From Streptomyces sp. KMM 9044 (lineage in GTDB: Bacteria; Actinomycetota; Actinomycetes; Streptomycetales; Streptomycetaceae), in assembly GCF_024701375.2 (NCBI RefSeq), contig NZ_CP113910.1:62001-126000 (forward strand): 64,000 nucleotides of DNA, read 5' to 3'. Under the pieces are notes generated by a model. It was not told where the DNA came from and ran no database searches. It saw only the letters and a program-made list of their open reading frames with translations. Position numbers and translations under genes: made by a program. Each line of letters starts with the position of its first letter. Position 1 is the stretch's first letter. Below are positions 1 to 64,000 of this stretch, piece after piece.

Positions 1-1953
1 CAGCACGACTCCTGCGGACGTGATGACCCCGCCGGTGACCGTGAGCCCGGTGAGGGTGCCCTCGCGGTGTCCGCGCAGCCGGACCTCCTCCCGGACCCGG
101 GCCATCAGGAAGATCGTGTAGTCCACCCCGAGAGCGACCAGGAACAGGAAGCCGATCAGCAGCAGTCCGCGGTCGATGCGCGGGTAGTCGATGGCGTGGA
201 AGAGCAACGAGGCCGCGCCCACGGCGGAGGCGTAGGAGAGCACCACCGACGCCAGGAGGACGAGCGGGGCGACCACCGCGCGCAGCACCAGGATCAACAT
301 GAGCAGGACGACCACGAGGATCAGCGGGATCAGCAGCATCTCCTCGTCCTGCTGGGCGTCGGAGGTGTCGAGCGCGATCGCGGCCTGGCCTCCCACGACG
401 GCGTCGGCGCTGTCCTCCTGTCCCTTGTCGAGTGCCGTGCGCATCCGCTCGACGGTGTCCTTGGCCGCCTGGGTGTCGGGGGCGTCCTCGAACACGGCGG
501 TCAGGTGGGTCCAGCCGCCCGCGGTCCGCTGCGTGGCCGCAGACTCCACACCCGTTACGGCCTGGACGGTCCGCAGCGCGGCGTCCGCTCCCCCGGCGGG
601 CACGTAGATGTCGGCGGGCGCCGAGGAGCCCGCGGGGAAGTGCTCGGCGAGGAGCCGCTGGCCCTCGACGGAGTCGACGGTCTTGGTGAACTGCTCGGCC
701 TGGGTCTGGCCGGTCTCCACTGTGGTGGTCCCGATGGCAAGGACGGCCAGGACGCCGAGGGAGGCGGCCCAGATCAAGCGGGGCCTGCGCCCCACGGCCT
801 GCGCCACGCGGGCCCAGGCTCCGTGCTCCTTCTCCACGCCCGCGTCGTAGCCCGGGGCGTAGCGCGGTACGAAGGGCCAGAACGTCCACCGGCCGAGGAT
901 GACGAGCAGGGCGGGCAGCAGCGAGGTCATCGCCAGGAACACCACCGCGACACCGATGGCCACGACCGGGCCGAGACCGCGGGTGGAGTTCATGCTGCCG
1001 AAGACCAGGCAGAGCGTGGCGACACCCACGGTGGCCGCGGAGGCCGCCAGTGCCGGCAGCGAGTGGCGCACGGCGATCCGCATCGCCTCGTGACGGTCCT
1101 CGTGGCGGTGCAGCTCCTCACGGTAGCGGGCGATGAGCAGCAGGGCGTAGTCGGTGCCGACGCCCACGCACAGGATCATCAGGATGTACGCGCTGAGCCC
1201 GTTGACGAGCAGGCCCGCGTGTTTGGCGAGGAGGTAGACCACGCCACTGGCGACCTGGCTGGCCAGGAAGACGGTCAGCAGCGGGACCAGCCACAGAACC
1301 GGGCTGCGGTAGGTCATCAGCAGCAGCACCGCGACGACCCCGAGCGCGGCACCCAGCAGCGCCCCGTCCATACCGCTGTAGACCTCGGCGAAGTCCCGGA
1401 CGCTGCCGGCTTCGCCGGCGATCCTGATGTCGAGGCCGTCCGGCGCACCGTTCTTCACGATGTCCTCGGACTCGTCCACGGCGTCGGTGAGCACCCCGTT
1501 GTCGCTGGGGTGCGTCCGCAGGGGGTAACCGAGGAAGGCGGCCTTGCCGTCCTCGGACACCTGGGGCTGGGCCACGTCGCCCACGGCGACGTCGTCCTGC
1601 AGGGCGCTCCGGTCCGCCTCGATCTTCTCCTGGTCGGCGGCGGTGAGTCCGCTGCCGCGGGCGTAGATGATGACGGCGGTGCTGCTGTCCTTGTCGGCGA
1701 AGTACTTCTCCGCCAGTTCGACCGCCTGGGTCGACTGGGCACCGGAGGGCAGCCACGTCTCAGGATCGTTGTCCTGCACGTCGCCCAGCTTCGCCGCCAG
1801 GGATCCGCCCGCGGCGATCAGCACCAACCAAATCACCAGCACGGCCCACTTCGAGCGGCGGCCGCTGACCAGCCGGGCGTAGCGGGCCAGAAAGCCGGCT
1901 CCGATGCCCGGATCATCACTCCGAGTGACTGTTCGTGAACGCAAAGTCGTCAT
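1..1953 (-). CDS. MMPL/RND-family exporter (3' end beyond left edge)
   Basis: The minus strand is open from an ATG at 1953 to the window edge, giving the first 651 residues of an MMPL (RND-type) transporter, a family of about 700-750 residues. One membrane segment near residue 35 is followed by a large extracytoplasmic loop. A first helix bundle carries the family signature GTDYALLL, then comes a second loop and a second bundle with GVDYTIFLMAR. Such proteins use the proton gradient to export lipids or antibiotics across the inner membrane. Its place at the edge of the polyketide cluster suggests product export or self-resistance. A sigma-factor-type promoter motif lies about 140 bp upstream, pointing at this gene. 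Only the C-terminal end is missing. Confidence 0.9.
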   Translation of the reverse strand, partial: MTTLRSRTVTRSDDPGIGAGFLARYARLVSGRRSKWAVLVIWLVLIAAGGSLAAKLGDVQDNDPETWLPSGAQSTQAVELAEKYFADKDSSTAVIIYARGSGLTAADQEKIEADRSALQDDVAVGDVAQPQVSEDGKAAFLGYPLRTHPSDNGVLTDAVDESEDIVKNGAPDGLDIRIAGEAGSVRDFAEVYSGMDGALLGAALGVVAVLLLMTYRSPVLWLVPLLTVFLASQVASGVVYLLAKHAGLLVNGLSAYILMILCVGVGTDYALLLIARYREELHRHEDRHEAMRIAVRHSLPALAASAATVGVATLCLVFGSMNSTRGLGPVVAIGVAVVFLAMTSLLPALLVILGRWTFWPFVPRYAPGYDAGVEKEHGAWARVAQAVGRRPRLIWAASLGVLAVLAIGTTTVETGQTQAEQFTKTVDSVEGQRLLAEHFPAGSSAPADIYVPAGGADAALRTVQAVTGVESAATQRTAGGWTHLTAVFEDAPDTQAAKDTVERMRTALDKGQEDSADAVVGGQAAIALDTSDAQQDEEMLLIPLILVVVLLMLILVLRAVVAPLVLLASVVLSYASAVGAASLLFHAIDYPRIDRGLLLIGFLFLVALGVDYTIFLMARVREEVRLRGHREGTLTGLTVTGGVITSAGVVL

Positions 1954-2093
1954 GGATGCTCACAAAGGGTCAGGGAGCCTACTCGCGACGGCTCCGATCG
2001 GAATCCGGGAGAGCGCGACAGGGGGCGCGGCGCCCTCAGTAGCCCTGTGGCCGCATCCCGTCACACGCGGATGGTCCCGTTCGTCACTGCTAT

Positions 2094-2120
2094 GACGGCC
2101 GGCAGCGCGAAGATGTGACA
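2094..2120 (-). promoter_or_regulatory. ECF41-like promoter motif facing the MMPL gene
   Basis: Read on the minus strand the sequence is TGTCACA, 16 bases, then CGTC. This matches the promoter recognised by ECF41-type sigma factors as I know it from the literature. It lies between the divergent MMPL gene and the ECF sigma gene and fires toward the MMPL gene, so the neighbouring sigma factor probably controls the exporter. The match is seen directly; its use as a promoter is inferred. Confidence 0.6.
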
Positions 2121-2160
2121 GGCGTTGGTCACACACCGACCGAGATCGAAGGGGACGACG

Positions 2161-3036
2161 GTGGTCATACAGGAGAACGAATGGCTGGCACGCACGTTCG
2201 AGGAGAAACGCCCGCGGCTGCACGCCGTGGCCCACCGCATACTCGGTTCGACCGACGAGGCCGAGGACGCCGTGCAGGAGGCCTGGATCAGGCTGCACCG
2301 CAGCGACACCGACACCGTGGAGAACCTCGACGGCTGGCTCACCACGGTCGTCGGCCGGGTCTGCCTCGACATACTCCGCGCCCGCAACCGCCGCGAGGAG
2401 TTCCTCGAGGAGCATGCCGACCCGTCGGCCGGGCCCCTCTCCGAGAATGTCTCCGACCCGGAGCAGGCGGCCATGCTGGCGGACTCCGTCGGCCTGGCGC
2501 TGTTGGTGGTCCTGGACACGCTCGACCCGGACGAGCGGCTCGCCTTCGTCCTGCACGACATGTTCGCCGTGCCGTTCGCCGACATCGCCTCGGTCATCGG
2601 GCGCAGCCCGGCGGCCACCCGCCAGCTGGCCAGCCGCGCCCGCCGACGCGTGCACGGCGCCTCTCCGCTGCCCGACCTGCGGCGCCAGCACGAGATCGTG
2701 GACGCGTTCCTCACCGCCGCCCGCAACGGCGAGTTCGAGCACCTCCTGACCCTGCTGGCCCCGGATGCCGCCATGCGCGCCGACGACACGGCGGTCCGGA
2801 TCGGTGCCGCGCCGGTCACCCAGGGCGCCCAGGGCGTGGCGAGCGTCTTCTCCGGCGGCGCCGAAGCGGCCCGCATCGCGCTCGTCGACGGGTCGGTGGG
2901 AGCCGTGTGGCAGTCGAAGGTGCGCCCGATCGTGGTCTTCAACTTCACCATCGAGGACGGGAAGATCGCCGCCATCGACCTGGTGGCCGAGCCCGAGCGA
3001 CTGAGGGAACTGGATGTCGTGGTCCTCGACGGCTGA
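2161..3036 (+). CDS. ECF sigma factor with SnoaL-like C-terminal domain (SigJ/ECF41-like)
   Basis: An RNA polymerase sigma factor of 291 residues. Sigma-2 spans about residues 17-85 (with RILGSTDEAEDAVQEAW). Sigma-4 spans about 125-180 (with SVIGRSPAATRQLASRARRRV). A SnoaL/NTF2-like domain fills residues 190-291. This extra domain marks the ECF41/ECF56-type groups, in which the tail modulates sigma activity and no anti-sigma partner is needed. The GTG at 2161 is preferred over a TTG at 2125 because AAGGGGA lies 5 bases upstream of it. The canonical WLPEP linker of ECF41 is not obvious, so the exact group is uncertain. It diverges from the MMPL exporter and likely controls it. Confidence 0.85.
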   Translation: MVIQENEWLARTFEEKRPRLHAVAHRILGSTDEAEDAVQEAWIRLHRSDTDTVENLDGWLTTVVGRVCLDILRARNRREEFLEEHADPSAGPLSENVSDPEQAAMLADSVGLALLVVLDTLDPDERLAFVLHDMFAVPFADIASVIGRSPAATRQLASRARRRVHGASPLPDLRRQHEIVDAFLTAARNGEFEHLLTLLAPDAAMRADDTAVRIGAAPVTQGAQGVASVFSGGAEAARIALVDGSVGAVWQSKVRPIVVFNFTIEDGKIAAIDLVAEPERLRELDVVVLDG

Positions 3037-3052
3037 GCCACCGCCGGGGCGG

Positions 3053-4006
3053 TCAGTCCCCGGAGCCGCCGGGCACGGCGGCGTCCGGGAGCAGGCACTC
3101 CTCCAGGAACGCCAGGGCCCGCAGGTGGTAGGCGCGGGCCGCCCAGCCCAGGCTGATGTTGTGCCCCGCGTCCGGCTGCCGTTCGAGCAGGACGCGGGGG
3201 GAGGCGGTGAAGCCGGCCGCCAGGCCGGCCAGTTCGGCGTCCTCGTGCCGCCACCACAGCTCGTGCTCGGCGAAGGTGACCCGTACCGGAACCCGCACCC
3301 GGGGGGCGAGCCGGGTGAACAGCCGCGGCCAGTGCGCGAGGTCCGCCGCCTCCCGCGCGGGCATGGGCGCGACCATGCCGACGCTGGCACGGAAGGTTCC
3401 CGGCGGGTACAGCCGCAGCGGCCCCCAGTGCCGCCGCCGGTCTCCGGGACTGCCGGAACGCACGTCGTCCTCGGTGGTCGGCGCGTACCGCCGGCCGCAG
3501 CCCGAGACGTCCACGCCGAGCAGCCCGTCGCCGTCCTCGGCGTGCGCGGCGACCGAAAGGGCCAGCTTGCCGCCGAAGGAGTGCGCCAGCAGGAAGACGC
3601 CCGCGCCGACGGGGTGGCGGCGGGCGAAGTCGGCGATGCCGGCGCGGAGCAGCGGGGTCTGCTCCGCGACGCTCAGCCCGTCCGGCAGCGCGGCGGCGGA
3701 CCTGCCGTAACCGGGACGGTCCACCGCCAGCACCGTGTAGCCCAGCCGAGCCCCGAGCCGGAGCAGGGACAGTCCCGGCCGCGCCTGCCCGTCGAAGTAC
3801 CCGGCGGTCATTCCGCCGCCGTGCACCGCCACGACCAGCGCGCGCGGGGCGCCGCCCGCGGGTTCGCTCAGCAGGGCGGACAAAGTGACCCCGGCCCCAT
3901 CGAGGACGGCCTCGCGGACGTCGTCCACGGGCTCGTCGCGCCGCAGGCCGGCCGCGGACGCCCCGGTGGCCGCCGCCACTACGCGGCTCGCCCGTCGCCG
4001 AACCAC
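3053..4006 (-). CDS. alpha/beta hydrolase of the polyketide cluster
   Basis: A 317-residue alpha/beta-hydrolase. It has an HGGG-type oxyanion segment (AVHGGGMTAGY), the nucleophile elbow AHSFGG (Ser) and a C-terminal DAGHNIS that supplies the catalytic His. The GTG start overlaps the end of the upstream monooxygenase gene by 28 bp, so it is the last gene of the core polyketide operon and probably translationally coupled. Substrate is unknown; thioester release, ester or lactone cleavage are possible. The first 30 residues are Ala/Arg-rich and a later start is possible. Confidence 0.75.
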   Translation of the reverse strand: MVRRRASRVVAAATGASAAGLRRDEPVDDVREAVLDGAGVTLSALLSEPAGGAPRALVVAVHGGGMTAGYFDGQARPGLSLLRLGARLGYTVLAVDRPGYGRSAAALPDGLSVAEQTPLLRAGIADFARRHPVGAGVFLLAHSFGGKLALSVAAHAEDGDGLLGVDVSGCGRRYAPTTEDDVRSGSPGDRRRHWGPLRLYPPGTFRASVGMVAPMPAREAADLAHWPRLFTRLAPRVRVPVRVTFAEHELWWRHEDAELAGLAAGFTASPRVLLERQPDAGHNISLGWAARAYHLRALAFLEECLLPDAAVPGGSGD

Positions 4007-5529
4007 CGGTCCAGCGCACCGGCGAGCCCGTGCGGCGAGCCCTCACCCGTCCACACCACGTGGCCGTCGGGCCGGACGAGGACCGCGTCCAGGCCGGCCA
4101 CCACGTCGGTGACGCCCTCCACCGGCTTGGCTGCGACCGTCACCACGTCGACACGGCCGTCCCAGCGGGCTGCGGTGTCACGCACCTCCACGTCGTCGGC
4201 CAGGTCGAGCAGGACGCCGCGCGCCGGGTGCAGCAGGCGGAAGGTGTCGGTCTCGCCGTCAGCGCCGGTCAGCGGGCGCTTGGCGAGACGGCGGCCGAGC
4301 AGGGGGTGGTGGGTGGGGGCCGCGTCCTGGCCGGCTCCCTCGGATGCGCCGGCCACGTCCACGTCGTAGCGGATGTCGAGGTGGCTGACGATCCCCGCGA
4401 GGTGCTTCTTGACCGCGTCGTGCTCGATGAGCTCGGCGAACAGGGCGCGCAGCGGGTCCGACTGCTCGCCGCCGAGGAACACGGTCCCCTGCGCGCGCGT
4501 GTTCATCGTCAGCCGCTGCCCGACCGGGTGCCGCTCCCCGTGGTAGGTGTCGAGCAGGCCGGCCGGGGCGGTGCCGCGTACCGTAGCGGCCAGCTTCCAG
4601 CCGAGGTTGGCCGCGTCCTGCACGCCGGCGCTCAGCCCCTGACCGCCGGCCGGGAGATGGATGTGCGCCGCGTCGCCCGCCAGCAGCACCCGGCCGCGCC
4701 GGTACTCGCCGACCTGGCGGGTGGCGTCGCTGAAGGAGCTCACCCACTCGGCGCTGCCGCCGCTGATGTCCTCGCCGGTGATGTGCTGCCAGGCCGCCGC
4801 GACCTCGGCGAAGGTGATGTCGTCGTCCCGCTCGCGGGCCGGGGTGCCGTGCGGGCAGACGATGATGCGGTCGACGCCCTCCTTCAGCGGCGCCGCCATC
4901 ACCATGCCGTTGGGCAGCCGCTCGCCCAGGAACCGGGGCTTGAGCCCGCAGCCCACGACGTCGGCCAGGAACATCGCGCGGCTGGCGAGGAGTCCGGGGA
5001 AGTCGAAGCCGGCCGCCTTGCGGATGCCGCTCTGCCCGCCGTCGCAGCCCACGAGGTAGGCGGCGCGTAGCCGCTCGGTCCCCTCGGGGGCCTCGACGGT
5101 GACCTCGACGTGGTCGCCGTCGAGGAAGCCCTCGGACAGGCCCACCACGTCCCAGCCGCGCCGGATGTCCGCGCCGAGCTGCCGCACCCACTCCTCCAGG
5201 ACGGCCTCGGTCTCGTTCTGCGGGATCCCGCGGGCCCCGAAGTGCGCGTCCTCCAGCGCGGTGTAGTCGAACTGCACCCCGCCGAAGTGGCCCATGGGGC
5301 TGACTGCGAGCGTCTCCCCCTGCCCGAACCGCGGCAGCAGCCCGCGCTGGTCGAACACCTCCATGGCCCGGACGGTGAAGCCGAGCCCCCGCGACTGCCC
5401 GGTCGGCTCCGCGAGGCGCTCGACGACGATGACGCGTGCTCCGCCCAGGCGCAGTTCCCCTGCGAGCATCAGCCCCGTCGGTCCGGCGCCGACCACGATG
5501 ACGTCGGTGTCCACCGCTGTCCCTGCCAT
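3979..5529 (-). CDS. FAD-dependent aromatic polyketide monooxygenase
   Basis: A 516-residue group A flavoprotein hydroxylase (PgaE/RdmE-like, PF01494). The dinucleotide-binding GAGPTG is at residues 14-19, the DG motif (GCDGGQSGIRK) in mid-protein, and the FAD GD motif (LLAGDAAHIHLPAGGQG) follows. A C-terminal thioredoxin-like domain completes it, as usual for polyketide hydroxylases. The family adds oxygen to NAD(P)H-reduced aromatic polyketides, giving hydroxylation or Baeyer-Villiger-type chemistry. The ATG at 5529 is chosen because GAGGAGAGG lies upstream and because it begins just before the FAD fold. It follows a paralogous monooxygenase in the same operon, recalling the oxygenase pairs of angucycline pathways. 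Confidence 0.88.
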   Translation of the reverse strand: MAGTAVDTDVIVVGAGPTGLMLAGELRLGGARVIVVERLAEPTGQSRGLGFTVRAMEVFDQRGLLPRFGQGETLAVSPMGHFGGVQFDYTALEDAHFGARGIPQNETEAVLEEWVRQLGADIRRGWDVVGLSEGFLDGDHVEVTVEAPEGTERLRAAYLVGCDGGQSGIRKAAGFDFPGLLASRAMFLADVVGCGLKPRFLGERLPNGMVMAAPLKEGVDRIIVCPHGTPARERDDDITFAEVAAAWQHITGEDISGGSAEWVSSFSDATRQVGEYRRGRVLLAGDAAHIHLPAGGQGLSAGVQDAANLGWKLAATVRGTAPAGLLDTYHGERHPVGQRLTMNTRAQGTVFLGGEQSDPLRALFAELIEHDAVKKHLAGIVSHLDIRYDVDVAGASEGAGQDAAPTHHPLLGRRLAKRPLTGADGETDTFRLLHPARGVLLDLADDVEVRDTAARWDGRVDVVTVAAKPVEGVTDVVAGLDAVLVRPDGHVVWTGEGSPHGLAGALDRWFGDGRAA

Positions 5530-5632
5530 GATTGTCCTGCCTCTCCTCGCTCGGGTCTGGTCTGTTCGTTCGTACGCTCGAAGGCGGCCACGCACCGGGG
5601 CGGTGGCCGGCGAGCCAGGGCCGGGCCGCCGG

Positions 5633-7177
5633 TCAGCGGGATGTGCCGAACCAGCGCTCCAGCACGGCCGGGAGGCCCGCTACGCCTCCGGGGTCCGCGC
5701 TCGTCCCCGGGCCGGCCGCCCACACGACGTAGCCGTCCGGCCGCGCTGCCACGGCGCCCACCCCGTCCAGCTCGCCCGGGTCGCTGCCCGGCTCGGGACG
5801 GGCCACGACCAGGTCGACGCGGTCGGCCCACCGCTTGCCCACGGCCGGCACCCGGCCGTCGAGGCCGAGCAGCAGCCCGCGTCCGGACCTGAGCAGTTCG
5901 AGGGTGGTGCAGGTGGAGCTGCCCACCCGCAGCCGGGCGTGCGGCAGCCGCAGGCCGACCAGCGGATGGCCGGACCCGCAGGTGTCGTAGCGGATGTCGA
6001 GGCCGCTGATCATCCCGGCGAGGCGGGTGCGCACCTGCTCATGGGGGATCAACTCCGCCAGGACCGCGCGCAGCGGCTCCACCTCGCGGCTGCCGAGCAG
6101 CAGCGCCGCCTGGGCGCGGATGTTGGAGAGCACGGCGCTGCCCACGGCGTGTCTCTCGTCGTGGTAGGTGTCGAGCAGTCCGTCGAGGGCGTGGCCCGCG
6201 ATCACGGCAGCGAGTTTCCAGCCGAGGTTGAACGCGTCCTGCAGGCCCAGGTTGAGCGCCTGGCCGCCGATGGGCATCTGGCGGTGCGCGGCGTCGCCCG
6301 CGTACAGCACACGGCCGTGCCGGTAGTGCGTGAGCTGGCGGTTGGCGTCGTCGAAGTGGTTCACCCACAGCGGTTTGCCGCCGCTGATGTCCTCGCCGGT
6401 CACCCGCTGCCAGGCGGCGGTCATCTCCTCGAACTGCGGGGGGCCCGTCCGCTCCCGTACGGCCGCTCCGAACTCGTGGACCATCACCCGGGTCACGCCG
6501 TCCCGGCGGCGCGCGGCGATGGCCAGGCCTCCCGGTAGCCGCTCGAAGCGCCGGTCGGGGATGTCGATGCCGTCGACGTCTGCGCGCAGCAGCTCGCGGG
6601 ACGCCTCCTGGCCGGGGAAGTCGGCTCCGGTCAGCCGGCGCACCGTGGAGTCCTGGCCGTCGCAGGCGACAAGGTAGCTGCCGCGCAGCCGGACCGGACG
6701 CCCGTCGCGCCCGACGGCCTCCGCCTCGACGACCTCGCCGTCCTGGGTCAGGTCGAGCAGTTGCAGCCGGTGGCCGCAGCGGATGTCCGCGCCGAGCGAC
6801 AGCGCCCACTCCTCGAGCACCGACTCCGTCTTGGTCTGTGGCACCTTCCACTGCCCCGGGTAGGCGCCGGGCAGCATGAGGTCGAGGAGCATGCCGCCGA
6901 AGTGCCCCCGCGGCTCGTTGGGCGGGCTGCCGAGGTCCGTCAGCAGACCACGGCTGTCGAGGATCTCCATGGTGCGGGCGTGGAGGGTGGAGGCGCGCGA
7001 CTCCGTGGTGGGGCGGTGGCGCTGCTCGACGACGGACACCCGGACGCCGCGCAGGCACAGCTCGGCAGCGAGCAGGAGCCCCACAGGCCCGGCACCGACG
7101 ATGATGACCTGGGTCTCCATCACGTCGGTGCGGCCCGTTCCGGCCCGGTGGGTGCGGTCCGAGTCCTGCGCGGCCAT
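5633..7177 (-). CDS. FAD-dependent aromatic polyketide monooxygenase
   Basis: A 514-residue flavin monooxygenase related to its neighbour at 3979. It has VGAGPVG near residue 28, the DG motif (CDGQDSTVRR), the GD motif (LYAGDAAHRQMPIGGQ) and a C-terminal thioredoxin-like domain ending WFGTSR. The ATG at 7177 directly follows the stop of the aromatase/cyclase gene, with GGAAG as a ribosome site inside that gene's end, implying coupling. An internal ATG at 7120 lacks a good site. Probable role is oxygenation of the cyclised polyketide. Confidence 0.87.
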   Translation of the reverse strand: MAAQDSDRTHRAGTGRTDVMETQVIIVGAGPVGLLLAAELCLRGVRVSVVEQRHRPTTESRASTLHARTMEILDSRGLLTDLGSPPNEPRGHFGGMLLDLMLPGAYPGQWKVPQTKTESVLEEWALSLGADIRCGHRLQLLDLTQDGEVVEAEAVGRDGRPVRLRGSYLVACDGQDSTVRRLTGADFPGQEASRELLRADVDGIDIPDRRFERLPGGLAIAARRRDGVTRVMVHEFGAAVRERTGPPQFEEMTAAWQRVTGEDISGGKPLWVNHFDDANRQLTHYRHGRVLYAGDAAHRQMPIGGQALNLGLQDAFNLGWKLAAVIAGHALDGLLDTYHDERHAVGSAVLSNIRAQAALLLGSREVEPLRAVLAELIPHEQVRTRLAGMISGLDIRYDTCGSGHPLVGLRLPHARLRVGSSTCTTLELLRSGRGLLLGLDGRVPAVGKRWADRVDLVVARPEPGSDPGELDGVGAVAARPDGYVVWAAGPGTSADPGGVAGLPAVLERWFGTSR

Positions 7178-7178
7178 G

Positions 7179-8123
7179 TCAATTCTTCCGCTCCGCGTAG
7201 TCCTTGGCGTGCCCCAGCGTGGTGCGGCTGTTGGTGCTCAGCGCGCTGTGCACGTACTCGCGGGCGTCGGCGACCGTGGCCTGGTCGCCCAGCACCTTGG
7301 CGATGTTGGCGGTGTTGATCGACACGGTGTGCTGCGAACTCGCCTCGGTGGTGCCTCTGCCAGTGCCGGCGAACGTCCACACACCGGTGTGCAGGGTCAT
7401 CAGGGCGGGCAGCGTGACCTGCTTGTACGCGATCTTGCTGGGCTCGAAGGCGACCCGGTACGACTTGGTGGTGTGCACCGAGCCGTCCTTGGCACGGGTG
7501 TCCATCTCCAGGGTCTGCAACCCCGGGGTGGGCTCGTCGAACCGTACGGTGGCCACGTGCGGCAGCCGCTCGGGCCACCGGCCGGCCTCGTTGACGAAGT
7601 CGAAGACGTCCTTCGCGGCGCCGTTGATCTCCACGGTGTCGGTGAACGAGAAGAGCAGCTTCTCGGACTCCGCGGCGTGGGCGCGCTCGACGTTCTCCTT
7701 CAGCGCCGCCAACTCCGACGTGCTGTTGGTGTCCACGGCCTTGTCGATCCACTGCAGCTCCTGCGGGTCGTCGTCGACGGCCCGGTAGTCGTGCAGCAGC
7801 CGGACCCGGGACGTCTCCTCGCCCAGGGGCTCCACGATCCAGGTGCCGCCCATCGCGGCGACCGGCGGAGTCGTGACCTCCTGCCGGAAGGCGATGCGCA
7901 GGCCCTCCGGGTCCAGGGTGCGGCGCGACGTCCAGTTCTTGGCCTCGCCGTTCGCGGTGGCCCAGATGCGGATGCGCTCCTCGTTCTCGCCCGTCTCCTC
8001 CCGCTCGACGTGGATGGTGGGCGGGAAGATCTGCGGCCAGTGGCTCACGTCCGCCAGCAGGCGGTAGACCGTGGCCGTGGGCGCGCCGATGGTGATCTCG
8101 TGCTCGACCTCACGCGTCGTCAT
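7179..8123 (-). CDS. two-domain aromatase/cyclase (SRPBCC)
   Basis: A 314-residue protein with two SRPBCC/START-like domains (about residues 1-150 and 160-305). This is the di-domain aromatase/cyclase architecture found with C9-reduced type II polyketides (ActVII/LanL type). It closes and aromatises the first ring (C7-C12) of the ketoreduced poly-beta-ketone on the ACP. The N-terminus (TREVEHEITIGAPTATVYRL) is typical. It lies between the ketoreductase and oxygenase genes in the core operon, and its presence with a ketoreductase supports a reduced angucycline-type pathway. Confidence 0.9.
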   Translation of the reverse strand: MTTREVEHEITIGAPTATVYRLLADVSHWPQIFPPTIHVEREETGENEERIRIWATANGEAKNWTSRRTLDPEGLRIAFRQEVTTPPVAAMGGTWIVEPLGEETSRVRLLHDYRAVDDDPQELQWIDKAVDTNSTSELAALKENVERAHAAESEKLLFSFTDTVEINGAAKDVFDFVNEAGRWPERLPHVATVRFDEPTPGLQTLEMDTRAKDGSVHTTKSYRVAFEPSKIAYKQVTLPALMTLHTGVWTFAGTGRGTTEASSQHTVSINTANIAKVLGDQATVADAREYVHSALSTNSRTTLGHAKDYAERKN

Positions 8124-8148
8124 GACAGCTGCTCCTTGTCCGGGGCGG

Positions 8149-8934
8149 TCAGAAGTTGCCGAGTCCGCCGCAGACGTTGAGCGCCTGGGAGGTGATGGAG
8201 GCGGCGGTGTCGGAGGCCAGGTAGCCGATCAGGCCGGCGACCTCCTCGGGGGTGCTGTAGCGGCCGAGCGGGATCTTGGCCTGGAACTTCTCCAGGATCG
8301 CCTCCTCGGTGGTGTCGTAGGCGGCCGCGTACCCCTGCCGCACCCGCTGCGCCATCGGCGTCTCCACGTAGCCGGGGCAGACGGCGTTGACGGTGATACC
8401 GGTAGGGGCGAGCTCGTTGCCGAGCGCCTTGGTGAAGCCGACGACGCCGTGCTTGGAAGCGGAGTACGGGGCGCCCAGCACCACGCCCTGCTTGCCCGCG
8501 GTGGAGGCGACGTTGATGATGCGGCCCCGGTCCCGGTCCCGCATGCCTCCCGTGGTGAGCACCTCGCGGGTCATCCGGAAGACGCTGTTGAGGTTGGTGT
8601 CGATCACGTCGTCCCACAGCGCGTCGCCGATGTCCGCGGTCACGCCGCCGCCCGAGCGACCGGCGTTGTTGACCAGCACGTCGATCCGGCCGTACGTGCC
8701 GACCGCGGCCCGGACGAAGGACCTGACCGAGGTGCCGTCGCGCACGTCCAGGGCCTGGCCCTCGGTCTCGAGGCCATCGTTCCTCAGGGACTTGACGGTC
8801 GCAATGACGTCGGACTCCGTGCGCGCGCCCAGGAAGACCCGGTGGCCCTGCGTGGCCAGCAGCCGGGCGGCCGCCAGGCCGATGCCGCTCGTGGCGCCCG
8901 TCACGAGCGCGACGCGGGAAGGTGGCTGTGTCAT
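8149..8934 (-). CDS. polyketide C9 ketoreductase (ActIII-like SDR)
   Basis: A 261-residue short-chain dehydrogenase, exactly the length of the actinorhodin ketoreductase. It has GATSGIG at 13-19, catalytic Ser144, Tyr157 and Lys161, and the C-terminal ALNVCGGLGNF typical of type II PKS ketoreductases. It reduces the C9 keto group of the nascent chain with NADPH. The loop that is PGG in ActIII reads SGG at 94-96, a position known to influence stereochemistry. The ATG at 8934 is the start that gives the family length. Confidence 0.92.
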   Translation of the reverse strand: MTQPPSRVALVTGATSGIGLAAARLLATQGHRVFLGARTESDVIATVKSLRNDGLETEGQALDVRDGTSVRSFVRAAVGTYGRIDVLVNNAGRSGGGVTADIGDALWDDVIDTNLNSVFRMTREVLTTGGMRDRDRGRIINVASTAGKQGVVLGAPYSASKHGVVGFTKALGNELAPTGITVNAVCPGYVETPMAQRVRQGYAAAYDTTEEAILEKFQAKIPLGRYSTPEEVAGLIGYLASDTAASITSQALNVCGGLGNF

Positions 8935-8947
8935 GTCGGGTGTCCTC

Positions 8948-9217
8948 TCAGGCCACACGAGCGGCGGCCAGCCGCTCGTTGACGGTGTCGATCAGGTCCC
9001 GGGGGGTCAGGGCGTCGGTCAGGGTGTCGTCGTCGAGCGATATGCCGTACTCGCGTTCGATACAGCCGCCGGTCTCCAGGAGTGCGAGCGACTCATAACC
9101 CAGCAGGTCGAACGTGGTGTCCAGGATGTCGTCGTCGAGACCGGTGGCCTCGTCGGCGCCCGCGGCCTGGAGGAGGATCCGCTTCAGGTCGGCGAGGGTG
9201 AAACGTTGGTCCGTCAT
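8948..9217 (-). CDS. type II PKS acyl carrier protein
   Basis: An 89-residue acyl carrier protein. The phosphopantetheine attachment site is Ser43 in LLGYESLALLE. It is acidic, with the N-terminus TDQRFTLADLKRILLQAAG typical of type II PKS carriers. It holds the growing poly-beta-ketone for KS-alpha/CLF, the ketoreductase and the cyclases. The start at 9217 gives the usual ACP length. It sits directly after the chain-length factor in the canonical KS-CLF-ACP order. Confidence 0.93.
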   Translation of the reverse strand: MTDQRFTLADLKRILLQAAGADEATGLDDDILDTTFDLLGYESLALLETGGCIEREYGISLDDDTLTDALTPRDLIDTVNERLAAARVA

Positions 9218-9288
9218 GTCGGTCTGTTTCCTTCGTCTCGGGCTCGGTCGGCTGAGCAGTGCTCTCCCGCCGGTGCGCCGCGGGCAGC

Positions 9289-10500
9289 TCACCGCCCGGC
9301 GCGCACGACCATCGCGGAGTTGAACCCGCCGTGGCCCCGGGCCAGCACCAGCACGGTGCGCACGGTGGCCGGGCGCGCCTGGTGCAGAACCAGGTCCAGG
9401 TCGTACTCGGGGCAGGGGTCGATGTGGACGGTGGGCGGGATGGTGCCGGCCTGCATCGCCAGCAGCGCGCAGGCCACGTCCAGTGGCGCGGCACCGGAGT
9501 ACAGGCGGCCGGTCATCGCCTTGGGCACGGTGACCGGGACCCCGCCGGAGCCGAAGACCTCGCTGATCGCCTCGGCCTCGGCACGGTCCAGCTCGGGCAC
9601 GCCCGCACCGTCGGCGAAGACCGCGTCGACGTCGCCGGGAGCGGCGTTCGCGTCGTCGAGGGCGATGCGGACGGCGGTGCGCAGAGTGGAGCCTCGTCCG
9701 CTGCCGGGCGGCGGATCGAAGGTCGCTCCGTACCCGGAGATCTCGCCGTACACCTTGGCGCCGCGGGCGCGGGCCGCGGAGGCGGACTCCATGATGAGGA
9801 TCGCCCCGCCCTCGCCGGGCACGTAGCCGCGGGCGTCACGGTCGAACGGCAGGTACGCGCGGGTCGGTTCGTCACTGCCGCTCATCCGTCCGCCCGCGAG
9901 CTGGGCCACCCAGCCCCACGGGCAGACCGAGGCGTCGACGGCGCCGCACACGATCAGCGGGGTGCCCTTGCGCACCAGCCGCCTGGCCTGCGCCAGCGCG
10001 TCCAGGCCGCCGGCCTGGTCGCTGACGACGACGCCGCTGGGCCCCTTCATCCCGTGCCGGATGGAGATCTGGCCGCTGTTGACCGCGTAGAACCAGGCGA
10101 AGGACTGGTAGGCGGAGACGAACTGGCTTCCCTTGGCCCACAGTTTCTGCAGCTCGCCCTGGCCGAACTCGAAGCCTCCCGCGTGGCTGGCGGTGACGAC
10201 TCCCATGTCCAGCGGGTCGAAGGACTCCGGGTCCACGCCGGCGTCCGCGAGCGCCCAGTCCGCCGCGGCCAGCGACAGCCGGGTGACGCGGTCCGTCTGC
10301 GGCAGCAGCCTGCCGGGCAGGTGCTCCGCGGCCTCGAACCCGGGTATCTCCCCCGCCAGTTGGGTGGGATAGCCGGAGGGGTCGAAGCGTGTGATGCGAC
10401 CGATGCCGCTCTTTCCACCAAGGGTCGCCGCCCAGTAGTCGGCGGCTCCCAGGCCGTTCGGGGCGGCGACGCCCATGCCGGTGACCACGACCGGGGTCAT
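9289..10500 (-). CDS. type II PKS chain-length factor (KS-beta)
   Basis: A 403-residue KS-beta. The ketosynthase Cys is replaced by Gln162 in the motif SDQAGG, the hallmark of chain-length factors, which decarboxylate malonyl-ACP and set chain length. Its start overlaps the KS-alpha stop by 4 bp (ATGA), the standard translational coupling of the heterodimer subunits. Actual chain length cannot be read with certainty from the sequence by eye. Confidence 0.93.
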
Positions 10501-11768
10501 ATGGTGCTCCTTTGTGCGGAGGTGAGCACCATGGCGCTCTGGAACCCGCCGAAGCCGCTGCCGACCGTCAGCACGGAGTCGACCCGCTGGTCGCGGGCCG
10601 TCAGCGGGACGTAGTCCAGGTCGCACTCGGGGTCCGGCGTGTGGAGGTTGGCGGTGGGCGGTACGACGTCGTACTCCATCGCCAGTGCGGAGGCGGCGAT
10701 CTCGATGGAGCCGATGGCTCCCAGCGAGTGACCCACCATCGACTTGATCGAGCTGACCGGCGTGCGGTAGGCGTGGTCGCCGAGGGCCTTCTTGAACGCG
10801 GCGGTCTCGTGCCGGTCGTTCTGCTTGGTGCCGGAGCCGTGGGCGTTGACGTAGTCGATCGCCTCGGGGTTCATCCGGGCCTCGCCCAGGGCGACCCGGA
10901 TGGCCTCGGCCATCTCCGCGCCGTCCCGTCGCAGTCCGGTCATATGGTAAGCGTTGGAGCGCGTGGCGTAGCCGGCGATCTCGGCGTAGATGTGCGCGTT
11001 GCGCCGCCTGGCACTCTCGAGTTCCTCCAGGACGAAGAAGGCGGCGCCCTCGCCGAGCACGAAGCCGTTGCGGGTGCCGTCGAAGGGACGCGAGGCGCGT
11101 CCGGGCGCGTCATGCCGCGGTGTGGTCGCCTTGATCGCGTCGAAGCACGCCATGGTGACCGGCGAGATCGGCGCGTCCGACGCCCCGGCGACCATGACGT
11201 CGACGGACCCCTCCCGCACCAGCTCGACGGCGTAGCCAACGGCGTCGATGCCGGAGGTGCAGCCGGTGGAGACGACCGTGGCGGGTCCCTCGGCGCCGAC
11301 CGCCCAGGCCACCTCCGCCGCGAAGGAGCTGGGCACCAGGTAGTTGTACAGGTGCGGGACGGCGTAGCGGTGGTCGACCAGGTCGAGTCGGCCGCCGTCG
11401 CTGACGACGCGGTACTCCTCGTCGAGGCCCATGGTGGCGCCCACCGCACTGCCGACGACCACGCCGATCCGGTGAGGTTCGAGCGCGGCCAGCTCAGCGC
11501 CGCTGTCCTCGACCGCGCTCCTCGCCGTCACCACGGCGAACTGCGCGGCACGGTCCATCCGCCTTGCCTCCTGCGGGCTGAGCCCGTGTTCGAGGCCGCA
11601 GAAGTCGGCCTCGGCCGCCACCCGGGAACGGAACGGCGAGGGATCGAAGAAGGTGATGCCCCGGGTCGCGGTGCGTCCCCCGCTGATGAGCTGCCAGAAC
11701 TCCTTGCGCCCGAGGCCCCCGGGTGCGAGGACCTCCAGCCCGGTGATGACGACGCGGCGCTCCGTCAT
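10497..11768 (-). CDS. type II PKS ketosynthase alpha subunit
   Basis: A 423-residue KS-alpha with the active-site Cys170 (STGCTSG), His310 (VNAHGSGT) and His347 (SMVGHSLGA). It condenses malonyl extender units on the ACP with the chain-length factor encoded next to it. It overlaps the TcmI-type cyclase gene (upstream) and the chain-length factor gene (downstream) by 4 bp each, so the three are one translational unit. Confidence 0.95.
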
Positions 11769-12094
11769 GCGCCGGCCTCCCAGGAGTAGAAGCGCCGGGC
11801 CATGGCGTCGGCCGGGGAGCGCCAGGTCGCCGGGTCGTAGGCCTCGATGAAGGGCTTCAGGTCCTCGCTGATTCTGACGAAGCGCGGGTCGTCCTTGGCC
11901 TCCTCGATCCGCGAACCTCCGTCGTCCGCGTCGAAGTCCTGGAGGTGGAAGTAGAGGCCGCGGTAGGCGAAGAGCTGGCGGCGCCGGGTCCCCATCCGGT
12001 GGGGCATGTCCGTGGCGTCGAAATCGGTGAACAGTCGGGCGACGTCGCGGCTGGAGCCAATCGCCATCCGGGCCACGATCAGCGTGCTGTGCAT
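11765..12094 (-). CDS. TcmI-family polyketide cyclase
   Basis: A 109-residue TcmI-type cyclase (PF04673). It begins [10 protein letters not shown] and ends with the conserved [18 protein letters not shown]. Such dimeric ferredoxin-like cyclases close the later rings of the polyketide; LanF/JadI relatives act in angucycline pathways. The start at 12094 has AGGAGCGAGG upstream. The stop overlaps the KS-alpha start by 4 bp. Family is certain, the ring closed is inferred. Confidence 0.9.
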
Positions 12095-12162
12095 ACCTCG
12101 CTCCTTGCGGTGGACGCTGTGCACGACGGGGGCGGGGACCGGCGGGCCGGCCGTCGAGCGGC

Positions 12163-12191
12163 CCGGGGCCGGGCGGGGCGCCCGGCCCCGG
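12163..12191 (-). terminator. very stable 13-bp hairpin inside the core operon
   Basis: Arms CCGGGGCCGGGCG and CGCCCGGCCCCGG pair perfectly around a 3-base loop, in the 158-bp gap between the ABM-oxygenase gene and the cyclase gene. No T-run follows. It may be a partial terminator, an RNA-processing or stability element, or a border between two transcripts. Confidence 0.5.
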
Positions 12192-12252
12192 AGAGGAACC
12201 GGGCGTCCCGTGTGCTCGACGTGCCTGCCCGCGCGGTCGGGCCTGGCGGTGG

Positions 12253-12948
12253 TTACTCGCCGGCCCCGCGGGTGTGGATCACCCGGTAGGAGTTCCAGTC
12301 GCTCTCGGTCTTCAGGGCGTTGACGCGCGCCTCGGACTTCTGACGGACCTCGGACTTCTCCGTCTCCGCCTGGTCACGGTGGGCGTCGTACAGCTCCTTG
12401 CTCGCCCACTGCGAGTAGACGACGGCGAAGGGGCCGTCCAGGAAGCGCGCGCGCAGCCCCTTGAAGACGCTGTGCGACCGGTAGCCGGGCGCGTCGACGA
12501 GCCAGGACTGGCCCTCGCCCAGTTCCGCGATCAGCTCGTCCTGGTTGCCTTCGGAGACCTTGAAGATCTCGATGACGGTGTAGTCGTCGCGGTCGGGCGA
12601 GATCTCGGTCACGTCGCCCTCGGACGGGTGCCGCTGGGTGTGGACAATCTCGCTCTGCAACAGCCGGATCGAGGTCGTGATGTCCTGGAAGACCGGCAGC
12701 GTGCGGTGCCTGAACTCCTCGCCGGAGTAACGCTTCTCCAGGTCCTCGCCGCTGCGCCACTGGATGAGGTTGGCGGTTCCCGGGCTGTCCTGGCCGGCGT
12801 GCACGGTGGAGGAGATCCACCCCTCGTAGGTTGCGGCGTCGACGATCTTCCGCATCTCCTGGATCAGCTTGTCCTGCTTCTCCGGCTGGTCGGTGGTGAA
12901 CAGGTTGAGGACGGTCAGGTGCTTGTCCTGGGGGGAGAGGTAGGGCAT
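12253..12948 (-). CDS. two-domain antibiotic biosynthesis monooxygenase (ABM)
   Basis: A 231-residue protein built of two dimeric alpha/beta-barrel ABM domains (PF03992). The first is around residues 10-100 (with [10 protein letters not shown] and [15 protein letters not shown]) and the second around 125-215 (with [16 protein letters not shown] and [17 protein letters not shown]). Cofactor-free ABM oxygenases oxidise anthrone-type or naphthacenone rings to quinones. A GTG 12 bases further upstream is an alternative start. It lies between the monooxygenase gene at 12998 and the cyclase gene in the core operon. Quinone formation is the likely role, inferred from family. Confidence 0.8.
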
Positions 12949-12997
12949 GGCTTGGTTCACTTCCTGTCAGGAGTGGACGTGGAATGCGCGGCCGGGC

Positions 12998-14461
12998 TCA
13001 CCCGACGGGGCCGAACCAGCGCTCCAGTGCTTCGGTCAGGGTGCTCGCACCCTGGTCGGGAGAGATCCAGGCGATGTAACCGTCGGGGCGCAGCAGGATC
13101 CCGTCAACCGCAGGCAGGTCCTCGCCGCGTTCTGCCCCGACGGTGTCGACGCGGTCGGACCAGGGCTTGGCGGTGTCCAGCAGCGGGCTGTCGCCGCCGA
13201 AGTCGAGCAGGAGTCCCCGGCCGCTGCTCAGCAGGTCGTAGACGGTCGTCCGCTGCCCCTCCCGGGTCAGTCCACCGTCCTCTAGACGCCGGCCGAGCAG
13301 CGGGTGCTCACCCGGCCCCACCTCGTGCCGGATGTCGAGTCCCGTGACCATGCCGACGAGGTGACGCTGCACCGACTCGTACTGCGTGAGCTCGGTGAAG
13401 ACGTCGAGCAGAGGGGTGATCTCGTCGCCGCCGAGGTAGAGGATGCGCTGCGCCAAGGTGTTGGTGAGGATGCGTGCGCCGACCGGGTGCCGCTCCGTGT
13501 GGTACGTGTCGAGCAGTCCATCAGGGGCCAGCCCCTTGAGGGCGAGCGCCAGTTTCCACCCGAGGTTGACCGCGTCCTGCACTCCGGCGCTCATGCCCTG
13601 GGCACCGATCGGCAGGTGGATGTGCGCGGCGTCGCCCGCCAGGAACACCCGGCCGCGCCGGTACTCGGCGGCCTGCCGGCTCACGTCGGTGGTCGAGCTG
13701 ACCCACAGCGGGGTGGCTCCGTGGATGTCCTCGCCCGACAGCTTCTGGAAGGTGTCGGCGACCTCGTCGAAGGTGATCGGGTCAGCGCTCTTCCGCAACG
13801 GCTCGTCGCGGTCGTAGTAGATGATGCGGCAGCGGTCGGGCCCCAGCGGCAACACCATGATCATGCCCCCGGGCACCCGCTCCCCGGCGAAACGGGGCCG
13901 CAGCCGCACGCCGGCGACGTCGGCGAAGCGCAGCTCGATGGCCGGCCCGGTGCCGGGGAAATCGATCCCGGCGGCCCTGCGCACGGCGCTGCGGGCGCCG
14001 TCGCACCCGATGGCGTACCGCCCGCGCAGCTCGCCGCCGTCGGCCCCGGAGAGCTGCAACGTCACGCCGTCGTCGTCCTGGACCAGGCCGGTGACCTCGA
14101 CGGACCGGCGGATCCGGGCGCCCTTCTCGGTGGCCCAGCCGGCCAGCATCGCCTCGGTGCGGGACTGGGGTATGCCCCGTGCGCCGTAGGAACCGCCGCT
14201 GAGCACCCGGTAGTCGAGCGGCACCCCGCCGAAGTGCCCGGCGGGGATGACGTCGACCTCACCGAGGCGGGACAACAGTCCACGCTGCCCGAATTCCTCG
14301 ATGGTGCGCGCGGAGAATCCGAGAGCACGTGACTGCTGCATCGGCTCAGCGAGCCGGTCGACCACGAGAACGGAAATTCCGTGCAGGCCGAGCTCACCGG
14401 CGAGCATGAGTCCGGTGGGGCCGGCACCTACGATGATCACGTCCGTGTCATAGTTGTCCAT
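12998..14461 (-). CDS. FAD-dependent aromatic polyketide monooxygenase (first gene of the core operon)
   Basis: A 487-residue PgaE-type flavin hydroxylase with VGAGPTG near residue 11, the DG motif (GCDGARSAVRR), the GD motif (LAGDAAHIHLPIGAQG) and a thioredoxin-like tail ending WFGPVG. It is the first gene after the divergent promoter region at 14,462-14,636, which carries TACAG direct repeats. It is therefore the probable leader of the whole minimal-PKS transcript. Its position upstream of ABM and cyclase genes suggests early oxygenation. Confidence 0.88.
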   Translation of the reverse strand: MDNYDTDVIIVGAGPTGLMLAGELGLHGISVLVVDRLAEPMQQSRALGFSARTIEEFGQRGLLSRLGEVDVIPAGHFGGVPLDYRVLSGGSYGARGIPQSRTEAMLAGWATEKGARIRRSVEVTGLVQDDDGVTLQLSGADGGELRGRYAIGCDGARSAVRRAAGIDFPGTGPAIELRFADVAGVRLRPRFAGERVPGGMIMVLPLGPDRCRIIYYDRDEPLRKSADPITFDEVADTFQKLSGEDIHGATPLWVSSTTDVSRQAAEYRRGRVFLAGDAAHIHLPIGAQGMSAGVQDAVNLGWKLALALKGLAPDGLLDTYHTERHPVGARILTNTLAQRILYLGGDEITPLLDVFTELTQYESVQRHLVGMVTGLDIRHEVGPGEHPLLGRRLEDGGLTREGQRTTVYDLLSSGRGLLLDFGGDSPLLDTAKPWSDRVDTVGAERGEDLPAVDGILLRPDGYIAWISPDQGASTLTEALERWFGPVG

Positions 14462-14538
14462 CGTCGCCCATCTGCCCTCTTCTGGTTGATGTTCCACGAG
14501 TATGGACAGCACCGGACCGGGCGGTAAAGAGATATCGG

Positions 14539-14596
14539 TACAGGGCTTCTACAGGCCAGTACAGAAGCGTGCCGAAAATGTCAGATCTTCTACAGG
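14539..14596. promoter_or_regulatory. phased TACAG direct repeats in a divergent promoter region
   Basis: TACAG occurs at 14539, 14550 and 14560 (spacing 11 and 10 bp) and again at 14591, about three helical turns further. Helically phased direct repeats are the usual binding architecture of SARP-type antibiotic activators. The site lies between the core operon leader (start 14461, minus) and the SnoaL-like gene (plus). No SARP gene is visible in the window, so the binding protein is unknown. Confidence 0.45.
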
Positions 14597-14636
14597 CGGG
14601 GTTGGTCGAAACGTCTTTCTGGGCTCATGCTCAAGC

Positions 14637-15104
14637 ATGACCTCAACTGACGATGAATCATTCGCTCCGGGCGCGGCCATGGCGGACGCCTTTACAGTGG
14701 GCGGACTGCTGGATCGGTATCTCCTCGCATTGGACAGCGAAAAGCTGGACGACGTGTGGGCGCGCAGCCTCTTCACCGCGGACGCCGTCGTCGCGTTCCC
14801 TCTGAGCCAGCACGAGGGAATAGACGGACTCTCGGAATGGCACCGCAACTCGCTGGCGCATTTCGCACGCACCCAGCACCTGAATTCTCCCGCGGTGGTG
14901 GACTGCGCGGGAGACGAGGCGACGCTCCGCGCCAATCTCGTCTCCACACATGTCCACCATCCCGGCGGCAGGGGACCCGAGTTGTTCACCGCAGGCACCT
15001 CGGTGAGCGGCGCGGCCCGCCGCACCCCGGACGGCTGGCGGCTCACCCGGCTGTCGTTCGGACTGATCTGGGTGGACGGCGAGCCGCCCGGCGCGCGCGG
15101 CTGA
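14637..15104 (+). CDS. SnoaL/NTF2-like protein
   Basis: A 155-residue SnoaL-like (NTF2 fold) protein; residues 20-145 form the cone-shaped domain. Recognisable parts are LLDRYLLALDSEKLDDVW at the start, HEGIDGLSEWHRNSL in the middle and TPDGWRLTRLSFGLIWVDG at the end. Members act as polyketide cyclases, hydroxylases or isomerases, or only bind ligand. The ATG at 14637 is chosen because the frame upstream runs through the repeat-rich promoter; another ATG lies at 14679. It diverges from the core operon, so it is likely co-regulated with it. Confidence 0.7.
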   Translation: MTSTDDESFAPGAAMADAFTVGGLLDRYLLALDSEKLDDVWARSLFTADAVVAFPLSQHEGIDGLSEWHRNSLAHFARTQHLNSPAVVDCAGDEATLRANLVSTHVHHPGGRGPELFTAGTSVSGAARRTPDGWRLTRLSFGLIWVDGEPPGARG

Positions 15105-15149
15105 TCCCCGGCCGGCCCGCCGCACGCGTGGTCACGCGAAGGTGCGCCC

Positions 15150-15566
15150 TCAGCAGTTGAGGCTCAGCACACGGTCGACCGCGATCTCCACGACCACTCG
15201 TCCCGGCGGGTTCGGCGGCCCGGAGCAGTAGCGTTCGGCGTAGCGGCGGACCCCTTCGGCGACGCGCTCGGGGACGTCAAAGACAAGGGCGGTGCCCTCG
15301 AGGGTGACCCAGCGGAAGCCGTCCACCTGGCAGAGCGCGACGCGTGCCTGCGGTGTGGCCAGCACGTTCCTGACCTTGCGCGTCGTGTTCACCGTCAGGA
15401 CGCGGGCAACGCCCGCCCAGGGGTCCCAAGTGAACCGCACGGGCGTCAGGTGGGGCGACCCGTCGGGTCTCAGCGTGGTCAGCACGGCGGTCTGCGGCGC
15501 CGTGAGGAACTCGTTGACCGAGGGGGACACCGTCGTCGTGCTGCCGCGCTGCGGGGAGAGCGTCAT
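15150..15566 (-). CDS. PPOX-class flavin/F420-binding oxidoreductase
   Basis: A 138-residue split-barrel protein of the pyridoxamine-phosphate-oxidase-like superfamily. Recognisable segments are AVLTTLRPDGSPHLTPVRF, TRKVRNVLATPQARVALCQ and the C-terminal IAVDRVLSLNC. Short Streptomyces members of this type usually bind F420 or FMN and reduce small molecules. A GAGGAATCC ribosome site precedes the ATG at 15566. It runs convergent to the SnoaL-like gene. A role in the polyketide pathway is possible but not shown by sequence. Confidence 0.75.
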   Translation of the reverse strand: MTLSPQRGSTTTVSPSVNEFLTAPQTAVLTTLRPDGSPHLTPVRFTWDPWAGVARVLTVNTTRKVRNVLATPQARVALCQVDGFRWVTLEGTALVFDVPERVAEGVRRYAERYCSGPPNPPGRVVVEIAVDRVLSLNC

Positions 15567-15654
15567 CGTCTTGGATTCCTCTTTCGGTCACCGGCGCAAC
15601 GCGCCCTGGTATACCACCGTCGCGGTTCGTCGGCCGTGCCGGAAAGGTGGTCGG

Positions 15655-15783
15655 TCAGTCGATTCCACGGACCACGTTCGGCTCCGACGGGTCGTCCTCG
15701 TCGTCGTCCACCCCGGCGAGCCGGAGCACCGGCGCCGCCCCTTCGACACCGCGTGCCTGCCGCTCACGTTCGCCCTCGTCCAT
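15655..15783 (-). CDS. small acidic peptide (42 aa), function unknown
   Basis: A 42-codon reading frame starting at an ATG preceded by a perfect GGAGGAGAGG ribosome site. Its third codon positions are G/C-rich like real genes here. The product is strongly acidic, with the cluster GVDDDEDDPSEP near the C-terminus and no membrane segment or cysteine. No recognised domain. It could be a small regulatory or structural peptide. A peptide-product precursor is less likely because no maturation enzyme lies nearby. Confidence 0.4.
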   Translation of the reverse strand: MDEGERERQARGVEGAAPVLRLAGVDDDEDDPSEPNVVRGID

Positions 15784-16420
15784 GGGCCTCTCCTCCCGCG
15801 ACCGTGCGCCCTGCGGAGCCCGACTGCTCCACCCGGCAACGTTGGCAAGCCGCTCTGGAGGCTGGGCGGATGCGCGACTGGAGCCCGCCTCGACACCGCG
15901 TCGACCGGAGCGGGGAGCGCGTGACCGTTCCCCCGGCGTGCGGTGACCGGCGAGGCGGGAGTGTACGGAGCGGGACTGCGGGCTTGCCGGGGGCGCGGTG
16001 CCGCCGCAAGGGCTCGGGAGCAGCCGGGCAGCAGCACTCTGACGGCTCGGCGGCCGTGGTACTGCCGTGAGGCGCGGGCGCAACTCGGTACGCACGGCGC
16101 GACGGCGGCACGAGGCGTCCTCGGCTGCGGTGCCACCGTGAGGCGCGGGCGCCGCCCGGTGCGCACGGGATCCGCCCATGGCCGGCTTGATCAGACGTCT
16201 CCTGCACGGGGGGTACGAAGCCCTGCGGGCCCACGGCGCCATCCACATGCCGGGAGCCTGGGCCCCACGAGCACACCGTCGCCGGACGAGGAGCCGACGA
16301 GGCCGCACGGCCCGCCCACGGCCCATCCGGAACGGCTCCGCCCGGACGTCGCCCTGCCCCTGGTGGAGTACACGCCCAAACGGCAGCTGGAAGCCGGATC
16401 CTGACACCCCCGCCGGGACG
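15784..16420. other. 637-bp region without a convincing gene; contains a short tandem repeat
   Basis: Several frames are open here only because of high GC, and none has a family match or good start. A 17-base unit beginning CCGTGAGGCGCGGGCGC occurs at 16065 and 16136, followed each time by a GGT(A/G)CGCACGG-like segment, giving an imperfect 71-bp tandem repeat. The region is the upstream zone of the small acidic gene and the downstream zone of the StrR-type regulator. Confidence 0.5.
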
Positions 16421-17539
16421 TCACACCGCTTCCTGCCGGCTCCTCAGCCGCTCGGCGAACAGGCTCCATTCCTTGCTGACGCTCTCCGCGATGGGAGCGA
16501 TGACACTGAGCCAGTGCGTCGGAATGGCGTTCACGAGTTCCTGCCACCCGCCCGGATCGGTCGCGTGCAGCGCCATCCACTGGAGAAACTCCTTGCCGCC
16601 CTCGGTGTACCGGATGCACGGGTCGTTGGCCACTTTGGCCGCGACCACCTCCCAGGCAGAGGGCACGCCGGTGGGGTTTCCGCACCGCAAGGGCGTCCCG
16701 TCGGTGTCCGGAGCGTCGACACGGCCCGCCACCGGAGCGGCGTCCGCGACCCGGTCGGCCGGGTGCACAGCCAGCCGTGCACCCGGCCCCCGGAGCCCGT
16801 TCCGCTCCGGGCTGATACCACGGCGCAGCCGGGCGCTCACGTCATGGACCGTGCCGAGGGACACGCCGGTCTCCCTGGCAACTTCCCGGAGCGTGGCGTT
16901 CGGATGGGCGTTGATGTATTCGGCAGCGCGGCGCCGGCCCTCGCCGGCGGTCACCGAGCGCAGCTTCCCGTCGCGGCCGAGGCGTTTCCCGCCGGACGGT
17001 GTGCCGCCCGCGGAACGGTCGCGCAGTGACGCGATCGTCTTCGCGCTCAGTCCCGTGACGCTCGCAAGGGCACGGTCGGACCATTCGGGATGCGCCGACA
17101 GAACGCGTTCGGCTCCGGAAACGCGATCGGTCTTCGACAACGGCAGTCCGTGCGAGCTGTTGGCCTTCATGGCGAGGACGAGCGCTTCGGCGTCCGTGCA
17201 GTCGACGAAACGTGCTTTTATGCTGTGGTCGCCGCGGAGCTTCGCGGCCTCCAGCCTGTGCAGCCCGTCGATGACACGCCAGCCGTCTTTCCGAACGAGA
17301 ATGGGCGGCAATTCCGAATGACCCGATGCGTCGATGAGCATTTGGACGTGAACGGCGTTGATCCCGCCCTGACGCAGATGCAGTCCGGGCGACAACGCAT
17401 GTACCGGGAGTTCCTGTGCCGGCGTCTTCTCGATGTTCTTGGAATTGAGTCCGTCACCGGCCGCCGATTCTCCGTACCTCAACCTGGCGGAACTGAAGCC
17501 GTCTGCGATCACCATAGCCCGCCCATCTTTGAAAGCCAT
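16421..17539 (-). CDS. StrR-type pathway-specific activator (ParB-like N-terminus, HTH)
   Basis: A 372-residue relative of StrR/NovG. A ParB/Spo0J-like domain covers about residues 45-130 (LPPILVRKDGWRVIDGLHRL, then KANSSHGLPLS). Two helix-turn-helix stretches follow: WSDRALASVTGLSAKTIASL near 153-172 and ATLREVARETGVSLGTVHDV near 215-234. StrR-family proteins activate antibiotic genes by binding GTTCRACTG(N11)CRGTYGAAC sites. Two such sites are present here at 26,749 and 30,037. The C-terminal third is variable and Pro/Gly-rich in its first part. It reads away from the sulfur block, with 144 bp between the two. Confidence 0.87.
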   Translation of the reverse strand: MAFKDGRAMVIADGFSSARLRYGESAAGDGLNSKNIEKTPAQELPVHALSPGLHLRQGGINAVHVQMLIDASGHSELPPILVRKDGWRVIDGLHRLEAAKLRGDHSIKARFVDCTDAEALVLAMKANSSHGLPLSKTDRVSGAERVLSAHPEWSDRALASVTGLSAKTIASLRDRSAGGTPSGGKRLGRDGKLRSVTAGEGRRRAAEYINAHPNATLREVARETGVSLGTVHDVSARLRRGISPERNGLRGPGARLAVHPADRVADAAPVAGRVDAPDTDGTPLRCGNPTGVPSAWEVVAAKVANDPCIRYTEGGKEFLQWMALHATDPGGWQELVNAIPTHWLSVIAPIAESVSKEWSLFAERLRSRQEAV

Positions 17540-17683
17540 CCGGTGTGCCCTTCTCTGCTGCCGTTCCTGACGAGGGTCGCAGCGGGGTCTTTAGCCGCAG
17601 TCGAGGGTTGGTTGACGAGCCTCGGGCCGCGGCCAGGCGGATGGATAAGGAGCGTTGAGGGCGACGAGAGCCTCCGGAATGGC

Positions 17684-18577
17684 TCAGCTCTTCACCAGCA
17701 GGCCGCGGCTGCGCAGGACCCATCGTTCCAGGGGGCTGAAAATGAGCAGGTCGATGGCGACGCCGACGATGAGGATGAGCAGGATGGCTTCGAAGACCAT
17801 GGCCATGTCACTGGCGTTGCGGCCGTTCTCGAGCAACTGGCCGAGGCCGACGCCGAGGTCGGGGAAGGAAGCAATGATCTCGGCGGCCATGAGCGAGCGC
17901 CAGGAGAACGCCCAGCCCTGCTTGAGACCGGCGACGTAGCCGGGCAGGGCGGCGGGGAGCACGATGTACCAGGTGCCTTTCAGACCGGTGGCGCCCATGG
18001 TGCGCCCGGCCCGCAGGAACAGCGGCGGCACCTGGTCGACGCCGGAGACGAGGCCGTTGGCGATGGAGGGGACCGCGCCGAGCAGGATCACGGCATACAT
18101 CATCGAGTTGTTCAGGCCCAGCCAGATCACCGCGGGCGGCACCCAGGCGACGGAAGGCAGGGATTGCAGGCCGGACAGGATCGGGCCGATCGCCGCGCGG
18201 ATGAACTTCACCCGGGCGACGAGCAGGCCCAGGGGGGTGCCGATGATCAGGGCGAGGCAGAAGCCGAGCAGGCCGCGCGAGACGCTGGTCCAGATGTAGC
18301 CGAGGAGTTCGCCTTCCAGCCACGCCTGCTGCACCACGTCCCACACCGCACCCGGGGAGGGCAGCTTGCTGGGGTCGTCGACGACCTTGAAGGAGACCAG
18401 CGCCTGCCACACCACCAGCACGAGCGCGACGGCGGTGATGGGGGGCAGGATCTTTTCCCGCAGGGTCTGCGCGAGAGGCTTGCGGGTCTGCTGCTGCGTC
18501 TCGAGGGCGTCGAGTCCTGCTTCGAGGCCGGCGAGGTCGTTGCCGTCCTCGGCCGCCGTCGTGTCAGTGCTGGCCAT
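17684..18577 (-). CDS. ssuC: ABC transporter permease, sulfonate/taurine type (SsuC-like)
   Basis: A 297-residue permease of the BPD_transp_1 (SsuC/TauC) family. About 40 cytoplasmic residues precede six membrane segments. The ATPase-docking EAA-like loop is seen around GTWYIVLPAALPGYVAGLKQG. It forms the membrane channel of an organosulfur or sulfate-ester importer together with the ATPase and binding protein encoded upstream. It overlaps the ATPase gene by 14 bp. The same gene order occurs in the primary sulfate-assimilation cluster of Streptomyces. Here it is the last gene of the sulfur block. Confidence 0.85.
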   Translation of the reverse strand: MASTDTTAAEDGNDLAGLEAGLDALETQQQTRKPLAQTLREKILPPITAVALVLVVWQALVSFKVVDDPSKLPSPGAVWDVVQQAWLEGELLGYIWTSVSRGLLGFCLALIIGTPLGLLVARVKFIRAAIGPILSGLQSLPSVAWVPPAVIWLGLNNSMMYAVILLGAVPSIANGLVSGVDQVPPLFLRAGRTMGATGLKGTWYIVLPAALPGYVAGLKQGWAFSWRSLMAAEIIASFPDLGVGLGQLLENGRNASDMAMVFEAILLILIVGVAIDLLIFSPLERWVLRSRGLLVKS

Positions 18578-19352
18578 GTCGGCGGATCTCCCCCCGCAGT
18601 TGTTCGGTGATCTCGACGGACAGCTCCGCGACGGCGGTGTCCTCGATGCGGCGTGGCTGCGGTATGTCCACGGTCCACTCGCGGGCGATGCGCCCGGGGC
18701 GGGAGGACAGCAGGATCACGCGCTGGGCGAGGCGCACGGCCTCGCGCACGTTGTGGGTGACGAACAGCACCGACACCTGCGTCTCACGCCAGATCCGGGT
18801 CAGCTCGTCGTGCAGCACATCCCGCGTGATGGCGTCGAGGGCGGCGAAGGGTTCGTCCATCAGCAGCAGGTTGCTCTCCTGCGCCAGTGCACGCGCCAGC
18901 GCAACCCGCTGGCGCATGCCACCGGACAACTCGTGTACCCGCTTGCCATAGGCACCCTTCAAGCGGACGAGCTCCAGGAGCTCTTCGGCGCGTTCGCGTC
19001 GCTCCTGTTTGGCGACGCCGCGGAGTTTGAGGGCGAGTTCGATGTTCTTGCCGGCGGTCAGCCAGGGAAACAGGGCGTGTTCCTGGAACATCAGCGCGGG
19101 TCGGCCGTCGGTGGTGATGTCTCCGGCGGTGGGCCGGTCGAGGCCTGCGACGAGGTTGAGCAGGGTGGATTTACCGCAGCCCGAGGCTCCCAGGAGGGTG
19201 ACGAACTCGCCGGGTGCGGCATCGAGGCTGATGTCGTCCAGCACGAGCTGCTGCCCGGCGGAGCCCGGGAACGACTTCGAGACGTGCTCGATGCGGGCGG
19301 CGTGGAGGGCCGTCGCGGTGCCGTCACCGGCCTTGGCGAGGGTCGTGGCCAT
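18564..19352 (-). CDS. ssuB: ABC transporter ATPase, sulfonate/taurine type (SsuB-like)
   Basis: A 262-residue ABC ATPase with Walker A GASGCGKST, Q-loop MFQEHALFPW, signature LSGGMRQRVALARAL, Walker B LLLMDEPFAALD and the switch His in VLFVTHNVREAV. It powers the permease encoded next. The ATG at 19352 is preferred over one 24 bases upstream because AGGAGG lies 8 bases before it. It lies 33 bp after the binding-protein gene. Substrate class (sulfonate, taurine or nitrate-type) is inferred from neighbours. Confidence 0.87.
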   Translation of the reverse strand: MATTLAKAGDGTATALHAARIEHVSKSFPGSAGQQLVLDDISLDAAPGEFVTLLGASGCGKSTLLNLVAGLDRPTAGDITTDGRPALMFQEHALFPWLTAGKNIELALKLRGVAKQERRERAEELLELVRLKGAYGKRVHELSGGMRQRVALARALAQESNLLLMDEPFAALDAITRDVLHDELTRIWRETQVSVLFVTHNVREAVRLAQRVILLSSRPGRIAREWTVDIPQPRRIEDTAVAELSVEITEQLRGEIRRHGQH

Positions 19353-19385
19353 GGTCGTCGCCTCCTGGAAACTCATCGGGACGGG

Positions 19386-20495
19386 TTACTTGACGCCGAG
19401 ACCGGCGTCGTCGACCGCGCTCCCACCGGCGGTCTTGAGGACCTTGTTGAGCAGCGTGAGGTCGTAGATGCCGGTCAGGTCGGGCTTGTCGAGCAGGCCG
19501 GCCTTGACGGCGTGAGCCGCTTGGGTGTCGAGGGTGGCGGCCAGCGGGTCGTTGATGAAGTCGATCGACTCCCACGCCGGGTCCAGCACCTCCACGGGCA
19601 AGGGCTTGCCGGAGTCGGCTTCCAACTGCTTGTTGGCGGAGGCCTTGGCTTCGGCGGGGTTGGCGTCGATCCACTTGTTGGTCTCCACCGACGCCTTCAG
19701 TACCGCCTCGACGACCTTGGGGTGCTCGGTGAGGAACTTCTGCGACACTATGGTGTTCGTGATGACGAACTTGCCGTCGGGCCACAGCGTCCTCTCGTCC
19801 AGCAGGACCTTTCCGCCCTCGGCGGCCAGCTTCGACGCGATTGGCTCCGGCACCCACGCACCGTCGACGGAACCGGCCTTGTAGGCGTCCGGAGTGACCT
19901 TGTTGTCACTGCGCACCACGGTCACGTCGCCCTTGCCGCTTTGCGGGTCGACCTTCCAGCCCTGCTCCGCCGCCCAGTTGAGGAAAGCCACGTCCTGGGT
20001 GTTGCCGAGCTGCGGGGTGGCGATCTTCTTTCCCTTGACGTCCATCAGGGACTTGATCTTCCCGGGGTTGACGACCAGCTTCACACCGCCGGAAGCCGAA
20101 CCACCGATGACCCGCAGGTTCTTGCCCCCCGACTTGGTGAACCCGTTGATCGCCGGAGACGGACCGATCCAGCCGATGTCGATCGAACCGGAGTTCAGTG
20201 CCTCGATCTCGGACGGACCGGCGTTGAACGTCGCGTACTCCGCCTTCGTGGCGCCCAGCGCCTTCTGGAAGAACCCCTTCTGGTTCCCCACCAACGCGGT
20301 CGCGTGAGTAAGGTTGCCCAAGTAGCCGATCTTGACGGAGTCGAGACCGTCGATCTTCTCCGCGCCGGCAGCGACCTTCGCGGTGTCGTCGGCCTCGGCC
20401 TCGGAGCCGTAGCCGCAGGCGGCGAGGGCGAACAGGGGAAGGGCGGCGAGGGCCGCGGCGCCGCGGCGGCGCAAGGTGAAGCGGTTGGCAGGCAC
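19386..20495 (-). CDS. ssuA: ABC transporter substrate-binding lipoprotein, sulfonate type (SsuA-like)
   Basis: A 369-residue periplasmic-binding-type protein anchored as a lipoprotein. The N-terminus has Arg-rich residues, a hydrophobic stretch and the lipobox LAAC, followed by a Gly/Ser/Glu linker. The mature domain (SVKIGYLGNLTHATALVGNQ, then GPSEIEALNSGSIDIGWIGP) is of the SsuA/TauA aliphatic sulfonate family. The GTG at 20495 is chosen because it places the signal peptide at the start and GAGAGGAAG lies upstream. It delivers an organosulfur compound or sulfate to the permease. It follows cysN by 107 bp in the same direction. Confidence 0.87.
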   Translation of the reverse strand: MPANRFTLRRRGAAALAALPLFALAACGYGSEAEADDTAKVAAGAEKIDGLDSVKIGYLGNLTHATALVGNQKGFFQKALGATKAEYATFNAGPSEIEALNSGSIDIGWIGPSPAINGFTKSGGKNLRVIGGSASGGVKLVVNPGKIKSLMDVKGKKIATPQLGNTQDVAFLNWAAEQGWKVDPQSGKGDVTVVRSDNKVTPDAYKAGSVDGAWVPEPIASKLAAEGGKVLLDERTLWPDGKFVITNTIVSQKFLTEHPKVVEAVLKASVETNKWIDANPAEAKASANKQLEADSGKPLPVEVLDPAWESIDFINDPLAATLDTQAAHAVKAGLLDKPDLTGIYDLTLLNKVLKTAGGSAVDDAGLGVK

Positions 20496-20602
20496 GGGGG
20501 ATCTTCCTCTCGTCGGCCCGGGTCCCTGACGGCCGGGGGCACCACTGCCGACACGATCGCCCTCCTTCGCGGACCTTGCGTGGTGGTCGGCGGGACGCAT
20601 GC

Positions 20603-21937
20603 TCAGAAGCCCCACCCGTCGTCCTCCGCCCTGTCCCTGGCCGGATGCGGGGCGGCGAAGGACGCGCCGACCATGCCCGCGGTGAGCGTGGTGCCGTCGC
20701 TCGGGTCGATCAGGATGAACGAGCCGGTGCGCCGTGAGTCGGCGTAGGAGTCGACCGGCAGCGGCTCGGCGGTGCGGATCTTCACCCGGCCGATGTCGTT
20801 GGCGGCGAGCGTGCCGGGGTGCGGATGCAGCGACAGGTCGTCCAGCGTCAGCCGGGCCGGGATGTCCTTCACGATCGCCTTGACCGTGCGGGTGCCGTGT
20901 TTGAGCAGCACCCGGTGGCCGACCGTCAGGGGCTGGTCGGCGACGTGGCAGACGGTGGCCTCGACGTCCTGCGTGGTGGCCGGCGCGTCCTTGCTCGGCA
21001 CGAGCAGGTCGCCGCGGGAGATGTCGATGTCGTCGGCCAGCAGCAGCGTCACCGACTGCGGCGTCCAGGCCGTCTCCACGGGCGTGCCCAGCAGGTCGAT
21101 CCCGGTGACCGTCGTGGTCCGGCCGGACGGCAGCACGGTCACCTCGTCGCCGACGCGGAACGTGCCCGCGGCGATCTGGCCGGCGTATCCCCGGTAGTCG
21201 GGGTGCTCGGCGCTCTGCGGCCGGATCACGTACTGCACGGGCAGCCGGGCGTGGCAGTGCGTCAGGTGGTGGCTGACCGGCACTGTCTCCAGGTGCTCCA
21301 GGACGGTCGGGCCGCCGTACCAGTCCATGTGTGCGGACGGCTCCACCACGTTGTCGCCGGCGAGTGCCGAGATCGGGATCGCGGTGACCTCCGGAACGCC
21401 CAGCTCGGTGGCGTACGCCGTGAATTCCTCGGCGATCCGTGCGAACACGGCCTCCTCGTAGTCCACCAGGTCCATCTTGTTGACGGCGAGGACGACATGG
21501 GGCACGCGCAGCAGGGCGGCGATGGCCGCGTGACGGCGGGTCTGCTCGACGACGCCGTTGCGGGCGTCGACCAGGATCACCGTCAGCTCGGCGGTGGAGG
21601 CACCGGTGACCATGTTGCGGGTGTACTGCACGTGCCCCGGGGTGTCGGCGAGGATGAACCGGCGCCGAGGGGTGGCGAAGTAGCGGTAGGCCACGTCGAT
21701 GGTGATGCCCTGCTCCCGCTCGGCCCGCAGCCCGTCGGTGAGCAGGGCCAGGTCGGGAGCCTCCTGGCCGCGGCTCGCCGACGCCCGCTCCACGGCCTCC
21801 AGCTGGTCGGTGAGGACCGACTTGGAGTCGTGCAGCAGCCGGCCCACCAGGGTGGACTTGCCGTCGTCGACGGAACCGGCGGTGGCGAACCGCAGCAGGG
21901 TGGTCTCTGCGAGCGCCTCGCTCGTGATCGTGCTCAT
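20603..21937 (-). CDS. cysN: sulfate adenylyltransferase, GTPase subunit
   Basis: A 444-residue EF-Tu-like GTPase. It has the P-loop GSVDDGKST near residue 21, the switch region REQGITIDVAYRYF, DTPGH and NKMD. Beta-barrel domains follow and end near residue 430. With CysD it makes adenosine-5'-phosphosulfate from sulfate and ATP. It is a stand-alone CysN with no fused APS kinase, fitting the separate cysC here. The ATG at 21937 lies 2 bases after the cysD stop. It belongs to a sulfate-activation set lacking reductive genes. Confidence 0.95.
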   Translation of the reverse strand: MSTITSEALAETTLLRFATAGSVDDGKSTLVGRLLHDSKSVLTDQLEAVERASASRGQEAPDLALLTDGLRAEREQGITIDVAYRYFATPRRRFILADTPGHVQYTRNMVTGASTAELTVILVDARNGVVEQTRRHAAIAALLRVPHVVLAVNKMDLVDYEEAVFARIAEEFTAYATELGVPEVTAIPISALAGDNVVEPSAHMDWYGGPTVLEHLETVPVSHHLTHCHARLPVQYVIRPQSAEHPDYRGYAGQIAAGTFRVGDEVTVLPSGRTTTVTGIDLLGTPVETAWTPQSVTLLLADDIDISRGDLLVPSKDAPATTQDVEATVCHVADQPLTVGHRVLLKHGTRTVKAIVKDIPARLTLDDLSLHPHPGTLAANDIGRVKIRTAEPLPVDSYADSRRTGSFILIDPSDGTTLTAGMVGASFAAPHPARDRAEDDGWGF

Positions 21938-21939
21938 GT

Positions 21940-22887
21940 CTAGAAGTACCCCTCGCGCTTGCGGTCTTCCATCGCGGCCTCGGAGAGCTTGTCGTCGGCG
22001 CGGGTCGCGCCGCGCTCGGTCAGCCGGGAGGCGGCGATCTCGGTGATCACCTTCTCGATGGTGTCGGCGTCGGAGTCGACCGCGCCGGTGCAGGACATGT
22101 CGCCCACCGTCCGGTAGCGCACCTGCCGCTTCTCGACACTCTCGCCGTCCTTCGGGCCGCCCCACCCTCCGGCGGTCAGCCACATGCCGCCCCGCTGGAA
22201 CACCTCGCGTTCGTGGGCGAAGTAGATCTCCGGCAGTTCGATGCCCTCGCGGGCTATGTACTGCCACACGTCCAGCTCGGTCCAGTTGGACAGCGGGAAG
22301 ACCCGGACGTGCTCACCGGGCGCGTGCCGGCCGTTGTAGAGGTTCCACAGCTCGGGCCGCTGACGGCGCGGGTCCCACTGGGAGAACTCGTCGCGCAGGG
22401 AGAACACCCGCTCCTTCGCGCGGGCCTTCTCCTCGTCCCGCCGGCCGCCACCGAACACGGCGTCGAACCGCTCCTGCTGGATCCTCTCCGTCAGCGGGAC
22501 CGTCTGCAGCGGGTTGCGGGTGCCGTCGGGGCGCTCGCGCAGCACACCGCGGTCGATGTAGTCCTGCACCGAGGCGACGTGCAGCCGCAGCCCGTGCCGG
22601 CCCACCGCGCGGTCCCGGTAGTCCAGGACCTCGGGGAAGTTGTGCCCGGTGTCCACATGCAGCAGCGAGAAGGGCACCGGCGCCGGCGTGAACGCCTTCA
22701 GCGCCAGGTGCAGCATGACGATCGAATCCTTGCCACCCGAGAACAGCACCACCGGGTTCTCGAACTCGCCCGCGACCTCACGGAAGATGTGCACCGCCTC
22801 CGACTCCAGCGCGTCCGGGTGCGAGAGGGCGTGCGGGGTGTCCGTGCCCCCGTCGTCCCCCGTCTCCGGGTCGACGGTCGGCGTCAT
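21940..22887 (-). CDS. cysD: sulfate adenylyltransferase, catalytic subunit
   Basis: A 315-residue PAPS-reductase-like nucleotide hydrolase. The PP-motif SGGKDS is near residue 50, and other typical segments are HVDTGHNFPEVLDYRD, FGGGRRDEEKARAKER and the C-terminal KREGYF. It adenylates sulfate to APS with the CysN GTPase. AAAGGGGAC precedes the ATG at 22887, and the start overlaps the cysC stop by 4 bp. Length and motifs match functional enzymes; nothing looks decayed. Confidence 0.95.
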   Translation of the reverse strand: MTPTVDPETGDDGGTDTPHALSHPDALESEAVHIFREVAGEFENPVVLFSGGKDSIVMLHLALKAFTPAPVPFSLLHVDTGHNFPEVLDYRDRAVGRHGLRLHVASVQDYIDRGVLRERPDGTRNPLQTVPLTERIQQERFDAVFGGGRRDEEKARAKERVFSLRDEFSQWDPRRQRPELWNLYNGRHAPGEHVRVFPLSNWTELDVWQYIAREGIELPEIYFAHEREVFQRGGMWLTAGGWGGPKDGESVEKRQVRYRTVGDMSCTGAVDSDADTIEKVITEIAASRLTERGATRADDKLSEAAMEDRKREGYF

Positions 22888-23420
22888 AACAGTCCCCTTT
22901 CGGTGAGCACGGCGTACACCGCGGCGGCGGACTCCTGGACGGTCTGGTGCTGCGACTCGATGCGCAGGTCCGGCGACGCGGGCTCCTCGTACGGGTCGTC
23001 CACCCCGGTGAGGCCCTTCAGCTCCCCGGCGGCCTGCTTGGCGTAGAGGCCCTTCACATCCCGCTCGCTGCACACCTCGACGGGGGTGGCGACATGCACC
23101 TCGGCATACGGTGTGCCGTTGCTGTCGTGGTGCTTGCGTACCGCCTCCCGGCTGTCGGCGTAGGGCGCGATCACCGGGACCAGCGCCAGCACGCCGTTGC
23201 GGGCGAGCAGTTCGGCGACGAATCCGATGCGCTGCACGTTGGTGTCCCGGTCCTCACGGGAGAAGCCGAGGCCCGCGGAGAGGAACTCGCGGACCTCGTC
23301 GCCGTCCAGGACCTCCACGCGGTGGCCCCCCGCACGGAGCCGGCCGGCCAGCTCGTAGGCAATGGTGGTCTTGCCGGCGCTCGGCAGACCGGTGAGCCAG
23401 ACGGTGACTCCGGTCGTCAC
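22884..23420 (-). CDS. cysC: APS kinase
   Basis: A 178-residue adenylylsulfate kinase. It has P-loop GLPSAGKTT near residue 10, the DGDEVREFLSAGLGFSREDR segment that binds APS, and KGLYAKQAAGELKGLTGVDDPYE. It phosphorylates APS to PAPS, the universal sulfate donor. The GTG at 23420 is preferred over an ATG at 23450 because AGGAG lies 6 bases upstream of it and the length matches the family. It begins the cysC-cysD-cysN-transporter unit. A 225-bp gap separates it from the monooxygenase gene at 23646. Confidence 0.94.
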   Translation of the reverse strand: MTTGVTVWLTGLPSAGKTTIAYELAGRLRAGGHRVEVLDGDEVREFLSAGLGFSREDRDTNVQRIGFVAELLARNGVLALVPVIAPYADSREAVRKHHDSNGTPYAEVHVATPVEVCSERDVKGLYAKQAAGELKGLTGVDDPYEEPASPDLRIESQHQTVQESAAAVYAVLTERGLL

Positions 23421-23645
23421 GTGTGTCTCCTGGGGGTTGGTGGTCGTCATCCGTGCAGCTCGTACTCGTCTCGCCGCGGGCCCGGCCGTGCGCGGGTCGC
23501 GGCACAGACCGGGGATCGCGGTCGAGCGGTTCCGGTCCGTACACGGCGTCCCGCTCGGCGACCGTCCGCGGCCCGGGCATGAGGGATCGAGGTGTCTCAC
23601 GGCCTCGGTCGCGTCGCGGAGGCCGGTGGTCTCATGGTGCGAGGG

Positions 23646-25124
23646 CTAGGCAGGCTGTGCGGTGGCGCGGGTGGTGCCGAACCAGTGGGCGAGTACGTCG
23701 GTCAGGTCGCCGTCGCTGCCGGGGGACGTCCAGGCGACGTAGCCGTCGGGCCTGACGAGCACCGCCTCCGGCGCGGCCTTTGGGCCGTCCGCCCAGGCGC
23801 CGGTGACGATGTCGATCCGGTCCGCCCAGTCCTCGGCCGACTGCGCGGCCGCGCCCGCGCCGTCTGTGGCGACGAGCACGCCACGCGCGGAGTGCAGCAG
23901 ACCGGCGATCCGGGTCCGGCTGCCGTCGGACAGGACCAGTTCGCGGTCGGGCGGCATGCGCCTGCCCAGCAGCGGGTGATCCCCCGGCCCCATGCCGTAG
24001 CGGATGCCCAGCCCGCTGAGGATACCGGCCAGGTGCGCCGCCGCGTCCTTGTGCGCCACCAACTCGCTCAGCACACCGCGCAGCGGAGCCGTCTCCTCGC
24101 CGGTGAGCCGTAGTTCGATCGCGGCGCGGGCGTTGCGCGCCAGTTGCTGCCCGATCGGGTGGCGTTCGGCGTGGTAGGTGTCGAGCAGCCCTTCGGGCGC
24201 CCAGCCGTTGACCGCCGCCGCCAGCTTCCAGCCGAGGTTCACCGCATCCTGCACGCCCACGCTCAGCCCCTGCGCCATCGCCGGCGGCTGTACGTGCGTG
24301 GCGTCACCCGCGAGGAACACCCGGCCGCGCCGGTACTCGGCGGCCACCCGGGAGGCGTCGGTGAAACAGCTGATCCAGCGGCACTGCCCGTGGTGGATGG
24401 ACTCGCCGGTGAGCCGCTGCCACGCGTCGGCGAGTTCGGTGTACGACAGCGAGTCCCGGTCCTTCGGCCGCATGCCCCTCTCGTACGCGACGACCCGGGT
24501 GACGCCGTTCTCCAGGTCCATCGCCATGATCATGCTGCCGTCCGGCAGGTTCTCGCCGATGCGCCGACGACGGGTCTCGATGCCGGTCACGTCGGCCGTG
24601 TAGAAGCCGCGCGTGGGCTCCGGGCCGGGGAAGTCGATGCCGACCAGCTTGCGAATGGTGCTCCGTCCGCCGTCGCAGCCGACCACGTACCGGGCGGTGT
24701 CCTCGCCGCGGCCCTCCGGCCCCTCGAAGCTCACGACGACGCCCTCCGGCGTCTCGCGCACACCGGTCACCTCGTACCCGCGGCGCACCGGCACCCCGAG
24801 CTCGGCCGCCCAGTCCTCCAGCATCCGCTCGGTGCGGAACTGGGAGACTCCCCTGGCGCCGCGGTGGTTCTCGTCCAGCATGCCGAGGTCGATCGGCACC
24901 CCGCCGAAGTGGCTGTCGGCGGGCTCCGTCTCGCCGAGCCTGCCGAGCAGCCCTCGCTGGTCGAAGCTCTCGGCTGTGCGCCGGGTGAAGCTGGCGCCGC
25001 GGGACTCCCGCGGCGGGGCGGGCAGCTTCTCGTAGACGACGACGTCGACGCCGCCGAGGCGCAGTTCGCCGGCCATCATCAGCCCGACAGGACCCGCGCC
25101 GACGACTATCACGTCCCTGGTCAT
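23646..25124 (-). CDS. FAD-dependent monooxygenase, second of a tandem pair
   Basis: A 492-residue polyketide flavin hydroxylase with VGAGPVG near residue 9, the DG motif (GCDGGRSTIRK), the GD motif (LAGDATHVQPPAMAQG) and the thioredoxin-like tail ending WFGTTRATAQPA. AGGAGCGTGAGC precedes the ATG at 25124, 2 bases after the stop of its paralogue. Long stretches, including about 368 bp coding for the C-terminal domain, are identical to the upstream copy. The FAD and substrate regions between them differ, so the two enzymes probably act on different positions or steps. Confidence 0.88.
   Translation of the reverse strand: MTRDVIVVGAGPVGLMMAGELRLGGVDVVVYEKLPAPPRESRGASFTRRTAESFDQRGLLGRLGETEPADSHFGGVPIDLGMLDENHRGARGVSQFRTERMLEDWAAELGVPVRRGYEVTGVRETPEGVVVSFEGPEGRGEDTARYVVGCDGGRSTIRKLVGIDFPGPEPTRGFYTADVTGIETRRRRIGENLPDGSMIMAMDLENGVTRVVAYERGMRPKDRDSLSYTELADAWQRLTGESIHHGQCRWISCFTDASRVAAEYRRGRVFLAGDATHVQPPAMAQGLSVGVQDAVNLGWKLAAAVNGWAPEGLLDTYHAERHPIGQQLARNARAAIELRLTGEETAPLRGVLSELVAHKDAAAHLAGILSGLGIRYGMGPGDHPLLGRRMPPDRELVLSDGSRTRIAGLLHSARGVLVATDGAGAAAQSAEDWADRIDIVTGAWADGPKAAPEAVLVRPDGYVAWTSPGSDGDLTDVLAHWFGTTRATAQPA
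23650..24017. repeat. 368-bp segment identical to 25158-25525 (gene-conversion tract)
   Basis: The 3' part of the second monooxygenase gene matches the 3' part of the first base for base over 368 bp. After three mismatches the match continues for about 50 bp. Further identical tracts lie at about 24160-24266 (copy near 25668) and 24670-24811 (copy near 26181), separated by clearly diverged stretches. This mosaic pattern indicates recent gene conversion after an older duplication. Confidence 0.85.
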
Positions 25125-25126
25125 GC

Positions 25127-26638
25127 TCACGCTCCTGTCCGGTGGGTGCCGCTGGTTGCAGGCTGTGCGGTGGCGCGGGTGGTGCCGAACCAGTGGGCGA
25201 GTACGTCGGTCAGGTCGCCGTCGCTGCCGGGGGACGTCCAGGCGACGTAGCCGTCGGGCCTGACGAGCACCGCCTCCGGCGCGGCCTTTGGGCCGTCCGC
25301 CCAGGCGCCGGTGACGATGTCGATCCGGTCCGCCCAGTCCTCGGCCGACTGCGCGGCCGCGCCCGCGCCGTCTGTGGCGACGAGCACGCCACGCGCGGAG
25401 TGCAGCAGACCGGCGATCCGGGTCCGGCTGCCGTCGGACAGGACCAGTTCGCGGTCGGGCGGCATGCGCCTGCCCAGCAGCGGGTGATCCCCCGGCCCCA
25501 TGCCGTAGCGGATGCCCAGCCCGCTCACGATACCGGCCAGGTGCGCCGCCGCGTCCTTGTGCGCCACCAACTCGCCCAGCACACCGCGCAGCGGGTCCAT
25601 GTCGGCGTCGCCGAGGTACAGCATCGACGCCGCCTGGGCGTTGCGAATCAGTTGCTGCCCGATCGGGTGGCGTTCGGCGTGGTAGGTGTCGAGCAGCCCT
25701 TCGGGCGCCCAGCCGTTGACCGCCGCCGCCAGCTTCCAGCCGAGGTTCACCGCATCCTGCACGCCGGCGCTGAGCCCCCAAGCGGCCAGCGGCGGCATCT
25801 CGTGCGCGGCGTCGCCTGCCAGGAGCACCCGGCCGCGCCGGTACTCGTCGGCCAGGCCGGCCGCGTTGCCGCAGGCCCACATCCACTGTGCCTCGGCATG
25901 GTGGACGGACTCGCCGGTGAGCCGCTGCCACGCGTCGGCGACCTGCGCGAACGTCAGCGAGTCGGGGTTCTGGTGAGGGGGCAGGCCCTTGTCGTGGATG
26001 ACGATGCGGTAGCGGCCGTCGCCCAGGGGCGTGCACACCACCATGTGGCCGCCGGGCAGGCGTTCACCGATGGGCCGCGGGCGCAGCGTCACACCGGTGA
26101 TCTCCGCGGTGTACATGCCCCGGGTGGCCTCCCAACCCTGAGCAGGGATGCCCGCCGCCGCGCGGACGGTGCTCCGGGGGCCGTCGCAGCCGACCACGTA
26201 CCGGGCGGTGTCCTCGCCGCGGCCCTCCGGCCCCTCGAAGCTCACGACGACGCCCTCCGGCGTCTCGCGCACACCGGTCACCTCGTACCCGCGGCGCACC
26301 GGCACCCCGAGCTCGGCCAGCCGACCGCCCAGCATGCCTTCGGTCCGGGCCTGGGACAGACCCAGCACGCCGCTGTGGTTCTCGTCCAGCATGCCAAGGT
26401 CGAAACGGACACCGCCGAAGTGTCCCATCGGGCCCCACCGGAATTCACCGAGCTGGGGAAGCAGTCCGCGCTGGTCCAGCGATTCGGCTGCCCGTCGGTT
26501 GAAGCCGAGCGCGCGGGATTCCCCGGACGGGGCGGCGAGCTTGTCGTAGACGGTGACATTCACACCGCCCAAGTGGAGTTCGCAGGCCAGCATCAATCCG
26601 ACCGGCCCGGCACCGACAATTATTACGCCAGTTTCCAT
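25127..26638 (-). CDS. FAD-dependent monooxygenase, first of a tandem pair
   Basis: A 503-residue polyketide flavin hydroxylase: VGAGPVG near residue 8, the DG motif (GCDGPRSTVRA), the GD motif (LAGDAAHEMPPLAAWG) and a thioredoxin-like tail. It is the leader of the monooxygenase pair. A StrR-type palindrome lies 111-139 bp upstream of its ATG, so it is a likely direct target of the StrR-type regulator. Codon use and flanks resemble the neighbours, so it belongs to the cluster. Confidence 0.88.
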   Translation of the reverse strand: METGVIIVGAGPVGLMLACELHLGGVNVTVYDKLAAPSGESRALGFNRRAAESLDQRGLLPQLGEFRWGPMGHFGGVRFDLGMLDENHSGVLGLSQARTEGMLGGRLAELGVPVRRGYEVTGVRETPEGVVVSFEGPEGRGEDTARYVVGCDGPRSTVRAAAGIPAQGWEATRGMYTAEITGVTLRPRPIGERLPGGHMVVCTPLGDGRYRIVIHDKGLPPHQNPDSLTFAQVADAWQRLTGESVHHAEAQWMWACGNAAGLADEYRRGRVLLAGDAAHEMPPLAAWGLSAGVQDAVNLGWKLAAAVNGWAPEGLLDTYHAERHPIGQQLIRNAQAASMLYLGDADMDPLRGVLGELVAHKDAAAHLAGIVSGLGIRYGMGPGDHPLLGRRMPPDRELVLSDGSRTRIAGLLHSARGVLVATDGAGAAAQSAEDWADRIDIVTGAWADGPKAAPEAVLVRPDGYVAWTSPGSDGDLTDVLAHWFGTTRATAQPATSGTHRTGA

Positions 26639-26748
26639 TTTCGACCTTCCACGCGGGGCGGCTGAGGAATCGTCGGTGTCAAACTACACATCACCATGTT
26701 CCGCTGCAATGACGTGATGAATTCATAAGTCGGGCCGGTCACTTGGGC

Positions 26749-26777
26749 GTTCAACCGCGGATTTCACGCGGTTGAAC
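26749..26777. promoter_or_regulatory. StrR-type operator 1
   Basis: A perfect palindrome, GTTCAACCG(N11)CGGTTGAAC, 29 bp long. Arm length, spacer and core match the published StrR/NovG consensus GTTCRACTG(N11)CRGTYGAAC apart from one symmetrical base per arm. It lies upstream of the tandem monooxygenase genes and just past the stop of the secreted hydrolase gene. The regulator encoded at 16421 is the natural candidate to bind it. Confidence 0.75.
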
Positions 26778-26791
26778 GTGGAGGACGGGTT

Positions 26792-28330
26792 CTACGGTGT
26801 CGGCACCGGCGCCGGGTTGGCCTCGCAGGTGGCGTCGGCGCCCTTGCCGGAAGCTGGGCGGCTGCCGTCCCTCAGGTAGGCGCTGACGTAGCCGTTGACG
26901 CACGTGTTGGCGTTGCGGGACAGGGACGTTTCGTGCTCGTAGCCGTTGCGCTCCAGCACCAGCCGGGAGTTGGGAAACCGCTTGTGCACGTCGTGGGCGC
27001 CCGCCAGCGGGGACCCGGCTACGTGCTGACCTTGCACCACCAGGACGTCCACCCCCTTGGCGCCGACCTTCTGCGGCTTGCCCGCGGGCACCGGCCAGAA
27101 GGCGCACGGCGCATTGTACCAGACATTGTACCAGGTCAGGAAGGTGTTGCCGGCCCGGTACTGGCGTGAGTAGTCGTTGTGCCAGCGCTTCCAGTTGCGC
27201 GGCCAGGGCGAGTCGCTGCACTGGACCGCGTTGTACATGGCCTGCTTGTTCTGCGTCGGGTAGCCCGGGTCGTTGAAGTTGGCCTTCAGCCCCGCCGGGT
27301 CCTTGCGCAGCACCCAGTCGGCCAGCGCCTTGGTGTGGCCGACCCAGGAGGAGCGGCGGTACAGGTTGACCAGAAACACCTCGGTGTACTCGGCCGGGCC
27401 GATCCTGCCGTCGACCGGCGCCTCGCGCACCATTGCCATGCCTTCGTAGTACTTCGCCTCGACCTCGGCCCGGGTCGCGCCCAGGTGGTAGGTCGCGTCG
27501 TGCCCGGCGATCCAGGAGAAGTAGTTCTCGGCGCTCTTCTCGAAGGTCACGTTCTGCTCGAGGACGCCCTTGTACCAGCCGTTGCTGGGCTGCACCACGG
27601 TGTCCAGCACCATCCGGCGCACCCGGCCCGGGAAAATCGAGGCGTAGACCGAGCCTAGGTACGTGCCGTAGTCCCAGCCGAAGTAGGTGAGTTGCTCCTG
27701 ACCGAGTGCCTGACGGATCAGGTCCATGTCGCGGGCGGCGTCCTTGGTGCTGAGGAAGTTGAGCGCGTCACCGTAGGCGCGGCCACAGCTTTCGGCGAAG
27801 TCACGGGCCTTGTTCAGCCACGTCCGCTCCTCGGCGGCCGTGCTCGGCACCAGGTCGGGACGGGCCGCGCCCGGCCAGACGTAGGTCGGTTCGCAGGTGA
27901 CCATCGGCTCACTGGCCCCGGTACCGCGCGGGTCGAAGCCGATCCAGTCGTAGGTGGCGCCGACGGCCGGGGACAGCCCGGACGTGCCCTTGGCGAACCG
28001 GGTGGGCAGGTCACGCCCGAACTGGCCGGGCCACTGACCCCGGTTCAGCAGCACGATGCCCTGGTACTGATCGTCCGGCACGGTGTGCTTGGCGCGGGTC
28101 AGCGCCAGCTTTATCTTCCGGCCGCCCGGTCGGCCGTGGTCGAGCGGGACCTCGAGCGAGCCGCATTCCAGCCCTTTCAGGTAACCCCCGATGACCGGGT
28201 CGTCGTCCGGGCAGGGCGACCAGGAGACGCCGGTCACCGGCAGGTCGGCCGACGCCTTCGCCGGTGCCGCGACAGCCGCGCCTGCCAAACCGGTGGCAGC
28301 CGCCATCGTAATTGCTAGGAACTTCCTCAC
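26792..28330 (-). CDS. secreted TAP-like alpha/beta hydrolase with Asp at the nucleophile position
   Basis: A 512-residue secreted member of the tripeptidyl-aminopeptidase-like (S33, SlpD/E) family. It has a signal peptide (KFLAITMAAATGLAGAAVA, cleavage near residue 28), the strand GFDPRGTGAS near 131-140 and a TAP-type C-terminal domain. The usual nucleophile elbow GxSYGT reads GWDYGT, with Asp220 instead of Ser. The usual DPATP acid motif reads VAGSP, and the GGPGGSG oxyanion loop is replaced. A His (GYEHET) remains. The enzyme is thus not a normal peptidase; an Asp nucleophile recalls epoxide hydrolases and dehalogenases. GTG at 28330 has AAGGGG upstream. Extracellular detoxification of an epoxide product is a hypothesis. 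Confidence 0.8.
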   Translation of the reverse strand: MRKFLAITMAAATGLAGAAVAAPAKASADLPVTGVSWSPCPDDDPVIGGYLKGLECGSLEVPLDHGRPGGRKIKLALTRAKHTVPDDQYQGIVLLNRGQWPGQFGRDLPTRFAKGTSGLSPAVGATYDWIGFDPRGTGASEPMVTCEPTYVWPGAARPDLVPSTAAEERTWLNKARDFAESCGRAYGDALNFLSTKDAARDMDLIRQALGQEQLTYFGWDYGTYLGSVYASIFPGRVRRMVLDTVVQPSNGWYKGVLEQNVTFEKSAENYFSWIAGHDATYHLGATRAEVEAKYYEGMAMVREAPVDGRIGPAEYTEVFLVNLYRRSSWVGHTKALADWVLRKDPAGLKANFNDPGYPTQNKQAMYNAVQCSDSPWPRNWKRWHNDYSRQYRAGNTFLTWYNVWYNAPCAFWPVPAGKPQKVGAKGVDVLVVQGQHVAGSPLAGAHDVHKRFPNSRLVLERNGYEHETSLSRNANTCVNGYVSAYLRDGSRPASGKGADATCEANPAPVPTP

Positions 28331-28553
28331 GTGATCCCCTTCTTGAGCGCAGGCCCGCCGCCGGACCCGAATCACGGGCAGGTCGACGAACCCGATTTTT
28401 ACGGGCATTTACAGGGGGGCGGCGAGAGACTATCGGAGTGAGAAGTGGCGTGAAAACAACTACGGTTGAACACCGACTGCGGTCAAGCGAGGCTGGAATG
28501 GCACCCCGGGCCGACCACGGAAAATAACCGTCATCGGGCGGACCGTAAACGCG

Positions 28554-28596
28554 AAAAACCCCGCGGAGCAGCCGTCGGCTCGGCTTCTCCGCAGGG
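28554..28596 (-). terminator. Rho-independent terminator after the sulfotransferase gene
   Basis: Read on the minus strand, an imperfect hairpin (CCCTGCGGAGAAGCC paired with GGCTGCTCCGCGGGG) is followed directly by TTTTT. It lies 24 bp past the sulfotransferase stop, so it should end that transcript and insulate the hydrolase gene beyond. Confidence 0.7.
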
Positions 28597-28619
28597 ACAA
28601 AGAAAAAAGAGGGCGGCGT

Positions 28620-29336
28620 CTAGCGCACTCCACCGGGTGCGAGCGGGCCGCCACCGGCGGCCATCTGCTGCATCCTTTCGCGCATGTTCGCGGTGGTGTT
28701 GACGTGCGGGAATTCCGCTGCCGGCGCGCCGGTCCCAAGGAACGCGCACAGCGGTTCCCAGCCCTGCTTCACGTCGTAGACGAGGAGGTTGTCCGCGGGG
28801 ACCGCGTCCATGATCTCCTGGTTGCGCCGATGGTAGACCTTGATGGCGTGGTCCTTGTCGGAGAACCGTCCGTCGAACAGGCCGTCCCAGGTCATGACAC
28901 TGGTCATGCGGTAGACCCGGGCCTGCCTGGATCCCTCCTCCGAAGGGTTCTCCTTGTTCTTCAGGACGAACTGGTACAGCGTGTTGTACGTGCTCTCGTA
29001 CCAACCGTCGGCGTCACGCACCGTGAGGACAACCTTGGCGTCGGGGAACGCCTCCGTGATCTGGCGGTAGTAGAAGGAAGGAGGGCCGTCCACCGCGGAC
29101 GTGTACCCGTCGAACACCGCTTCCCAGTCGGGCTGGTGCTCATCGCAGATGATGCGTTCCCACTGCTCCAGACGCTTCTCGTGGCCGACGATGTCGAACA
29201 TGTGGTAGCAGGGTCCGTAACCGAGCTGTTCCAGCGCCACCTGCAGTGACGTCGTCCCGGTCCTGCCTAAACCGGCGTTGATGAGCTTCAACAAGGTGAG
29301 GTCCTTCCCTCCGGCTGGGTGGTCGGCTGGGAGCAT
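28620..29336 (-). CDS. PAPS-dependent sulfotransferase
   Basis: A 238-residue sulfotransferase. The 5'-phosphosulfate loop GLGRTGTTSLQ is near residues 22-32. The 3'-phosphate-binding strand VVLTVRDADGWYEST is near 102-116, with Arg107 and Ser115 in the expected spacing. A helical C-terminal part contains KVYHRRNQEIMDAVP. It transfers sulfate from PAPS to a hydroxyl of an acceptor, presumably a polyketide phenol. A TTG at 29294, after GGAGGGAAGG, is an alternative start. The cysC-cysD-cysN genes five kilobases away would supply its donor. Confidence 0.85.
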   Translation of the reverse strand: MLPADHPAGGKDLTLLKLINAGLGRTGTTSLQVALEQLGYGPCYHMFDIVGHEKRLEQWERIICDEHQPDWEAVFDGYTSAVDGPPSFYYRQITEAFPDAKVVLTVRDADGWYESTYNTLYQFVLKNKENPSEEGSRQARVYRMTSVMTWDGLFDGRFSDKDHAIKVYHRRNQEIMDAVPADNLLVYDVKQGWEPLCAFLGTGAPAAEFPHVNTTANMRERMQQMAAGGGPLAPGGVR

Positions 29337-29416
29337 GCTTTCCCGCGGCCCTCATGGAGTCAACAGCCTCGCCCGAGGCCGAACTTGACGTCGGGCGCGG
29401 CGACGCTCGGGGTCGC

Positions 29417-29863
29417 TCAGCGCCAGGCTGCCGGCACCTGCCTGGTGGAGACGTTGATGCGGTTCCAAAGGTTGACCAGGCCGATGTGTATGACCAGCGA
29501 GGCGAGTTCCTCCTCGGTGTAGTGCCGGGTCGCCTCCTCCCAGACCTCGTCGGACACCGGGTCCTCCTGGCCGCTGAGGTCGGTGGCGCCCTCGGCCAGC
29601 GCCAGCGCGGCGCGCTCGGCGGGGCCGAAGCAGGCCGCCTCCCGCCAGCCGGCCACCAGGGGCAGGCGCTCGTCCGCCTCGGCCGCCTTCCCGAGATCGG
29701 CGGGGATCGTGTAGACGCGGCCGTTGATCTGGCTCACCCGCAGCCGGACGAGGTCGAGCGTCTGCTGCGGGACACCGGCCTTGCCGATCACCCTGGTCAG
29801 CTCGAGCAGGGGCTGCAAGGCGTCGGGGACGACCAGCGAAGGGTTGTTCATCCGGGGTGGCAT
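29417..29863 (-). CDS. carboxymuconolactone decarboxylase/AhpD-like protein lacking CxxC
   Basis: A 148-residue all-helical AhpD/CMD-fold protein. Typical segments are LDLVRLRVSQINGRVYT, WREAACFGPAERAALALAE and LASLVIHIGLVNLWNRINV. The family's redox CxxC after NG is replaced by RVYT (Arg49, Thr52), and the following His-containing stretch is also changed. Thiol peroxidase chemistry is therefore unlikely; binding, decarboxylation or cyclisation are possible. AGGAG precedes the ATG at 29863. It diverges from the SDR gene, with a StrR-type operator between them. Confidence 0.75.
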   Translation of the reverse strand: MPPRMNNPSLVVPDALQPLLELTRVIGKAGVPQQTLDLVRLRVSQINGRVYTIPADLGKAAEADERLPLVAGWREAACFGPAERAALALAEGATDLSGQEDPVSDEVWEEATRHYTEEELASLVIHIGLVNLWNRINVSTRQVPAAWR

Positions 29864-30036
29864 CGGGGCTTCTCCTGTGAGTCGGTCCTGCTCCGCCGCT
29901 GCTCTGGCGCCCCCCGGCTGGGAACGGAGGGGCGAAGAGGGGGCGGAGGCGTGCAGCGGCGAGTGCCGGTGCACCAGGCTGCCGCCGCTCTGTCCGTCCT
30001 GCAAGTGCCTGCCGGGCCGTGCGGCCCGCCACCTGT

Positions 30037-30065
30037 GTTCGACCGCGGAATTCCCGCGGTTGAAC
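30037..30065. promoter_or_regulatory. StrR-type operator 2
   Basis: GTTCGACCG(N11)CGGTTGAAC, 29 bp, a near-perfect palindrome with the same arms and spacer as the site at 26749. It lies between the divergent AhpD-like gene (start 29863) and the SDR gene (start 30168). A shared operator 3.3 kb from the first supports coordinated control by the StrR-type regulator. Confidence 0.75.
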
Positions 30066-30167
30066 ACCACGGGCGTTCACGACGGCATCGGGTGTGCCGC
30101 CGAAACTGTGTGACTCTTCGGTGAGTTCCGACGCACGTGCCCCCCTACGACGGAAGGGACTTCAGAC

Positions 30168-30896
30168 GTGCCGGTCGAGAAGATTGCACTCATCACGGGC
30201 GCCAACAAGGGCATCGGACACGAGACAGCACGGCAGTTGGGCAAGCAGGGAGCCGTCGTCCTCGTCGGCGCCAGGGACGAGGTGCGCGGCAAGCAGGCGG
30301 CCGCCTCGCTGACGGACCACGGCATCACGGCGGTGTCGCTGCGGATCGACGTGACGGACGCGGCCTCCGTGACCGACGCCGCGGCCTTCGTCGGGCAGCG
30401 GTACGGCCGCCTGGACATCCTGGTCAACAACGCCGGCGTCGCCGGAGGTTTCACCGGTGCGCCCAGTCAGGCGGTCGCGGGCGACCTGCGGGAGGTGTAC
30501 GAGACCAACGTCTTCGGCGTGGTCACCGTGACCAACGCGATGCTGCCCCTGCTGCGCCGCTCCGAAGCCGGACGCATCGTCAACTTGTCGAGCCACCTCG
30601 GGTCGCTGACCCTGAACGCCGATCCGGTGTCCCCGATGGCCCGCGTCAGCATGATCGCCTACCAGTCCTCGAAGACCGCGCTCAACGCGATCACGGTCGC
30701 CTATGCGAAGGAGCTGCGGGACACACCGATCAAGGTGAACGCAGCCCATCCCGGAGTGGTGGCCACGGACATCAACGGCCACCGGGGGCAGCGGACTCCC
30801 GCGGAGGGCGCCGTGATCGTGGTCCGGCTGGCACTGCTGGACGCCGCGGGACCGTCGGGGGCGTCCCTGTCGGAGGACGGCCCCGTTCCCTGGTAG
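30168..30896 (+). CDS. short-chain dehydrogenase/reductase
   Basis: A 242-residue classical SDR with GANKGIG at 11-17, NNAG near 90, the catalytic Ser in NLSSHLGS and Tyr/Lys in YQSSK. A C-terminal AHPGVVATDI segment follows. It uses NAD(P)H to reduce a carbonyl or dehydrogenate an alcohol of a polyketide intermediate, by inference. GTG at 30168 is preceded by GGAAGGGAC. It follows a StrR-type operator by about 100 bp and begins the plus-strand tailoring group. Confidence 0.85.
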   Translation: MPVEKIALITGANKGIGHETARQLGKQGAVVLVGARDEVRGKQAAASLTDHGITAVSLRIDVTDAASVTDAAAFVGQRYGRLDILVNNAGVAGGFTGAPSQAVAGDLREVYETNVFGVVTVTNAMLPLLRRSEAGRIVNLSSHLGSLTLNADPVSPMARVSMIAYQSSKTALNAITVAYAKELRDTPIKVNAAHPGVVATDINGHRGQRTPAEGAVIVVRLALLDAAGPSGASLSEDGPVPW

Positions 30897-31060
30897 CGGA
30901 CCGGACCCGCCCACCGGCCCGCGAGCGCCCGGCCGGCCGGGAAAGGCTCCAACGAACTTCGTCTTCTCCTCATCTCATCCTCAAGAGCCGGGGCGGAAGG
31001 TGGATCGATGTGCGTGAGACCAGGGATATGCCGGACCGATTCAGGAGGAGAGCCGAACCG

Positions 31061-31378
31061 ATGAGCTTCGTCAAGGTTTGTCCGGTGGACAAGATCCCGG
31101 CCGAGGGCGCGATCGCGGTGGAGGTCGACGACACACCGGTCGCACTGGTGCGCAGGGACGACACGGTGTACGCGGTCAGCGACCTGTGCTCCCACGCCGA
31201 GGTCTCCCTCTCCGAGGGGGAGGTCTACGACACGACGATCGAGTGCTGGCTGCACGGGTCGTGCTTCGACCTGCGCACCGGCAGACCCGTCAACCCGCCG
31301 GCGACACAGCCGATCGCCACCTACCGGGTGAAGGTCGAGGACGGCTTCGTCTACGTGTCTCCGGACTCCGAAGGCTAG
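31061..31378 (+). CDS. Rieske [2Fe-2S] ferredoxin
   Basis: A 105-residue stand-alone Rieske protein. The cluster ligands are Cys43-x-His45 and Cys62-x2-His65 (DLCSH, then CWLHGSCFD). It resembles ferredoxin components of ring-hydroxylating dioxygenases and NirD-type proteins, which pass single electrons to an oxygenase. AGGAGGAG lies 11 bases before the ATG at 31061. No Rieske oxygenase or ferredoxin reductase gene is nearby, so its partner is unknown. It sits directly before the PuuD-like gene, with only 12 bp between. Confidence 0.9.
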   Translation: MSFVKVCPVDKIPAEGAIAVEVDDTPVALVRRDDTVYAVSDLCSHAEVSLSEGEVYDTTIECWLHGSCFDLRTGRPVNPPATQPIATYRVKVEDGFVYVSPDSEG

Positions 31379-31390
31379 GGACAGGTGGTC

Positions 31391-32119
31391 ATGAAGTCAG
31401 CACCCGAGGGCTTTGACCGGCAGCCGGTGATCGGGATCACCGCACGGACGGTCCCGGTCACACTGCAGGGCACCGACATGGTGGTGAGCCTCGCGCTCCA
31501 GTCGCACGTGGACTTCCTCGCCGCCGCGGGCTGCCTCCCCGTGCTGCTCCCGCTGCGGCACGGGGTCGAGCGGATCGTCGGTGACCTCGACGGCCTGCTC
31601 GTCCCGGGCGGCCCGGACGTCGATCCGGCGCTGTACGGACAGAGCCGGCATCCGAGGACCCGCGGCGGCAGCCCGGAGATGGACCGCGCCGAACTCGCCC
31701 TGCTCGGTGCGGCACTCGAGGCCGGCCTGCCCCTCCTCGCCATCTGCCGCGGCATGCAACTGCTCAACGTGCAGTGCGGAGGCACCCTGCACCAGCATCT
31801 GCCGGAGATCACCGACAACGACACCCATCGCCCGCAGACCGCCGGGTTCGAGTTCGGCCGGCATGTCCTGGACCTCCGGGCCGACAGCCGCATCGCCGGG
31901 ATCTTCGGCGACGACACGCCCAAGACCGCCTGCCACCACCACCAGGCGGTCGACCAAATCGGCACCGGCCTCACCGCCACCGCCTGGGCGCCGGACGGCG
32001 TCGTCGAGGTGGTCGAGGCGGTCGGCCACCCCTTCGCGATCGGCGTGCAGTGGGAAGCCGGCCAGACCGAGGACGACCGGCTCCACCTGGCACTCGCGAA
32101 AGCGGCCGGGCGCAGCTGA
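31391..32119 (+). CDS. class I glutamine amidotransferase-like (PuuD family) with altered triad
   Basis: A 242-residue PuuD-type (peptidase C26) protein. It has the nucleophile Cys119 in AICRGMQLLN and the oxyanion loop LVPGGPDVDP. The usual C-terminal HPE that completes the triad (VQWHPE) reads VQWEAG (Glu222, Gly224), so the catalytic His and Glu appear lost. Normal members hydrolyse gamma-glutamyl amides. This one may be inactive for hydrolysis, or have a changed reaction. A GTG at 31385 is an alternative start. A perfect stem-loop follows its stop. Confidence 0.75.
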   Translation: MKSAPEGFDRQPVIGITARTVPVTLQGTDMVVSLALQSHVDFLAAAGCLPVLLPLRHGVERIVGDLDGLLVPGGPDVDPALYGQSRHPRTRGGSPEMDRAELALLGAALEAGLPLLAICRGMQLLNVQCGGTLHQHLPEITDNDTHRPQTAGFEFGRHVLDLRADSRIAGIFGDDTPKTACHHHQAVDQIGTGLTATAWAPDGVVEVVEAVGHPFAIGVQWEAGQTEDDRLHLALAKAAGRS

Positions 32120-32145
32120 ACCACCCGGCGGGGTCCACCCGTCGT

Positions 32146-32172
32146 TGACCGGGGCTAAAGAGACCCCGGTCA
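32146..32172 (+). terminator. stem-loop after the PuuD-like gene
   Basis: TGACCGGGG and CCCCGGTCA pair perfectly over 9 bp around a 9-base loop, 27 bp past the stop codon and followed by TATTA. There is no true T-run, but position and strength fit a terminator separating this group from the monooxygenase gene downstream. Confidence 0.55.
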
Positions 32173-32296
32173 TATTACGCAGGAATCTCCAATCAGGACG
32201 CACAGCCGAGCACGACCACATTCCGTGTCGATTTCAATCCCGGCACATGCGGCAGTCCCCGTGAGCGTGAGGCTGTCACCTTCCGGAAGGACGAAA

Positions 32297-34078
32297 ATGG
32301 GAGCAGTCGAGGTTCCGGTTCTTATCGTGGGCGGCGGCGGATGCGGTCTTTCCGCTTCCAACTTCCTGTCCGATCACGGTGTGGACCATCTGCTCGTCGA
32401 ACGGCACGCGGACACCTCGCACGTGCCGAAGGCTCACTACCTCAACCAGCGCACGATGGAGATATTCCGTCAGCACGGGCTCGACGGGCCGATGGTGGAG
32501 CAGGGGGCGCCCCTGGAACTGTTCGGGAAGCTGCGCTGGCTGACCTCGCTCGCCGGTGACCGGGCGATGGACGCGCAGCACATCCATGAGATGGACGCCT
32601 TCGGCGGCGGCTCGCTGCACGAGAGGTACACGGCGGCCGGCCCCGTCCTGCCCGTCAAGCTGCCGCAGGTCCGGCTGGAGCCGATCCTGCGCCGCACCGC
32701 CGAGGAACGCAATCCGGGGCGCATCCTGTTCGGCCACGAAATGGTCGGCTTCTCGGACGAGGGCGACCGGGTAATCGCCGAGATCCGCGACACCGCCACC
32801 GGGGAGACGGCCACGGTCACCGCGCGCTACATGCTCGGAGCCGACGGCGGCCGCACGGTCGGCAGCGCCCTCGGCATCGAGATGCAGGGCGTGCACGGCC
32901 TGCTCGACGTGACAACCGCGTACTTCACCGCCGACCTGTCGGAATGGTGGCAGGAGGGCACACTCCTCACCCACCTCCTCAACGCGTACGACCCGGACCT
33001 GTGCAGCAACCTCATCGAGATGGGGCCGAGCTGGGGGAAGACCTGCGAGGAATGGGTCCTGCACTTCCCCCCGATGGACCCGGACCACCTCGACGAGGAG
33101 GCGGTCGTCGCCAGAATCCGTGAGCTGCTGGGCCTGCCCGGCCTGGAGCTGACCCTGCACCACGTGACGAACTGGACCGTGGAGGCGCTGATCGCCGAGC
33201 GGTACCGCAAGGGACGGGTGCTGCTGGCCGGCGACTCCGCACACCGCCAGCCGCCCACCGTCGGCCTCGGCCTGAACTCCGGCATCCAGGACGCCCACAA
33301 CCTGGCGTGGAAGCTGGCCGCGGTGCTCAGCGGGCGCGCCCACGACAGCCTCCTCGACACGTACGAGACGGAGCGGCGGCCCGTGTGCAGGCTCAACGTC
33401 GACTGGGCGGTGTCCGCGGCCTCCCACCATCAGGCCGTCCTGGACACCGTCGGCCTCGGCCCCCACGCCCCCGCACAGCGCCGGCAGCGGATGTTCGCCG
33501 CGTACTTCGACCAGTCCCCCATCGGTGAGGTCGTGCGGGCCCGGACCTCGGAGATCCTGGACACCCACCGCGCCGGCTGCCAGGCGCACGACTTCGAGAT
33601 CGGCTTCAACTACGAGGAGGGCGCGGTCGTCCCCGACGGCAGCCGACCGCCGGCGCGCGTGCCCATGCGCGACGTGTACCACCCCACGACCCGGCCCGGG
33701 CACCGGCTGCCTCACGCGTGGATCGAACGGGACGACGGCCAGCGCCTGTCGACCCACGACCTGACCGGCTCCCCGGCCGGTTTCGTGCTGCTCACCGGCC
33801 CGGACGGGGCGGCGTGGGCCGAGGCGGCCTCGCAGGTGGCGGAGAAGTTCTCGGTCCCGATCCACGCGGTCCGCATCGGCGAGGGCGCGGAGTTCGCCGA
33901 CATCGACGGAGGGTGGGAGACCGTCCGCGAGATCTCCGGGGACGGCGCCGTCCTGGTGCGCCCCGACAACCACGTGGCGTGGCGCAGCATGAGCGCCGGC
34001 GAGAATCCGGCGGGCATTTTGGCAAACGTGTTCTCCCGCGTTCTCGACCACAGTGTCACTGAAGGTTCCGCTTCCTGA
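32297..34078 (+). CDS. large FAD-dependent monooxygenase (TcmG/aklavinone-hydroxylase type)
   Basis: A 593-residue flavin monooxygenase, longer than the other five. It has VGGGGCG near residue 11, the segment VPKAHYLNQRTMEIFRQHG, the DG motif (GADGGRTVGSALG), the GD motif (LLAGDSAHRQPPTVGLG) and a thioredoxin-like tail. The length and N-terminal pattern resemble the TcmG/phenol-hydroxylase subgroup that performs multiple hydroxylations or ring-opening oxidations. GGAAGGAC precedes the ATG at 32297. It stands alone after a terminator, so it has its own promoter within 32,173-32,296. Confidence 0.87.
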   Translation: MGAVEVPVLIVGGGGCGLSASNFLSDHGVDHLLVERHADTSHVPKAHYLNQRTMEIFRQHGLDGPMVEQGAPLELFGKLRWLTSLAGDRAMDAQHIHEMDAFGGGSLHERYTAAGPVLPVKLPQVRLEPILRRTAEERNPGRILFGHEMVGFSDEGDRVIAEIRDTATGETATVTARYMLGADGGRTVGSALGIEMQGVHGLLDVTTAYFTADLSEWWQEGTLLTHLLNAYDPDLCSNLIEMGPSWGKTCEEWVLHFPPMDPDHLDEEAVVARIRELLGLPGLELTLHHVTNWTVEALIAERYRKGRVLLAGDSAHRQPPTVGLGLNSGIQDAHNLAWKLAAVLSGRAHDSLLDTYETERRPVCRLNVDWAVSAASHHQAVLDTVGLGPHAPAQRRQRMFAAYFDQSPIGEVVRARTSEILDTHRAGCQAHDFEIGFNYEEGAVVPDGSRPPARVPMRDVYHPTTRPGHRLPHAWIERDDGQRLSTHDLTGSPAGFVLLTGPDGAAWAEAASQVAEKFSVPIHAVRIGEGAEFADIDGGWETVREISGDGAVLVRPDNHVAWRSMSAGENPAGILANVFSRVLDHSVTEGSAS

Positions 34079-34231
34079 GCTCAGAACACATCCGATTGGC
34101 GGGGCTCCTGTGATGTTGCTGTCGGCGCATTCGACATCCCCGCGGCAATGAGCAGGACCTCCGCCTTGTCACGAAATTCCCGGCAGACCGGGATGACGCA
34201 TCGACGAGGCAATGGACGACGGAGGAATACG

Positions 34232-35098
34232 GTGACGGTAGACGGAACGGTCCTGGTGCTGGGCGGAACCGGCCGGCAGGGAGGCGCGGTGGCCCGCGAG
34301 TTGCTGTACAGGGGGCGGGCCGTGCACGCCCTGGTGCGTGATCCGCGGGCGCCCGCGGCGCTCGCGCTCGCGGAGGCGGGTGCGGTGCTCGTGCGCGGGG
34401 ACCTGGACGACGGGGCGTCGCTGCGAGCGGCGATGCAAGGGGTCCAGGGCGTGTTCAGCGTCCAGACGTTCAGGGGCCCCGGCGGGGTGGAGGCGGAGGA
34501 GCGGCAGGGCAAGGCGGTGGCGGACGCCGCCGCCGAGGTGGGCGTGGCCCACCTCGTGTACAGCTCGGTGGGCGGCGCGGAACGCTGCGACGTCATCCCC
34601 CACTTCCGGAGCAAGTGGAACATCGAACAGCACATCCAGAAGCTCGGCCTCCCGGCGACGGTGCTGCGGCCGACCATGTTCTACGACATCCTCCTCGACC
34701 TCGGTCCCCGGCTGGTGGACGGGGAGCTGGTCCTGGGCCTGTGGCTGCGCCCCGAGGTCCCTGTCCAGGTCATCGCGACCAGCGACATCGGCGCGTTCGC
34801 CGCGGACGCCTTCGACAATCCGGCCGCGTGGCTCGGCCGGCAGATCGAGATCACCAGCAACGAGCTGACGGGTCCGCAGATCGCCGAGGTGTTCGGGCGC
34901 GTGGCCGGCCTCCCGGCCCGGTACGAGCAGCGGTCCTTCGAGCCGCTGCGCACGGCCCGCGGGGACCTGGCCGCCATGTTCGACTGGCTCGACAACGAGG
35001 GGTACCGCGCCGACCTGGCGGAGCTGCGCCGCGTCCGGCCCGACCTCGTCAGCCTCGAGACCTGGCTGCGGAGCAACTGGACCATCCCGGTGGGCTAG
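34232..35098 (+). CDS. NmrA-like NAD(P)-binding protein
   Basis: A 288-residue NmrA/atypical SDR protein with the nucleotide motif GGTGRQGG near residues 10-17. VYSSVGGAER follows mid-protein, but there is no canonical YxxxK; HFRSKWNIEQHI occupies that region. The family includes NADP sensors and isoflavone-reductase-like enzymes. GTG at 34232 has GGAGGA 5 bases upstream. It may reduce a polyketide intermediate. It is the last plus-strand gene before a bidirectional terminator. Confidence 0.8.
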   Translation: MTVDGTVLVLGGTGRQGGAVARELLYRGRAVHALVRDPRAPAALALAEAGAVLVRGDLDDGASLRAAMQGVQGVFSVQTFRGPGGVEAEERQGKAVADAAAEVGVAHLVYSSVGGAERCDVIPHFRSKWNIEQHIQKLGLPATVLRPTMFYDILLDLGPRLVDGELVLGLWLRPEVPVQVIATSDIGAFAADAFDNPAAWLGRQIEITSNELTGPQIAEVFGRVAGLPARYEQRSFEPLRTARGDLAAMFDWLDNEGYRADLAELRRVRPDLVSLETWLRSNWTIPVG

Positions 35099-35122
35099 TC
35101 GCACCGCCGTGGCCGACACGAC

Positions 35123-35157
35123 GAAGCCGGCTCCCCCGCTGACAGGGAGCCGGCTTC
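35123..35157. terminator. bidirectional terminator between convergent genes
   Basis: GAAGCCGGCTCCC and GGGAGCCGGCTTC form a perfect 13-bp stem with a 9-base loop, placed exactly between the convergent NmrA-like and hydrolase genes. Confidence 0.8.
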
Positions 35158-35188
35158 TCTGGCGCCGGCCACGCCCGCGCACCCGTCC

Positions 35189-35965
35189 TCAGGTGGTGGC
35201 GAACCCGGCGAGGACCCGGCCGAGAATGTCGGTGTCGATGCGGTGCCACGAACCGGGCAACTGCATCCCCCAGCCGTTGGGCAGCGCGGTCGCGGTCGTC
35301 CGGGCCGCGTCGCGCAGCCAGTCTCCGGTCGCGTCGCTGTTGACGACCAGCGTCGGCGTCCGCAGGATGGCCAGGCGCTCGGCGGGCACGTCGAAGTCAC
35401 CGAGGATGGTCGTGTCGTACAGGAGGGTGTGGGCGTTCGCCTCGTTCGTCGCCCACAGAGGGGCCTGCCGCCAGTCCGCGATGACCTCGGAGCTCAGTCC
35501 CAGCAGTTCGGAGAGCCAGTACTCCGCGGCCTCGCCGCGCCTGCCGTCCGCGAGCAGTGCCCGCAGGGTGTCCATGCAGTCGGCCGGGGGCTTCGGGTGG
35601 GGGGCGGTACGGAAGTACGGTTCGTGCAGCGCGAGTTTGGTGATCGGGACGCCGGCCAGGGCCGCCTCGAGCGCCAGGTTCGCGCCGGTGGATCCGGCGA
35701 AGACGACCGCCTGCCCGCCGGCCTCGTCGATCACCGCCGCGAGGTCCTCGATCTCGCGCTCGACGGCGTACTCGGGGGAGTCACCGCTCTGTCCCCGTCC
35801 CCGGCGGTCGTAGACGTAGGTGGTGCAGCGCGGTGCCAGCTCCGGGACCAGCGGATCGAAGATGGTGTGGTCGCGGAACGCGCCGTTCATCAGCACGATC
35901 GGCGGACCGTCGCCGGTGCTGCGATAGGCGATCGTCGTGCCGTCCCGGGAAACGACCTTCCGCAT
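35189..35965 (-). CDS. alpha/beta hydrolase
   Basis: A 258-residue alpha/beta-hydrolase. Recognisable parts are VYDRRGRGQSGDSP, the nucleophile elbow AGSTGAN (Ser) and a C-terminal PGSWHRIDT that supplies His. AGGAG precedes the ATG at 35965. It converges on the NmrA-like gene and diverges from the HemY-like oxidase. The substrate is unknown; hydrolysis of an ester or lactone in the pathway is possible. Confidence 0.78.
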   Translation of the reverse strand: MRKVVSRDGTTIAYRSTGDGPPIVLMNGAFRDHTIFDPLVPELAPRCTTYVYDRRGRGQSGDSPEYAVEREIEDLAAVIDEAGGQAVVFAGSTGANLALEAALAGVPITKLALHEPYFRTAPHPKPPADCMDTLRALLADGRRGEAAEYWLSELLGLSSEVIADWRQAPLWATNEANAHTLLYDTTILGDFDVPAERLAILRTPTLVVNSDATGDWLRDAARTTATALPNGWGMQLPGSWHRIDTDILGRVLAGFATT

Positions 35966-36221
35966 GCCGCTCTCCTCATGCTCCATGGGTGGGTTGTCGC
36001 AGCGGTAATGTCCAGCAATCCGGTCGACGGCCGGTCGAGGATGGATCGGACGCGGCGCCGGGAGCGTGCGGCCCCGGACGGCGGTACGGCGGGCACCGCG
36101 CGAAGGTGACGCCACCGCACGGGCCGCCCCTCGACCAAGCCGAATCCACCCTCGCTCGACCGGGATTATCGGCGCCCCTTCGAGACTGGTGCGACACCGT
36201 ATCCACGAAGGAGCAGGTCGA

Positions 36222-37685
36222 ATGGCGGACAACGAAATGGCTCAGGCCGGCGGAGCTCCGCATGTCGTCGTCGTCGGGGGCGGTGTCGCGGGTCTGGCGG
36301 CGGCGTTCTTCCTGCGCGACAAGCCGGTGCGGGTGACCGTCCTCGAGGGCGCGTCCCGGCTCGGCGGGCAGTTGGCCGTGTCGGAGCTGGCGGGCGTCGT
36401 CGTCGACGAGGGCGCGGAGTCGATGTACGCCCGGCGTCCCAAGACCGCCAGGCTGCTCAAGGCGGCCGGCCTCGAGGACCGGGTCGTGGCGGCGGGGACC
36501 AAATCGATGGCGATCTGGACCCGGGACCAGATTCGGCCGCAGCCCGACCGCCAGTTCATGGGCGTGCCCTCCGACATGGACGAGCTCGCCAAGTCCGGCA
36601 TCCTGTCCGATTCCGGGGTGGCCCGGGCACGGGAGGACCTGACGCTGCCGCGGGCCGAGCGGGGCGGGGACGTCTCGGTGGCGGCGTACGTCGGAGGGCG
36701 GCTCGGCCGCGAGGTTGTGGACCGTCTCGTGGATCCGTTCCTGTCCGACGCGTACTTCGGCCGCGCCGACGAACTGTCGTTCGAGGCCACGCTCACCCCG
36801 CTGGCCGCCGCGTCCCGCCGGCACACGTCGCTCGCCGAGGCGGCCGGGGCGATGATCCCGGCGCCGCTCCCACCGGGGCAGGAACCCACGACGGGCATCT
36901 CTACCCTGACCCTGGGGCTCGGCTCGCTGCCCCAGGTACTCGTGGACGGCCTGCTCGCCGCCTCGCCGGACTCGGTGGTGCGGACCGGGACCACGGTGCG
37001 GGAACTGGCGCGCCGCGAGCACGGCTGGCGGGTGACCGTCGGCATCGCCGCCGAGCCGGAGCACATCGACGCGGACGCCGTCATCGTCGCCGTTCCCGCC
37101 GCCCGGGCCGGCCGGCTGCTCGCCGGGGCACCCGGGAGCGCCCGGGCCACCGCGGCGCTCGCCGAGATACCGTACGCCGGCTCGGTGGTCATCACGCTCG
37201 CCTACCCCCGCGAGGCGCTCGCCGGGATGCGCGCCCTGGGGCACAGCGGCTACCGGGTGCCGGCGGTGGACGGGCGGGCGCTGAAGGTGGTCACGTTCTC
37301 GACCATGAAGTGGCCGCACCTCGCGGGCGAGGTGGACATCGTGCGATGCCAGGCCGGGGGCAGCGGCGGCGAGGACCTGCTGGAGCGCGACGACGCCGAC
37401 CTCGTCGCACTCGCCGCGTCCGAGGCCGCCGAGGCCACCGGGGTGACCGGCGGGCCACTGGCCTCGCGGGTGAGCCGGTGGAACGACGCGGTGCCGCAGT
37501 ACACGGTCGGGCACCTGGATCGGGTGGCGCGCATCCGTGCGGCGGTGGAGACCCAGCCCGGGCTCGCAGTGTGCGGCGCCGCGTACGACGGCGTCGGGGT
37601 CGGCCAGTGCGTGGCCAGTGCGCTCAAGGCCGTCGAGCAGGTGCTCGGCGAGCTGCGCAAGAACGCCTCCGCCCCTTCGGCATGA
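36222..37685 (+). CDS. HemY-like (protoporphyrinogen oxidase family) flavin oxidase
   Basis: A 487-residue amine-oxidase-fold flavoprotein of the protoporphyrinogen/coproporphyrinogen oxidase family. It has the FAD motif GGGVAGLAAAFFL near residue 19, LEGASRLGGQ, VVDEGAESMYARRP and the C-terminal GLAVCGAAYDGVGVGQCVASAL. Family members remove six electrons from porphyrinogens using O2. No other heme gene is nearby, so here it may aromatise or dehydrogenate a polyketide ring, or be a stray paralogue. AAGGAGCAGG precedes the ATG at 36222. It is followed by the DsbA-like gene in the same direction. Confidence 0.82.
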   Translation: MADNEMAQAGGAPHVVVVGGGVAGLAAAFFLRDKPVRVTVLEGASRLGGQLAVSELAGVVVDEGAESMYARRPKTARLLKAAGLEDRVVAAGTKSMAIWTRDQIRPQPDRQFMGVPSDMDELAKSGILSDSGVARAREDLTLPRAERGGDVSVAAYVGGRLGREVVDRLVDPFLSDAYFGRADELSFEATLTPLAAASRRHTSLAEAAGAMIPAPLPPGQEPTTGISTLTLGLGSLPQVLVDGLLAASPDSVVRTGTTVRELARREHGWRVTVGIAAEPEHIDADAVIVAVPAARAGRLLAGAPGSARATAALAEIPYAGSVVITLAYPREALAGMRALGHSGYRVPAVDGRALKVVTFSTMKWPHLAGEVDIVRCQAGGSGGEDLLERDDADLVALAASEAAEATGVTGGPLASRVSRWNDAVPQYTVGHLDRVARIRAAVETQPGLAVCGAAYDGVGVGQCVASALKAVEQVLGELRKNASAPSA

Positions 37686-37734
37686 CAGGGTCGCACGCCA
37701 CCGGTAAAACAGGATCTCTGCAGAGGGGGCTGAC

Positions 37735-38343
37735 GTGTCTCAGGGCAACGTGACCACCGTCGACTTCTGGTTCGACCCGCAGTGCCCGTGGGCATGGATC
37801 GCGTCACGATGGATCCACGAGGTGGAACGGCAGCGGCCCATCAGCACCCGCTGGCACGTGATGAGCCTCGCCGTCCTCAACGAAGGGCGCGACGTGCCGC
37901 GCAGGTACCGCGAGGGGATGGGTTACGGGCCGGTGCGGGTCTGCACGGCCGCCGAGCAGAAGTACGGCCCGGAGGTACTCGGTCGGCTCTACACCGAACT
38001 GGGCAACCGGTACCACCACGAGAAGGCGCCCAAGGACCGGGCCACCGTCGAGGCCGCGCTGGAGGCGGCCGGCCTGGACCTCGGGCTGGCCACGGCGATG
38101 GACTCCACCGAGTACGACACGGCGCTGCGCAAGTCGCACCACGCCGGCATGGACCGGGTCGGCTACGACGTCGGCACGCCCGTGATCGCCGTTGACGGCA
38201 ACTCGTTCTTCGGTCCGGTGGTGACGCCCGTCCCCCGTGGAGAGGCCGCGGCGAAGCTCTGGGACGGCGTACTGCTCGTCACCGCGACGGACGGGTTCTA
38301 CGAGCTCAAGCGCACCCGGGACCGCAAGCCGCTGTTCGACTGA
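37735..38343 (+). CDS. DsbA-family (Rv2466c-type mycothiol-dependent) protein
   Basis: A 202-residue thioredoxin-fold protein with the N-terminal active-site segment FWFDPQCPWAW and the cis-Pro region VGTPVIAV. Rv2466c-type proteins use mycothiol to reduce nitro or oxidised compounds. Only one Cys is present in the active site (CPWA). AGAGGGGGC precedes the GTG at 37735. It follows the HemY-like gene by 49 bp, probably co-transcribed, and might protect against quinone or oxidative stress, which is an inference. Confidence 0.83.
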   Translation: MSQGNVTTVDFWFDPQCPWAWIASRWIHEVERQRPISTRWHVMSLAVLNEGRDVPRRYREGMGYGPVRVCTAAEQKYGPEVLGRLYTELGNRYHHEKAPKDRATVEAALEAAGLDLGLATAMDSTEYDTALRKSHHAGMDRVGYDVGTPVIAVDGNSFFGPVVTPVPRGEAAAKLWDGVLLVTATDGFYELKRTRDRKPLFD

Positions 38344-38397
38344 CACGGTCCCGGCCGTCGGCCCCGCCACACGGATGGTGCCGATCCCCGCCCCCAG

Positions 38398-38424
38398 GAC
38401 GCCCGCCCCCGTCAGGATGTGACA
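38398..38424 (-). promoter_or_regulatory. second ECF41-like promoter motif, pointing into the DsbA-like gene
   Basis: On the minus strand: TGTCACA, 16 bases, CGTC, the same pattern as at 2094. It would drive transcription leftward, antisense to the DsbA-like gene, with no minus-strand gene seen downstream. It may be chance or an antisense promoter. Confidence 0.35.
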
Positions 38425-38490
38425 CAGCACGGTCACCGATGGACGGACATGACCGTCACACCGCGAGCTGACACACGTTGACAGGAGCAG

Positions 38491-38940
38491 ATGATGAAGT
38501 TCCGAACCTACGTCGAGCCTCCGGAGCCCATGCGGGGTTTGGAAGTTCCTCCGGAGGTCGTGGAGGAGCTCGGCGGAGGCAAACGACCAGCCGTGACCAT
38601 CACGGTCAACGGCCACTCCTGGAACAGCCGGATCGCGATCATGCGGGGCCGCCACCTGATCGGCTTCAGCAAGGCCAACCGGGAGGCCGCCGAAGTCGAG
38701 ACCGGCGAGGAGGTCGAAGTGGAACTCGCACTCGACACCGAACCCCGTGTCGTGGTCGAACCGCCCGACTTCGCCGAGGCCCTGGACGCCGATCCGATCG
38801 CCCGCAAGGTCTACGACCGGTTGTCCCCGAGCCGCAAGAGGGCGCACGTGCACGCCATCGAGAGCGCGAAGAAGCCCGAGACGCGCCTGAGGCGGATCCA
38901 GAAGGCCCTGGCGGCCCTGCGCGACGAGGCGTTCGCGTGA
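38491..38940 (+). CDS. DUF1905/YdeI-type protein
   Basis: A 149-residue protein. An N-terminal DUF1905 beta-barrel (FRTYVEPPEPMRGLEVPPEV, WNSRIAIMRGRHLIGFSKANR) is followed by a C-terminal helical YdeI/OmpD-associated segment (RKVYDRLSPSRKRAHVHAIE). Function is unknown. ACAGGAG precedes the ATG pair at 38491. It lies at the right border of the polyketide cluster and need not belong to it. Confidence 0.85.
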   Translation: MMKFRTYVEPPEPMRGLEVPPEVVEELGGGKRPAVTITVNGHSWNSRIAIMRGRHLIGFSKANREAAEVETGEEVEVELALDTEPRVVVEPPDFAEALDADPIARKVYDRLSPSRKRAHVHAIESAKKPETRLRRIQKALAALRDEAFA

Positions 38941-39290
38941 GGGGGAACCGGCCGGCCAGCGGATTGGGCAGCAGCAGGTAGCGTGCGTCGGCGCTGTCCG
39001 CACCCGTCCAGCGCAGGAGCCGGTTGGTCCTGCCGGACAGGGTGGGGGGCGGTGAGCAGGGCTGTGACCCCGGGCAGACAGCGCACGGCGGACGGCGGGC
39101 CGGGGGTCTGGGGGTCTGGGCCCCAGTGCTGTTCGGCGAACGCGCCGGCCGGTTCAGCGAGGTGGTTGACGACCAGGCAGTACACCAACCGCTCCACGTC
39201 CGTCAGCAGCTTCACGCCCTCGGCATCCCGGAACAGCGCCTGCACCGGGATGCTGTAGGCGCCGACGGCGACCAGGGTGTTCTGCAGATG
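38941..39290. other. 350-bp gap at the cluster border without a recognisable gene
   Basis: No frame has a convincing start or family match. One minus-strand stretch contains a coding-like segment (DVERLVYCLVVNHLAEP) of unknown origin, which suggests a decayed gene. The region marks the change from the polyketide cluster to insertion-rich DNA. Confidence 0.4.
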
Positions 39291-39660
39291 CGCCTTTGGC
39301 ACGACGCCCTGGCCGGCACCCAGCAGACCAGGGGCGTTCTGGCGGGGACCCCGGGCCGCATCGCCGTCCCGGTCGCGGCCGACTCCGACGAGGCACGGCG
39401 TGTGACCATGCGCCTCGTGGACGACACCGGCTTCGGCCCCCTCGACGCCGGCGCGCTGCCCGACTCCTGGCGCCAGGAGTCGGGCACCCCCGCCTAGCCC
39501 TTGAGGACCTGGAGCCGGCCCTGGCCGCAGCCGACCGGGCCGAGGCACCGCGCACGCGTGACCGCCTGATGGAGCGCTTCGCCACCCTCACCTCCACGCC
39601 CACCCTGGAGGAGGTCGTCGAAATCAACCGCTCCGCCCACCGCTGGCGCCTTCCGCTGCC
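39291..39660 (+). pseudogene. remnant of an NADPH:F420-type reductase (NAD(P)-binding domain)
   Basis: The translated stretch with LAGTPGRIAVPVAADSDEAR and VDDTGFGPLDAGALPDSWRQ matches the middle of NADP-dependent F420 oxidoreductase-like proteins. It stops after GTPA. The expected next part (ALAAADRAEAPRTRDRLMERF, then TPTLEEVVEINR) continues in another frame. The N-terminal half with the nucleotide motif is missing. It is thus truncated and frameshifted. Confidence 0.65.
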
Positions 39661-39847
39661 GCCGCGCTCGTGCCGTGGAACGCGGCACGAGCGCAGGCCC
39701 GTGGTACCGGCGGCGCGGCAGGGACGCGGAGAGCCTGAGTTCCGCAGCTGAGGTGGCGCTCTAGTACGCGAGTACGGGGTTTGACCTGCGGATATGTGTG
39801 AGCGCATGTCGGATCGGCGTGTGTCTAGGCGGGGGTGTTCGTGGAGG

Positions 39848-40600
39848 TCAGGTGGGTGTGCCGGGTTCCAGGGTGATGATGCGCTTGGGCTCGGGGACGC
39901 CGAGTTCGGCGAGGGTCGCGCGCTGGGCGGGAGTGGTCTCGGTGCGCTGGCGGAAGGTTCCGGCGGGGCCGGCGAAGGTGCCGACGTGGATGCGTTCGAG
40001 TTCCTCGCGCAGGTTCGTCCAGGTGTTCTCGCAGGTGGTCTCGGCGATGCGGATCAGGAGCAACGCGAGCCAGCAGAGCAGGACGTGGGCGCGTATCCGG
40101 TCTTCCTTGCGGTGGTAGACGGGCCATAGATCGATGATCGTCTCCATGTCGCGCCAGCCGCGTTCCACTTCCAGCAGTTGTTTGTAGCCGGTTGCGATGT
40201 CTTCGGCGGACAGGTGCGGGGCGCTGCAGCGCAGGGGGAACTTGCCGTCCAGGCGTTCCTCGGCTTTGATCACCGCCTCGTCGATCCGCAGCAGCCCTTT
40301 CGGGGTGACGCGCAGGAAGCGGTTCGGGCCGGGCTTGGTGGACAGGCGTCCGCGCAGTTCGGCGCGCTTGGTCGCGCTCAGCTTGTCGGTGTCGGCGATC
40401 GTCCCGCCGAGCTGGGCGAGGAGGTCGACTCGGATCGCGGCGTCGCGTTTGGCCTGCTCGGGGTTGTGGCAGATAACGAACCGGTCGGCGGTGTCGTCGA
40501 GTTGGACCTGCTTGACCTGCATGTTGTCGGCGACGTGCGCGTATCGGCCCTGGCGGGACAGTGTGGCCTGGACGGCGGGTGAGGTTTCCTCCGTCCGGGC
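39848..40600 (-). mobile_element. IS1634-type (IS4 superfamily) transposase, C-terminal fragment
   Basis: The minus strand encodes the conserved C-terminal half of an IS1634/IS1549-type transposase: YKQLLEVERGWRDMETIID, HRKEDRIRAHVLLCWLALLL and GTFAGPAGTFRQRTE. The N-terminal catalytic part is absent; the frame runs into unrelated sequence beyond about 40,600, next to the Mrr-like gene. It is a non-functional remnant marking an old insertion point. Confidence 0.82.
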
Positions 40601-40690
40601 CGCTTCGTCGCCCTCCACCGCGGCGCCCACCGCCGGGCCCGTGCCAGACTCCGCTGGACGTCCGGCACCGGCCGCCCGACCTCACCCGCC

Positions 40691-41518
40691 TCAGCCGGCC
40701 ACGGACTCCGGCTCCCACGGGCGCGGCCCCACGCCGTCCTGCCAGCGCAGGAGCTCTTGACCGTCCATACACACGATGCCGCACTGCTCGGCGTACTCGA
40801 TCGCGGGAGCGGTGAAGTCGCTGGTGGTGACCACGACGGCGACATCGGCCCCATGAATGGTGAAACACGTGCCGCCGAACCGCTGCACGTCCTGGGAACC
40901 GACCCGGTTGGCCTCGCAGTACTGCTTGCACTGGATGACGACCAGGCGCCCGTCCGGCGTCCTCGCCACGACGTCGGCGCCCAGGTCACCGGCCCCGCCC
41001 ACGACATCCACGTCGAGGCAGCCGTCGCGTCGGCACAGCTCGGCTATCGCCTGCTCGAACTCGGTGGGGTCCAGTTCCTCGTAGCCGGTCTCCCCGGTGT
41101 CCGCGGACACCTCGTTCACGGGCTCAAGGAGGGCGACGGTCCGTTCCGCATCGATGCGACCGCCGCAGGGATCGGTCCGTGCTGCTACGGGACCGGCGGC
41201 AGGAGGCGGTGAGGCAGTGTCGAGGGCTCCGGCCGCCGTCCTTGTGGCCTCGTCCAGGGCTCCCGCGGCGTGGCGCGCGAGCCTCGCCGCCGATATCCGG
41301 CGCCTTCTGCGGCAGGCGGCCACGACACCGCCGGTGCCAACGAGAACGAGCGCGACGGCCCAGGCAGGACGATGTTCGGCGGCGGCCGTCGCGGTACGGA
41401 CAACCGTGCCCACCAGGGTCAGAATGACGGCGAGAAGGACGAAGTACAGGGCTGTTGCCCGTAGTTCGAACCGGCGGGAGCGGCGCACGGCACGCGGGGC
41501 ACGTGTGGGTACGGCCAT
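40691..41518 (-). CDS. membrane-anchored Mrr-like restriction endonuclease
   Basis: A 275-residue protein. Two N-terminal membrane segments (about 24-44 and 52-68) are followed by an Arg/Ala-rich linker and a C-terminal Mrr_cat nuclease domain (about 145-265). The domain has ELDPTEFEQAIAELCRRDG, then LGADVVARTPDGRLVVIQCK, giving the catalytic Asp and QxK. Mrr-type enzymes cut modified DNA; membrane-anchored forms are common in actinomycetes and their role is unclear. GGAGGGGAAG precedes the ATG at 41518. It sits against a transposase fragment. Confidence 0.83.
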   Translation of the reverse strand: MAVPTRAPRAVRRSRRFELRATALYFVLLAVILTLVGTVVRTATAAAEHRPAWAVALVLVGTGGVVAACRRRRRISAARLARHAAGALDEATRTAAGALDTASPPPAAGPVAARTDPCGGRIDAERTVALLEPVNEVSADTGETGYEELDPTEFEQAIAELCRRDGCLDVDVVGGAGDLGADVVARTPDGRLVVIQCKQYCEANRVGSQDVQRFGGTCFTIHGADVAVVVTTSDFTAPAIEYAEQCGIVCMDGQELLRWQDGVGPRPWEPESVAG

Positions 41519-41693
41519 GGTGATGCTTCCCCTCCAGGGACGACAATGAAAATCAAGAGGCGTCTGCCCAGGTACGGAAGGTTCTATCGAGCCGGCGCGA
41601 TCACCCGTGTCGCCGAGCTTCCACACTGTCGACGAGGCCCGCGCCGCTGTGCCGGCTGCATCACCGCATGAAGAACCGCTGCCACTCGAACGG

Positions 41694-42206
41694 TTAGTCG
41701 GAGGTCAGTCCGCGTACACGAAGATCAGGCACAGAGCCCGCGAACGGCACGACGGACGAGCCGAACAGCGTCAGCGCTGCCGGGACCGCCGCTGTCAGCC
41801 GCTCGCTGCCCTTGTGCCGGCCCGAACGGAACACCACGCGGGCCAGGACGAGCGGCAGCGCCACGAGGGCGAGGAGGATCACCGGGACCCAGAGCCTGCT
41901 GAACGCGGTAGTGCCGGTGTCGGTGACCAGGTGCCAGGCAGTCGTGCCGAAGATGACTGAGGATCCCCCGCTGTGCGGGAGGTGGTCGTCCCGGATCCTG
42001 GGGGCGCCGGGGCCCGTTCCCGCCGCTGAGGACGGCCGGGGATGGGTGGCGCCAGTGGATCCGGAGGGGAACGGGTTCTGTGTCGAGCGCGGCGCCGCCG
42101 AACGTACGGCCTGGCGGCCCAACGACCGCCGGGCCCCGGATCCCCACTCTGCAGCCGGTCCTTGCCGACCGGAAAGAGCGGAGTCCAGGGCAGTGCCGTA
42201 CGCCAA
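41694..42206 (-). CDS. hypothetical membrane protein (uncertain start)
   Basis: The last 90 residues look coding: SRLWVPVILLALVALPLVLA and ALTLFGSSVVPFAGSV form two probable membrane segments with a basic loop between. The upstream part is low-complexity and the true start is unclear. Function unknown; it may be a fragment. It lies between the Mrr-like and DUF6328 genes. Confidence 0.35.
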   Translation of the reverse strand: MAYGTALDSALSGRQGPAAEWGSGARRSLGRQAVRSAAPRSTQNPFPSGSTGATHPRPSSAAGTGPGAPRIRDDHLPHSGGSSVIFGTTAWHLVTDTGTTAFSRLWVPVILLALVALPLVLARVVFRSGRHKGSERLTAAVPAALTLFGSSVVPFAGSVPDLRVRGLTSD

Positions 42207-42410
42207 CTGTCGCCGCCGCGCATCCAGTCCCCGATGACCTGCACGTCGCCAAGAAGCGGTAGGTGCAGGGGAAGGCGCGCAGCTTCCGGTCCGGCCCGGG
42301 TTCCTGACATGTCCGCCTGCTCATGTGCTCGATCAGGCCGGGCGGCGCCGGTTGCTGTCGGCATGCAACGAAGCCGGGCGGGCAGACGGAGGTTCGGAAC
42401 GGGAGGAAAC

Positions 42411-42983
42411 ATGAGCTTGACTGTGGAGTCGACCGAGCGGTCGGAAGTGGAGACCGACCGGTGCGGCGGGTGCGGCGGTCACGCCACCTCTCCTGGGGCC
42501 GAGGCGTCGGAGACCCCACATGAGCGCGTCAATCGCCGGTGGAACGAGGTCATGCAGGAGACGCGCGTCGCGCAGACAGGAGTCCAGATCCTCTTCGGTT
42601 TCCTGCTCAGCGTCGCCTTCACGCCCCTCTTCCACGACTTGGGCACGTTCGACCACGTCGTCTACGTCATCACGGTGGTGTCGGGTGCGGCGGCGACCGC
42701 ATCCCTGATAGCGCCGGTGTCGATCCACCGTTTCCTGTCCGGGCAGCGCATGAAGGACGAGATGGTGGAGGTGGCGCACCGGCTCATGATGGGCGGCATG
42801 GCTCTACTGGCCATGACGATCGGCTGCACCCTGCTCCTGATCCTGCACGTTGTCGTGCCGGGCCTCATGGCGAAGCTGCTTGTCGGCGCGGTGATGCTGT
42901 GGTTCGCACTGTCCTGGTACGCCCTCCCCCTGTGGCTGCGCCGTCGCTCGAACCGCCGAGCAGCACAACAGGACTCTTCCTGA
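42411..42983 (+). CDS. DUF6328-type four-helix membrane protein
   Basis: A 190-residue protein. A hydrophilic N-terminus of about 45 residues precedes NRRWNEVMQETRVAQTGVQI and four membrane helices (residues 57-75, 85-105, 130-150, 155-175). A basic tail follows. This pattern is the DUF6328 family of actinobacteria; function unknown. GGGAGGAAAC precedes the ATG at 42411. An insertion-sequence fragment begins 36 bp after its stop. Confidence 0.85.
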   Translation: MSLTVESTERSEVETDRCGGCGGHATSPGAEASETPHERVNRRWNEVMQETRVAQTGVQILFGFLLSVAFTPLFHDLGTFDHVVYVITVVSGAAATASLIAPVSIHRFLSGQRMKDEMVEVAHRLMMGGMALLAMTIGCTLLLILHVVVPGLMAKLLVGAVMLWFALSWYALPLWLRRRSNRRAAQQDSS

Positions 42984-43018
42984 CGGATGCTCTGCAGGCA
43001 TCGCTTCGACTGCTTGTC

Positions 43019-43388
43019 TTGAGGTGCCCCGAGGTTTCCGGACGGAGACCCAATAGGATCTCTGTCCAAAGGAAACGAGGTAACTGTGGCGCCACCCAGT
43101 AAGTACTCACCGGAATTTCGCGAAGAAGCCGTCCAGGTCACGCCGAGGTCAAGTAAGACCATCACCGAGGTTGCTCGGGAGTTCGACCTCAATTATGAAA
43201 CCCTTCGCGGCTGGGTGAAGAAGCATCAGATACAGCAGGAGCCTTCAGTGGGTGCGGAACTGACAGTAAATGAGCGCGCACGCCTGAAGGAACTTGAACG
43301 AATGAACCGCGAGCTCGAGATGGAAAACAGTTTCCTGAAAAAAGCCGCAGCGTACGTGTGTCCTGAACGGAGGCGACTGCCGGTATAG
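43019..43388 (+). mobile_element. IS3-family left end with truncated orfA
   Basis: A terminal-repeat-like TGAGGTGCCCC at 43019 is followed by an IS3 OrfA gene starting GTG at 43086. The protein has the HTH segment EVAREFDLNYETLRGWVKKH and a leucine-zipper part (LKELERMNRELEMENSFLKK). It ends abnormally after AAAYVCPERRR. No OrfB follows; IS66-type sequence begins instead. It is a dead fragment. Confidence 0.75.
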
Positions 43389-43495
43389 GTCGGTAGACAT
43401 CGATGGTGCTGCACAGGTGATGAGGGTTTGGCCCCTTGGAGTCGCTCGGCGGAGAGAGGCTTCAAACGTAGCTGTTCAGCAGGGGTGACGGATCT

Positions 43496-44959
43496 TCAGG
43501 CTGCTGTGGTGAGGTGACCGGGTGTGAGGGCAGGCGGGAGCCACGCGCCGGTGGTGAAGAGCTCCTCCAGTGCGTCGAGTTTGTCCCGGCCCCACTTGCC
43601 CGCGGTGGACAGGTAGGACTGGACGACAGCGAAGTCGATCAGTCCCTGGAGGGTGCGTCGGCAGCCGCCGGAGGCGCGTTGTTGCACCTTGACGGGGCGT
43701 TGGTCACGTTCGGCGACATTGTTCGAGAAGGGGACAGCTAGATCGGTGGCGAAGCGGAGGATCATGTCCTCGTTGGTCTCGAACCGGCGGATCAGGGTGC
43801 GGGCTTCCTTGGCCGGCAGGCTCTGTCTGCCGAGGTTGTCGTCCCGGCCGCGGGCCAGCGCGCCGAGGTAGCGGCTACGGATACCGGCCAGGACACGGGG
43901 GCGAGCGTGTCGCAACCGGCCGCGCGGGCGGCGTGGGCAGCCTTGTTCGCCTCGCACAAAGTGGTGGCCATCGCCTCGGCCCACAACTGCCCGTCCGCAT
44001 CGCCCTCGTGGATGCTGTGCAGGTCACGCAACAGGTGGGCACCGCACCAGGCGTGCAGGATGTGGTCGAGGTGGGTGTAGCCCGCGTAGCCGTCGCGCAC
44101 CAGGATGCCGTCGAAGGCGGGCCAGATACCGCCCTCGTCTATGGCCTCCATCGTGCGCTTGCCGACGTGCATCGCGGTCAGGTACTCGGTGCAGGCCACG
44201 TGCAGATAGCGCAGGGCGCCCTCGGCGCGGGCGCAGGTCTCGTCCGCGTGCGCGACCGGAGCCGCAGCGATCAACTCCCGCACCCGGGGCGGGAAGCCGG
44301 TCTCCGGCAGGCGGGCGGCCCTGCCGCGCAGCGCGGCCACCCAGCCACCGGAGACTGATGCTCCCAGCAGGGCGGACAGCACGGAAGCGGCCCGGCGGAC
44401 GGGGAGATGGTGGGCACACCAGCCAAGCGGCCCGCGCCATCAGCGCGGGGCCGTACTGCACCCGTCCGCGCGCCCAGTCCAGGATGTCACCGACCGTGGT
44501 GGTGCCACAGCCGGTGCAGGTCCGCGATACGGCCTGGTACTCGGTGACGTGGGGGCGCGGCGGAGGCGGCGGGGCGTCGAAGACCTGGTGACTGCGCTCG
44601 TCGAAGACCGGGGCATCGGTCAGGGAGGCACCGCACCCGCAGTAGGTCCGCGGATCGTGGCGGACGACCTCATCCGGATCCCCGACCCGCTTCAGCGTGC
44701 TGCCCGGGGTGCCGTCCTGCTTACCCGGGCGACGCCCCGAGCGGGTACGCGAGGACCGCTTCGGCGCCGGCCTGGTAAACGGAGTGTCCGAAGACGGCGG
44801 CTGCGAAGAGTTCGACGAGTCCTTGCCCAGCCGACGCTCCAACTCCGCAACCCGCGCGACGAGCTGCTCGACCAGCTCAGTCAAGGACGTGATCGTGGCA
44901 TCCTTCGCCGACAACAGGAGCAACAACTCCTCGCGCGTCGGCTCACCTTGGGACTCCAC
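43496..44959 (-). mobile_element. IS66-family transposase pseudogene with two frameshifts
   Basis: Three overlapping frames together make one IS66 transposase. The N-terminal part (from GTG 44959) has the coiled coil LVEQLVARVAELERRLGKDS and a zinc-finger-like CGCG. The middle (HADETCARAEGALRYLHVAC, RDGYAGYTHLDH) is in a second frame from about 44390. The C-terminal part (PFSNNVAERDQRPVKVQQ) is in a third frame from about 43890. The companion genes TnpA/TnpB are absent. Inactive remnant. Confidence 0.82.
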
Positions 44960-45141
44960 ACCACAAGCCTACCGATCACGCGATAGCGAGGTCCAACAGA
45001 CCGTCACCCCAGCTGAACAGCTACGTTCGAGGGCACCTCCGGACTCGAGAGGGAAGACCTCGCCACCCTGCACCCCGACCCACGAAGATCACAAACAGCA
45101 AACTTCCAGGTCAAACACCTGGCTGGTTGAACAACAGCTAG

Positions 45142-45987
45142 TCAGTGACCGGTGAGCATGCCTTCCCGCAGCCGGGTGAGAGTGCGCGACAGCAGTCGGG
45201 AGACGTGCATCTGGGAGACACCGAGGCGTTCGCCGATCTGGGCCTGGGTGAGTTCTTCCACGAACCGCATGTGGATGATCTGCCGGTCCCGCTCATCGAG
45301 TTCCGCGATCAGTGGGGCCAGGGTGTGGAAGTCCTCCACCAGCTCCAGAGCCTGGTCCTGGGCGCCGATGAAGTCCTGCAGCGCGGCTTCGCCGTCCTCA
45401 CTGCCGCTGATGGTGGCGTCCAGGGAGGAGGAGTTGTAGCCGTTCGCCGCGAGGCGGGCCTCCCGTACCTCTTCCTCGGGAAGGTTCATCAGCTCCGACA
45501 GTTCCTTCACCGTCGGGGTACGCCCCAGGCGGCTGCGGAGTTCCTCAGTGGCGCGTGCGAGCTGGACGCGGGCTTCCTGCAGGCGGCGTGGAACGTGCAC
45601 GGCCCAGGTGGTGTCGCGGAAGAACCGCTTGATCTCGCCGACGATGTAGGGGATGGCGAAGGAGGTGAACTCCGCCTCCCGGGAGAGGTCGAACCGGTCG
45701 ATCGCCTTGATCAGGCCGATCATGCCGACCTGGACGATGTCCTCCATCTCCTCCGGCCCCCGGCTGCGGAACCGGCCGGCCGCGAAGCGGACCAGGGACA
45801 TGTTCATCTCGATCAGCGTGTTCCGCGCGTAGCTGTACTCCGGCGTGCCCTCCTCCAGCACCGCAAGCTGGTCGAAGAACAGCCTGGACAGCTCGCGAGC
45901 ATCCTTCGGCGCCACCTGAGAAGGATCGGCAACCTCCGGCAACTCGTGCGCCTGCGTGTCCGTTGCCGTCACGTTCATGAGCGCCAT
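45142..45987 (-). CDS. SigB/SigF-family alternative sigma factor
   Basis: A 281-residue sigma factor of the SigB/F/G group. Region 2 includes EYSYARNTLIEMNMSLVRFA and MEDIVQVGMIGLIKAIDRFD, region 3 ELRSRLGRTPTVKELSELM, and region 4 TQAQIGERLGVSQMHVSRLL near the C-terminus. These factors are controlled by anti-sigma and anti-anti-sigma switches and direct stress or sporulation genes. GGAGGG precedes the ATG at 45987. No anti-sigma gene is adjacent, but a PP2C-type phosphatase gene lies 760 bp upstream. Confidence 0.93.
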   Translation of the reverse strand: MALMNVTATDTQAHELPEVADPSQVAPKDARELSRLFFDQLAVLEEGTPEYSYARNTLIEMNMSLVRFAAGRFRSRGPEEMEDIVQVGMIGLIKAIDRFDLSREAEFTSFAIPYIVGEIKRFFRDTTWAVHVPRRLQEARVQLARATEELRSRLGRTPTVKELSELMNLPEEEVREARLAANGYNSSSLDATISGSEDGEAALQDFIGAQDQALELVEDFHTLAPLIAELDERDRQIIHMRFVEELTQAQIGERLGVSQMHVSRLLSRTLTRLREGMLTGH

Positions 45988-46153
45988 GACAGATCCCTCC
46001 CACCGTCGAAGCCAACCGCGCCGCCAGTCCGATGCAGTCGACGCCGCTGCGCGGATACCCCCTCGTCCTGCCTCTATGCCTGCACTCGCGCAAAAGAGGG
46101 AACACACTTGTCGAGCGGCCCGGCACCCAAGGGGACGATCCAGTGCCCCCCGG

Positions 46154-46400
46154 TCAGGCAGCACGACGGAACGGCATCACGGCAGCCGGGCCCACCGAGC
46201 GGGGCCCCGACTTGCCGCGGACCTTGTCCATGACCTGTCCGGAGACGAGTCCGGCCTCGCGGGTGGCGTCCAGGCCGATCCGTTGGGCGACCAGGCCGGC
46301 ATCGATGAGGTCCTCGGCTCCCAGGCCAATCCTGGTCAGGCGGACACGCCGGAGACCGGCGGCGTCCATCGGCTGGCAGGCGAGGGGGCGCAGGTCGTCA
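46154..46400 (-). pseudogene. remnant of a Y-family DNA polymerase C-terminus (DinB-like)
   Basis: A minus-strand segment reading RLTRIGLGAEDLIDAG, then VMDKVRGKSGPRSVGPAAVM and ending RRAA, resembles the C-terminal little-finger end of actinobacterial DinB-type polymerases. The catalytic part is missing. Identification rests on pattern memory and is moderate. Confidence 0.4.
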
Positions 46401-46748
46401 TCATGTGCGGAGGGCCCGGCAAGACGGCTGGTCTTCTCCCAGCTGTGCCGCCCGCGAACGTCAAGGTCAGGGTGAGCGCTCGTGCGGCCTGACCGCAGCG
46501 GCGCGGCAGTCGGAACGGACGCCCAGGTCCCGCAGGGTGGCCCGGACGGTGGCGCTGTCAAGGGTGTGGGCTCTGTTGCTCAATTGCGGAGAGTGACGCC
46601 GGCCTGTCGACGGGGCGCAGGGAACGGGTCTCGCGAGGAGGCGGTCCGGCCCCGGACCCTCTCGGATGCGGTGCGTGACCATCCCCTGAATTGAGCAGCA
46701 GAGTCGGCGTGGTGGGCAAAGCGGTGCCGCACGGCGGGCCGCTGCGGC
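46401..46748. other. 348-bp gap without a recognisable gene
   Basis: Only short GC-driven frames are present, with no family match. It lies between the DinB-like remnant and the phosphatase gene and probably holds more decayed sequence. Confidence 0.4.
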
Positions 46749-47942
46749 TCAGCGCTGCGGGTCCGGTCTGGTCTCGGCCGGTCTGGGATGTTCGCCGTGC
46801 CAGTCCAGTATCAGGACCGTGGCGTCGTCCTTGAGGTTGCCATGGCAGGCGTCGAGCACCGCGGCGGTCAGGCTTCGGACGGCTGCTCTTGGATGCAGCG
46901 TGCGGGTGTCGTGAACGATCGAGGCCAGGTCGACGGCTGCGGCACCGCGCTCCTGCATTCCGTCGGTGAGCAGGATCAGGCGGTCTCCGGGCTGCAGTTG
47001 CAGTTCCTGCAGACGATAGGAGGCGGGTGCCGCCACACCGAACGGCAGGTTGACGGCGAGTTTGACCTCTTCGACGGTGCCGTCGCGCAGCCGCAGTGGC
47101 CAGGGGTGGCCGGCGTTGACCAATTCACACAGGCCTGTTTCGAGGTCGACGCACAGCAGTTGCCCGGTGGCCAGGCCCTGGCTGTGGCTCAGCAGGGTCT
47201 GGTGGGCGTGCTGGGCTTGCGTGAGGGCGTCACAGCCGCTGCGGCGTGCCCGCCGCAGCGCGCCGACCAGCAGGGTGGCCAGCAGAGCGGAGTCCGTGTC
47301 GTGGCCCATGGCGTCGGTGATGGACAGGTACAGGGTGTCGCGGTCGAGGGTGTAGTCGTAGGTGTCGCCACCGATGTCGTCGGCCGGGATCAGCCCGGCG
47401 GCGAGGGTGAACTGGGCCGCCTCGCAGCAGGGGGCCGAGGGAAGCAGTTGGTGCTGGATCTCCGCGGCCAGGCTGGTCTCGGTGGTGCGCCCGCCCAAGT
47501 GGTACAGATCGGTGAAGCGGCGGTCCGTGACGATGACGTAGGCCAGCGCGTGTGCCGCCTCGCGAACCTGTCGGAGCACGGTGTCGTCGGCGGACTGCAG
47601 GATCATCTCCAAAAGGCCGATGCAGTCGCCGCGGTTGGTGACCGGCGTGATGACGCGCCGTCCATCCTGGCCCTCCGGTTCCACATGCTGGCACTGGCTC
47701 TGCAGAACGGTGTCGTAGACACTGCCCTGCAGGTCGATCGGCTCGGCATGGTCCACGGCATCACCGCTGGTCGCGGTGAGCCGTACCAGCCGCCGACCGA
47801 CGAGATCGACGAAAAGGAAGGACACGCATTCCGCACCGAATCGCTTTTGCAGGTCGCGTGCTATCACATCCACGGACTCACTGGGCGGCGCCGCCTCCGC
47901 AGAGGCCAGCAACTCGCCCAGCTCCAGATCTCCACCCTCCAC
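46749..47942 (-). CDS. GAF/PP2C-type serine phosphatase (RsbU/SpoIIE-like)
   Basis: A 397-residue protein. A GAF-like sensory domain covers about residues 20-150, and a short linker (SLAAEIQHQLLPS, the usual phosphatase lead-in) follows. The PP2C/SpoIIE domain spans about 180-385, with metal-binding DDIGGDTYDY, TDAMGHDTDSALLA, LVNAGHPWPLRL and LTDGMQERG. Such phosphatases reactivate anti-anti-sigma proteins and so release SigF-type sigma factors. Starts at GTG 47942. The neighbouring SigF-type gene is a plausible downstream target. Confidence 0.88.
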   Translation of the reverse strand: MEGGDLELGELLASAEAAPPSESVDVIARDLQKRFGAECVSFLFVDLVGRRLVRLTATSGDAVDHAEPIDLQGSVYDTVLQSQCQHVEPEGQDGRRVITPVTNRGDCIGLLEMILQSADDTVLRQVREAAHALAYVIVTDRRFTDLYHLGGRTTETSLAAEIQHQLLPSAPCCEAAQFTLAAGLIPADDIGGDTYDYTLDRDTLYLSITDAMGHDTDSALLATLLVGALRRARRSGCDALTQAQHAHQTLLSHSQGLATGQLLCVDLETGLCELVNAGHPWPLRLRDGTVEEVKLAVNLPFGVAAPASYRLQELQLQPGDRLILLTDGMQERGAAAVDLASIVHDTRTLHPRAAVRSLTAAVLDACHGNLKDDATVLILDWHGEHPRPAETRPDPQR

Positions 47943-48288
47943 GGCAACCTCCGATCGACTGCCGAAACCTTTTCCCCAAGTTTCCGCGATATCACCCGAC
48001 GCACCCGTCGTGACTGGTCAGGACGGTTAACTCTTTCCAGCCCCGGTGACAGGTCGGGCCGTTGGAACTCCCCACGAACTCTTTTCCGGGCGACTTCGGG
48101 TACCTCCGGGAGACACTCAGCCATGGCGCGGAGTGGCCGCTGCACGGAAGTCGAGCCAGAACCGGGAAACACGAACGCAGCCATGGCCGTCACCGCCCGA
48201 GCGACCTCGCCCCGGTCGAAGTACAGACGGTTCCTCCCGGTCTTCGGCATCAGCGGTGGACCACCCCACGTGATCTTCGGGCCGCCTA
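47943..48288. other. 346-bp gap between phosphatase gene and group II intron
   Basis: No gene with recognisable product. It holds the phosphatase promoter side and the 3' flank of the intron insertion. Minus-strand coding-like sequence here is short and lacks a supported start. Confidence 0.4.
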
Positions 48289-48331
48289 GTAGTCGGGTCG
48301 CCCGGGGGAATCTCACCCCCGGGCTCCCACG

Positions 48332-48365
48332 GAACGGAACGTGACAGTCTCCCGTCATTCCGCTC
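48332..48365 (-). ncRNA. group II intron domain V
   Basis: The 34-nt catalytic hairpin, read on the minus strand, starts GAGCGGAATGACGG and ends ACGTTCCGTTC. It has the conserved bulge and tetraloop-like centre of domain V. It directly follows the reverse-transcriptase stop and precedes the domain VI stem of GGGGG/CCCCC type. Confidence 0.85.
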
Positions 48366-48380
48366 TTGTCGTCCTGGTCC

Positions 48381-49625
48381 TCAGCCCGTCGGGGCCACCC
48401 AGGTCCAGTGAGCGAAGTACTTCGGACGGCGTGCATGGCCCTCGGTCAGCCGCCGCAGGGCTTGCTTCATCCCCACCCGGTACTTCTTCCCGATCCACCG
48501 CAGCAGGTAGGTGTTGATGCGGTCGAACAGCGGGTACAGCGCCGAGCGATAGAAACGCCCGTAGTAGTTCGCCCATCCCCGGACCACCGGATTCATCATC
48601 CGGGCCAAGTCGGTCGACTCCCACGTGGTGCGCCGGTGCAGTCGCCAGGACCGCACCGTCCTGCTCAGCCTCTTCAGGGCCTGCTTGCTGATCGCGGGCA
48701 GAAACGCGGTGAACATCACCCCGTGCCTGTCCTTGGCTCCTCGCGGCCGGAACGTGAACCCCAGAAACGTGAACCCGGTGACCGGGAACCGGCCACGTCG
48801 GTTGTCGTCCTTGCAGTACACGATCCTGGTCTTGTCCGGATGCAGCTCCAGACCGACCTCCGCCATCCTCGACCGCAACGCGGTCAGGACCCGTTTCGCC
48901 CCGGCCAACGTGCGGCAATGGATCACCGCATCATCGGCGAAACGCTCGAACGGGCAGTCCGGGTACTCCCGGACCATCCACATATCGAACGCATAATGCA
49001 GAAAAAGGTTCGCCAAGACGGGCGATACCGCAGAACCCTGCGGCGTGCCCTCTGCCCGTTCAGTTGTGGACCCGTCAGGAAGCCGCAGTCCGGCGGCCAG
49101 CCACCGCCGGACGTACAGCACCACCCAACGAGCGTCGGTGTGCGCCTCAACCGCGGCTACGACCTTGTCCCATGGGACGGTGTCGAAGAACTTCCGGATG
49201 TCGAACTCGACCACCCAGTCATACCGCCAACACCGCTCCCGGCAGACCTGGACCGCATCCAGGGCCGACTTACCCGGCCGGTATCCGAAGGAATCCGGAT
49301 GGAACACCCGCTCCACCCGTTCCGACAGGTGCCGGGCCACCACCGTCTGCGCCACCCGATCAGCAACAGTGGGCACACCGAGAACACGCGTACCTCCTGC
49401 ACTCTTCGGGATCGGCACCGCCTTGACGTCCGGCGGGAAGTAGGTGCCCGAGGACATCCGGTTCCAGATCTTGTACAAGTTGTTCTTCAGATCCTTCTCG
49501 AACGCCTCGATGGACACTCCGTCCACCCCGGACGCGCCCTTGTTCCCTCTCACCTTCTCCCAGGCGTCCCACACCTCCCGCTTGGAGATGTCGAACGGCT
49601 TGGCTGACGCTTTCAACTCGTCCAT
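48381..49625 (-). CDS. ltrA: group II intron reverse transcriptase/maturase
   Basis: A 414-residue intron-encoded protein. The RT domain has GVDGVSIEAFEKDL, the FDIRKFFDTVPWD finger-palm part, TPQGSAVSPVLANLFLHYAF and the active site FADD at 229-232 (FADD in place of YADD). Domain X (maturase) follows near 320-400 with RGWANYYGRF. No HNH endonuclease domain is present, as in small bacterial intron classes. It makes the intron mobile by reverse transcribing the spliced-in RNA. GGGAGGAGCGG precedes the ATG at 49625. Confidence 0.95.
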   Translation of the reverse strand: MDELKASAKPFDISKREVWDAWEKVRGNKGASGVDGVSIEAFEKDLKNNLYKIWNRMSSGTYFPPDVKAVPIPKSAGGTRVLGVPTVADRVAQTVVARHLSERVERVFHPDSFGYRPGKSALDAVQVCRERCWRYDWVVEFDIRKFFDTVPWDKVVAAVEAHTDARWVVLYVRRWLAAGLRLPDGSTTERAEGTPQGSAVSPVLANLFLHYAFDMWMVREYPDCPFERFADDAVIHCRTLAGAKRVLTALRSRMAEVGLELHPDKTRIVYCKDDNRRGRFPVTGFTFLGFTFRPRGAKDRHGVMFTAFLPAISKQALKRLSRTVRSWRLHRRTTWESTDLARMMNPVVRGWANYYGRFYRSALYPLFDRINTYLLRWIGKKYRVGMKQALRRLTEGHARRPKYFAHWTWVAPTG

Positions 49626-50396
49626 CCCGCTCCTCCCGGAGAACTTCCGGTTGACGACACAAACCAGTCACGAACGACCCGGCCCCTTCGCTCCACTCCC
49701 ATTACAGGAGCTTCGGCACTACTACGAGCCGGTCCGCCGGCGCGCCGCGCGACGATACTCAACGCCCAGCCGGAGCACTTCCGCACCGGGCTCTCCCTGT
49801 CGCCCCGGCCGCTGAGCCAGGGCAGTATCGCGACACGCCTTCCCACGTTCCGCACGGAAGCCGCAGACCGGGCTCGCGCCGCCTTCATGCCGGACACCGC
49901 CTGGCCAGTAAGCGGTCACCCGCCAGGCTCATCCCGGGATCCTGTAGACACCCCGGTTTCGATGTCACCTACTACTCACGACACGTCATCAGCGGTTCAC
50001 TCGCGTTCGCCTTCCCGGTCCCCACCTGACACCTGACCAGCGCCTTTTCCCCGGACGCTCACCACGACGGTCTTCAGCCAACGCAGCTCGGGGTGGTTTG
50101 GCGCCTCCCACCGCAGGGCGACGCCGAAGGGCCACAAAACCTTCATCTTCCGTGCAGCACCACATCAAGCAGGGTCTCTACCCACATCAACCTCACTCTC
50201 TGCGTTCGTGGCACACCTACAGCCGTAGATCGTGATCTTGCTTGGCCTCTGACTGAATCTTGGCCGTTTGCCAGGAGGTCTGGCGGTGTGTCAGCAGCTC
50301 CTGGTCACAGTCGCTCCGCCGACCGCGCGGCAAACATGCAGGTCGCGGCGCAGACTCGCCCTTGGCGTCGAGCGGGTCACCTGTCACCATCAAGCC

Positions 50397-50612
50397 GTGG
50401 TCAACCTTTCGAAGATCGTGAGGCAGGCAGACGTCCTCCTCGACCTGATGGGCGTGGCAGTCGGCTCGATGCTGTTGGTGGTGGGCATCGAGACGTACCG
50501 CGACGGTGGATCGGTGGGCTGGCCCATAGCCGGATCGGTGCTGTTCCTGATCAACCTCTGGGTAGCCGGGCGTCGATTCGCCCGGTGCAGGAGGCCGCCT
50601 CCGTCGCCGTAG
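50397..50612 (+). CDS. small two-helix membrane protein (hypothetical)
   Basis: A 71-residue product with two hydrophobic helices (LMGVAVGSMLLVVGIETY and WPIAGSVLFLINLWVAG) and a basic end. Start GTG at 50397 is tentative because no strong ribosome site precedes it. No family recognised. It lies next to the group II intron 5' end. Confidence 0.4.
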   Translation: MVNLSKIVRQADVLLDLMGVAVGSMLLVVGIETYRDGGSVGWPIAGSVLFLINLWVAGRRFARCRRPPPSP

Positions 50613-50798
50613 CGGCACCCCCGCATTTCCCGCCCGCTGCCGCCCGATCGGGCACGTAGGGGACACGGGCGGCTGCCTGGGACGGTCAACGGTCAAGATC
50701 ACTTGCCGAAGGTCATTGCTGGTAGAGGTCGGCGTGGAGACGGGTGCGGCTGGGGAGTGTTCAATGAACGGCGGATCCGATGATCGAGGAGACGCCAG

Positions 50799-51116
50799 AT
50801 GGGCGACATCACCATCGAGCGGATACCGGGCAGCGAGCCGGTGGTGGCCGTGCCGGCGAGTGATGAGCAGTTGGTTGCGATGCTCGTGGACCGGGCCCGC
50901 AGCGAGGGGCTGCAGCCGGCTGGGGAGGGCGGGCTGCTCCAGCAGTTGACCGAGCGGGTCCTGGAGTCCGCTCTGGGGGGCGGGATCACCGATCGCCTCG
51001 GCCACGAGAAGCACGACGCCGGGGGCCGGGGCGGCGGCAACTCCCTCAGCGGGGCCCGGGCGAAGACGGTGCCGGCCGATGTCGGTCCGGTCGGGGTGGA
51101 GGTCCCCCGTGTCAAT
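50799..51116 (+). mobile_element. IS256-family transposase, N-terminal fragment
   Basis: The protein segment with DEQLVAMLVDRARSEGLQ, LLQQLTERVLESALGGGITD and LGHEKHDAGGRGGGNS is the N-terminus of an IS256-type transposase. It is interrupted at about 51,116 within VGPVGVEVPR by the IS3-type element that follows. The rest of the transposase is absent on the far side. Confidence 0.8.
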
Positions 51117-51140
51117 CCCCTGGTTTCGTAGAGACCTCTT

Positions 51141-52094
51141 CTATGCGGCCTGACGCCTCTGGGCACTCTGGTCGCGTGCTTCGATGATGATCCGTTCGAA
51201 CTCTTGCGGCGGCACCCCGCCGGCCGCGCTGTGCCTCCGGCACGGGTTGTAGAACCCGGTGATCCAGGTAGCGATCTTCAGTCGAGCCTCTGTCCGGGTC
51301 TCGAATTGGTGCCGGTGAATGTACTCGACCTTGATCAGCGAGTTGAACGATTCCGCGGCGGCGTTGTCCAGGGCTGACCCCACTCGCCCCATGGACTGCA
51401 CCACGCCCAGCCGGTCACACAGGGTGTCGTACGCCTCGGACGTGTACTCGCTGCCCCTGTCGCTGTGAAAGATCGTTCCCTCCACCTGACCACCCCGTAT
51501 CGCGGCTGCCATCTTCAAGGACGCGCCGACCAGAGCCGCGTCGTGGTTCTCGCCCATCGCGTAGCCGAGGCAACGGCGAGAGAACGCGTCGATGACCGTG
51601 GCCAGGTAGATCTTGCCCTCACCGGTCGCAATCTCGGTCATGTCGCCGTACCAGAGCACGTCCGGAGTGACCGCTTCGAACCGGCGGTGCACCAGGTCAG
51701 GAGCCGCTTTCCGCTTGCCCTGCCAGGTCAGCGACCTGCGTCGACGCGGAAGCTTGCGGCCCTGCAGGCCGAGCTCGGCCATGATCTCCGCGACGGTGTC
51801 CACCGAAACCTTCCAGCCCCCTGCCCACAGGTCCAGCGTGATCCGCGGTGAGCCGTAGGTCTCACCGGACTTCCGGAAGAAGTACACGATCTTCTCCCCC
51901 AGCTCCGCGCGTCCGACCTCGCGCCATGTGGGCTCGTCCGGGCGCCGGCGCCACTTGCAGAACCATGCCTCGCTCACCCCGACCACCCGGCAGATCACCC
52001 GGTGCGGGACGTCGTGCTCGACCCTCTGGCCACCGATGAAGGCGACCAGCGCCTCCGGGATGTGCTCGGTCACTTCACCCAGAGGGCCCTGCAT
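51141..52094 (-). CDS. IS3-family transposase OrfB (DDE integrase)
   Basis: An rve-type catalytic protein of about 300 residues with the triad Asp in WYGDMTEIATG, Asp in FHSDRGSEYTS and Glu in NAAAESFNSLIK. The ending RRHSAAGGVPPQEFE is typical of IS3. It overlaps orfA by 25 bp in a different frame, the usual arrangement for a programmed minus-one frameshift that yields the OrfAB transposase. Confidence 0.9.
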   Translation of the reverse strand: MQGPLGEVTEHIPEALVAFIGGQRVEHDVPHRVICRVVGVSEAWFCKWRRRPDEPTWREVGRAELGEKIVYFFRKSGETYGSPRITLDLWAGGWKVSVDTVAEIMAELGLQGRKLPRRRRSLTWQGKRKAAPDLVHRRFEAVTPDVLWYGDMTEIATGEGKIYLATVIDAFSRRCLGYAMGENHDAALVGASLKMAAAIRGGQVEGTIFHSDRGSEYTSEAYDTLCDRLGVVQSMGRVGSALDNAAAESFNSLIKVEYIHRHQFETRTEARLKIATWITGFYNPCRRHSAAGGVPPQEFERIIIEARDQSAQRRQAA

Positions 52095-52420
52095 CGCTTG
52101 AAGACATCACGCTCCGTCCCCAGCCCCCGGATCCGCTTGTTCTTCTCGCTCATCTCGCGTCGCAGCCGATCCAGCTCCGCGCGCTCGGCCTCCCGCAGAC
52201 GCCCGCCAGGCACAGTCGACGCGGGCGGCGCGGGCGGCGCGGGCCGGTCCGACGACGTCGTCCCGTTGCGGCGCCAGCGCGAGACCCAACTGTGCAGGGT
52301 GCCCGGGTTGATCCCCAGCTCCTCGGCCACATCCCCGACCGGCTTCCCCGTCTCGACCACGATGCGGACGGCGCCCTCACGGAACTCGGCGTCGTACAGC
52401 GGCTTCTTCTTGGACCCCAT
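52070..52420 (-). CDS. IS3-family OrfA (HTH)
   Basis: A 116-residue OrfA. It has an N-terminal HTH (AVRIVVETGKPVGDVAEELG, then TLHSWVSRWRRNG), a Pro/Ala linker and a coiled coil (ERAELDRLRREMSEKNKRI). It binds the terminal repeats and is fused to OrfB by frameshift. ATG at 52420. Confidence 0.87.
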   Translation of the reverse strand: MGSKKKPLYDAEFREGAVRIVVETGKPVGDVAEELGINPGTLHSWVSRWRRNGTTSSDRPAPPAPPASTVPGGRLREAERAELDRLRREMSEKNKRIRGLGTERDVFKRCRALWVK

Positions 52421-52465
52421 GAACCCCAACTTCCCCTGCAATCACGGGCTCTACGCCACGAGGGG

Positions 52466-52823
52466 ATAGTCAAACGCGACAGACCGCCTGCGGCGCACGT
52501 GCTCGTGTCCCGGCTCGCCCTGCCGCCCTTCCGCATGCGTCGAGGTCGCGGCCGGGAAGCCGGCCGGGGTCGGCCGCTGGCGGGACGTACGGGAGCGGAA
52601 CCAGTGGGCCTGCTCCTGCAGGAGCGCGATACACCGGCGCAGTGCAGGGCCGGCGTCGGCGGCGATCAGCAGGCCTGCAGCAGTCAGGCGCGTGACGCAC
52701 GGTAGCGGAGGACACGGAATCCCGCGCGGCGGGCGTGAATGGCCGGCGGCCGGTCGTGAGACGGCCGATGAGGGGTATAGGAAGTGCCGTCAGGACAAGA
52801 ACTTCTCCTGTGAGGAACCGAAG
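52466..52823. other. 358-bp gap right of the IS3-type element
   Basis: No recognised gene. It contains the right flank of the insertion and the promoter side of the DUF6003-like gene. Confidence 0.4.
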
Positions 52824-53246
52824 ATGACCGATGACGCCTACCTCGTCCTGCTGAACGGCACGGCCGTGACGCTCGGCGTGCCCCCTTCGGCCGTCGGGGA
52901 ACTGACCTGCATGGAGGCTCCCGCGGTCCGGGCGTGGCTGCAAGCGCAGGGGGTCACCGCGACCTCCCCCGGGCTACGGCTGGTGCCGCCGGAGGAGACG
53001 GCAGCCCTTCCCGACGATGTCGAGCGGCTGCCCGTGCCCCTCGGGGAGGAGGAACTGAGCCACGTGCGCCGCCATGCCGCGCCGCACGACGTCGCCCGGC
53101 TGGAGAAGGAGTTGCTGGCCTACCGTTCCTACTCGGACGGCAGGGACGCGCTGCTCGCCCGTGCCCTGGCAGCCGGGGTGCCGGCACACCGCATCGCGGA
53201 ACTCACCGGTGAAGACCTGGTCACCGTCAAGGCGTTGGCGCACTGA
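52824..53246 (+). CDS. DUF6003-like hypothetical protein
   Basis: A 140-residue soluble protein starting MTDDAYLVLLNGTAVTLGVP. It is rich in Ala/Leu helices and ends with an HTH-like GVPAHRIAELTGEDLVTVKAL. It resembles a Streptomyces-only family (DUF6003, from memory). GAGGAACC precedes the ATG. No function can be assigned. It is the first ordinary gene right of the insertion-rich zone. Confidence 0.7.
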   Translation: MTDDAYLVLLNGTAVTLGVPPSAVGELTCMEAPAVRAWLQAQGVTATSPGLRLVPPEETAALPDDVERLPVPLGEEELSHVRRHAAPHDVARLEKELLAYRSYSDGRDALLARALAAGVPAHRIAELTGEDLVTVKALAH

Positions 53247-53485
53247 CACCGCCCCCGCCGGGCCGTGACCGCGGCTGGAGGCCGGCTGACGGTGACGCGC
53301 CACAGGCCGGTGTCCCATCCTCCGGCCGCCGTGGCCCCGCCCTGGTGTCCTCGCGTCGGCGAGGACGGTGACACAAGGCCAAATGTTGCCCTCTGCAATC
53401 GCTTTCGCTGCAAACAGGGGCGTCGGGATAGCACGCCGGTACCGCGGTGGACCGGCACGCGCACACCTGGAAGGAGACGCATCAC

Positions 53486-53626
53486 ATGGTCAGGTCGGGC
53501 GGCAGCAGCCGGGGGGCAACGGCGACCGTGGCCGGTGTTCTGGCCGGCACAGTGCTGGTCGGTTGCGTCAACGAGGGCGGCTCGCCGGAGGAAAAGGACC
53601 GGCCGGTCGGGGCGGGGAGGTACTGA
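53486..53626 (+). CDS. small lipoprotein (46 aa)
   Basis: A 46-residue product with basic N-terminus, a hydrophobic stretch (ATVAGVLAGTVLV) and a lipobox-like LVGC at residues 24-27. A short charged tail follows. AAGGAGA lies 8 bases before the ATG at 53486. It is probably a surface-anchored lipopeptide of unknown role. Confidence 0.55.
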   Translation: MVRSGGSSRGATATVAGVLAGTVLVGCVNEGGSPEEKDRPVGAGRY

Positions 53627-53638
53627 CGGCCCGGTTCC

Positions 53639-54127
53639 TCACCATGTCAGGGCCAGCGAACCCCCGACCGGCAGCGCGTGCCAGCGGTCGGCGCAGTCGT
53701 CGAAGCGGGACACGATCCGGTCGACCACCGTGGGCATCTCCCCCGCCGTCACATATGCGGGCAGTCCCTCCGCATGGCCGCGCCGCACTTCCCACACGGG
53801 TACGGCGATGCCCGCCAGGTACTCCGAGCGGGCCATGTCCGCCTGCGCCCGGGGAGAGGGTTTCACCGGTTTCGACTTGCGACGCCGCGCGGCCTTGGCG
53901 CGCTCCGCGGGATCGATTGGCCAGAACAGGCCGTTGTCACCGGCGGCCAGCCGCCCATAGACCCCGAGCCTGATGCCTGCCTCCGCCTCGACCAGGAAGT
54001 GCACCAGGTCGTGGGGCAGGTACGGATGCCCGCCCGGCCCATTGCGCGGGGCGAGCCGCGCCCCGGTCTCACGATGCACCGCGATGTCGTAGCTCGTGGC
54101 GGGGCCTTTGGTGAAAACGACGCGCAT
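53639..54127 (-). CDS. hypothetical protein
   Basis: A 162-residue soluble protein with MRVVFTKGPATSYDIAVHRE, GHPYLPHDLVHFLVEAEAGI and a basic linker (KAARRRKSKPVK). A C-terminal helix includes VVDRIVSRFDDCADRWHALP. It resembles conserved Streptomyces proteins of unknown function. It converges on the small lipoprotein gene with 12 bp between stops. The ATG at 54127 has only a weak ribosome site. Confidence 0.7.
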   Translation of the reverse strand: MRVVFTKGPATSYDIAVHRETGARLAPRNGPGGHPYLPHDLVHFLVEAEAGIRLGVYGRLAAGDNGLFWPIDPAERAKAARRRKSKPVKPSPRAQADMARSEYLAGIAVPVWEVRRGHAEGLPAYVTAGEMPTVVDRIVSRFDDCADRWHALPVGGSLALTW

Positions 54128-54413
54128 GACCGCACTGTAGGAGATCCTCACGGCCGGGCGCACCCTGATATTCCGGCACATGGTGCCCCCCCCAGGACGG
54201 GACACCGTCCTCGGGGGCGTTGCGGGCAAAGGACCGGAAGCCACCGTATTCACCGGCGGGGTCCGCAATACGCTGCACAGGCTGCTGCACAGGCGCCCTT
54301 CGGGGAACCGCTGCCGCGGGCGGTGCCGACCACCGGGATGGGGGTGCTCGGAGTGTTCGCGGCGCCCCCGAGCACCCCGTCACGCGGGTCAGCGGTCGCA
54401 GGGTCCTCCGGGG

Positions 54414-54587
54414 TCAGCGCCGGCTCCTGGAAGCCCAGCCCGCACCGATTCCCGCCACATGCAGAGCCAGGGCAGTCAGCCCCAGCAGCATCACATTCGT
54501 CGAAGAGAACACATCATTGGTGCCGATGTCCGCCGCGTTGATCAAGAACGCGAAGAAGAACAGCACGGCGGCCACTATGCCAAACAT
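54414..54587 (-). CDS. small two-helix membrane protein (57 aa)
   Basis: A 57-residue protein with membrane helices GIVAAVLFFFAFLINAAD and VMLLGLTALALHVAGIGAGW and a basic C-terminal end. GAGGAG lies 7 bases before the ATG at 54587, which supports it as a real gene. Function unknown. Confidence 0.65.
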   Translation of the reverse strand: MFGIVAAVLFFFAFLINAADIGTNDVFSSTNVMLLGLTALALHVAGIGAGWASRSRR

Positions 54588-54834
54588 GAACAGGCTCCTC
54601 CCAGTCAGGTGAAGCCCGTCTGCCCCGACAGCCCCCTCACAACCCTCTCTGCCAGCCTTGGCGGGCCGGGCCTCTTCGACGGGAGAGGCCCGGCGGGACC
54701 GCCGGGCGACTCGGAGAACACGTGCCGGAAGGCTTTCCGTTGAGATGACCGCGGCGGTCCACAGGGGGAGAACCCTGGCCGGGAGTGACTTGATGGAAGC
54801 CTGCTGAGCCGTCACCATCCGCCCAGGCTGAGGA

Positions 54835-55665
54835 CTACGACTTCACGAAGGCAAGAAGGTCGGGGTTGAGGATCTCCGGGTGGGTCGAGAGCATGCCGTG
54901 TGGGAGCCCTTCGTACGACTTCAGGGTGCCGTTCTTCAGAAGTTCGGCAGACAGGGGCGCCGAGTCCGCGTAGGGCACGACTTGATCGTCCGTGCCGTGC
55001 GCGACGAGGACCGGGACGTCGATCTGCCTGAGGTCGTCGGTGAAGTCGGTCTCGGAGAACGCCTTGATGCACTCGTAGTGCGCATTGGCCGCGCCCGCCA
55101 TCCCCTGCCGCCACCAGTTGTCGATCAGGCCCTGGTGCACCTTTGCGCCGTCGCGGTTGAAGCCGTAGAAGGGACCGGACGGCACGTCGATGTAGAACTG
55201 CGCGCGGTTGGCGGCGAGGGCTGCGCGGAATTGGTCGAACACCTCGATCGGCAGACCTCCGGGATTGCTCTCGGACTTGACCATGACCGGTGGAACGGCG
55301 CTGACGAGCACGGCCTTCGCGACACGGCCCGGCTCGGCGCGTGCCACATAGCGCGCGACCTCGCCGCCGCCGGTCGAATGTCCGATGTGTACGGCGTCAT
55401 GCAGATCGAGCGCGCCGGTCAGTGCCTCGACATCGGCCGCGTAGGTGTCCATCTCGTGGCCCGTCGAGGGCTGGCTTGAACGCCCGTGACCGCGGCGGTC
55501 GTGGGCTATCACACGATAGCCGTGGGAAAGGAAGAACAACATCTGGTTGTCCCAGTCGTCGGCGCTGAGCGGCCAGCCGTGGTGGAAGACGATCGGCCGG
55601 CCCTCGCGCGGCCCCCAGTCCTTGTAGAAGATGGTGGTGCCGTCGGAGGTGGTGACTGTGCCCAT
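54835..55665 (-). CDS. chloroperoxidase-type alpha/beta hydrolase
   Basis: A 276-residue hydrolase of the cofactor-free haloperoxidase/esterase family. It has the oxyanion region [13 protein letters not shown], the nucleophile elbow HSTGGGE (Ser), acid [10 protein letters not shown] and base LPHGML. These enzymes make peracids or hydrolyse esters. The ATG at 55665 fits the family's length. It stands alone and is not part of a visible operon. Confidence 0.9.
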
Positions 55666-56050
55666 TACTGGTCCTTCCACGTGTACGGCTGAGGCGGCTG
55701 GGTCGTGCGGAAACCGCTGGTGTACACAGCGGGAGGGACGGGCGGACCCAGTCATACGAGGGCGCTGGACCCGCGGCCTGGCTGCCACGGACGAAAGTCC
55801 GTGGCAGCCATCCTACGCGCATGTCCGGCATACCTCATGTTCCGTCATGCAGCGGTCAGTGATCCGGTCCGACGGTGGACCGCAGGGCACGTGCCACGGG
55901 CTCACCGGCCCGGGAGGTCCTGTCCCTTGTCCAGGGGTCTCGTGGCCGGACCGAGGGGGCGTGGAAGACCCGGTGATCGGCATCGTGCACGCGAGGCACC
56001 GTCGGGGCCGACCGCCGACACGCGCAGAGACCAAGGCCGTCATGGCCACC
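55666..56050. other. 385-bp gap without a recognisable gene
   Basis: Upstream zone of the chloroperoxidase-type gene, with a hairpin near 55,790-55,805 (GGACGAAAGTCC). No coding frame with support. Confidence 0.4.
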
Positions 56051-56590
56051 TCAGCCCACTGTCCGGTCCGCTGTGACCGTGCCCGACGAGCGGCTGCGGG
56101 TGATGGCGTAACCGAAGGCCGCCGCCAGGACGTACATGAGCACCGAGTAAACGGCACTGGGGACTGCCGCCTCCGAGTTGTCCAGGACGCTCAGGGCGAT
56201 GGTGAGGGCGACGGTCGTGTTGTGGATCCCCACTTCCATGGCGTTGGTGATCGCCTGAGGTTCGTTCAGACGAAGGACCTCCGGCACCGCCGCACCCGAT
56301 GCCAAGGCTCGCCAGACAGAAGATTCCGGTGACCAGACCGACCTGCCGAAGGTAGTCCGCGAGGTTCTCCCGTTCCCCCAGCAGCGCCGCCAGGGACACC
56401 ACGACCAGGACGGTGACGGAGAATACGCGGGCGGGGCCGTCGGCCCGGGCCGCGAAGGCCGCGGAGCGGCGCCGGACCAGCATGCCGACCCCGACCGGGA
56501 CCAGCACGATCGCGATCACGATGCGCGCCGAAGCGCCGGCGAGCGCGTCCGGGTCGGGACGGTGGCCGCTCACTCCGCCCACGAACAGTC
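56051..56590 (-). pseudogene. bile-acid:sodium-symporter-type membrane protein, truncated and frameshifted
   Basis: Minus-strand translation shows ARIVIAIVLVPVGVGMLVRR and FSVTVLVVVSLAALLGEREN in one frame. It then jumps at about 56,300 to a second frame with NAMEVGIHNTTVALTIALS, the family's conserved EVGIQN-like motif, and a final helix. The N-terminal helices are missing. It is a decayed BASS-family gene. Confidence 0.7.
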
Positions 56591-56795
56591 GGAATCGGTC
56601 TCGGTTTGGCCGGCCCTCGGGTCGTGCAGGCGGCAGGGCCGAAGAGGTGACGTCGTTCTGGGATCCCGCTGTCGACCGGTGCGAGAGCGGGCACGCGGAC
56701 GGGTCGGCCCCGGGCAACTCTCCTGCCCGGGGCCGACCTCCGGGTTCTTCCTGTGCGCGTATGCCCCGCCGCACAACCCCCTGCAGAATGGAGCA

Positions 56796-59567
56796 ATGCT
56801 GCCTTCCGACGCTTCCGCCACACCACCGCACTGGCACGCCTTGCCCGCGACCGACGCGACGGGCCGGCTCGACGTCGACCCCGGTGCGGGGCTCTCTTCG
56901 GACGAAGCGGCCCGGCGGCTGGCGGAGCACGGGCCGAACCAGTTGGACGAGGCTCCGCGTGAACCCCGGTGGCGAGCCTTCCTCCGACAGTTCCAGGATC
57001 TCCTGATCATCATTCTGCTGGTGGCCGCCGTGGTCAGCCTGCTGGTGTCCCGGGAAGGGGAGACCCCGATCGCGATCGCAGTGGTGGTGCTGCTCAACGC
57101 AACGATCGGGTTCGTGCAGGAGTCCCGGGCCGAGGCGGCGCTGGACGCCCTGCGGGAGATGACGGTCACTCATGCCACGGTCCGCCGCGACGGCCGTCTG
57201 ATGCAACTGGCCGCCGGTGAGCTGGTCCCCGGGGACGTGGTCACCCTCGCGCCGGGTGACCGGGTTCCCGCGGACGGGCGGCTGCTGACGTCGGCTTCCC
57301 TGGAAGTGCAGGAGTCCGTCCTGACAGGCGAGGCGCAGGCCGTGGCCAAGGACGCGGATGCCGAGGTCGCAGAGGACGCCCCGCTGGCCGACCGGTCGAC
57401 GGCGGTGTTCATGAACACCGCCGTCACGCGCGGCCGGGGCGAGGTCACGGTCACCGCCACCGGTATGGACACCGAGACCGGCCGCATCGCCGACATGCTG
57501 CACTCGGCCAAGCCCGGTCCGACGCCGTTGCAGCGTCAGATCGACGCGCTCAGCCGCACCCTCGCCCTGATCGCCGGGCTGGTCATCGCGCTTGTGTTCG
57601 TCCTCGGCCTGGTGCGCGGGCAGGACTTCGGCGACCTGTTCATCAGTGCCGTGTCGCTGGCGGTCGCGGCCATCCCCGAGGGCCTGCCCGCGGTGGTCGC
57701 GTTCACCCTCGCGATGGGCACGGGCCGGATGGCCAAGAAGGGGGCGATCGTCAAGAAGCTGGCGTCGGTCGAGACTCTCGGCAGTACCACCCAGATCTGC
57801 ACGGACAAGACCGGCACGCTGACGCTGAACCAGATGACGGCGCGGGAGATGCTGCTGGCCGGCCGTCGGCTCACCCTCTCCGGCGAGGGCTACTCCTCCG
57901 AAGGGCGGATCCGCACCACCGACGGACAGCCCCTGCCGCAGACGCTGGACCACGCGCTGACCGCGATGGCCCTGTGCACCGACGCGGTGATCCGCGACGG
58001 TGACGTCATGGGTGACCCGACCGAGGGCGCCCTGGTGGTCCTGGCCGAGAAGGGCGGCGTCGACGTGATCGGACTGCGGCAGGAGCGGCCGCGGCGGCTG
58101 GAGGTTCCCTTCGACTCCGACTACAAGTTCATGGCGACCTTCCACGACTGGACAGACGACTCCGGGCGCGCGGTGGTCCGGTGCTTCGTCAAGGGTGCTC
58201 CCGATGTCCTGGCCGGCCGTGCGGACCGCCTCGTCGGCGAGGAGGGGATCCTGCCGTTCGACGACGCGGCCCGCCGTCGGTTCGACGAGGGCAACGCCTC
58301 GCTCGCCGAGCAGGGCATGCGGGTCATGGCGCTGGGCACGGAGGATTTCCCCGCCGACGGCTTCCGGGCTCCCGAGGACCCCAAGGATCTCCTCGACCGG
58401 ATCGTGCTGACGGCCATGGTGGGCATCGTCGATCCGCCCCGCCCGGAAGCACGCACGGCGATCGCCGAGTGCATCGATGCCGGAATCCGGGTTCGCGTGA
58501 TCACCGGTGACCACGCGGTGACCGCGGGCGCCATCGCCCGCGAGCTCGGTATCCCCGGAGGCGCCGTGACGGGGGCCGATCTCGACCGCATCGACGACGA
58601 AACCGCCCTGGCCGACCGGCTGGACGAGGCGGGTGTCGTCGCCCGGGTGTCCCCCGAGCACAAGATCCGTATCGTCCGGGCGCTGCAGGACCGCGGTGAC
58701 GTGGTCGCGATGACCGGTGACGGCGTCAATGACGCCCCCGCGCTGCGCAAGGCCGACATCGGGGTGGCGATGGGCGTCACGGGGACGGAGGTCACCAAGG
58801 AGGCCAGCACGATGGTGCTGACCGACGACAACTTCGCCACCATCGTGTCCGCGGTCCGCGAAGGCCGCGGCATCTACGACAACATCGTGAAGTTCACCCG
58901 GTTCCAGGTCTCCACCGCTCTGGGTTTCGTGGCCGTTTTCCTGATCGCCTCACTGACCGGTCTGGCGGGCGGGGCACCGTTCACCGCCCTGCAGATCCTG
59001 TTCGTCAACCTGGTCATGGACGGGCCGCCGGCCATGACCCTGGGCGTCGACCCGGTCAGTCCGGACGCGATGAAGCGCGCGCCTCGCGCGGCCGGCGAAC
59101 GGATCCTCAGCAAGCAGCGTCTCACCCGCATCCTGCTGGCGAGCACAGTGATGGCGGCCGGCACACTGGCGGTGCTGATCTGGGCCCCGGGCCCGGAGGC
59201 GGAACTGGGAGAGGCGACCGTCGCGGGCACGATGGCCTTCGTCACCTTCGTGTTCTTCCAGGTCTTCAACCTGCTCAACGTGCGGCATGACACCCGCAGC
59301 GTGTTCAGCCGGGAAACGCTGCAGAACACCTCCGCGTTCGTCGCCACGGGTGCCGTGATCGCCCTGCTCATCGCCATCGTCGAAACCGACGCGCTGCACG
59401 GCTTCTTCACCACCACCGATCTCGCTCCCGGTCAGTGGCTGGTGTGCGCTGCCGTCGGCTCGGCGATCCTGTGGACCGGCGAGGTGCTCAAGACCGTGCT
59501 GCGTGCGCGTGCGCACGGCACGCGCGGCACCGGTTCGCAGCAGCCGACGCCCCGGCAGGCGGCGTGA
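56796..59567 (+). CDS. P-type cation-transporting ATPase (P2A, Ca2+-type)
   Basis: A 923-residue P-type ATPase. The actuator segment has EVQESVLTGEAQAV, the membrane helix 4 motif AAIPEGLPA marks Ca2+-type pumps, and the phosphorylated Asp is residue 337 in CTDKTGTLT. The nucleotide domain contains MTGDGVNDAPAL, and C-terminal helices include LFVNLVMDGPPAMTLG. It exports Ca2+ or related cations with ATP. ATG at 56796 follows GGAG closely. The gene diverges from the decayed symporter. Confidence 0.93.
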   Translation: MLPSDASATPPHWHALPATDATGRLDVDPGAGLSSDEAARRLAEHGPNQLDEAPREPRWRAFLRQFQDLLIIILLVAAVVSLLVSREGETPIAIAVVVLLNATIGFVQESRAEAALDALREMTVTHATVRRDGRLMQLAAGELVPGDVVTLAPGDRVPADGRLLTSASLEVQESVLTGEAQAVAKDADAEVAEDAPLADRSTAVFMNTAVTRGRGEVTVTATGMDTETGRIADMLHSAKPGPTPLQRQIDALSRTLALIAGLVIALVFVLGLVRGQDFGDLFISAVSLAVAAIPEGLPAVVAFTLAMGTGRMAKKGAIVKKLASVETLGSTTQICTDKTGTLTLNQMTAREMLLAGRRLTLSGEGYSSEGRIRTTDGQPLPQTLDHALTAMALCTDAVIRDGDVMGDPTEGALVVLAEKGGVDVIGLRQERPRRLEVPFDSDYKFMATFHDWTDDSGRAVVRCFVKGAPDVLAGRADRLVGEEGILPFDDAARRRFDEGNASLAEQGMRVMALGTEDFPADGFRAPEDPKDLLDRIVLTAMVGIVDPPRPEARTAIAECIDAGIRVRVITGDHAVTAGAIARELGIPGGAVTGADLDRIDDETALADRLDEAGVVARVSPEHKIRIVRALQDRGDVVAMTGDGVNDAPALRKADIGVAMGVTGTEVTKEASTMVLTDDNFATIVSAVREGRGIYDNIVKFTRFQVSTALGFVAVFLIASLTGLAGGAPFTALQILFVNLVMDGPPAMTLGVDPVSPDAMKRAPRAAGERILSKQRLTRILLASTVMAAGTLAVLIWAPGPEAELGEATVAGTMAFVTFVFFQVFNLLNVRHDTRSVFSRETLQNTSAFVATGAVIALLIAIVETDALHGFFTTTDLAPGQWLVCAAVGSAILWTGEVLKTVLRARAHGTRGTGSQQPTPRQAA

Positions 59568-59647
59568 GGGCAGTGCGCTCGGTGCGCCCCCGTGTCCCCG
59601 CGATCGCCGGGGTCGACGGCCTCTCACTGGTGTCACGGCCGCCGGGC

Positions 59648-60387
59648 GTGAGCGAGGGCCGCGGGTGTCTCGCAGCCCACGATGGCCGGGGCCTCGTGGA
59701 TCAGTTCGTCGTCGGTGACCGCCTCCACCATGAACAGCGCGAAGTCGACCCGCCGGGTGAGGTTGTCCGCGAGAACCGGGGCACCGACGTGCCCGCTCCG
59801 CAGTGGAGGTGATCACCGACGACGCCCGGCAGCCCTGGCCCCCGCCCTCCTCCAGATCGTTCCCGCGTACGACCGTTCAGCGGGTGTCGCCGGCGAAGAC
59901 GCGGCGGCGTGCCTCCACCTGGTCGCGCAGGTCGGCGAAGCGCGCCAGCCGTGCCAGCCGTGCCGAAGACCACGACGAGCGCACGCAGCTTCAGCGAGTG
60001 CGCATCCTTGCCGTCACGGGTGATGTGCCGGCCGCAGGAGAACACCAGCCGCGCCCCCGCGGGGGCCAGGCCGAGCACCGCCTGGGCGGTCTTGCTCGCG
60101 TAGCCCCGCACTCCCCAGGGCGCCAGGGCCGTCAGCACCGCGTCACAGCCGGCGACCGCCCGACGGATGGCCTCACGGTCGTCCGTCGGGCCCGCGACGA
60201 CGGTCATCCGCACGGCGAACCCGTCCAGTCTCGGCACACTCCTCTCACGGCAGACGCCCACGACCTCGTAGCCCCGCTCCAACGCGTGCCGCACCATGTA
60301 CGTCACCGACTTGCCCGAGGCGCCGACGATGCAGACCCCCAGGCTCCGCTCCCCGTCCGTGGCTCGTCCTGGTCCCGTCGCGTCCAT
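59648..60387 (-). pseudogene. NAD(P)-binding oxidoreductase, broken by frameshifts and a stop
   Basis: From ATG 60387 the frame gives a good N-terminus (VCIVGASGKSVTYMVRHALE, GCDAVLTALAPWGVRGYASK) up to about residue 150. The continuation (RFADLRDQVEARRRVFAGDT) lies in the next frame and meets a TGA. The C-terminal part (LTRRVDFALFMVEAVTDDE) lies in yet another frame. It is a NAD(P)H-binding Rossmann protein gene in decay. Confidence 0.72.
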
Positions 60388-60494
60388 GGCTGCCCCGTGA
60401 CGCACCCACACCTCGCGGGGGTTTCGCGCTGTCCGCGACCACCGCGGGAAGAGGCGTGCAAGCCCACAGGACAGGGCCCGTACGCCCCTCGGTT

Positions 60495-61691
60495 CTAACT
60501 GGACCGCTGTGATGCCGCCGCCAATTCCGGAACCGGTTTCCGCGCAGGTGCCGAGGCCGCCGCGGGGACCTGCTGCCGGAAGGCCCGGTCCATCTTCGGC
60601 TCGAACACGGGGCGGAAGACCTTCCGCACCGGTGCGGTGCACAGGGCGGTCACGACCACGGCGGCGATCGCGGTGACGGCGGTCTCGCCCACCGGGGTGT
60701 GGAACCAGTCGTTGCGGGACCAGTGCCAGTGGTTGGCGGCCTGGATGAAGAAGCCGTGCAGCAGGTACCCGTACAGTGTGCCGGCACCCAGTGCGGTGAA
60801 CCACGTGCGGCGCCGGGGGACGAGGGCGACGAAACAGGCGACGAGGACCGCCGAGCAGCCGAAGATCGCCAGGGTCATGAGCGGCCCGTGCCAGGCGGGC
60901 GACCCGAGATCCTCGGCGCTGGAGTTGTGAAAGAACCAGGCGTAGTCCATCCAGGTTACGGACCAGTAGGCCACAACCAGCGCCCCCGCGAACACCGGTA
61001 CAGCCAGGATGCGCACCTCACGGCGCCGCACCATCTCGAAGTGCTCCTTCTTCAGCAAGAGGCCGAGCACGAAGTACGGCAGGAACTGCAGGGTGCGGTG
61101 CAGGTCGAGATCCTTGCCGATGGACGGGGCAAGGGTGGCCAGTGCCGCGACGGCGAGGGCGACGGGCAGCGGCCGGCGCAAGGTCTGCCAGATCGGGGTG
61201 GTCAGCCGCCAGATGAACAGCGCGGCGAGGAACCACGTCAGGTACAGGGGGTCCAGCAGGCTGATCGAGCGGTCCGGTTCGTTGTCGCTCCACCGGGTGA
61301 AGAAGGTGTACGCCACCTCGAAGACGACATACGGCACGGCGACGCCGGTGATCAGGCGCTTGATCTTCGCCGGGCTCCAGTCGAAGCCGCGCGAGAAGTA
61401 GCCGGAGATGATGATGAACGTCGGCATGTGGAAGGCGTAGACCAGGGTGTAGAGCGCCGTGACGGTACGGCTCTCGCTGCGCAGCGGTTCCCACGCGTGG
61501 CCGACCGCCACCAGCACGATGGCCAGGTACTTGGCGTTGTCGAAGAGCGCGTCCCGCGGTTTCGCCGGCCGCCTCCCCCCGTCTGTCCCCCCGCCGGCCC
61601 GCGCGGTGCCGGCGGCGCTCTCGTCCTTGTCCGGTCTCGTCGGAGGCCTGTCCGTCTCCCCGGAGCTGCGCGAGGGCAGCGTTTCGTTCAC
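60495..61691 (-). CDS. acyltransferase-3 family integral membrane protein
   Basis: A 398-residue membrane protein. About 60 disordered Pro/Arg-rich residues precede about ten helices typical of the acyltransferase-3/fucose-4-O-acetylase type. The conserved first helix reads DNAKYLAIVLVAVGHAWEPL with catalytic His, and AFHMPTFIIISGYFSRG follows. Such proteins O-acylate cell-surface sugars. GTG at 61691 is preceded by GAAGGAAGG. The tail is Ala/Pro-rich and cytoplasmic. Confidence 0.85.
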   Translation of the reverse strand: MNETLPSRSSGETDRPPTRPDKDESAAGTARAGGGTDGGRRPAKPRDALFDNAKYLAIVLVAVGHAWEPLRSESRTVTALYTLVYAFHMPTFIIISGYFSRGFDWSPAKIKRLITGVAVPYVVFEVAYTFFTRWSDNEPDRSISLLDPLYLTWFLAALFIWRLTTPIWQTLRRPLPVALAVAALATLAPSIGKDLDLHRTLQFLPYFVLGLLLKKEHFEMVRRREVRILAVPVFAGALVVAYWSVTWMDYAWFFHNSSAEDLGSPAWHGPLMTLAIFGCSAVLVACFVALVPRRRTWFTALGAGTLYGYLLHGFFIQAANHWHWSRNDWFHTPVGETAVTAIAAVVVTALCTAPVRKVFRPVFEPKMDRAFRQQVPAAASAPARKPVPELAAASQRSS

Positions 61692-62043
61692 GATTCCTTC
61701 CTTCGGGAACCCAGACAGAGCAGAACACCTCTTACAGGAGCTGTGTAGGTAACACGAGAGTAACGACCCCGAAAACCGTAGCCGTGGCCGACGTCCGGGT
61801 AAACCCGAACCCATCATCCGACCATCACACTCGCGTACGGTGGCGGTGAGGGAGCTCCCGTCTCAACCGCCGGCGCGGGTGCCCACTTTCGGCCATTCCC
61901 GCCGCGTCGGCAGCGAGTGCACGCCTGCCCGGACATCGCCACCCTATGCTTCTACGTGCTTGTAGAAATTCTGTGCCGTGCACCCACGGGGCGCGCGGCA
62001 CTGCGTTTACGGAACACTCGCACGTGAAGGAGTGGACGCCCCG
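61692..62043. other. 352-bp intergenic promoter region
   Basis: It separates the divergent acyltransferase and Spo0M-like genes. It carries the inverted repeat at 61950 and no gene of its own. Confidence 0.5.
61950..61967. promoter_or_regulatory. TTCTAC-N6-GTAGAA inverted repeat
   Basis: A perfect 6-bp inverted repeat with 6-base spacer, 77 bp upstream of the Spo0M-like gene. The same pattern recurs at 63150 before the GlsB-like gene, which suggests a shared operator or promoter element. Confidence 0.55.
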
Positions 62044-63024
62044 ATGGTGTTCAAACGACTGCTCGGCTCGCTCGGCGTGGGCGGCCCCACGGTCGACACG
62101 GTCCTCGACCCCGGTGCGCCCCGGCCCGGAACCGCACTGACCGGACAGGTCCATCTCAAGGGCGGTGAAACCGACTTCGACATCGAGCACATCACGCTGG
62201 AGCTGGTGGCCCGGGTCGAGGCCGAGCACGAGGAGGGGGAGAGTGAGGGCGTCGTCGTCTTCGAGCGGTTCACCGTGGGCGGCGGCTTCCGGCTCGGCGC
62301 AGGCGAACTGCAGAGCGTCCCGTTCACCGTGGCACTGCCCTGGGAGACCCCCGTCACCGAGCTCCACGGCCAGGGCCTCGGCATCGTCCTGGGAGTGCGG
62401 ACCGAACTCGCCGTGGCGGGCGCCAGGGACAAGGGTGATCTGGACCGGCTGAGCGTCGGGCCGCTGCCCGTGCAGGAAGCGATCCTCGAGGCGTTCGGCG
62501 GGCTCGGGTTCGGCTTCCGGTCCGCCGATCTCGAGTACGGCCGCATCGGCGGCACCGGCCAGCAACTGCCCTTCTACCAGGAGATCGAGCTAACCCCTGG
62601 GGCACAGTACGCCCACCAGGTCACCGAGATCGAGGTGACGTTCCTCGCCGGCCCGGGCGGTATGGAGGTCGTGCTGGAGGCGGACAAGCGCGGCGGGCTC
62701 TTCTCCTCCGGCCACGACGCGGTGAACCGGTTCACGGTCTCCCACGACGGTGTCGAGCACCAGGACTGGAACGCGATCGTCGACGAGTGGATGCGCCGGC
62801 TCGTGGAGCACCGGGCTTCGTACGGCTCTCACGCCGGACACCACGGGCACGACGGGCACCACCACGACGGCCACCGCTCCGGCCCCGGCATGGGGACGGT
62901 CGTCGCGGCGGGCGCGGCCGGGCTGGCCGTGGGGGTCGTCGGTGGCATGGTCGCGGCCGAAGTCGTCGACGAGGTCGGGGACTTCTTCGAGGGTGACGAG
63001 GAAGAGGCGGAGGACGAGGGCTGA
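62044..63024 (+). CDS. Spo0M-like sporulation control protein
   Basis: A 326-residue Spo0M-family (arrestin-fold) protein. The first 240 residues hold two beta-sandwich halves (with GQVHLKGGETDFDIEHITLE and VSHDGVEHQDWNAIVDEWM). A His-rich stretch near 265-280 (HAGHHGHDGHHHDGH) follows, then a hydrophobic Gly/Ala/Val segment and an acidic tail. Spo0M modulates sporulation onset in Bacillus; in Streptomyces the role is unclear. AAGGAG precedes the ATG at 62044. A 19-bp stem terminator follows. Confidence 0.88.
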   Translation: MVFKRLLGSLGVGGPTVDTVLDPGAPRPGTALTGQVHLKGGETDFDIEHITLELVARVEAEHEEGESEGVVVFERFTVGGGFRLGAGELQSVPFTVALPWETPVTELHGQGLGIVLGVRTELAVAGARDKGDLDRLSVGPLPVQEAILEAFGGLGFGFRSADLEYGRIGGTGQQLPFYQEIELTPGAQYAHQVTEIEVTFLAGPGGMEVVLEADKRGGLFSSGHDAVNRFTVSHDGVEHQDWNAIVDEWMRRLVEHRASYGSHAGHHGHDGHHHDGHRSGPGMGTVVAAGAAGLAVGVVGGMVAAEVVDEVGDFFEGDEEEAEDEG

Positions 63025-63025
63025 C

Positions 63026-63074
63026 CGCGCCCGGGCGGGCCGGGCGCGGTCAGGGCCCGGCCCGCCCGGGCGCG
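63026..63074 (+). terminator. terminator with perfect 19-bp stem
   Basis: CGCGCCCGGGCGGGCCGGG pairs with its complement at 63056-63074 around an 11-base loop and is followed by TTTCG. It starts 2 bp after the Spo0M-like stop codon. Confidence 0.85.
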
Positions 63075-63149
63075 TTTCGTGCCCATGGCCATGGGCACAG
63101 CCCGACGGTCACCGGGACCTCTCGTCGCACGACACCCCCACCCCGAAAC

Positions 63150-63167
63150 TTCTACAAAAATGTAGAG
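63150..63167. promoter_or_regulatory. TTCTAC-N6-GTAGAG inverted repeat
   Basis: The inverted repeat repeats the arms and spacer of the site at 61950, with one base changed in the last position. It lies 87 bp upstream of the GlsB-like gene, in a short AT-rich patch (CTACAAAAATGTAG) that stands out from the GC-rich surroundings. Confidence 0.55.
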
Positions 63168-63253
63168 GTTAGGCTTGCCCGTGCACGGATGCCCGCTGTG
63201 CCGCGTTGCCGGCCGGTGGGCACGGCACGACGACACGGCAAGGAGGGGGCGTC

Positions 63254-63520
63254 ATGGGCGTCATCGCATGGCTGGTCCTGGGGCTGCTCGCAGGGGCAAT
63301 AGCCAAGGCCGTCCTGCCCGGACGCGATCCGGGCGGGCTCATCGGGACGACGGTCATCGGCGTCGCTGGGGCCTTCCTGGGCGGCTGGCTGTCGTCGCGG
63401 TTCCTGGACCGGCCTGTACAGCGGGAGTTCTTCGACGCCGCCACCTGGGGCTCGGCCGTCGTGGGCGCGCTCGTCCTGCTCATCGGCTACCGCGTCCTCT
63501 TCGGTAACTCGCGCAGTTGA
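63254..63520 (+). CDS. GlsB/YeaQ/YmgE-family membrane protein
   Basis: An 88-residue protein with Gly-rich membrane helices ([41 protein letters not shown] and a third near the end). This is the transglycosylase-associated/GlsB stress-protein pattern. GGAGGGGGC precedes the ATG at 63254. It is linked to envelope stress in other bacteria. Confidence 0.88.
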
Positions 63521-63600
63521 GTGTCGGCCGGGAACGGCCCATCGATCGCGGACACCGCGAATACTCGATACCACCGAGAACGACCGAGAAGGAGTACCCA

Positions 63601-64000
63601 GTGGGAGTTTCCCTTTCCAAGGGCGGCAACGTCTCTCTCAGCAAGGAGGCCCCGGGCCTGACCGCGGTCGTGATCGGCCTCGGCTGGGACGTCCGCACCA
63701 CCACCGGCACCGACTACGACCTCGACGCCTCCGCGCTGCTGCTCGACACCTCCGGCAGGGTGCCGTCCGACCAGCACTTCGTCTTCTACAACAACCTGAA
63801 GAGCCCGGACGGTTCGGTGGAGCACACCGGGGACAACCTCACCGGTGAGGGCGAGGGCGACGACGAGTCCGTCAAGGTGAGCCTCGCCGGTGTCCCCGCC
63901 GAGGTCGACAAGATCGTGTTCCCGGTCTCGATCCATGACGCGGAGAACCGCGGCCAGAGCTTCGGCCAGGTCCGCAACGCCTTCATCCGAGTCGTCAACC
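63601..64000 (+). CDS. TerD-family protein (cut by right edge)
   Basis: The first 133 residues of a TerD-domain protein (family length about 190). It begins [20 protein letters not shown], with the Ca2+-binding [12 protein letters not shown] and [17 protein letters not shown] motifs. TerD proteins bind calcium and occur in tellurite-resistance and stress clusters. AAGGAG precedes the GTG at 63601. The C-terminal third is outside the window. Confidence 0.93.

Follow-up and report, generated by a model that had tools for sequence, protein, structure and literature searches.

The window analysed here is a 64,000-nucleotide stretch of the Streptomyces sp. KMM 9044 genome (contig NZ_CP113910.1, positions 62,001 to 126,000). 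At 17684-23450 on the minus strand it carries six genes in the order CysC, CysD, CysN, SsuABC. By profile match, cysC (22884-23450) encodes an adenylyl-sulfate kinase, converting APS to PAPS (PF01583, 194 bits; TIGR00455, 199.2 against a cut-off of 138.7); cysD (21940-22887) encodes the small subunit of ATP sulfurylase (PF01507; TIGR02039, 455 against 396.6); and cysN (20603-21937) its large, GTPase subunit (PF00009; TIGR02034, 548.8 against 336.1). These three are contiguous inside the cluster, and the widest intergenic gap of the set, ~107 bases, separates cysN from the transporter genes: an ssuA-type substrate-binding lipoprotein (19386-20495; PF13379; TIGR01728, the SsuA family, 196.6 bits against 163.5), an ssuB-type ABC ATPase (18564-19352; PF00005; none of the 25 NCBIfam matches listed reaches an equivalog cut-off) and an ssuC-type ABC permease (17684-18577; PF00528). 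A reading made earlier from the sequence alone had described this order and direction correctly; its gene positions hold except for the end of cysC, given as 23420 and now placed at 23450 by the start chosen (the longest frame reaches 23600). Genes for FAD monooxygenases (PF01494) flank the set to the left and to the right, in line with the polyketide monooxygenases that the same reading named as neighbours.

An assimilatory sulfate-reduction operon contains cysH and cysI; the window set has neither. A tblastn search with the genome's own CysI and CysH found no cysH or cysI in the window or in the 20 kb to its left, the sole match in the window being a weak CysH-like match of CysD itself, which bears out the claim that the set stops at PAPS. 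Beside the set, at 16421-17539(-), lies a gene that we take to encode a StrR-type regulator. The gene is where the sequence-only reading placed it; homologues from sister clusters speak for the name, the domain matches (ParB-like and HTH) being weak.

The sulfotransferase reported at 28620 shares the cluster with this cassette (28620-29336, minus strand; Sulfotransfer_4, PF17784, 209.1 bits against a curated cut-off of 22.8). Each alignment has 14 rows, none of which departs from residues G24, R25, T26, G27, T28, S30, L31, R107 and S115 (one alignment omits L044, which has a stop in its translation); loop 24-31, R107 and S115 are presumably the PAPS-binding motifs. The fold is as expected for the family, and together with the intact motifs the family match predicts a PAPS-dependent sulfotransferase. 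The nearest structures in the PDB are Cpz8 of caprazamycin biosynthesis (9kf1/9kf2) and SgdX2 of sungeidine biosynthesis (8y9p), which have the same fold at 38% identity over about 200 residues but belong to other pathways; the substrate of Cpz8 is, we assume, a type III polyketide pyrone. A CMD/AhpD-like gene (29417-30070, minus strand; PF02627) stands beside the sulfotransferase gene, and its homologue directly adjoins the sulfotransferase in 13 of 17 loci, some genomes counted twice (L012-L019, L032-L039 and L045 out of 36; the others are less similar or belong to the genome that the window comes from). The genome encodes at least one further sulfotransferase (PF13469, C1:2105641).

The host gene cluster

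The type II polyketide synthase core comprises, all on the minus strand, ketosynthase alpha (10497-11768) and chain length factor (9289-10500; both PF00109/PF02801), acyl carrier protein (8948-9217; PF00550), an SDR ketoreductase (8149-8934; PF00106), an aromatase/cyclase (7179-8123; PF10604 in two stretches) and a TcmI-type cyclase (11765-12094; PF04673), in what we take to be an angucycline-type order. An ABM-domain oxygenase (12253-12948, minus strand; PF03992) matches PDB 5f9p, an 'anthrone oxidase-like protein' (E 3.6e-90), and is presumably of the AlpJ/JadG type that cleaves the B-ring. The left flank (L008) adds a predicted diazo-installing enzyme of AlpH type (L008:3983-4942; PDB 8h3t, AlpH, E 5.9e-139) and a hydrazine cassette, KinI-N, made up of a 4Fe-4S ferredoxin, a 580-aa protein, an amidase, GS, a lyase and a GNAT protein. 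The 580-aa protein has no Pfam and no PDB match; it is putatively assigned as KinJ by its position, its ferredoxin neighbour and this lack of domains. Kinamycin, lomaiviticin and fluostatin clusters share this core, the AlpJ-type oxygenase, the AlpH-type enzyme and the hydrazine cassette, so the cluster, of which the greater part lies in the window and the rest to its left, can be named from its predicted gene content as kinamycin/lomaiviticin-type (diazobenzofluorene). The sequence-only reading was right about a type II polyketide cluster, and the cluster is more specific than that label.

Of 392 Streptomyces genomes, 8 (counting the present one) encode a relative of the sulfotransferase at ≥64% identity. 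A cysCDN-ssuABC operon lies ≤21 kb from the sulfotransferase gene in five of them, a contig break splits the operon in two, and one assembly is too fragmented; several of the genomes with the sulfotransferase are close relatives. In the eight kinamycin-type Streptomyces clusters that lack the sulfotransferase, cysC was found near the cluster in none (three are on short contigs), and the stretches read contain neither cysCDN-ssuABC nor the co-travelling tailoring genes. In several Streptomyces genomes the cassette thus accompanies the sulfotransferase, a linkage that supports the earlier reading. Fisher counts leave out the fragmented assembly (G081), and a five-row version also G107 and G160. 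Clusters in G184, G047 and G275 are counted as lacking the sulfotransferase, their 42-44% relative being distant from the cluster or placed on a different contig; G671 (kinamycin-type, contig ending early) and G388, G170 and G196 (KinJ-like proteins at 38-43%) are counted in neither group.

The co-travelling genes were compared in a gene matrix that excludes G081 and in which G147, S. wedmorensis, G418 and five non-Streptomyces clusters are represented by partial contigs. Of the clusters without the sulfotransferase it covers 60 kb for each of six, 40 kb in two pieces for G289 and 80 kb in two pieces for G168, so that its absences are absences from the stretches read. Within these bounds, homologues of the StrR-like gene occur in 5 of 6 well-read sulfotransferase-bearing Streptomyces clusters (the window's included) and those of the FAD monooxygenase FMO6 (32381-34078, plus strand) in 6 of 6, against 0 of 8 clusters without it in both cases. 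The same module includes an NmrA-like reductase (34289-35098), a flavin amine-oxidase-like protein (36222-37685) and an Rv2466c-like mycothiol-dependent reductase (37735-38343), all on the plus strand, and an alpha/beta hydrolase (35189-35965, minus strand) whose sister-cluster homologue adjoins cysC. A peptidase C26 or glutamine amidotransferase-like hydrolase (31385-32119, plus strand) is less discriminating, with 65-69% homologues in four other sulfotransferase-bearing clusters and 41-50% homologues in 7 of 8 without. In G147 the sulfotransferase and cassette are present and no KinJ-like gene was found. PAPS chemistry seems built into a nameable subgroup of kinamycin-type clusters, found in the eight Streptomyces genomes and in other actinomycete genera. 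Each of the five non-Streptomyces carriers (three Actinomadura, Actinoallomurus and Kineosporia) has a single CysC in its genome, so the sulfotransferase needs no dedicated cassette.

Elsewhere in the genome, a complete cysI-H-C-D-N-ssuABC operon at C1:1306000-1322000 has the primary assimilation order given in the sequence-only reading, which had called for a search for such a locus. Its cysC is at C1:1311628, and PF01507 is found at the window cysD, C1:1311017, 1312287 and 3345559. The window set is therefore a second copy, and the suggestion that it might be the only cysCDN copy, the main ground on which the earlier reading could have fallen, is ruled out. The two copies share the order from cysC to ssuC and encode 98.6% identical CysN and 96% identical CysD; cysI, cysH and a downstream gene with a CbiX domain are present in the assimilatory operon and missing from the window set. 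A second CysC was dropped as evidence by itself, because 13 of the 40 sulfotransferase-free Streptomyces genomes also have at least two strong CysC matches (>150 bits, counted by hand).

Probable function of the cassette and possible fates of the sulfate

We favour the reading, at a probability of about 0.77, that this kinamycin/lomaiviticin-type cluster contains its own sulfation cassette and that its sulfotransferase transfers sulfate from PAPS to a hydroxyl group of some late intermediate; sulfate probably plays an active role in the cluster's chemistry. CysDN and CysC would convert sulfate to PAPS, and the PF17784 enzyme would draw on this supply, with its substrate probably made by FMO6, the NmrA-like reductase and the alpha/beta hydrolase; the A-ring is a plausible site. 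SsuABC most likely brings in the sulfate. Sulfonates give rise to sulfite, from which PAPS is not made, so a transporter travelling with PAPS-only genes should import sulfate, and the annotation of SsuABC beside such genes becomes testable. No canonical sulfate permease in the genome exceeds the TIGR02139 cut-off (best 188.2 against 246.1 bits), but of 14 control genomes just 3 have a match above it, so import by SsuABC is something that we infer.

Two fates are considered for the sulfate, kept as an ester or lost as a leaving group. The chances are even that the final compound keeps it as a stable ester (+79.96 Da) at one of its phenol or alcohol groups, altering solubility, export or self-toxicity. 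A diazobenzofluorene bearing sulfate would add a new kind of product. Clusters with a PAPS cassette of their own and a product that keeps its sulfate have precedent in notonesomycin (nbc9-11 and nbc48; PMC7081687) and in adipostatin of Streptomyces davaonensis (AdpST and adpP1-3; PMC12135136). The nbc cluster resembles the window in having a cysCDN-like operon and a sulfotransferase within a polyketide cluster, but makes a 32-membered macrolactone with a sulfotransferase that PMC7081687 places with Stf3. The adp cluster likewise joins a sulfotransferase to its own adenylylsulfate kinase and a sulfurylase of two subunits, and the genome has additional PAPS sets outside the cluster; unlike the window, it has a type III polyketide synthase and a five-gene operon without a transporter. 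Cpz8 as the closest solved structure also favours retention. Against it, SgdX2 is nearly as close and is titled an 'activating' sulfotransferase, and the stem 'sulf' appears 0, 1, 2, 0 and 0 times in five papers on diazo- and benzofluorene pathways, never for a product.

Somewhat short of even are the odds that the sulfate is transient, turning a hydroxyl (perhaps on the A-ring) into a leaving group on the way to a product without sulfur. Its loss would give a dehydrated or quinone-methide intermediate that is then reduced, aromatised or coupled to a dimer. The title of SgdX2 points this way, as does a Schistosoma sulfotransferase solved with oxamniquine, a case of prodrug activation. In azinomycin biosynthesis sulfation creates a leaving group. 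The sulfotransferase moreover travels with tailoring genes missing from clusters without it, and acyl fluostatins turn spontaneously into quinone methides that drive dimer formation (accessible text of PMC13028485). A more specific version, less likely than not, is cryptic sulfation, in which the PAPS cassette would fuel an activating sulfotransferase and the departing A-ring sulfate would give an enzyme-controlled quinone methide for deoxygenation or dimer coupling, the sort of step that has yet to be assigned in pathways to lomaiviticin-like compounds. If the sulfate is transient, it would supply the pathway with a means of activation for A-ring chemistry or for dimerisation.

It is very improbable that the set is a stray second assimilation operon, inserted here by chance and working for primary metabolism or for growth on sulfonates: close paralogy to the assimilatory operon and the frequency of second CysC copies would suit it, but the set has no cysH or cysI, its linkage to the sulfotransferase is found repeatedly, despite other neighbours in the window and repeated replacement, and the cassette is in none of the eight sister clusters without the sulfotransferase.

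Cluster-borne PAPS cassettes are already known from notonesomycin and adipostatin, and the accessible text of PMC7081687 also names dedicated genes in the azinomycin cluster (AziH1-3), for an unrelated scaffold. In the literature searched, mostly non-subscription, none was found described for a kinamycin-type or type II polyketide cluster, and the accessible parts of PMC10609280 and PMC11356490 hold nothing bearing on one. The first description of the donor-supply operon as unusual holds less strongly, because a macrolactone and a type III polyketide already provide examples of such cassettes.

Gene conversion and the history of the cassette

Between 20648 and 22815 (minus strand) the window cysDN is nearly identical to the assimilatory copy, with exact runs of 907, 903 and 356 bases and two mismatches between them; outside this 2.17 kb tract the operons are about 71-91% alike, and the flanks have Ks of about 0.4-0.5. 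This pattern indicates recent gene conversion with the assimilatory copy, a clear example of how biosynthetic genes stay matched to the assimilatory ones from which they came. The tract might possibly be an assembly error, although the two mismatches and sharp edges speak against this.

Because the tract covers cysDN, independent recruitment as read from the CysN and CysD trees is weakened, and SsuABC, which lies outside it, was compared instead, excluding G107_2nd (a third PAPS set, in a different gene neighbourhood). By this sequence comparison the transporter genes have been recruited or overwritten at least twice. A single recruitment followed by in-place gene conversion from the assimilatory copy could explain every cluster copy, and we would not bet on either side of it. 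The cysDN tract with its diverged flanks fits such a history; so does G160, which keeps the hydrolase-cysC junction though its ssuABC is of assimilatory type, and whose CysC falls in one group with those of other clusters (83/97, unstarred). The window cysC, on the other side, adjoins a monooxygenase rather than the hydrolase gene, and its product groups with another lineage (G081 C133, 99/98). A single recruitment fits either fate of the sulfate. SsuABC too may have been replaced in place, even outside the cysDN tract.

Two sets of PAPS genes in one genome

Gene calls and Pfam/NCBIfam scans of the window place cysC (22884-23450), cysD (21940-22887), cysN (20603-21937), ssuA (19386-20495), ssuB (18564-19352), and ssuC (17684-18577) tightly packed on the minus strand, together with genes for a StrR-like regulator (16421-17539) and a PF17784 sulfotransferase (ST; 28620-29336), bearing out the gene set named in the sequence-only reading. 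A CMD/AhpD-like protein (29417-30070), which directly adjoins ST in 13 of the 17 loci read, may be a partner acting with ST.

The 7.43-Mb genome (99.94% complete) has two APS kinases and four places matching PF01507, one of them weakly (38 bits). The second cysHI-cysCDN locus for which a genome-wide search had been proposed is present and complete at C1:1306000-1322000, in the order sulfite reductase cysI (PF01077), cysH (PF01507), cysC, cysD, cysN, ssuA, ssuB, ssuC, and a CbiX-domain gene. The window set matches this operon from cysC to ssuC (identities of 87% for CysC, 96% for CysD, 98.6% for CysN, 74% for SsuA, 87% for SsuB, and 86% for SsuC). CysD cross-matches aside, tblastn finds neither cysI nor cysH in the window, in the adjoining 20 kb on the left, or in the gene sets read for sister clusters; the earlier claim that the set stops at PAPS thus stands, since it would make PAPS and not reduce it. 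With a complete operon elsewhere and no cysI or cysH beside the window set, the main objection foreseen, that these are the only cysCDN genes of the genome, is ruled out.

The most likely reading, at a probability of roughly three in four, is that CysDN and CysC would form PAPS for ST within the pathway of this cluster, with SsuABC importing sulfate. SsuABC is tentatively assigned to sulfate because sulfonates would give sulfite, which does not feed into PAPS; no CysT above the cut-off is found in the genome, a weak negative. As outlined in PMC10609280, an E. coli strain engineered to overproduce PAPS for sulfation follows the same logic, keeping sulfurylase and kinase and omitting cysH. The chances are about even that the product retains the sulfate; a transient role as leaving group is somewhat less probable.

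A kinamycin-type host cluster

The PKS core (5633-12094) encodes a TcmI-type cyclase, KSa, CLF, ACP, KR, ARO/CYC, and an FAD oxygenase, and is adjoined by an ABM oxygenase (PDB 5f9p match, 3.6e-90) that we take to be of the AlpJ/JadG type. The 20 kb to the left of the window (L008) encodes an AlpH homologue (8h3t, E 5.9e-139), a lyase, glutamine synthetase, an amidase, a GNAT protein, a dicluster ferredoxin (L008 18066-18398), and a 580-aa protein with no match in Pfam or PDB; this gene set fits the KinI-N hydrazine cassette set out in PMC6133997 and PMC12154649. Together, the core, the ABM oxygenase, the AlpH homologue, and the KinI-N-like set identify a predicted cluster of the kinamycin/lomaiviticin (diazobenzofluorene) kind.

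Several mobile elements occur in the region. To the right of the cluster lies a minus-strand group II intron (48292-50144; two Rfam matches) in which the ORF 48381-49625 encodes a reverse transcriptase of the maturase type, and a transposase pair (HTH_Tnp_1 and rve; 51141-52420) is presumably IS3-like. Matches to DUF6444 and zf-IS66 fall at 44024-44959, and an IS110-type transposase at L008:6183-7499.

Cluster-borne PAPS cassettes are already known. They are described for notonesomycin (PMC7081687) and for adipostatin, where the cassette raises di-sulfation (PMC12135136); the latter source also names the ssl and ssc clusters as having partial or complete cassettes. No account of one from a diazobenzofluorene or other type II cluster came up in the literature searched, which covers a minority of subscription papers.

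Linkage of sulfotransferase and cassette

Of 392 Streptomyces genomes, 8, among them the present one, encode an ST of at least 64% identity, and 21 have a match at E 1e-20. A scan of named genomes gives 14 ST loci, among them sequences with 55-71% identity from three Actinomadura genomes and from Actinoallomurus, Kineosporia, and S. wedmorensis. cysCDN-ssuABC lies no more than 21 kb from ST in five of the eight (G000, the present genome, and G257, G095, G204, and G147). For two more (G107 and G160) the ST contig runs out in ssuABC; in both, a different contig stops at a cysC fragment (G107) or at cysC (G160), which adjoins the same alpha/beta hydrolase gene (a homologue of window 35189-35965); the contigs of G081 are too short to judge linkage. 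S. wedmorensis has cysD-cysC next to this hydrolase gene at a contig edge, with ST not linked.

A KinJ-like protein (at least 56% identity) is encoded in 15 of the 392 genomes, seven of them with ST; KSa identity is 82-86% in the other eight, with KSa and the KinJ-like gene on different contigs in G289 and G168. None of these eight clusters shares its contig with a cysC less than about 260 kb away, a shorter test in G275, G248, and G289, whose contigs span just 75-105 kb; the nearest lie at about 263 kb (G300) and 278 kb (G168). Fisher p values for cassette linkage are 7.8e-4 (5/5 vs 0/8) and 1.6e-4 (7/7 vs 0/8), which overstate the evidence because the genomes are related. All six well-read ST-containing clusters share an FAD monooxygenase (window 32381-34078), an amine-oxidase-like flavoprotein, a close NmrA, an Rv2466c-like reductase, and two hydrolases, and five have the StrR-like gene; in what was read of the eight clusters lacking ST, none of these companions was found with similar identity. 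Counter to a strict rule joining ST and cassette, all five non-Streptomyces ST carriers have a single CysC. G147, which has both, yielded no KinJ-like gene in the search of 392 genomes, and a second CysC is in itself common (13 of 40 genomes).

In G418, from another family of the class, a 26-kb contig (L102-L103) carries most of the hydrazine cassette together with genes for ST, CMD, PKS, and AlpH-like and KinJ-like proteins, and is possibly a compact ST-containing cluster. G257, the one ST-containing cluster in which such ORFs were scanned (others have ORFs of like size), has an extra block (L066:18471-19838 and L067:1244-8114) encoding an FGE-sulfatase domain, asparagine synthase, aldehyde dehydrogenase, beta-eliminating lyase, and PNPOx, adjoined by ATP-grasp and PhyH genes. 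Its genes mostly have no counterpart among the window genes scanned; the block may be an extra amino-acid-derived or C-S bond unit.

Repeated recruitment or replacement

A single clade for SsuABC of the seven cluster copies is rejected (p-AU 2.2e-8): the sequences from G204, G257, G095, and G147 make up one clade (100/100), while those from G000, G107, and G160 are placed with assimilatory SsuABC. Window positions 20648-22815 differ from the assimilatory cysDN at 2 of 2168 bases, whereas Ks is 0.40-0.53 in the genes on either side, a pattern that points to recent gene conversion between the two cysDN copies. G160, with cluster-type CysC and assimilatory-type ssuABC, looks like in-place overwriting. 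From these three lines, the cassette was recruited or replaced at least twice, and kept in either case.

The contigs of G107, G160, and S. wedmorensis break at or next to the same cys genes, which may hint at similar conversion there. G107 also has a further PAPS set in other surroundings (L089, C1:5263000-5279000), with cysCDN and a divergent ABC transporter.
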